A stretch of 26,843 bases of DNA. Origin: a virus. Below are positions 1 through 26,843 of this stretch, piece after piece. Below the pieces are notes generated by a model that had not been told where the DNA came from, made no database searches, and worked only from the letters and a program-made list of their open reading frames with translations. The translations under genes were made by a program, and so were the position numbers. The DNA lies in the IMG/VR virus record IMGVR_UViG_3300024500_000092, positions 1-26,843 of that record, one strand, 5' to 3'. How positions within the stretch are numbered: the first letter of the stretch is position 1; each line of letters opens with the position of its first letter.

Positions 1-1689
1 GTCCGGAATTCTAAATGTGTTGACTCCAGTTAACGAACCTGTACCATTATATGTTGTTCCAATTACATCGTATAGATCTGGAAATTTTGATCTTTCAACT
101 TCTGATCCATCACAAAATAAAAAACCATAAGGTGCTGTTGCGCCTGCATATGGAATGATGCCACCGATTGGAATACCCATATCTCCAACAAATGTGTCTC
201 TTGTTTGTTTTAATAAACCAGACGATATAGTTGTAGATTCGCTTGCTCTATATGTTAATACATAATCTGTCTTTTTAGATACTTTAGGAAATGGTTCGGA
301 CTTACTAGAAATAATGTTTGCAGTAAGAGTTGTGTTAAAAATCTTAGTGTAACTTCCTGTTTGCCCGTCGAACTGAATTGCAGGACTAACAACGTCTCCG
401 GATAACTGAAATGTTGTAACATTTTTTAATGATGTCGCTGTGTTAGAATTACCACTAATATTTCCATCAAGGACGCCTTGAATGGTATCTGCAATAATTG
501 TTTTAGCCTGTACTGTATTCCATCTCTTTAATCCGGTTCCTAGATTAAAGGTATCAGTTGTTTTTGGTTGTATTGTATTAGATTCTAATACTCCAGCAAT
601 ACTAGCACCCTCGCCAACTAAAAGATTTTTAGAAATTGCTACACCGCCGGCGGTCCTGATGCTTCCGTTATTTAAATTTGTACTTGCTGTAATATCTGTT
701 ACAATAACAGAACCAGTAAGTTTAATGTTTCCGTCAACATCTAATGCTTCAGTAGGACTGGCTTGATTAATACCAACTGTATTATCAACTACTTTAAGAA
801 TAGTAGAAGGAATACCATTTCTGTTTGTCTGTATATCAATCGAACTGCCTGCTGCCGAATTATAAATCTTAGCGGTGGTAGCAGTAGTTCCGATATTAAA
901 TGTTCCGTCAATACCTACGGTTAAGCCGTTATTATTTCTAATATTAAACGCATAGTCAGTAGTATTAACTGTATTAGATCTTAAAAATTTTCCGGCAGCA
1001 ACTTCAACGCCGCCAATGTTTAAGGCATTTGCATTTTTAGCTGTTCCATATAAAGTAGGAAGGTACCCTCCAACAAACTCATTTATTGCAGAGTCTGTTG
1101 TTGGCAATGAAATATTCATACCTGATCGAATAATATCAAATCCGGTAATTAAAACTTTTGGGGTAAAACTGTCTTTAGAAAAAATAATTACAGGAATATC
1201 TGCAATATAAAATGTTAAAATATATCGAGTGATGTTATCCGAATCGGAAATACTTTCAACTACTGGTCCGTATCTTAAACCGTCTACAGAACTTTCTGCA
1301 GGACCAACTAATAGCCAACGTGTGCCTGTAAAAATACGAAGCTGTTGATTAGTTGTATCTACCCATAATTCACCAACCTTGCTTTCTGCAACTGCTGGTT
1401 CTGTTGTTCCCTTTTGAATTCCCGATGCTGCTTTCCAACTTGTGTTGTCCCACATCATTAGAATTCCGTCATCGCTCTTATACCAAAGTTGTCCTTCTGT
1501 AGGATTCATTGGTTCGTCTGTTGAAGCAAAATTCTCTAATAATGCTAAAAAGTTTTCGGCTACAATCTGACCGTACCCAGTAACGTTTCTACCTGGAAAT
1601 GTTAAACTAGTATCAGTGTTTGATGTATTATCAAATACTGTTATAGGAGTCTTATTTGCACTATCTGTAAAATTAACAATATATGGCAT
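1..1689 (-). CDS. Tail fibre protein with phage tail-collar domain (partial)
   Basis: Virion protein, probably a tail fibre that binds the host surface. The reading frame is open from the ATG at 1689 to the window edge: 563 residues are visible and the C-terminus is missing. Residues 60-130 hold two tandem copies of a short aromatic module (GQLWYKSDDG near 66-75, GELWVDTTNQ near 106-115) common in fibres of marine T4-like phages. Residues 205-440 are typical fibre-shaft sequence (GTAKNANALNIGG, AGGVAISKNLLVG, NLGTGLKRWNTV). Residues 509-531 match the phage tail-collar domain (GGIIPYAGATAPYGFLFCDG, then a few residues on SKFPDLYDVIGTTY). The start is supported by AGGAG eight bases upstream, inside the end of the preceding gene. 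The collar call is strong; the exact fibre (long, short or whisker-like) cannot be decided. Confidence 0.85.
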   Translation of the reverse strand, partial: MPYIVNFTDSANKTPITVFDNTSNTDTSLTFPGRNVTGYGQIVAENFLALLENFASTDEPMNPTEGQLWYKSDDGILMMWDNTSWKAASGIQKGTTEPAVAESKVGELWVDTTNQQLRIFTGTRWLLVGPAESSVDGLRYGPVVESISDSDNITRYILTFYIADIPVIIFSKDSFTPKVLITGFDIIRSGMNISLPTTDSAINEFVGGYLPTLYGTAKNANALNIGGVEVAAGKFLRSNTVNTTDYAFNIRNNNGLTVGIDGTFNIGTTATTAKIYNSAAGSSIDIQTNRNGIPSTILKVVDNTVGINQASPTEALDVDGNIKLTGSVIVTDITASTNLNNGSIRTAGGVAISKNLLVGEGASIAGVLESNTIQPKTTDTFNLGTGLKRWNTVQAKTIIADTIQGVLDGNISGNSNTATSLKNVTTFQLSGDVVSPAIQFDGQTGSYTKIFNTTLTANIISSKSEPFPKVSKKTDYVLTYRASESTTISSGLLKQTRDTFVGDMGIPIGGIIPYAGATAPYGFLFCDGSEVERSKFPDLYDVIGTTYNGTGSLTGVNTFRIPD

Positions 1690-1692
1690 TTA

Positions 1693-2340
1693 TTAAGCTC
1701 CTGTAAATCCAGTTAAACTTTGTATACGAATTGTGTAGTCAATTTGTAATAATCTGTTTAACGATTTTTGAACTGGGTGGAAAACTACGTGGGTTAACAA
1801 TTTGCCTGTTCCGTTGGGGTTGTAGCTCATTAGTCCCAGTTCATCAAATACAAATTCTCCATTCATATCAACAGAGTTATCAAATGCTTCTTGATCTAAA
1901 GGCTCGCCGTAGTCTAATAAACAACTAATTAAAATGTCGCTATAAGTTGCTCCGCTGATATGTCTAATTTCCATTTTATTTCTCAACGGGTCAGTATTTG
2001 ATGACGAATTCTGATCAACAATTTTTGAATAAGTTTGGTTATATAAGCTAGAATTAATACCAGTTGTATTTGGAGTTAGATATGTTATTAACCCTGTTGG
2101 ATCTACTGTTGTTCCGCCTGTTCCAAACACCATTTGATATACTGTTCCTTGACCTTGATTTGACAACGATTGTACCATTGCAACTGACATATTTTCGTAA
2201 TGGATAGCGTTGCGTTTATCAATAAACACCTCTTTGGTCTCGGGATCGAAGATTTTAATATGCCCTTCAAAATGGAATCCGCCCGTTTCGTTTGGGCGTT
2301 TTTCCTGCGGCTGTGTAGTTTTTTCTTGATTTTGCGACAT
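1693..2340 (-). CDS. Hypothetical virion structural protein, 215 residues
   Basis: Unnamed protein between the giant gene and the tail fibre, presumably part of the baseplate periphery or fibre attachment. The frame extends up to an ATG at 2367 (224 residues), but the ATG at 2340 is preferred. It has GAGAA just upstream (2345-2349), and a late-promoter-like AATAAATA at 2369-2376 would start transcription at about 2363, past the first ATG. The protein opens with a polar, Gln/Glu-rich tail (about 20 residues), then a compact beta-rich body (GGFHFEGHIKIFDPETKEV near the front). It ends in a conserved-looking stretch with FVFDELGLMS and THVVFHPVQKSLNRLLQIDYTIRIQ-type sequence. There is no signal peptide, membrane segment or enzyme motif. 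A virion role is inferred from position only. Confidence 0.7.
   Translation of the reverse strand: MSQNQEKTTQPQEKRPNETGGFHFEGHIKIFDPETKEVFIDKRNAIHYENMSVAMVQSLSNQGQGTVYQMVFGTGGTTVDPTGLITYLTPNTTGINSSLYNQTYSKIVDQNSSSNTDPLRNKMEIRHISGATYSDILISCLLDYGEPLDQEAFDNSVDMNGEFVFDELGLMSYNPNGTGKLLTHVVFHPVQKSLNRLLQIDYTIRIQSLTGFTGA
1698..1702 (-). promoter_or_regulatory. Ribosome binding site of the tail fibre gene
   Basis: AGGAG on the minus strand, eight bases before the ATG at 1689. It lies within the last codons of the upstream gene, whose TAA stop at 1693-1695 is followed almost at once by the fibre start. This fixes the fibre start and suggests translational coupling. Confidence 0.7.
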
Positions 2341-2368
2341 TTTATTCTCGTTTGACTCCATCATCATA

Positions 2369-2376
2369 TATTTATT
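2369..2376 (-). promoter_or_regulatory. Candidate T4-type late promoter (AATAAATA)
   Basis: Minus-strand AATAAATA, one mismatch from the T4 late consensus TATAAATA. It overlaps the giant gene's last codon and stop (GAATAA). Late promoters start transcription about five to six bases downstream, near 2363, giving a short leader to the ATG at 2340. It would allow the distal structural and fibre genes to be transcribed without the 13.9-kb giant gene. This is based on sequence match and position only. Confidence 0.45.
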
Positions 2377-5300
2377 CAGGTATAGAAGTGGTCTTCTGCG
2401 CTATGAATTTAGCTACAGGAGTGTTGTTATTCAACAAAGTAACACCCGAACTTGCCGATGTTTCGCTTCTATCGTACCAGGTTTTTCCTGTTCTTCTAAT
2501 TAAAGTTATACGTGTTCCAGCTTTTAACGGGTTAGTTAAGCGTAGATAGTTTGATGACCCGTCAACTGAAAAATCAGCTTCAGTTACAATAAATCCATCT
2601 ATACCGTTATTTTCACTCCAAACAACCTGCGGGTCTTTTACTAATCTTCGGCCCTCTGCAAACACTTCAATAGTATCACAAGGTCCGTAGTTAGTAGGAA
2701 TTGTAATTAAATCCCAGTAAGTTTCCCAATCGTTAGATTCTAAAGGTTTAATATTAATACAAGGTCTGATATTTGTATAAAAACTATCATCAACCTGTAT
2801 AACATTGCCGGTTACATACTTAATTTTTTCATCATAGATGCCCTTAGTTATGTAAAAATTAGAATTGTACCATCTATTTTTATTAGATTTAGTTGGAATA
2901 AATTCAAGAGGACCTATTAATAAACTACTTCCATCACTGTAAAAATCATATCTTTCTTGTGTGTCTTCGTAAGGAATAATATCATTATAACCAACGTCTG
3001 CTACCTTAGTATCAATTAAATATTTTTCTCCAATAGGTGTTCCTCGTGTACCACGTCTTAATTGTCCTAAAACATTTTCTGTTTTAGTCATATACTCTAT
3101 TCTTTCACCGGAAATCCAAACAACTCCAGGAATATTTCTATTTCTAACAGGATCAGCCAATGACGATGCATCATTTAAAGTAATTGTAGTATCAAAATAA
3201 TTTAGATCAGATGCTAATTTAATGTCATCTAAAGAGAATCTATTAAAGTGATATACGTTGAGCATATCTTTGTGAATTTCATATGCACTTGGTAATTTAA
3301 AAATAGATTTTGAAAAACTAATTGTTTTTATTTTATCTTCAGAGGTTGTATCTTCTTTTAGATAAATTGCTCCTCTTGGTAAAGAAACATAATAATCTTT
3401 ATCTAACATTAGTCTATTTCCGTTTTTGTATACCCATACATAGCTAGACGAAATAGGAATTCTAGATAATTGAATATTAACTCTTCCTCCTGTCTTTTCA
3501 TCCGAAACAATATCAAGAGTAGGATATTCATTGAACCAAGTAATGTCAATTTTAACATTATCTGTTTCGTCTGCCGATACCATCGAAACATCGTCTAATA
3601 TCGTAACAGAATTTCCTGATATTGTATACTCTCGTCTTAGGTCATTTTCAACTTTAATAATATCACCAATGTTTAAAGAATCAGGATATATTGTTAATTC
3701 TTTTGTTGGACCATCAAATACATAATTAGTAATGAACTCTACTAATACATCATTAATAAAAACTTTTAAGTTGCTTGGCAAAATACTTCCAGGAGTTTCG
3801 TAAGGATCCTGGCCTAGAACAATAACGTTATTAGTTCCGTCGTATGTTCTATAAATTGTATCAGATCCTTTTAGGATTCGACCGTCAACTTCAACAATTA
3901 CAGCATTACCCGAACTTCCTCTAGAATATTCAAAAAATCCATCTATATCAAATGTTCGTGTACTTCCTTCAAAATAAACTGTTTGTGTGTTGATATTAAT
4001 TACAGATAAGTCACTAGGTGCTATATCTGTTGTTGCTGATAAACATACAATCTTAATTGTATCACCGGCTTCGGGATTAAATCCAAACTCAACTAAAGTT
4101 TTTCCGTTTGTATCAATTATCCCTGTGCTATTTTTAAATCCTGTATCAAATAATCTACCGTTTAATGTTACATAAACATTAGAAGTATTATCGTAATCTG
4201 CATTTGTTAAAAATAAATTTGTATTACCGTCAGCAATAAATTCTTGATAGTCGATAATTCCAAGACCGCCCAATCCAATTGATAATATTTCAACTAAGGA
4301 ATCGGCTGGTGGACTTGATGCAAAATTAACTTTCTGATTTATCAGATCAAGTGTATAATCTATATTGATTACTTGTTTAATTTTATCAATATAAACAATC
4401 ACTGAACTATTTTGCAACACTGGTTGACCAATATTAAAACTAGTATCAACTCCAGTGCTTCGAATTAATTTTGTGTGCAACGGAGCAGAGCCATTAATTA
4501 TATTATTGTATACTTTGATAGATACGCTATCTAATACTTGGCCGGGAACATTTTCTTCTGGTGCTGGTACCTGTTCAGGGCTAATAAACGACCCACCATT
4601 AATAATAATTTCTTCAACCGTTGCTCCATTGGCTGTAACATATGCTCCGTCAATTGCAGAAAGTGTTCCTCCGCTAACCTTTGTATCTAGTAAGTTGTCA
4701 TCTGTAATAGTTACAGAGCCGTCACTTTCAATTGGGCGGAAAATTAAAATGTCTCCGGCACTGGTAGAAATATACGTTCCAATTTCAATATTTGAAGTAT
4801 TACCGTCGCCGACAAAAGATGGCATTTGTGCGTTAGGATTAATTGCAACCGACGAATCCCAAGCATCTGTATAGTTAGGATCGTCAATTCTAATAATTTC
4901 TCCTGTTACTGAATTTTTTATGTAGATGTTAATAATTTGACCGTTTGCAGGAACATACGGTAAAGTAACATATGTTGTGCTTCCATCACAGACATGGTAA
5001 TAATCTGAATTTGCTTCAACACTATCCCAGTTGTCAGTGAACCAAGGCAGAGCGTCCCATCCACCAGTAACATCAAAGGTAGTACCTTGGATTTGAACAC
5101 CTCCAAAGTCAATACCTGTCATTAACTGTCCTAGATCCTTTCCTATCATTCCCGCCTTAGGATTATACTTCTGTTCAATTCTATTAACAGCATCAAACAA
5201 TTCAATATTTTTATCGTAGTTTACTACTATAATATCTCCTGCAGACGGTGCTATTGCAAAATTTAATTTTCCTTGTAGACTCTTAAATCCAGGAACTGTT

Positions 5301-8300
5301 GAATAATATAATGTAATTGTGTAATCAGAATTTAATAATAATTGATTATTTTTATAAACTGATATTTTATTTTTATCTCTGGAAGGTGCGTAAGATAAAT
5401 TAAACACCGATGTTGTTCCTGTTGCAACAAATCTTTCAGATTGTGAAAAACTAGTATACAATCCAGAAGTTGTTAACCTATCAAATTTAACTGATACATG
5501 AAGTGATCTAATTAAACTGTTTCCAATGATTGCAACTGCTTTGGCCGATCTAGCTCCGGCTGAATTTCCTCCAACCAATGAAACAGTAGGAGCAGACAAG
5601 TATCCTTGGCCAGCATTAAGAACTACAATGCCGGATACTTTACCATTAGAAATATAAGCCTGTGCTGTTGCGCCAGTGCCAGATCCTTCAATTAATACTT
5701 TAGGTGGAGTTTTGTATAATTCTCCCGAATCGTATACTTGTATATCTGTAATCGAATATCCGTTATTATCAGACCACCACTTCCAAGGATAAACATTTAA
5801 TAAATCATTATCAAGTTTGATCGGAATAACTTTTCCATCTTTAACAGAAAACGTTGGTTCTAAATCAAAGTCTGCTACAGATAAATCATATTTTTCAGGA
5901 GTTGTGTATTGGCTAACATACTCTCTAACAGTAGTTCTAAAAGGTTTTACTTCGTTAATATATTCTTGATAACTTGATAAATTATCATTTTTATAGTTAG
6001 TTGGCTGACTAAATGCTCCTACGTTGTGTGTTGCATTTACAAAACTTGTTTTAAACATCCAGTCAACATATTGTTGCTCAGACAACACATATCTCATAGA
6101 TGCAAAAAATAAATTGTTCCATTCGATATTAAAATCGCCAACGAAAATATCTTCTTTAACAGCTTTTAAAATATTTCTTAATTCTAAAGATGTGTTAATA
6201 TCGTAATTTGTATCATCATACGCCTGCGATCTATCAAATCCAATTCCAAAGATTGAAGCGTCGTATAATGAGTCACTTAATTTTATAGTTCCGTTTTCTC
6301 TCGAAATTAATTCAAATCTGTCTAAGAAAGTACTGCCTGTATCTGAGACCTTTTCAAATACTGCCCATCCACCTGATCCATATTCTTTAACTCTTATCAG
6401 GTCGCCGACGGAAATTTTATAAATTACTTCGTCGTGTATGCTTAATAGTTCTTTGGTAATTCTAGATTTGTTATTGTATCCAGATTTCCACCAATCAATA
6501 TAACTCCAATATCTTGTAGTATCGTATGCTTGTGATTGAGTTCTAAAGAAAGTTTTTCTTACATCGTCCCAAGAATATATACTCCAGAAATTGTTAATAG
6601 TAGAATCAGAGTTTACTAATACAGAGAAATAACGAACAGACGCATTAATTGTACTGTATTTTTTTCCTCTAGTTAATACTGTTACTGTTCTAATTCTTCC
6701 TTGGTTGTCAAGAGTTACTTCTGCAGATGCACCTTTGCCATCCCCATTAATAACAACATTAGGAACTACTTTATAACCGAAACCAGGATCTATAATATCA
6801 ATAGTGTCTAATTCACCGTTTACAATATTTGCAGACAGCACAGCTTTTTTGGTTCTTATGGTACCTACATTTTGCAAATCTATTTCAGTGTCAACTTGAA
6901 CATCGTATAGATTTAAGATTTCAGCAGGGGCTGAATCTTTTAAGTTTAAATTTGTAAAATCAATAATAGTTGCAAACGGTTGTTTTAACAATACAGAATT
7001 TATTTTGTTAACAACAAGTTTTAATGCTGCATCTTTGTTAACAAACATACTTTGACGAGGTCTAAAATCTATTCCGTATTTTTGTTTTGCCGGAATGTTG
7101 ATATCAGGAACTCTATTACCGATAATATCAAAACCAACTAAACTGTCTATCCATTTATTTTCAAGTTTAGGTGTTGGTAAGCTGCTAGCAATACCTTCAG
7201 TCATTAATTGATATTCTTTATGTACTGGGATTGATATACCTAATTCGTTCTTATATTTTATATTAAGCAATGCAGTATCTGATTGAATAATAGAATCAAA
7301 ATTATAGGTTATAAATTTATCAGAATCAACAAATGCTATAAACGGTAGTCCAGTTCCTACTGGGTTTGATATCAAACTAGCTACTTCAGAGCAAGATTTT
7401 CTTCTAAAATTTAAATTAGAAGGAACTGTAGATTTATTCTTTACCCAGTAATAATAAAGAGTCTTGTTCACTTGACCACTGATAGAATTATAAAATTGTT
7501 TTGTGCTATAGGTATCATCATTAGGATATAATGGCTGGCCGGAAATTCCAACTGCTAGGCCTTCGTTTGTATCAGCTAAAGCAGCCCACTCGCTAGGCAA
7601 CAACGGAGTTTCCACCCATTCGTAAACATCAATACTTGCGCCAGTTACTAGTTGTGTCCAATTACCTTGTCTGTAGGAAATGTCTCCAATTTCAGAATAC
7701 ATCCATTTTGCATTACCTACATTCCACCATAGCTGTCCAACATTTTTTTCTAGCCAGTTAATAGAACTATCAACTACTACGTCTTCAGTTCCTACAGTAT
7801 AGACCGCAGGGTCGTATGGTGTTTTAAATTTAATTTCTTCTTCTGCTAAATTAAGGATTTTACCTTTAGCAGGATCTATAAAATCTATATCCTGTATTTT
7901 AACATTTTTAATATTGTCGTATAACTCAACACTATTAATTTTTCTTATGTCAACTAAAGGAGATTGTTGAGATATAATAGTCCAAGAATCAACAGAAGAA
8001 TCTTTGCTGAATAATCTTATATTACCAATGTAATCTCCTGTATTATCTTTTCTATAATAAGGAGACCCTACTAATACTTTTGATCCAACACAATCAATAC
8101 TATAACCAAAACTTTCATTTTCAACAAGTACAGATTCTAATTTTTCTGTTAAGAAAAATTCGTTGTCTTTTTTATCAAATATATAAACGCCGCCGGTGTA
8201 TCCTTGGTCAACATAGAAACTAGTTCTTCCTTGATCAAAGAGTGTTCCGCTCATTGAATCAAATATTATAGGATAATGCGAATAAGTGTTTTTAGAACCG

Positions 8301-11300
8301 ATGGCTATTTTATATCCGTCCGGGCTAATAGAAACGCCGTATCCAAAGTATTCACTTGGATACATTTCATAACTTTCTAATTTTTGTTTTACTTTAAATT
8401 CAGAAATATTGGAATCAAAATTAAGAACATATACTGATCCTTGATTTTGATAATTTATGTCTGATCGTGGGCTAGAAATAATCAATGTAGTACCGGATGA
8501 GTCAACATCTACAGAATATCCAAATTGATCTCCAACATTTATTTCCATGCTCACATCTGAATAAGATGATATGTTTGCAGATGTTAGTGTCTGGATTAAC
8601 TGATATAAATCATAACTAGTTTTCTTGTATACAAAAACTTTTCCTGAAGGATTAGCAGCACTATCGCCTACTTCTTGCCAATTGGCACTGGACGACGGAT
8701 CTTCTCCTTGACTTCTGTAAGTAGAATCTGGGTTTCCTGACGCATCTCCTAATCGATAATAGATATCTGAATATTTGACAACTTCTCCTTCTGCATATTC
8801 TACATCGGCTCTCCACAATCCTTTGTAGTTAGAAAAATATTGACCGTCGGCATACGGAGCGCCAACAACTAATATACTTCCGTCTCGGCTCATTGTTAAA
8901 CTATAACCAAATTGTTCATCTTGTTTTATAATTTCTGTAAGTTGATCCACTGAAATTATTCCAGCTGCAACTGTTGAGCCGTCGTCTTCTATAGACACAT
9001 TTGTTGGTAAAGAGCAGCTTGTAGAAACATCACTAACTTTTATCCAACCAGATGATTCTAGTGTTAATGTGCTGCCGTCACCTTGTTGTGTTTCAAGTGC
9101 CTGCCATAGGTTGCCCTTGACTTCTTCTACAATTGGATCTTGTGCAGGTTGCCATACAATATCGCCTTCACGATAAATTGTTGAAGGATTATAAATTCCT
9201 TTATAGTGAGAATTTTCTAAATGTTCCCAGTCGGTTCCTGTGTTTTTAAACAAATAAACTCTTCCGGAACTGTTTACTGATCCTACAGCACTAACTGCCA
9301 TATAATAATTTGTACCGTCATAACTTACAGTTACATTAGATCCAAATTTTTCATTTTCAACAGGTCGAGGACTTACAAATGCTTTTGCATTTGTGTATCT
9401 TCCATTTGAAAATTCATATATTGCAATCATTCCTTGATTGTAAAAACCAGAAACTCTTCCTGATGTTAGTACTGGAATATTAGTTGCAATTTCCCAATCA
9501 TCAGTGTTAACTGCTGCTACTGTACTTCCGTCAGTACCTAGATAGTTAGGATTCTTGGCTCTCCAGATTTGTCCGGAATAAAGCACAATATCGTTTGTTT
9601 GATATCTTACCTGAGACTCCCAAGGTCCTTGGTAATTTGTTTTTAATCCGCTGGCTTCAGGCGTTCCAATAATTAAAAATCTTCCGTCCGGTGACAACGC
9701 CATTGATTTACCAAACGATCCAACTGCATTACTATATGTGTTAACTGGAGGAGACAATATTTGTTTTATTTGTAGGCCGGTATCAGTTTCAACATAAACT
9801 ACAACTATTCCCGATCCTGGAATACTTGAAATTATTTGTTTATTAATATTGTCGTACAGAACTGACGATCCGGCAAATAGCGGATTAGTTACACCGTAGT
9901 CAGAAATTGTTTTAGGAGAATACTGTTTATTTTTTTCAACAACTTCCCAATTTCCTGTATCATTAGAATCAACAAATAATCTAGATTTATTTTTTAATAA
10001 CGCTGCTTGTTGGTTGTCTATAGATTGATAATCAGCAAATCTGCATTCAGTTATTAACTGAACTCGTGTAATTGTACTGTAATCAATTACAGGATCTTGA
10101 ATCGTTGACGATACATTAACAGTGATTGTTGCAGTAGTTTTATTAGAAACTTTATAAAAGCCTACTAAATTTAATATGTTTCTAAAGCCCACATACTCGT
10201 CGATTTGAATAGAGTGCGGACGATTAAATGTAATAACAACTGTTGTATCCGATGGACGAGTGACGTCAGTTATTTCAAGAGTGGCAGATTCGTTAACTCT
10301 TAATACTGTCCAAGAATCTTTTTCAAACGTAACCCAAATGTGATCATTTTCTTTTATAGAATTTATATCTAAAGTTAATAAATCTTCTCTTGTCTTAATA
10401 GAATGATCAATAGTAGTCGAAGTAATATATCCTGCGGTATAAGGGCAAGATAAATCAGCAGTGGGTGATATATTAACATTAAATGGGGTTGGTACTATTG
10501 TAAAATCAGAAGAAGTTATTCTATACTTTTGATCTGTAGTTAAAGCAGACTTAGTAGTTTCTATTAAAAATTGTTGAGGGTTAACTTCTAATTTATTTTT
10601 TTCAATTTGTATTTCAACTTCAGTAAGCTGATCAACGCCTCCGACTTTTCCTACTAAAAATGCCCATTCTTCGTTGAGAGAAATACTATCAGTTTCTGAA
10701 CGACTTAATTTTCCAAATATTTTTGTAATCGAATTTGCTGTTCCTTTTTCACGAACAAATCCTTGATATATTTGAAATTGTGTAACTGGATCTTCTGAAA
10801 GATTCTGTAGATAATTTCTAGTTTGATATCCTATTGTATGACGAGCTAAATCTCTGTGACTCTTGTCTAGGCCGTCTGACGTTACTTCAAAATAATCAGA
10901 GAACCCTTTAATTTTGTAATCGAAGTTAGGAACTAACTGTTTTTCTGGAGTTGTATCTAACTTGCTCCAATAGGCATCATTAAATGTTTGAGAGCCCGGC
11001 TGATTAATCAAGCTAGTCCAATTGTAAGATTTATAAGAAACAATATCGCCTAACTTGTAATCAGTATATGGTACCCAAGGTTGTATATTAACATTATCAA
11101 ATAAGAATCCTGGGCTGGTATAATCTCCGTCCCAATCGGTTGTTCTATATCCGTGTACTTTTATTCTTCCTTGACGGTAACCGGTTGTCTTGTCATAGAT
11201 AGTATCGTTAAAAACTGTTTTATCGTCAAAAATAGTTACGTGTTCTTTCAGAACATAAAATAACTTTAGATAGTAAATACCGTCAGTGGTATTTGTGGTA

Positions 11301-14300
11301 GTAACTGTGATATTTTGAAAATTTCTGCTAACATCAATATATTTTGGTTGCAGAGGTTTACCGTCACCTTTAAGAACTTGATAATTGTAAAATCCTTCTA
11401 ATACGCTATCAGCAACGCCAACAGGAACTGTTATGTTAACTTTTTGTGCTGCAGGGCTTAGTGAGATCAACGATCCGACTTGCCAGCTGTGCTTGGTCCA
11501 GAACATAAATTCTTTTGCAGCAGATAGCCAGTCTTGCGATACTTTATTTTCAGGATCGTAATTATCAAATATAAATCCTACTGATTTGAGATAGGCTTCG
11601 TACCCCAATAGGAAATCAACAACCTGTTGAATAGTTGTAAATTGTGTTCCGTAACTTAGACGTTTAACTACCAGTGTGTTAAATGTTCTTCTACCGCTTG
11701 CTTCTACTGCTCCAGTTTTTGGAATTCCTGCTACTTTTTTCCATAGATCAATGTCAAATACATCTCCGCTGGTGTGAGATTTAAGTGCTCTATAAAATTC
11801 GTTGGCATATCTCACTAATATTCCATTAGAGTATAATTTATTAGCTTGCCAGTCTAAGAAATTCTCACTTGTGCCGCCAACAGATATAATAGGATCTCGT
11901 TGGTTTGGAAGTGCTTGGAAATAATTAAAATATGGTTGTATATCGTCATAGCCTTTTAACACCCACCCGCTTGAATTTTTTTCTATAATTACTCCGCTGT
12001 AAGACAAGCTAGCAATAGGAGAACTTACATTAAAAATAATATCGTAGTTCTCTGGAGGAACATATACGCTAGATGACGATGCTGCTGGACTCTTAGAGTC
12101 TAATAAAAATTTTTGTTGTTGCTGGTCAACAAATCCAGACATTCTATGCGATATTTGTACATCAATATTATTAATCTTATCCCATAAGGTAGTTTCATCG
12201 ATACCTTTTGATTTTACATAATCGATAATATATTTTCCAAGACCAACTATATTGTCAGTTGATTGACCATAATTTTCTTTTGTAATAAATTTGCCAGTAG
12301 ACGAATAAATTGTTTGTCCTAGGTTGTTTAAAGATACTCCGTCTTTGTTAAAATTATTCGAAATAAATTCAAACGGTCTCATTAATGCCATTGCTATTAC
12401 AACAGCAAATGGCCATTCAGAACTTGATCTCCATGCGTATTCGACAGGAGCTATATCGCCTAATACGAACGATCCTTGATTGTTAATTAATGAAAAATCT
12501 CTAGCTAATCCAGAATCTAATGGGCTCAATAAACGACCTTCGTCGTCTACAGGAATATGAGATAGTAATGTATCCCTTGTATATCGAGCGTATCTGCCCT
12601 TTCTTGTACCTTGACGTATAATTCCGTTTGCTAAATCTTCCCAAAGAATTAAATTTCCTCTAGTATAAGGTGCAGGGCCGTATTCACTTTCCCACCAAGT
12701 TGGTTTTTCACTAAAGCCCAACATTTCCCAAGGACAACGATGTGGTCGATCAGTATCGTAGAAATATTGATACACACCTCTCCAATACCCTGGTAAATTT
12801 TCAGACCTTGTAGGATCTGTCATATTTGTGTAGGTATATGTAAAAGAATTTTGACTGTCAAAATAAGAATTTAATGTATAATTAATATTTGTATTTTGAA
12901 TCCATTTTAAAAATTCTTGAGACACTATAATGTCCAATTGAGATTTTTTATATAATCCGACACCGTAGTAACCGCCAACAATATCGTCTATATTAAAAAT
13001 GTCTTCATTGTATTCTTGTTTGATATTATTATAAATTCTATATTCTAATTCTAATAATAGATCATCTCTAAAATCGCCATATGTTGCTGAAATGCTACCG
13101 TCGTGACCTTGAATAACTTCTCTTGGTTCTACATAGGTATCATCAACAAATTTCATTGGAGTATATTTTTTATACAATCCCATTGACGTTGGAGTTGCTG
13201 GAATATAGTTCGAAGATGTAGAAACATATTCTCTAATTTCAATTACATCACCTTCGGTTAAATTAACTGATAACTGTACAAAACCAAAAGTAGAATTAAA
13301 TGTGTAATCTTGAGAATTTAATAATTGGTTTCCGTTAAAATAAACGTAAACGGCTCTACTGCTAGGAGTAGATAAATCAAATTTCGTGCTAAGAGAAAAT
13401 GTTTTTATTCCTGGATCATCAACTTCATATACTATTGAAGTGAATGCTCCGCTACCAATCATATCGGACTCTGAAAATTGATTTGTTGAATTTTTAGTTT
13501 TTGTTAAACTGTTTATAATCTCATCGACAAAATCTGGAATATTATCATTGTAATCTATTTCTAATGCTCTTGATAAGAAATTATTTTTAAATTCTGTATA
13601 TGACTGCTTAGAATACTGTATTGATTTAACAATATTATGAGTTTTATCGCATAGCGACATCAACACTACTGGAGTTAAACCAGAATGTTTTAAAAATCGT
13701 TTTCCAAATTTTTGGAAATTAGATATATCACGCAAATTAGAATTTCCTGGAACTATGCCAGTAATATCAATATTAAACTCTAATGCAGTTGTTAAATGAT
13801 CAATTGCTTGGCCAAGAGTAAATGTTATTAAATTATCGTTAAATGGATTCTTTTCAAGACCTACAGGAATTTCGTAATATCCTTGGTCTGGTTCAATGTC
13901 TGAAATTAATTTCAAAGAAACTGCATCATTTATTTCAAATGTTGTTGAGAATGTAAAAGTTCCTAGAGTTCGTGTCCAGTCTCCAAGATACTTTGTACCG
14001 TTAACATAAAAATTAATTTCGTTATCTTCTTTGAGATTTTCCCATCTTACAGTATTAAAAGTTAAAATGTTTGTAGATTCTTTTACAATTTGACTGTCAA
14101 TGATAGGTTGAAAATATTTTGTATCTGCTAGCAACCAACCGTTTTGATAATCATCTCCGTTGATGTTGTTAAATTTATAGAAGCCGGTGGCTAGATCTTT
14201 AGAATATGTAACTCTATCGATCACATATTCAAATTTAGCAGAATCCCAAGACCAATTAAATTGTATGTCTCCGATATTATTGATGTTGAGATAACTTATA

Positions 14301-16228
14301 CTAAATCCTAATTCTTTATCAACAACACTAGAGCCAACTTTATAACTTAAAATTTCAGTACCAACAAACGTATTAGTCGGATATGTATCTTCATTAGAAA
14401 AACTTATTCCGTTGTTGTCAAACCCGTCAAACATTGGACTTTGATTAACTGTAATTTTTTGCTGGCTTTCTTTCCAAGCTGTTCCTGTGAAATGGAACAT
14501 CTTGCCAGAATTTTTATTGCCGCGTCTAATTAATAAACAACTACCAACAGCAGATTCGCTATCTAAGGCTTCTTTTAAATGTATTTGGCGTAGATTATTA
14601 TGTGTTATAAATTGTACTTCATAAATTTTATTATTTGCAAGACTATCAGTATCAGCAACAAATAAAACTCTTGCGCCTTCAAATAAAAACTCACCGTCAA
14701 TGTTGTAACCAGAACTACCTTCTATGATACTAAAAATATCAGTAGTATTTGTATCTAAATAATCAACTGTTTGTTTAGCTACAGAACCAAAGTTATATAA
14801 CTGTAGATTTGGTTTAAATTCGATAATAGGTCTTTTTGCTCTTAAAGATTCAGTTGCTGGAAAATCTTCTCCTCTTAAGGAATATGATTTTTCTAAAACA
14901 GATCTATGAAACCATCTGTTATATCGACTCCAGGGATTTAAATCTCTACTATCTCTTCGAATTGTTGTATAATCTTTATATGTTGGATATGCGGTCGCAT
15001 CGTCAAACGGTTGCGTATCAAATCCTTCATTGTCAAATAAAACTTCCGGTACATCTGTTGTCAATACAGGAACGACCAGACTATCGAATCTTGTTAGTGT
15101 AATAGCATCGCCTACTCCTTCGACTAACCAATTATTATGAGAGTACTCAGCAGGAGTTACGTTTCCTCTAAATTCGACAATCATTCCACTTGATAATTCT
15201 ATTCCGTTGCTAGAAGTGTATTGAGATTTTCCAATAATATCTTTATTAATATTAATGAAAGAATTTGATTCTATGTCGGCAATTAAAAATTTTCCAAAGC
15301 GATCTGGAGTTATTAATCCTTGATAATATAAAGTGTCCGGAGCATCGTAGGGCACTTCAAATGTTAAAGTACCATTCTGAGTTCCGTTATTTGTTACACC
15401 GTTAGAATATTCTAACGCAGTAGTCGACGATGCTAGGTCGACAAACTCCCAGTCTTGACTATCTATACTAATAGAGCTGCCGTCACTTGGCGAAATATCT
15501 CTTTTAGCTTTCCATAGGTTTCCATCATAAACTGCAAGGCTTCCTGCTTTATAAGAGTGATAAGGTTGGAAAATTAATGAACCGGTATCATAGTTTGTTC
15601 TAATAGAAAATCCTTCTCCCGGAGCATTAACTTTAAACTTATATGTTTGTCCCCTGTACAAAGTAATTGTAGGATTGTTTGTATAAGAATCAGGAGTGAA
15701 TACAAAAGAGTTTCCTGTTGTTCCTAAAACAACTTTATATGTACTTGTTACCTTGGCGGTTTGGCCGTATATAGGTAAACTTGGCGGACCGCTTGGTTGC
15801 CAGTAGTATTCTCTGTAATTAATAAACTTATCCCAATCAACAGGAGGATTCCAAGTATAATGTTCTTGTTCTGTTATCTTGTCGTCACGCTCATCAATGT
15901 TTCCAAAAAACTTTAACTGATTTTTAAAGTCAAGGTAGTCATAAAAATTTTCAATTTTATTAAGATTTTTATAAACAACACCGGGTTCTAATTGGTATCT
16001 GCTTCTTAAAGTATTGTCTGTATCTACATATACATCAGTGCCAGTGTAAGTTTTTTCGTATCTTCTTCCTACATATCCAACAACCTTATCTAATACGCCA
16101 GGCTGGACTAAAGGATCTAATACTCCTGATAAAAACTTATCGTTACTAGATGTTTGAAAAACAGAAGGCAATAGCTCAACTGTTCTTCTAATTGGTAAGT
16201 TGCTCTTAGGATAAAATTTATCTGCCAT
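2372..16228 (-). CDS. Giant multidomain baseplate/tail protein, 4618 residues
   Basis: A single uninterrupted frame of nearly 13.9 kb directly after gp6, where T4 has genes 7 to 11. Domains in order: a conserved-looking N-terminus (residues 1-150); a cupredoxin-like fold split by an insert (about 176-303); a block rich in aromatic residues near 1134-1293 (YWRGVYQYFYDTDRPHRCPW, then WWESEYGPAPYTRGN); two aromatic carbohydrate-binding-like modules near 1457-1501 and 1714-1760; an FG-GAP beta-propeller (about 2130-2765) with three more such modules inserted; a fibre-like GQLWWN module near 2830; glycine-rich repeats (3146-3193, 3488-3571); serial beta-hairpin repeats (about 3600-4290); and a last aromatic module near 4459-4511. 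No signal peptide, membrane segment or catalytic motif was recognised. The start lies just after the gp6 stop (TAATAATTATG) with no good ribosome site, suggesting coupling. A virion role is inferred from operon position and fold types; the precise role is unknown. Confidence 0.9.
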   Translation of the reverse strand: MADKFYPKSNLPIRRTVELLPSVFQTSSNDKFLSGVLDPLVQPGVLDKVVGYVGRRYEKTYTGTDVYVDTDNTLRSRYQLEPGVVYKNLNKIENFYDYLDFKNQLKFFGNIDERDDKITEQEHYTWNPPVDWDKFINYREYYWQPSGPPSLPIYGQTAKVTSTYKVVLGTTGNSFVFTPDSYTNNPTITLYRGQTYKFKVNAPGEGFSIRTNYDTGSLIFQPYHSYKAGSLAVYDGNLWKAKRDISPSDGSSISIDSQDWEFVDLASSTTALEYSNGVTNNGTQNGTLTFEVPYDAPDTLYYQGLITPDRFGKFLIADIESNSFININKDIIGKSQYTSSNGIELSSGMIVEFRGNVTPAEYSHNNWLVEGVGDAITLTRFDSLVVPVLTTDVPEVLFDNEGFDTQPFDDATAYPTYKDYTTIRRDSRDLNPWSRYNRWFHRSVLEKSYSLRGEDFPATESLRAKRPIIEFKPNLQLYNFGSVAKQTVDYLDTNTTDIFSIIEGSSGYNIDGEFLFEGARVLFVADTDSLANNKIYEVQFITHNNLRQIHLKEALDSESAVGSCLLIRRGNKNSGKMFHFTGTAWKESQQKITVNQSPMFDGFDNNGISFSNEDTYPTNTFVGTEILSYKVGSSVVDKELGFSISYLNINNIGDIQFNWSWDSAKFEYVIDRVTYSKDLATGFYKFNNINGDDYQNGWLLADTKYFQPIIDSQIVKESTNILTFNTVRWENLKEDNEINFYVNGTKYLGDWTRTLGTFTFSTTFEINDAVSLKLISDIEPDQGYYEIPVGLEKNPFNDNLITFTLGQAIDHLTTALEFNIDITGIVPGNSNLRDISNFQKFGKRFLKHSGLTPVVLMSLCDKTHNIVKSIQYSKQSYTEFKNNFLSRALEIDYNDNIPDFVDEIINSLTKTKNSTNQFSESDMIGSGAFTSIVYEVDDPGIKTFSLSTKFDLSTPSSRAVYVYFNGNQLLNSQDYTFNSTFGFVQLSVNLTEGDVIEIREYVSTSSNYIPATPTSMGLYKKYTPMKFVDDTYVEPREVIQGHDGSISATYGDFRDDLLLELEYRIYNNIKQEYNEDIFNIDDIVGGYYGVGLYKKSQLDIIVSQEFLKWIQNTNINYTLNSYFDSQNSFTYTYTNMTDPTRSENLPGYWRGVYQYFYDTDRPHRCPWEMLGFSEKPTWWESEYGPAPYTRGNLILWEDLANGIIRQGTRKGRYARYTRDTLLSHIPVDDEGRLLSPLDSGLARDFSLINNQGSFVLGDIAPVEYAWRSSSEWPFAVVIAMALMRPFEFISNNFNKDGVSLNNLGQTIYSSTGKFITKENYGQSTDNIVGLGKYIIDYVKSKGIDETTLWDKINNIDVQISHRMSGFVDQQQQKFLLDSKSPAASSSSVYVPPENYDIIFNVSSPIASLSYSGVIIEKNSSGWVLKGYDDIQPYFNYFQALPNQRDPIISVGGTSENFLDWQANKLYSNGILVRYANEFYRALKSHTSGDVFDIDLWKKVAGIPKTGAVEASGRRTFNTLVVKRLSYGTQFTTIQQVVDFLLGYEAYLKSVGFIFDNYDPENKVSQDWLSAAKEFMFWTKHSWQVGSLISLSPAAQKVNITVPVGVADSVLEGFYNYQVLKGDGKPLQPKYIDVSRNFQNITVTTTNTTDGIYYLKLFYVLKEHVTIFDDKTVFNDTIYDKTTGYRQGRIKVHGYRTTDWDGDYTSPGFLFDNVNIQPWVPYTDYKLGDIVSYKSYNWTSLINQPGSQTFNDAYWSKLDTTPEKQLVPNFDYKIKGFSDYFEVTSDGLDKSHRDLARHTIGYQTRNYLQNLSEDPVTQFQIYQGFVREKGTANSITKIFGKLSRSETDSISLNEEWAFLVGKVGGVDQLTEVEIQIEKNKLEVNPQQFLIETTKSALTTDQKYRITSSDFTIVPTPFNVNISPTADLSCPYTAGYITSTTIDHSIKTREDLLTLDINSIKENDHIWVTFEKDSWTVLRVNESATLEITDVTRPSDTTVVITFNRPHSIQIDEYVGFRNILNLVGFYKVSNKTTATITVNVSSTIQDPVIDYSTITRVQLITECRFADYQSIDNQQAALLKNKSRLFVDSNDTGNWEVVEKNKQYSPKTISDYGVTNPLFAGSSVLYDNINKQIISSIPGSGIVVVYVETDTGLQIKQILSPPVNTYSNAVGSFGKSMALSPDGRFLIIGTPEASGLKTNYQGPWESQVRYQTNDIVLYSGQIWRAKNPNYLGTDGSTVAAVNTDDWEIATNIPVLTSGRVSGFYNQGMIAIYEFSNGRYTNAKAFVSPRPVENEKFGSNVTVSYDGTNYYMAVSAVGSVNSSGRVYLFKNTGTDWEHLENSHYKGIYNPSTIYREGDIVWQPAQDPIVEEVKGNLWQALETQQGDGSTLTLESSGWIKVSDVSTSCSLPTNVSIEDDGSTVAAGIISVDQLTEIIKQDEQFGYSLTMSRDGSILVVGAPYADGQYFSNYKGLWRADVEYAEGEVVKYSDIYYRLGDASGNPDSTYRSQGEDPSSSANWQEVGDSAANPSGKVFVYKKTSYDLYQLIQTLTSANISSYSDVSMEINVGDQFGYSVDVDSSGTTLIISSPRSDINYQNQGSVYVLNFDSNISEFKVKQKLESYEMYPSEYFGYGVSISPDGYKIAIGSKNTYSHYPIIFDSMSGTLFDQGRTSFYVDQGYTGGVYIFDKKDNEFFLTEKLESVLVENESFGYSIDCVGSKVLVGSPYYRKDNTGDYIGNIRLFSKDSSVDSWTIISQQSPLVDIRKINSVELYDNIKNVKIQDIDFIDPAKGKILNLAEEEIKFKTPYDPAVYTVGTEDVVVDSSINWLEKNVGQLWWNVGNAKWMYSEIGDISYRQGNWTQLVTGASIDVYEWVETPLLPSEWAALADTNEGLAVGISGQPLYPNDDTYSTKQFYNSISGQVNKTLYYYWVKNKSTVPSNLNFRRKSCSEVASLISNPVGTGLPFIAFVDSDKFITYNFDSIIQSDTALLNIKYKNELGISIPVHKEYQLMTEGIASSLPTPKLENKWIDSLVGFDIIGNRVPDINIPAKQKYGIDFRPRQSMFVNKDAALKLVVNKINSVLLKQPFATIIDFTNLNLKDSAPAEILNLYDVQVDTEIDLQNVGTIRTKKAVLSANIVNGELDTIDIIDPGFGYKVVPNVVINGDGKGASAEVTLDNQGRIRTVTVLTRGKKYSTINASVRYFSVLVNSDSTINNFWSIYSWDDVRKTFFRTQSQAYDTTRYWSYIDWWKSGYNNKSRITKELLSIHDEVIYKISVGDLIRVKEYGSGGWAVFEKVSDTGSTFLDRFELISRENGTIKLSDSLYDASIFGIGFDRSQAYDDTNYDINTSLELRNILKAVKEDIFVGDFNIEWNNLFFASMRYVLSEQQYVDWMFKTSFVNATHNVGAFSQPTNYKNDNLSSYQEYINEVKPFRTTVREYVSQYTTPEKYDLSVADFDLEPTFSVKDGKVIPIKLDNDLLNVYPWKWWSDNNGYSITDIQVYDSGELYKTPPKVLIEGSGTGATAQAYISNGKVSGIVVLNAGQGYLSAPTVSLVGGNSAGARSAKAVAIIGNSLIRSLHVSVKFDRLTTSGLYTSFSQSERFVATGTTSVFNLSYAPSRDKNKISVYKNNQLLLNSDYTITLYYSTVPGFKSLQGKLNFAIAPSAGDIIVVNYDKNIELFDAVNRIEQKYNPKAGMIGKDLGQLMTGIDFGGVQIQGTTFDVTGGWDALPWFTDNWDSVEANSDYYHVCDGSTTYVTLPYVPANGQIINIYIKNSVTGEIIRIDDPNYTDAWDSSVAINPNAQMPSFVGDGNTSNIEIGTYISTSAGDILIFRPIESDGSVTITDDNLLDTKVSGGTLSAIDGAYVTANGATVEEIIINGGSFISPEQVPAPEENVPGQVLDSVSIKVYNNIINGSAPLHTKLIRSTGVDTSFNIGQPVLQNSSVIVYIDKIKQVINIDYTLDLINQKVNFASSPPADSLVEILSIGLGGLGIIDYQEFIADGNTNLFLTNADYDNTSNVYVTLNGRLFDTGFKNSTGIIDTNGKTLVEFGFNPEAGDTIKIVCLSATTDIAPSDLSVININTQTVYFEGSTRTFDIDGFFEYSRGSSGNAVIVEVDGRILKGSDTIYRTYDGTNNVIVLGQDPYETPGSILPSNLKVFINDVLVEFITNYVFDGPTKELTIYPDSLNIGDIIKVENDLRREYTISGNSVTILDDVSMVSADETDNVKIDITWFNEYPTLDIVSDEKTGGRVNIQLSRIPISSSYVWVYKNGNRLMLDKDYYVSLPRGAIYLKEDTTSEDKIKTISFSKSIFKLPSAYEIHKDMLNVYHFNRFSLDDIKLASDLNYFDTTITLNDASSLADPVRNRNIPGVVWISGERIEYMTKTENVLGQLRRGTRGTPIGEKYLIDTKVADVGYNDIIPYEDTQERYDFYSDGSSLLIGPLEFIPTKSNKNRWYNSNFYITKGIYDEKIKYVTGNVIQVDDSFYTNIRPCINIKPLESNDWETYWDLITIPTNYGPCDTIEVFAEGRRLVKDPQVVWSENNGIDGFIVTEADFSVDGSSNYLRLTNPLKAGTRITLIRRTGKTWYDRSETSASSGVTLLNNNTPVAKFIAQKTTSIPE
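2695..2850 (-). other. Carbohydrate-binding-like aromatic module near the giant protein's C-terminus
   Basis: Residues about 4459-4511. The pattern is a start near KYVTGNVIQVDDSFY, then a spacer, then a closing tryptophan region (SNDWETYWDLI). It follows the Y..G..V.....(F/W)Y/W ... W rhythm of the other modules in this protein, though it is the most diverged copy. Resemblance to the CBM5/12 type is by pattern only. Confidence 0.4.
3300..5460 (-). repeat. Serial beta-hairpin repeats in the giant protein
   Basis: Residues about 3590-4310. Several units share the rhythm 'V-Y-hydrophobic-N-G/N-x-x-L...D-Y-T...(I/V)-x-F...A-G-D-x-I-x-V'. Examples are ISVYKNNQLLLNSDYTI followed by AGDIIVVNY, VIVYIDKIKQVINIDYTL, VYVTLNGRLF followed by EAGDTIKIV, LKVFINDVLVEFITNYVF followed by IGDIIKVEN, and VWVYKNGNRLMLDKDYYV. 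A similar unit occurs far upstream near residue 980 (VYVYFNGNQLLNSQDYTF). These look like duplicated beta domains typical of phage fibre and spike proteins. Identity between copies is low, so they are protein-level, not DNA-level, repeats. Confidence 0.6.
5515..6792 (-). repeat. Pair of glycine-rich beta repeats in the giant protein
   Basis: Two regions, residues about 3146-3193 and 3488-3571, carry the same pattern 'GxGY...P.V.I.G.G.GA.A.....G.V..I.V...G.GY'. The first has GFGYKVVPNVVINGDGKGAS; the second has TPPKVLIEGSGTGATAQAY followed by VLNAGQGYLSAPTVSLVGG. The two copies are about 300 residues apart. The pattern is familiar from large structural proteins of marine phages; its function is unknown. 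Confidence 0.6.
7660..7745 (-). other. Fibre-type GQLWW module inside the giant protein
   Basis: Residues about 2828-2857, VGQLWWNVGNAKWMYSEIG, followed by a second tryptophan at NWTQL. It resembles the GQLWYKSDDGILMMWDNTSW module at the N-terminus of the tail fibre (residues 66-85 there), with the same G-(Q/E)-L-W-(Y/W/V) core and a tryptophan about ten residues later. Confidence 0.5.
8665..8825 (-). other. Aromatic module inserted in the propeller (third insert)
   Basis: Residues about 2468-2521. It begins at NYKGLWRADVEYAEGEVVKY and ends at a tryptophan (SANWQEVGD), interrupting a propeller blade between its G-A-P loop and its G-K-V-F-V-Y strand. The pattern resembles CBM5/12 chitin-binding modules (W/Y start, G-x-x-V-x-Y, central aromatics, closing W). 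Confidence 0.55.
9030..9205 (-). other. Aromatic module inserted in the propeller (second insert)
   Basis: Residues about 2342-2400. It begins at HYKGIYNPSTIYREGDIVW, has the central NLWQALE, and closes at GWIKVSD. It follows a blade's outer strand (RVYLFKNTGTDWEHL). It shows the same Y-(K/Q)-G entry junction as the two other propeller inserts. Confidence 0.55.
9475..9632 (-). other. Aromatic module inserted in the propeller (first insert)
   Basis: Residues about 2199-2251. It begins at NYQGPWESQVRYQTNDIVLY, has the central GQIWRAKN, and closes at DDWEIATN. It sits directly after the I-G-T-P loop of the first blade. This is the best match here to the CBM5/12-like pattern, including the IVLYSGQIWRA core. 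Confidence 0.6.
10951..11090 (-). other. Carbohydrate-binding-like aromatic module in the giant protein
   Basis: Residues about 1714-1760: WVPYTDYKLGDIVSYKSYNW, then AYWSKLD. It has the same order of a starting W, Y-x-x-G-x-x-V-x-Y, a central W and a closing W as the propeller inserts. It lies outside the propeller. Confidence 0.55.
11726..11860 (-). other. Carbohydrate-binding-like aromatic module in the giant protein
   Basis: Residues about 1457-1501: FLDWQANKLYSNGILVRYAN, then EFYRALK and DLWKKVAG. It shows the shared pattern of W-x-x-x-x-x-Y...G-x-x-V-x-Y, a central aromatic pair and a closing W. Confidence 0.55.
15320..15703 (-). other. Cupredoxin-like fold split by an aromatic module
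   Basis: The first half is residues 176-211 (NPTITLYRGQTYKFKVNAPG, then FSIRT). The second half is 274-303 (NGVTNNGTQNGTLTFEVPYD, then APDTLYYQ). Joined together these read like a small cupredoxin-type beta sandwich. Between them (about 221-266) sits an aromatic module (YKAGSLAVYDGNLWKAKRD, closing QDWEFVD). The usual His/Cys/Met copper ligands are absent, so metal binding is unlikely. Confidence 0.55.
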
Positions 16229-16233
16229 AATTA

Positions 16234-19200
16234 TTAATAAGTTGTTGAAACAATAGTTGTAATACTTGCACCCAATTCAGCTGCTGTAATAGCCGAAACT
16301 ATTTCAACATCATCAACAGTTGCACCACTAATTAAGATTTCGTCCGATCTACTTTGAATCTCAAAAAGACTTCCGAATACCTGATTTGTTTGTTTTGGAA
16401 CAATAACAATATTTGCTAGGTCCGGAGCACAGGAATTTAAAATATAAGTTGTCAATTCGCTCATATAAAATCTATCTCCAAAGTCCCAATTGTTAATATC
16501 AAAGAAATTGTTAATTGCACCTATTACTCTCACTTTTAAATCATTGTCGTTAATAGTTTTATTTGGGTTTTTCACTACCTTAAATGTTGCTTGTAATTTT
16601 GGATCAGCTTTAGATCCAAACAATACTTTATATTTGGCTGAATGGTAAACTATTTCGTCGCTGAGAGATTTAATCGCAGACAATGTTCCGCCAAACGTAG
16701 TTCTTAATACTTCTGTATCTGGTGGAGTTGGTTCTGTAGATATTCCGCCCTGTAAATACATTCTGTAATCTTCGTCATATGATCTTACCAACATATATGT
16801 GTCAATAATGTTACTCGATGAAGGATCAATTCTACGATAAGTTGTAGCATTGTGAACATACTGGAATTTTAAATTTCGACGGCCTAAAACTGCTTTGTAG
16901 GATGTAACTAGATCTAATGTATTTGTTGTTCTATTAACTTGTTTAATCACGTCCTCGTCAACATCATAGAAATATATAAGTTGTCCGTCTGGATAAGTTG
17001 CAGTATCGTTAATATCAACAACTGATTCTTTTTCTAAAACTAACACAGAGTTAATTGAATTATCAATTAATGAGTAGTAAACTGTTCCGTACTGATCAAC
17101 AGACTGTTTAAAAAACAAATAATTTAAAGACTGATCGTCGCCCACAATTGTTTCAAAAGATTCAGGATTATCAATTATTCCATCACTGTTAGAATCATAG
17201 AATGATAATTTAATTTCTGAAGTACTTTCATATCCATCATCAAATTTTATAGTATCACTAATTTCAAAAGAAACATCTTGTTTTAATTCAGTTATAAAAT
17301 CACTCGATGTATTGATACCTAAAACTGTAACTGTATCTTTGACAACATTGCCTGTTTGATCATTGTAACGTTTTTCGTTGGCATCAAAATAAAATCTATT
17401 TTGTTGTAAACTTCCAAATATGTAATTTAACTTTCTTACTCTAACAGTATAGCTGTCAGCCTCTTTTACAAAAGCAACAATCCATGACGAGTCGACTCCG
17501 GTGTTTGAAATATCACCAGATTTGCCTAGAGTAAAATTATCAATTAAGTTTAAATTAGATGATGTTATAATCGACCATTGTAGTGTTTCAACATCGTATC
17601 TCAAGCCAAAATTTAAATTTTGATATGCTTGATTTACTATTTCGTTTTCTAAAGAAACATTTAAATCGTTTATAAATCTAGGAATAATTCTTGAAGCAAT
17701 GGCTCCTGTTGGAACTGTTTTGTTTAATACAATAGGTCCCAATCCGTTAGTCAAAGCACCCCTTCCTGTGTTTGTGCCATCTCCAGTAATTTTAACAGCC
17801 TCTGCCCATATCATATTAGTCTGTAAAGGATCTGTAGGATCTGCTGCTACCATTTCTCCGTTTTTAAATGCTTTGCCTTCTTCTGGTACAAACTTGATAA
17901 GAGATCCTACATAAAAATATTTTAATAGGTTAGTAGAATAGCTACCAACTTTTGTTAAAGATGAATCTACTGTATTTTTAAAGTATCCAGTTGGTGTTAT
18001 TGTGGTGACAGCTTCCCAAACGGTTTTATCGTCTGTGAATAAAATTTTATCAAATTTTGTAAAATAAAAATTATATACTTCGTTACTAGAAAACACAGGC
18101 TCGATGTAACCTCTTATAAAATTAATAATGTCTAGTCTATTATTAAATTTAAAAGTTAAAGTTTCTTCTGTTTCTTCTTTATAGATATAACCGTCATTAG
18201 CAAATACATTAACTGAACTGTATTTTCCAGACGCATCGATGATATCGTAGTTTCTAGATATTCCGCTAGAAGTTCTATTAATAGATTTTACTTTTAAAAT
18301 ATTTTGAGAACTAGTTAACGGTGCTAGATTATAATCTTCTGCGGTAATCATACGATTCTGTGTATAATATACAGCAGGAGCATTTGTTCTAATTGTATCG
18401 ATATCTTCTGAAGCAGCAGAATTAGTGATAGTTGACTGTAGTGCCAACCCGATTGTTAGAGTATGAGCAACGCCAGAAGCATTTACATAATTAATGCTTA
18501 TGTTGATTCCTCGCAAATCGTTTGGATAAATTGTATATCTATATCCGTTGCTGGTTCTATAATAAACTCTAAAAGGGCCTTGTGGCAAATTACCATAGAC
18601 TCCGTCAGCAAACACTAAATCAATGTTATCATTTTCTTTTGTGTTGACTGCATAGATATTTCTAACGTTCTGATTAACACTATTATAAGCAATATTATTT
18701 CCAACAAGGCTTGAAACTTTTGTCCATTCTTCTAATTGGGCTCCGGCTGCATTTAAAGAAAATAACCAAACATCGTTGTTATTAATGTTATTTGCATCAA
18801 CTGCAATTTTTTCATTAGTAGTAGGAGCATCTATGCTAAAATCAGCAAGTTGCATAGTGCCTTGTTTAAACATTAAAAAGAATCCAGTATTTGCTGAACC
18901 AGGTCCAGTGCTATCATTACGATAAACAAAACCTAACTGGTTGCCCGGCACTGGTGGTTCTTCGTAGATATTTTCACTGTTAGCAAATGCTGTAGAAACT
19001 ATCTCAAAAGGCATTCCTCTAGAAGCAACAGATTTACTAAAAGAAAACAAAGGAACGTCAGCAGTGGTTGTTCTAAAACGATACTGTTCTGTTGGAATTC
19101 CTTGAATTGTAGCAGATCCTTGGCTTCGACCAAACTCTGTGTTATCTGCCATTGCAGAATTTAAAACTAGAATAAACTGTTCTAACCAGTTAGTGTTTGT

Positions 19201-19641
19201 TGGGTCATTCCAAGAAATAACCTGTTGCGAAAGATTTTTTCCGTTGCTGTCAACAATACTATCTGTAGTAGTCACTGATGTAAATTTTAACAGACCGCTA
19301 GCAGCTATATTTCTTTTAGCGTTATAGGAAAGCATACGAGCAATCCTTAACACGCTTTCTTTTGTTTCCGCAAGTTCAATAAAATTCTCACGGCTAGCAA
19401 GATCAATGCGGAAGGATAGGCTTTGACCTAAGAATGCAATAGCGTCAATAAGCGCCATATATTCGCTAGATTCGATATAATCGTTAAAATCTTCTGGGTA
19501 GTTTTCACGCAGATACGTGATGATAACGCGGCGTAGATTTTCAAAGTCGTAAGATTTGAAATCCGCATTTTTAAATGTCTGATATATTCTAGTCCAGTCT
19601 TGGTTTAGAATTAAATTATTTTGTCTGCTTGTAGTAGTCAT
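16234..19641 (-). CDS. 6: Baseplate wedge protein gp6-like, 1135 residues
   Basis: In T4, gp6 joins neighbouring wedges into the baseplate inner ring and works with gp25 and gp53. The N-terminus here is characteristic: DWTRIYQTFKNADFKSYDFE near residue 15, then YMALIDAIAFLGQSLSFRID near 61 and ESVLRIARMLSYNAKRNI. The C-terminal part (about 1035-1130) has the ring-forming, baseplate-J-like end (KVRVIGAINNFFDINNWDFG, then FYMSELTTYI). At 1135 residues it is much longer than T4 gp6 (about 660), with extra beta-rich sequence in the middle. The start at 19641 follows a 46-base gap, the largest between the structural genes, with GGGATAGGA just before the ATG. It ends six bases before the giant gene. 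Confidence 0.93.
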   Translation of the reverse strand: MTTTSRQNNLILNQDWTRIYQTFKNADFKSYDFENLRRVIITYLRENYPEDFNDYIESSEYMALIDAIAFLGQSLSFRIDLASRENFIELAETKESVLRIARMLSYNAKRNIAASGLLKFTSVTTTDSIVDSNGKNLSQQVISWNDPTNTNWLEQFILVLNSAMADNTEFGRSQGSATIQGIPTEQYRFRTTTADVPLFSFSKSVASRGMPFEIVSTAFANSENIYEEPPVPGNQLGFVYRNDSTGPGSANTGFFLMFKQGTMQLADFSIDAPTTNEKIAVDANNINNNDVWLFSLNAAGAQLEEWTKVSSLVGNNIAYNSVNQNVRNIYAVNTKENDNIDLVFADGVYGNLPQGPFRVYYRTSNGYRYTIYPNDLRGINISINYVNASGVAHTLTIGLALQSTITNSAASEDIDTIRTNAPAVYYTQNRMITAEDYNLAPLTSSQNILKVKSINRTSSGISRNYDIIDASGKYSSVNVFANDGYIYKEETEETLTFKFNNRLDIINFIRGYIEPVFSSNEVYNFYFTKFDKILFTDDKTVWEAVTTITPTGYFKNTVDSSLTKVGSYSTNLLKYFYVGSLIKFVPEEGKAFKNGEMVAADPTDPLQTNMIWAEAVKITGDGTNTGRGALTNGLGPIVLNKTVPTGAIASRIIPRFINDLNVSLENEIVNQAYQNLNFGLRYDVETLQWSIITSSNLNLIDNFTLGKSGDISNTGVDSSWIVAFVKEADSYTVRVRKLNYIFGSLQQNRFYFDANEKRYNDQTGNVVKDTVTVLGINTSSDFITELKQDVSFEISDTIKFDDGYESTSEIKLSFYDSNSDGIIDNPESFETIVGDDQSLNYLFFKQSVDQYGTVYYSLIDNSINSVLVLEKESVVDINDTATYPDGQLIYFYDVDEDVIKQVNRTTNTLDLVTSYKAVLGRRNLKFQYVHNATTYRRIDPSSSNIIDTYMLVRSYDEDYRMYLQGGISTEPTPPDTEVLRTTFGGTLSAIKSLSDEIVYHSAKYKVLFGSKADPKLQATFKVVKNPNKTINDNDLKVRVIGAINNFFDINNWDFGDRFYMSELTTYILNSCAPDLANIVIVPKQTNQVFGSLFEIQSRSDEILISGATVDDVEIVSAITAAELGASITTIVSTTY

Positions 19642-19659
19642 TTCCTATCCCTATACCAA

Positions 19660-19667
19660 TATTTACC
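19660..19667 (-). promoter_or_regulatory. Weak candidate late promoter before gp6
   Basis: Minus-strand GGTAAATA in the gp25-gp6 gap, matching the last six bases of TATAAATA. A start near 19654 would leave a short leader with a ribosome site. The first two bases are wrong for a strong late promoter. It is reported only because this is the widest gap in the operon. Confidence 0.2.
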
Positions 19668-19687
19668 ATAAAAATTATGTGGGTATT

Positions 19688-20125
19688 TTATACTATGATA
19701 GAATTGTTTTTATCAAAATTAAACGTCATACGCTCACTAATATTAAATGGAACGTAAACGATATCTGCTTGAATTCTTATTCCTTGATCTGTAGTATCGA
19801 TTTGAATCTCATTAACTGCTATTCTAGGATCGTAATTGATAATATCTTCGACGTCTTTTGCAATAATTTTTTTAACTTCTTCAGTGAACTGCTCAAATAA
19901 CATATCCCAGATGACTGTACCAAACTCTGGGTTTTCTAATTTTTCTCCTTTGCGGATATAAAAATGATTTATTAGATCTTGTTTAACTAGATCAATGTCA
20001 TAAAGTTTATAATTTTTTGCTCCGTTTGAAGAACTAAATCCCCTATAGGTAAAAGTTCCGTAATTAGTAGTAACTTGTGCATTTGATGTTGCAACTGTTT
20101 TTTGATTATAAATTTTTGTTCCCAT
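19688..20125 (-). CDS. 25: Baseplate wedge protein gp25-like, 145 residues
   Basis: gp25 is the small, lysozyme-like-fold (but not enzymatic) wedge protein that starts sheath assembly and binds gp6 and gp53. The length fits (T4 gp25 is 132 residues). Diagnostic sequence runs from residue 47: LINHFYIRKGEKLENPEFGT, then IWDMLFEQFTEEV, DVEDIINYDPRIAV and the strand pair after it. The E-P-R signature of the family appears here as D-P-R at residues 99-101. The start codon lies two bases after the gp5-like stop (TAATTATG), with only a weak, distant AGGGA, so translation may depend on the upstream gene. Confidence 0.93.
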   Translation of the reverse strand: MGTKIYNQKTVATSNAQVTTNYGTFTYRGFSSSNGAKNYKLYDIDLVKQDLINHFYIRKGEKLENPEFGTVIWDMLFEQFTEEVKKIIAKDVEDIINYDPRIAVNEIQIDTTDQGIRIQADIVYVPFNISERMTFNFDKNNSIIV

Positions 20126-20127
20126 AA

Positions 20128-21738
20128 TTAGTCTGCATCCCTATCTGTTTTATCTGGAGTCAATTGTTCTGGTGCTTGATTCTCGTGCAAGGCCCAAGGT
20201 TCGTGCATCGGTATGCGTTTCATAAAGCTCTGAACAACCCCAGCTTGATACTTTTTAGTTTCCCAACTAGATGTTGTACTTGTTGCAGGGTTATCTCTTA
20301 GGTCGTATGGTTTAACAAAATCTGCAACTTCTGCAGGTGTTGCATTAGTTGTATCGTTTAAGTGGATTGTTGGAGCCGTTTCTATAATTTGTGCTCCAGA
20401 ACCTATGCTTAAATCTCCGGTAGAACTAACTCTAAGTTCACCACCGGCAGCAATATCAAAGTTAGTGTTTGTAGAAAATTTTGTTGCAGCACCAATAAGA
20501 ATATCTAGATTAGATCCTACGGTCAGTTTTGCATCCTTATTAATTAAAAACTCCATATCTGAGCCTATTTCAGCGTGCCACTTTCCTGTCTCTGTTCTAA
20601 AGTTCATATTGCGGCCACACTCAAAATTGATATCTCTATCAGCACGTAGATTTAAATCATTTTGTGTATGAATGCTGATGCTGTCTTGGGCATAGATATC
20701 AATTTTACCATTACTGGTCATTTCAATCCAAGCTGTTCCTCTTGCATTAGCAATATAAATGATATCTTCAGAATTATGCATTAACAACTGGTGACCAGTT
20801 CTGGTCCTAATTCTAAAATATTCTCCGTAAGGAACTTCCGGTTCATATTTTTCTTTGTCGTTTAATAAGTCAATATATTTTACAGGACCATCTGCTGCTG
20901 CTGTTGCTCGATGATATCTATCATCTCCATCATCCATTACAATTTGTGTTCCGCCTAAACGACTGACTGGTACAGGGTCCGACTGACTATCTGATTTTCC
21001 TACTTTTGCTTTCTTAGCATTAGTTCGTCTATCAACTGGTCCTGGTGTTGAAATACCAAATACCATAGATGGTGCTTCTCTTCGTGGAGACGAATTAACA
21101 ACTCCTCTAACATCGTCTTCTAATAAACCTTGTTCTAAGAATCTATCGGCAATAGGATGTACAACTTTTTTAATTTTTTCCGGATTAATTTCTTGGTCTT
21201 TATCTGCATTTAGACGTTTGTTAATTTCTGCAACTGGCAACGGCAACGGTTTACCATCTAAGGATTTCATTGGACCGTATCGTGCTTTATCTGTAGCATC
21301 TAAAGAATTTTCAGTTGATCCAGCAATAGCTGGAACCATATTATTAATGTATCTACCAGGTGCGCAGGCAAACCAAAATCCTTGAGCAGGATCTCCGTTT
21401 AAAAATAATACTAAAACGTTAACACCAATGTCTGGAGGCACAAACCACATACCATAAGATTTTTGTGTGTCGTTATATCCGTCAATTGTTGAACTGGCGC
21501 CATCATTCTTACCCATAAACTCAAAAGGTGTATGGCCAAAGAACGGCGGAGCATATTTTACAATATACGTTTCGGCATCTTCGCCGGAGGTATTTGCTTG
21601 GTCTTTTAATAAATTAACTTCTAAAGATCCCATAAACGTAGGATCTAAATGACTAATAACCCTCGCAAGATATATTCCGTTACCAAGAGTACCGGAACGT
21701 CCTTCATTTTCTGCTGAGGGTCTTTGTAATTCTGCCAT
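20128..21738 (-). CDS. 5: Baseplate hub/needle protein gp5-like without lysozyme domain, 536 residues
   Basis: Central membrane-puncturing protein of the baseplate. Residues 19-130 are the OB-fold domain that opens gp5 (NGIYLARVISHLDPTFMGSL, and YGMWFVPPDIGVNVLVLF). Residues 305-462 form the VgrG/gp5-type beta-helix needle, with short alternating strands and repeated D/N-x-hydrophobic units (TSNGKIDIYAQDSISIHTQN and onward). The C-terminus (KRIPMHEPWALHEN) resembles that of other marine gp5-like proteins. Between OB-fold and needle, where T4 gp5 carries its lysozyme, there is only a charged linker (about 140-300), so no peptidoglycan-cutting domain is visible. The start overlaps the preceding stop (TAATG), with AGGA eight bases upstream. 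Confidence 0.88.
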   Translation of the reverse strand: MAELQRPSAENEGRSGTLGNGIYLARVISHLDPTFMGSLEVNLLKDQANTSGEDAETYIVKYAPPFFGHTPFEFMGKNDGASSTIDGYNDTQKSYGMWFVPPDIGVNVLVLFLNGDPAQGFWFACAPGRYINNMVPAIAGSTENSLDATDKARYGPMKSLDGKPLPLPVAEINKRLNADKDQEINPEKIKKVVHPIADRFLEQGLLEDDVRGVVNSSPRREAPSMVFGISTPGPVDRRTNAKKAKVGKSDSQSDPVPVSRLGGTQIVMDDGDDRYHRATAAADGPVKYIDLLNDKEKYEPEVPYGEYFRIRTRTGHQLLMHNSEDIIYIANARGTAWIEMTSNGKIDIYAQDSISIHTQNDLNLRADRDINFECGRNMNFRTETGKWHAEIGSDMEFLINKDAKLTVGSNLDILIGAATKFSTNTNFDIAAGGELRVSSTGDLSIGSGAQIIETAPTIHLNDTTNATPAEVADFVKPYDLRDNPATSTTSSWETKKYQAGVVQSFMKRIPMHEPWALHENQAPEQLTPDKTDRDAD

Positions 21739-24179
21739 TATTGTTGTCCTAGGTCTCTATAATATCTGTAACCAGCAACAGGTTTTGTTTTGTTAGATGT
21801 TGTCACGGTTTGTGTAGTTTGCCCAGATTGTCCAGTATTTCCATTAGCGGTTGCTGTATCTGTTGTTGAATTTGACGATGATGCAGCATCGTCAACAACT
21901 GATGTATCTTTAGGCTCAGCATCACTAATCTCAGTAGCTTGATTATCTGTTCTAGAAATTGGTCCAGGTGTATCACCTGTTACAGAATTAATCTCAGGTC
22001 CCTGTGGTCCTGGCATTCTTAAACATTTTAATTTCTGTTTCCAAAATCCATCTGAAAAGTAATTTTCTACCATATTAACACGATATATACCACCGAACGG
22101 ACTTTCTTTTCCTGCAATTGAAAAATCGTATAAGCCTGTGGTTTCATTTACATCAGACGGTGTTCTAAATGTTAGATATACATAGACGTTTCCACTTTCG
22201 TAGTTCATTGTACCATCGTTTGTAATCTGAGAAGTTTCGCTGGGAGCTCCGGAAAAATATCCTCCCATACCGCTGTCAACCAACCAATACGGATCGCCAA
22301 GGATTTCCAAATCAACAGTAACTAAGTCTGCACTATTTCCAGAAAGGAAAGCATATTGAAAGTTTTCAGCAACATTCTGTTCAGTTGATTTAGATCCTGC
22401 ACCACCTTTAAGTCCTTCAAGTAATTTAGGATCTCTTTTTTTCCTAGCTCTGCCCATTGGAGCTGCCTGTGCGCTGGCATCTTGACCTTGCCCGCTTTTT
22501 GTAGAACTGTTAGTTCTTTCAGCAGGCCCTTGTTGGTCTTGGTTGGCTGTTGTTGCAGCCTTGCTTTCAGGAGAAGGATTTGCCCCTGTAAAAAATAAAT
22601 TGTTAATGTTTATGTCAAATTTTAATATATCAACGTTCTGACCTGTGTAGATATATTGATAATGTTTACATACACTCTTTTGTAGTTCAGCATAACCAAC
22701 AGGTGCTGCTGACGGATTTGCAAATATAGATTGATGCACGAAATAAGGAACAACTCTATATGTTATTTTTTTTGCATAATCTCCAATTAAATCGTCATAG
22801 TTTAACAATTTCATTTGTACATCTAGTTTAAACCATTTAATATAACCTTCTGGGGTTAGATTAGCTTTTGATATTGCATCTGATGCATAATTAGAACTAA
22901 GCACAATTTGATTTATAATTGAAGTTAAAGTTTGATCCTGTGAAAAATGAAATGCTCTCAACTTAGGATCAATGGTCATATTATCTCGTTTAACAACACC
23001 AGTCTTTGGATCATACTGATCTTGAGCACGTTTAAAAATATGATTACCGCCTCTAGTTTGATCAAATCCTAAGCTAGCAAGCCCAATAGGATTAACTGGT
23101 TTACTATCTGCTTCTTCAAAGTCTGCTGTTTGTTCTGCTAACATCCTTTGCTGTTCAGTCATTGCAGGATTAACTGTTGCTCGATTTGTCTTAGGAGGAT
23201 TGCCTGCGGTCGAATACAGGTCGCTGGCAAGTATAGGGAACTCAATATGGTATTCGTCTTGTTCCTTAATCTGCTGTTCTTTTTTTAATCTATATTCATT
23301 ATCATTTAATACTGCTGCAAGACTTTTATCTCCTGTGCTTAGTACTTCAACTACATTACCTACACCATTTTGTTTTCCAAAGATTTTTATATCTTTGAAA
23401 GTTGTATTCATTGCGTCTGAAAAACCTTGATGGTTGTATGGAATACCTTCTACTTTATAGCTGCTTCCTCCCTCGTTTACACTAAATTTCATAGAAACCA
23501 ATTTTAGTGTAAAATATTTCGATTTAACAGCTTTGATTGAAACTCCTAATTCGTCAAAACCTTGAATGTCCATTTTTAACAAATATGGAGTATTGTCTAG
23601 ATAATTTGCATAGCCAGAGTTTACTGCGGCAACCTGCATACTTTGTAAAAGTAATCCCATACTGTAGGGTTCGTAGATGTCAAATTCAAATTTAATAGCA
23701 TTACTGTTTCCTGTTTTTTCAGTTGAACCAATAATACATTTCATTTGAAAATTATTAACATAATATTCAGGTGTACCATAAAATGTTTTTACACGTTGTT
23801 CATCAAATCTTCCAGCTGAAGAAAATACAATGTTTTTTAAATCGGCTGGTGAATTTCTATATGACGACGGGTTATTAAATTGTGCAGGAGTTAAACAAGC
23901 CAATGTCCATAACACATTAACAGAAGCAAATTGTTCCATTGGGTTTGGTTTAACATTTGGCAAATTAGGAACTGCACTACCCGCTGTAGTTTTTGTATCA
24001 GGAAGTATTGATGATTGCCCGTTTCTTAAAAAGTTTGTTGCACCGCCTGCAACTAAATTTGTAATATTAGATACTGACCCTATGTTAATAGTAGAATTTA
24101 CAGGGTTAGGAATAATAGGAGTACCGTCGGGCTTTTTTACTTCTAATGCTTTTCCAAGATAATCTAAAATAGATGCCAT
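21738..24179 (-). CDS. Baseplate hub-like structural protein (possible gp27 counterpart), 813 residues
   Basis: Large virion protein directly upstream of the gp5-like gene, where a partner of the needle is expected. The visible body has FEFDIYEPYSMGLLLQSMQV near residue 165, a beta-rich stretch ending SYKVEGIPYNHQGFSD, and further on LEILGDPYWLVDSG near 630, a GDP-x-W type motif seen in phage hub proteins. Two low-complexity parts stand out: a Gln/Ser/Ala-rich linker with a basic patch (RARKKRD) at about 536-600, and a Ser/Thr/Asn-rich tail at about 736-806. No membrane segment or enzyme motif was seen. A gp27-like role is inferred from position and the hub-type motif; sequence similarity to T4 gp27 is not obvious. 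Confidence 0.55.
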   Translation of the reverse strand: MASILDYLGKALEVKKPDGTPIIPNPVNSTINIGSVSNITNLVAGGATNFLRNGQSSILPDTKTTAGSAVPNLPNVKPNPMEQFASVNVLWTLACLTPAQFNNPSSYRNSPADLKNIVFSSAGRFDEQRVKTFYGTPEYYVNNFQMKCIIGSTEKTGNSNAIKFEFDIYEPYSMGLLLQSMQVAAVNSGYANYLDNTPYLLKMDIQGFDELGVSIKAVKSKYFTLKLVSMKFSVNEGGSSYKVEGIPYNHQGFSDAMNTTFKDIKIFGKQNGVGNVVEVLSTGDKSLAAVLNDNEYRLKKEQQIKEQDEYHIEFPILASDLYSTAGNPPKTNRATVNPAMTEQQRMLAEQTADFEEADSKPVNPIGLASLGFDQTRGGNHIFKRAQDQYDPKTGVVKRDNMTIDPKLRAFHFSQDQTLTSIINQIVLSSNYASDAISKANLTPEGYIKWFKLDVQMKLLNYDDLIGDYAKKITYRVVPYFVHQSIFANPSAAPVGYAELQKSVCKHYQYIYTGQNVDILKFDININNLFFTGANPSPESKAATTANQDQQGPAERTNSSTKSGQGQDASAQAAPMGRARKKRDPKLLEGLKGGAGSKSTEQNVAENFQYAFLSGNSADLVTVDLEILGDPYWLVDSGMGGYFSGAPSETSQITNDGTMNYESGNVYVYLTFRTPSDVNETTGLYDFSIAGKESPFGGIYRVNMVENYFSDGFWKQKLKCLRMPGPQGPEINSVTGDTPGPISRTDNQATEISDAEPKDTSVVDDAASSSNSTTDTATANGNTGQSGQTTQTVTTSNKTKPVAGYRYYRDLGQQ
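21747..21750 (-). promoter_or_regulatory. Ribosome binding site of the gp5-like gene
   Basis: AGGA on the minus strand, eight bases before the ATG at 21738. It is embedded in the last codons of the upstream hub gene, whose stop overlaps the start as TAATG. This supports the chosen start and termination-reinitiation coupling. Confidence 0.6.
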
Positions 24180-24181
24180 AT

Positions 24182-24481
24182 TTAGACTCCTAAGAATTTT
24201 TCTAAGTTAGTTTTTTTAGGAAGATAGATTGTTGTTCCAGGAGTAAAATCGTAAATTGGATCTTTTAACACGCTCATATTTCTTTGAACGAAAACCCACC
24301 ATAACTTAGCATCGCCGTATACATCGTATGCTAACAAATCAGGTCTGTGTTTATATTGATTTTCTATAATATAACGAAAATCATCTGCTTCTGCTGGAAC
24401 AGGTCGAATGTTCAGCAATTCCATATATAAAGAATTCTGAGGAGTAGTTAACCAAGGACTTGTTTTAGAATATTTTGCCAT
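24182..24481 (-). CDS. 53: Baseplate wedge protein gp53-like, 99 residues
   Basis: Small wedge protein that links gp6 and gp25 around the hub. Almost the whole sequence fits the compact gp53 core: YIIENQYKHRPDLLAYDVYG (residues about 37-56), then AKLWWVFVQRNMSVLKDPIY and the end TPGTTIYLPKK. The last part resembles a LysM-type turn (hydrophobic-x-P-G-x-x-hydrophobic-x-hydrophobic-P). T4 gp53 is about twice as long, so this is a short version; short forms are common in related phages. It starts one base after the stop of the upstream gene (TAATATG), with AGGA about ten bases before the ATG. Confidence 0.82.
   Translation of the reverse strand: MAKYSKTSPWLTTPQNSLYMELLNIRPVPAEADDFRYIIENQYKHRPDLLAYDVYGDAKLWWVFVQRNMSVLKDPIYDFTPGTTIYLPKKTNLEKFLGV
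24187..24191 (-). promoter_or_regulatory. Ribosome binding site of the 813-residue hub-like gene
   Basis: AGGAG on the minus strand, seven bases before the ATG at 24179, inside the last codons of the gp53-like gene. It is one of the best ribosome sites in the operon and fixes the start. Confidence 0.7.
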
Positions 24482-24482
24482 A

Positions 24483-25616
24483 TTATAGATATCCTACACC
24501 ACCGCCACTGGCCTTCATAGACATTCCGCCACTGGCGTAATCTTGTAAACTGAATTGACGTAGACGCTGTCTGCTGTATATAGGAGCAACGGTTACTGTT
24601 ATAGTGCTAACAACAGGAACCCACGTATTTGTTTTCCACTTGTCGCAGTGAATGTAGTTTACATCGTCTTTTAAGTCTACCGAAAAAGATTTTACAATTA
24701 CAGGAATGTTATCAAAAACACTAGCACCGTAACCAGATAAATTACATACCAACGGTGGATTTCCTGCGTATGCTCCTTGACCAAAGAACATTTTAGTTGC
24801 TGTTTTAAAGAATGTAGTTGCTGCAATCCAATATGCTGCATCAGATTCTGTTTCGCAGGTAAAATCTCCACTAATCTGAATATCATCCACAACACTATTT
24901 TTGTAAGAGTGTACTTGGTAGTTACTGTGAATCATACTTTGAGAATTGTATTCTGCCTTTGTTGATACAGTTATATTTGGATTATAAGGCCAAACAACTC
25001 CTCCTGTATTTTTTAAAAGTTCAAACATCGGACTATTAAAAGTATTCCATTGGCAATTAATTCTTACACGCCAATCATTTCCAGGATTTGTGTTTAATTT
25101 TATAGCCGTGCCTTGTTTAACAAATGCATCTGCTCCCGATGGAATGTTTGCTCCTCGCTTTAGACTAAGTATATTGTTGAGCATTCCAGCTGTCTTACTA
25201 ATTCCTGTTGCTAATGCCATTAGGCCGCCGCCAACAGAACCTCCAGCTAATTTGTTTAACCCCCCGGAGATGTCTGCTGCTATGTTACTAGTCGAACCTG
25301 CTACAGATTGCAAAGAATTAATTGCTCCTCCAACCTTACTCTGGACTTCAGACGAAATGTTTCCTAAACCAGAAATACCACCTAGTGATCCGGAAGCACT
25401 TCCTGCTAAACTTTTAATATTTCCTGTTAGCCCGTTAAGTCCTGACCCAATTTCTCCCGACAAGGAAGAAATTTTACTGTTTAAATCAATTTTCGATAGC
25501 TCAGAAAAAGAACTAGTCATTGCAGAGCCAGCTTCGTTTGAAGCCTGTGAAACGCTCTGCGATATGTTTGATACCAATTGAGCAAGAGGATTAATAGATA
25601 AAGACATTTTGAGCAT
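24483..25616 (-). CDS. 48/54: Baseplate tail-tube junction protein, gp48/gp54-like, 377 residues
   Basis: Probably caps the baseplate hub and starts the tail tube, as gp48 and gp54 do in T4 (364 and 320 residues). The C-terminal half (about 165-360) has the tube-type beta domain: RVRINCQWNTFNSPMFE-like strands, GGVVWPYNPNITVSTKAEYN, then ISGDFTCETESDAAYWIAAT and PVVSTITVTVAPIYSRQRLR. The N-terminal 160 residues are Gly/Ser/Ala/Leu-rich with little other complexity, possibly helical and in contact with the tape measure. Two in-frame starts exist, 25616 and 25607. AAGGA lies only three bases before the first and about twelve before the second, so neither spacing is ideal. It is the first gene of the minus-strand operon, behind a late-type promoter. 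gp48 and gp54 cannot be told apart here. Confidence 0.75.
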   Translation of the reverse strand: MLKMSLSINPLAQLVSNISQSVSQASNEAGSAMTSSFSELSKIDLNSKISSLSGEIGSGLNGLTGNIKSLAGSASGSLGGISGLGNISSEVQSKVGGAINSLQSVAGSTSNIAADISGGLNKLAGGSVGGGLMALATGISKTAGMLNNILSLKRGANIPSGADAFVKQGTAIKLNTNPGNDWRVRINCQWNTFNSPMFELLKNTGGVVWPYNPNITVSTKAEYNSQSMIHSNYQVHSYKNSVVDDIQISGDFTCETESDAAYWIAATTFFKTATKMFFGQGAYAGNPPLVCNLSGYGASVFDNIPVIVKSFSVDLKDDVNYIHCDKWKTNTWVPVVSTITVTVAPIYSRQRLRQFSLQDYASGGMSMKASGGGVGYL

Positions 25617-25619
25617 ATT

Positions 25620-25624
25620 TCCTT
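25620..25624 (-). promoter_or_regulatory. Ribosome binding site at the head of the structural operon
   Basis: AAGGA on the minus strand, three bases before the ATG at 25616 and twelve before the in-frame ATG at 25607. The spacing is short for the first and long for the second, so the start remains ambiguous by three codons. Confidence 0.5.
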
Positions 25625-25635
25625 GTCATATAGTC

Positions 25636-25643
25636 TATTTATT
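25636..25643 (-). promoter_or_regulatory. Candidate T4-type late promoter driving the structural operon (AATAAATA)
   Basis: Minus-strand AATAAATA in the divergent gap, one base off TATAAATA and identical in eight bases, plus the G before it, to the site at 2369-2376. Transcription would begin near 25630, giving a leader of about 14 bases to the ATG at 25616. The first structural gene follows directly, and the late sigma factor is encoded next to it on the other strand. Confidence 0.6.
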
Positions 25644-25655
25644 CGACAAAAAATG

Positions 25656-25664
25656 TGCTATTAT
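25656..25664 (+). promoter_or_regulatory. Candidate extended -10 promoter for the sigma-factor gene
   Basis: Plus-strand TGCTATTAT (TG-n-TATAAT type with one change) lies 28 bases before the ATG at 25692. No good -35 element is seen at the usual distance, as is common for extended -10 promoters. If real, the host polymerase would transcribe gp55 and gp47 before late genes are switched on. Confidence 0.35.
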
Positions 25665-25691
25665 ATTACTAATTGTGGAGAAATCTAGATA

Positions 25692-26537
25692 ATGAACCAA
25701 CCAAAAGTTAAGTACCTAACTAATAAGGACCTACTAAGAGAGATACATTTAAGCAAAGTTACATATAGCTCTTATACAAAACAAGAATATCATGAATATG
25801 ATTTAATTGTTCCTAACTTAGAAAAAATAAACATTAGAACTATAGCAGAAGCAAAAAGAAATAGGGCTGCACGTTTAGCAAAACAAGCGCACGAAGCAGC
25901 TATGCTAGAACAGGGTAAAAAAATTCCTGCAAAAGGATTCGAAATAGATTATAAGAAAATTGACAAACACGATCTAGTATTTCGTGTTATGACATTTGAT
26001 CATATTCCTCTAGCACCCGGTCGTAAAAAGACATTAAAGAATACAGCCGACAGTCACGAAAAAGTAAACTTTCCTCCTTATCAACACTGGAAGTTTGACG
26101 ACAATGACGAATTGATCTGTGTAGGCAAAAGTCACTGGAAGGGTGGAATTAAAACAGGTAAATTTGATAAAGATCACGGACAAATGACTAATAACTTAGC
26201 TCGTATGTTTATTAAATTATGTGAGCGTTATGCAACTAGAGGAAATGTCCGTGGATATACTTACAACGATGAAATGCGTGGTCAAGCGATACTTCAGCTC
26301 ACCCAAATTGGTTTACAATTTGATGAAAGCAAATCCGATAACCCGTTTGCTTATTATACCGCTGCTGTTACTAACAGTTTTGTTCGCATCATCAATATCG
26401 AGAAGCGTAATCAAAATATTCGAGATGATATTCTTGAAATGAATGGTATGAATCCGAGCTGGACCAGACAGAACAGTGGTAGCAGTGGAGCTAATACTGC
26501 ACCTGTTACAATCACATCTGGCGAAGATTGGGATTGA
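25692..26537 (+). CDS. 55: gp55-like sigma factor for late transcription, 281 residues
   Basis: In T4, gp55 binds host RNA polymerase core and recognises the TATAAATA late promoter with help from the sliding clamp. Residues about 160-240 match the gp55 core: MTNNLARMFIKLCERYATRG, then YTYNDEMRGQAILQLTQIGL, FDESKSDNPFAYYTAAVTNSF and RIINIEKRNQ. This region corresponds to sigma region 2, including the N-P-(H/F)-A-Y segment. The N-terminus has YLTNKDLLREI, reminiscent of the opening of other gp55-like proteins. Between the two lies roughly 130 extra residues (with LVFRVMTFDHIPLAPGRKK and SHWKGG), absent from T4 gp55 (185 residues). The C-terminus ends GEDWD, an acidic-aromatic tail that might serve clamp contact. 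GGAG lies 11 bases before the ATG. The gp47-like gene follows after 31 bases. Confidence 0.8.
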   Translation: MNQPKVKYLTNKDLLREIHLSKVTYSSYTKQEYHEYDLIVPNLEKINIRTIAEAKRNRAARLAKQAHEAAMLEQGKKIPAKGFEIDYKKIDKHDLVFRVMTFDHIPLAPGRKKTLKNTADSHEKVNFPPYQHWKFDDNDELICVGKSHWKGGIKTGKFDKDHGQMTNNLARMFIKLCERYATRGNVRGYTYNDEMRGQAILQLTQIGLQFDESKSDNPFAYYTAAVTNSFVRIINIEKRNQNIRDDILEMNGMNPSWTRQNSGSSGANTAPVTITSGEDWD

Positions 26538-26568
26538 CCTTTAATTAAAAATACTGTAACATAAATCT

Positions 26569-26843
26569 ATGAATCTATTTAAAAAAGCAGCTTGTTTCAC
26601 AGATATTCATTTTGGTCTTAAAAGCGGTAGCAGAACACATAACATTGACTGCGAAGAATTTGTTAAGTGGTTTTGTGATACAGCCAAAGAAGAAGGTGCA
26701 GAGACGTGTATCTTTTTAGGTGACTGGCATCACAATCGTGCCAGCACAGACGTTAGTACTATGAATTATACTCTTTCAAACTTAGAAAGACTTAGTGCTT
26801 CGTTTGAAAAAGTTTACTTTATACTTGGCAACCACGATCTGTT
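26569..26843 (+). CDS. 47: gp47-like recombination nuclease subunit (SbcD/Mre11 type), N-terminal part
   Basis: Metallophosphoesterase subunit that, with the ATPase gp46, processes DNA ends for recombination-dependent replication. The 91 visible residues begin MNLFKKAACFTDIHFGLKSG and show three metal-binding motifs of the family: D-I-H-F-G (residues 12-16), GDWHHNR (from residue 50) and GNHDL at the window edge (residues 87-91). The frame runs off the end of the window. It starts 31 bases after the gp55-like stop, without a clear ribosome site (TGTAACATAAATCT before the ATG). The order 55 then 47 matches T4, so gene 46 would be expected just beyond the window. Confidence 0.88.
   Translation, partial: MNLFKKAACFTDIHFGLKSGSRTHNIDCEEFVKWFCDTAKEEGAETCIFLGDWHHNRASTDVSTMNYTLSNLERLSASFEKVYFILGNHDL

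Follow-up and report, generated by a model that had tools for sequence, protein, structure and literature searches.

A 4618-residue protein encoded beside gp6 in a jumbo-phage family: a candidate third baseplate-wedge protein

The giant protein encoded in the stretch of DNA analysed here (the window; 26,843 nucleotides of IMG/VR record IMGVR_UViG_3300024500_000092, a 26.8-kb virus fragment) is probably part of the baseplate wedge, where it would stand in for T4 gp7 (the BW3 role). The protein is real, intact and widespread, and it belongs to phrog_10938, a known, unexplained family of RaK2-, PA5oct- and Atu_ph07-type jumbo phages. If the assignment is right, the baseplate of a large and widespread class of phages becomes interpretable, and the third wedge protein has taken up adhesion modules in at least two lineages, the jumbo phages and the cyanophages.

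An intact giant gene in a baseplate operon

The open reading frame occupies positions 2372-16228 of the minus strand, from an ATG start through 4618 codons to a stop, and its predicted product has a mass of 519 kDa and a pI of 4.8. An earlier note, made from the sequence alone, had described a single-frame protein of this length directly after gp6, and our analysis confirmed it, with an intergenic gap of only 5 nt. Because each of the other five frames of the gene holds 229-595 stops, the open frame is not a product of chance. The idea that an assembly or annotation error has united several genes, which the earlier note had named as a way in which it could be wrong, can be dismissed with near certainty: the whole gene recurs with 0 mismatches in a 134,843-bp IMG/VR contig (locus L218), overlapping parts recur with 0 mismatches in eight other IMG/VR loci (nine loci on seven contigs in total), 47 complete homologous ORFs of 2497-4918 aa share its N-terminus and core (a count that omits ORFs open at either end), and isolate phages carry genes for 3326-4555 aa.

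The genes around it form a baseplate operon, given here in minus-strand order:

24483-25616, minus strand: virion structural protein (phrog_12050)
24182-24481, minus strand: gp53-like wedge protein
21738-24179, minus strand: virion structural protein (phrog_11190)
20128-21738, minus strand: gp5-like central spike protein (phrog_13211, profile positions 23-422 of 887; OB domain slightly under the Pfam cut-off)
19688-20125, minus strand: gp25 baseplate wedge protein
16234-19641, minus strand: gp6 baseplate wedge protein, 1135 aa (phrog_10646, E 7e-293; phrog_219, E 3e-23)
2372-16228, minus strand: giant virion protein gene, 4618 aa, in the gp7 position (phrog_10938 family)
1693-2367, minus strand: conserved companion of 224 aa (phrog_11259; present in 7/7 named relatives)
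1-1689, minus strand: tail collar-domain fibre protein, leaving the window at its edge

Only 4 nt separate the giant gene from the 224-aa ORF. On the plus strand, beyond the baseplate genes, lie a late sigma factor gene and then the start of a gene for an SbcD-type nuclease. The T4 order is gp6-gp7-gp8, and the giant occupies the slot directly after gp6, as gp7 does in T4. For the gp5-like spike protein (20128-21738, minus strand), Pfam returned no lysozyme at a threshold of E 0.01; unlike the window, RaK2, PBECO4 and CBB have two genes annotated as tail lysozyme in the same operon as the giant. The record of PA5oct gp357, a homologue of the 224-aa protein, carries an ESI-MS/MS note.

A widespread family with variable modules

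Profile searches placed the first four segments of the giant in phrog_10938 (E 3.8e-96, 1e-148, 2.8e-39 and 3.9e-31), and its last 1000 residues had no match to that PHROGs profile. Named homologues occur in Phosso (4555 aa), Atu_ph07 (4449), PA5oct (3857), SCTP-2 (3807), CBB (~3340), PBECO4 (3333) and RaK2 (3326), such that the protein of the window is near the first two in length and longer than the other five. With aa 990-1720 as query, tblastn found 60 phage records (E 1e-3), and with the gp6 of the window 61 (E 1e-5). In IMG/VR, relatives of the first 1000 aa are encoded in 223 stretches and relatives of the last 1000 in 185; a query made from an alignment of far relatives found the core in at least 587. 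In cellular genomes, 28 stretches matched the search pattern and none encodes a relative. Phage Sharanji, a relative, is recorded with E. coli K12 MG1655 as its host, and PA5oct-like phages infect P. aeruginosa PAO1. The best 21 BFVD rows for the core model belong to Atu_ph07, uncultured phages or Myoviridae sp. ctWb16, or are nameless. The earlier note could name no function; a family already exists, and a gp7/BW3 wedge role can be proposed for it. The listings of our literature searches named no function for the protein, and existing annotations, among the matches listed, read 'hypothetical', '(putative) structural' or 'virion structural', with a chitin-binding domain in one record. PHROGs assigns phrog_10938 to head and packaging, whereas the position of the gene points to the baseplate. 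The structural-gene passage of the Atu_ph07 paper names gp181 and gp182 for the baseplate and does not name the giant, gp180 (PMC6102473).

Proximity to gp6 prevails in the family. Among IMG/VR loci with at least 1.5 kb of upstream sequence, drawn only from the searches with the first 1000 aa and the core, 148 of 149 (118 of 119 distinct loci) have a same-strand gp6 match no more than 3.6 kb upstream, as judged with a gp6 profile built largely from the same loci; the remaining locus has no gp6 match upstream. On the downstream side, 32 of the 38 complete loci have a homologue of the 224-aa companion at a distance of at most 1.5 kb. Of the seven named phages, six have gp6 next to the giant; the exception is Salicola phage SCTP-2, where the giant and gp6 (L005 17551-28974 and L292 9231-12956) are ~90 kb apart and the companion is still adjacent to the giant. 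In SCTP-2 a 3096-aa ORF directly precedes the giant.

Homologues of the giant have been detected in virions. The virion data drawn on here list CBB_236 with 21 unique peptides (7.72% coverage), next to 13 peptides (12.47%) for the neighbouring baseplate wedge protein CBB_237 (PMC5259590). Similarly, mass spectrometry of phAPEC6 virions lists the 'hypothetical' protein gp245 (381.88 kDa) with 17 peptides (7.6%) and the adjacent baseplate wedge protein gp244 with 21 peptides (24.2%) (PMC7247149). We infer that gp245 is the homologue of the giant from its size, its position and the assignment of PBECO4, in that report, to the species of phAPEC6. For gp355 of PA5oct, ESI-MS/MS is noted in the record. 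In these sources, virion presence holds for homologues of the giant only, those of CBB, phAPEC6 and PA5oct.

Comparison with far relatives separates common blocks (aa 1-180, ~400-850, 1000-1720, which is the best conserved, 1800-1900, 2800-3100 and 3230-3500) from variable parts (aa 1900-2800 and the C-terminus). Two AlphaFold2 models, from 71 and 73 sequences, were obtained, one for aa 1-1000 (mean pLDDT 84.4) and one for aa 988-1908 (mean pLDDT 83.0). The features of the protein, from its N-terminus, are:

15689-16228, minus strand: aa 1-180, N-terminal block, aligning with 7/7 named far relatives at 20-33% identity
15263-15760, minus strand: aa 157-322, cupredoxin-like domain interrupted by a CBM5/12-like module (VIA Z 11.5, rmsd 2.3, 97 residues)
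15437-15577, minus strand: aa 218-264, CBM5/12-like module 1
11069-13261, minus strand: aa 990-1720, best conserved family block, its first part helical in the model
11729-11860, minus strand: aa 1457-1500, CBM5/12-like module 2
10955-11086, minus strand: aa 1715-1758, CBM5/12-like module 3
10613-10951, minus strand: aa 1760-1872, helical region with K1828-G1829, a possible gp7/gpI core motif
8009-9718, minus strand: aa 2171-2740, beta-propeller of FG-GAP type (six blade motifs; three CBM5/12-like modules lie between blades)
9485-9631, minus strand: aa 2200-2248, CBM5/12-like module 4
9032-9202, minus strand: aa 2343-2399, CBM5/12-like module 5
8669-8824, minus strand: aa 2469-2520, CBM5/12-like module 6
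6635-6859, minus strand: aa 3124-3198, GxGY-type beta module, matching the wedge-labelled phrog_2885 and phrog_438
5534-5755, minus strand: aa 3492-3565, second GxGY-type module (phrog_708, phrog_701)
4277-4459, minus strand: aa 3924-3984, Phage_T7_tail-like stretch, under the Pfam cut-off
3035-3223, minus strand: aa 4336-4398, beta module with a match to residues 72-128 of P-SSM2-like gp7 (E 3e-5, best of 157 windows)
2720-2845, minus strand: aa 4462-4503, CBM5/12-like module 7

The N-terminal block was matched by profile in all four far relatives searched, and pLDDT over aa 1-80 is only 54-85 per ten-residue block. In the model, the cupredoxin-like domain matches copper proteins. The adhesion-type folds of the earlier note were upheld for the propeller (FG-GAP_2, E 1.6e-20) and for the sugar-binding-like modules, where the CBM5/12 fold is present by fold comparison and near the Pfam cut-off; for its beta hairpins we found only the sub-threshold Phage_T7_tail match and a few regular-expression hits. 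The adhesive role that it suggested is no more than possible. We take a Trp-Trp or Tyr-Trp pair after [WFY]xA to be the surface chitin ligand site of CBM5/12, and by inspection this pair is absent from all seven modules. CBM5/12-like modules also occur in other contractile-tail proteins, and for both reasons sugar binding by the giant is, as far as its residues indicate, only possible.

The seven named relatives showed no FG-GAP blade motif and zero or one CBM5/12-like module, low counts that should be read with care because the profile used for mapping was trained on the window and favours near relatives. A hypervariable tip was considered and rejected: in 172 pairs whose core identity is 80-98.5%, none of the blocks acts as a swapped cassette, and mean identity per 100-aa window is 0.73-0.94 up to aa 4200, with sparse data beyond.

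Comparison with gp7 and gpI

No other gp7 was detected in these phages. None of the seven complete named relatives matched phrog_964 (T4 gp7), phrog_17744, PF09684 (P2-type gpI) or PF23786, of which PF09684 and PF23786 are weak tests because both miss T4 itself as well. In contrast, phrog_10938 was found in all seven and not in T4. The giant itself has no match to the families of T4 gp6, gp7 or gp8 (phrog_219, phrog_964 and phrog_977); it does not look like the chain of known wedge proteins that the earlier note had considered, and a fusion of T4-type gp6, gp7 and gp8 was rejected. Six of the seven named relatives also gave no match to T4 gp8 (phrog_977), and Atu_ph07 has a weak 28-position match. 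PHROGs labelled 'baseplate wedge' (phrog_2885, phrog_438 and phrog_708) match the giant only through beta modules of ~60-80 residues, and phrog_438 is matched by T4 gp8 (profile positions 3-86) and by the giant (182-259) at different places. The gp9-type connector family phrog_677 matches at aa 269-317 only. The N-terminal block (aa 1-180) was rejected as a gp7 core, with no profile support and with the block not found in T4 or in four Kyanoviridae genomes.

Profile comparison of the giant family with the T4 gp7 family gave no credible match; in a scan of 157 windows the best score (25.6) fell under the best for reversed profiles (27.1). As a control, P-SSM2-type gp7 matched T4 gp7 at E 2.3e-8. 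The reach of the method is limited, since the gp6 family of the jumbo group, used as a yardstick, matched T4 gp6 at only E 2.5e-4. Against the P-SSM2-type profile, the top match of the 157 windows was a small beta module common to both (aa 4336-4398, E 3e-5). The next were two helical regions, aa 840-906 and ~1800-1875 (E 0.003-0.04), which map in the correct order to adjoining parts of the core of marine gp7. For two of three marine profiles (one of them pooled), reversed profiles scored below both regions; for P-SSM2-type gp7 alone they scored above them. Against T4 gp7, the seven top-scoring windows include neither of the two.

The second helical region carries a short motif. All 113 sequences compared have K1828 and G1829, the next residue being T (103), S (8) or A (2), and the pair is flanked by predicted helices at 1814-1826 and 1831-1841 (AlphaFold2 model). 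A KG(T/I) motif is also present in T4 gp7 (STKGIEAS), P2 gpI (CHKGTIGA) and three marine gp7-slot proteins, among them those of P-SSM2 (QSKGIEES) and S-SSM5 (TAKGTSFS); in T4 gp7 and P2 gpI it presumably sits between two helices, and we take it to be a hallmark of BW3. The KG region, chosen after the scan of 157 windows, matched a pooled gp7 core at E 0.0015, a score that none of 60 column shuffles equalled. In the same register it matched P2 gpI at E 0.05 (3/60 shuffles as good), a comparison with a single P2 sequence because the 80 gpI loci are near-identical, and against T4 gp7 alone it reached E 0.07 (8/60). Families listed for 54 members of the KG region (Pfam, NCBIfam and PHROGs) include no gp7 or gpI family. 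Fold searches with both models (aa 1-1000 and 988-1908) returned lists filled by CBM5/12 and cupredoxin folds, with no gp7, and the PDB list of the core model was led by its CBM5/12-like modules.

Overall, the residue-level comparisons make true gp7 homology of the giant suggestive only. We tentatively propose, at somewhat less than even probability, that the giants found next to gp6 in jumbo phages are true gp7/BW3 proteins not yet recognised as such, with a helical core (aa 840-906 and ~1760-1872) split by an insertion of ~900 residues. If so, a universal wedge protein would be hidden in a half-megadalton protein with further functions at the wedge periphery and in host contact.

Cyanophages too are known to have giants in this slot: gp6 is adjoined by proteins of 5195 aa in P-SSM2 (PSSM2_111, annotated gp7), 6076 aa in Syn9 and 6171 aa in S-SSM5. 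The earlier note was right that the protein exceeds any T4 baseplate component in size, and these three ORFs of 5195-6171 aa mean that its size is not unprecedented. Family and precedent are both known already, as phrog_10938 and as gp6-adjacent cyanophage giants of larger size. The pelagiphage HTVC008M holds a 1016-aa protein in the slot. That the P-SSM2 giant is a real gp7 follows from its profile match to T4 gp7 at E 2.3e-8. Its gp7 core is recognisable in the first 300 residues, where the giant of the window has none; the two share a GxGY-type and one other small beta module, and the module at aa 3492-3565 matches P-SSM2 gp7 locally at E 3e-4 in a two-sequence comparison. A published comparison, in the part drawn on here, describes T4 gp7 as absent from two marine phage groups and apparently replaced by VrlC (PMC7029224); contrary to this, the P-SSM2 record and our profile comparison place a gp7 core in the gp6-adjacent giant. 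In S-SSM5 (L407 4340-22855) and Syn9 (L488 3763-21993) a gp9/gp10-type connector comes after the giant and no gp8 is annotated in the interval, and P-SSM2 keeps a separate gp8 after its 5195-aa gp7.

Proposed position in the wedge and alternative readings

The earlier note had placed the protein at the baseplate of a T4-like phage, a reading partly supported, through the baseplate operon, the adjacency to gp6, the adhesion-type modules and the presence of homologues in virions. A wedge role in place of gp7 is favoured by the gp6 adjacency, by the virion detection of homologues beside wedge proteins, by the failure to detect a T4-type gp7 or P2-type gpI in the seven relatives, by the cyanophage giants in the same slot and by the KG motif. 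Counting against it are the lack of a credible T4 gp7 match, the choice of the KG match after the window scan and its shuffle result against T4 gp7 alone, the higher reversed score for P-SSM2-type gp7 alone, the lists for the 54 members with no gp7 or gpI family, the distant gp6 of SCTP-2 and the one locus in 149 with no gp6 upstream. The giant resembles T4 gp7 and P2 gpI in its position after gp6 or gpJ and in the KG(T/I) motif, and differs from them in having no significant sequence match and in being 4.5 times longer than T4 gp7. We hold the wedge role to be probable, and hidden true homology to be somewhat less likely than not, because of the slot, the missing alternative gp7, the KG-motif scores and the want of a family hit.

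By analogy with other phages, the giant would be the outer member of the wedge that anchors fibres and may add contact with the cell surface. According to the part of one report drawn on here, BW3/gp7 of other phages builds the wedge periphery and carries receptor-binding proteins (PMC10811340). In each of six wedges, gp6 would be packed against the conserved blocks (aa 1-180, ~400-1900, 2800-3100 and 3230-3500). The added modules, whether insertions or extensions (the cupredoxin-like domain, the seven CBM5/12-like modules, the FG-GAP propeller and the beta hairpins), would point outwards to the periphery. There the companion of 224 aa and the fibre proteins would be attached to these modules, which may also make contact with the cell surface before contraction. 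Wedge incorporation, the six copies, gp6 contact, fibre anchoring and any host binding are all proposed from these comparisons. A wedge protein with CBM folds can bind hosts, as reported for Gp119 of phage Vp4, a BW3 with carbohydrate-binding modules: a GFP fusion decorated sensitive Bacillus cereus strains and a counterpart lacking the CBM did not (PMC11406892). In the passages drawn on, Gp119 is like the giant in being a wedge protein that bears CBM folds and unlike it in its length (831 aa), its CBM folds (CBM16 is named) and its Gram-positive host.

The giant could instead be a peripheral fibre or adhesin docked on the wedge, with the BW3/gp7 role filled by a smaller protein such as the 224-aa phrog_11259 companion. 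This reading fits the wealth of adhesion-type modules, the unproven gp7 homology of the giant, the annotation of the Syn9 giant as 'putative fiber' and the constancy of the companion described above (7/7 named relatives, 32/38 complete loci); moreover, P2 gpI, a minimal protein of the BW3 role, has only 176 aa. We nonetheless consider it unlikely, at about one chance in four in our judgement, since it is the giant that occupies the slot beside gp6, and ~730 aa of it form a core of high conservation distinct from its variable modules, whereas the 224-aa protein has no gp7 or gpI family match and is not adjacent to gp6 in the window.

A precursor role, in which a phage or host protease would cut the giant to yield several structural proteins, appears more doubtful still, and we regard it as improbable. 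Other giant phages are known to mature some of their virion proteins by proteolysis, and a gene for an ATP-dependent protease lies directly beside the giant gene in RaK2, PBECO4 and CBB. In Atu_ph07, PA5oct and Phosso, however, no protease is annotated beside the giant, and the parts of the published virion data on homologues that were drawn on report no cleavage. The wedge reading remains the one that we prefer. The protease genes of RaK2, PBECO4 and CBB are ClpA-like and lie on the opposite strand to the giant (L003 27526-29835, L004 27538-29826 and L167 23612-25909).
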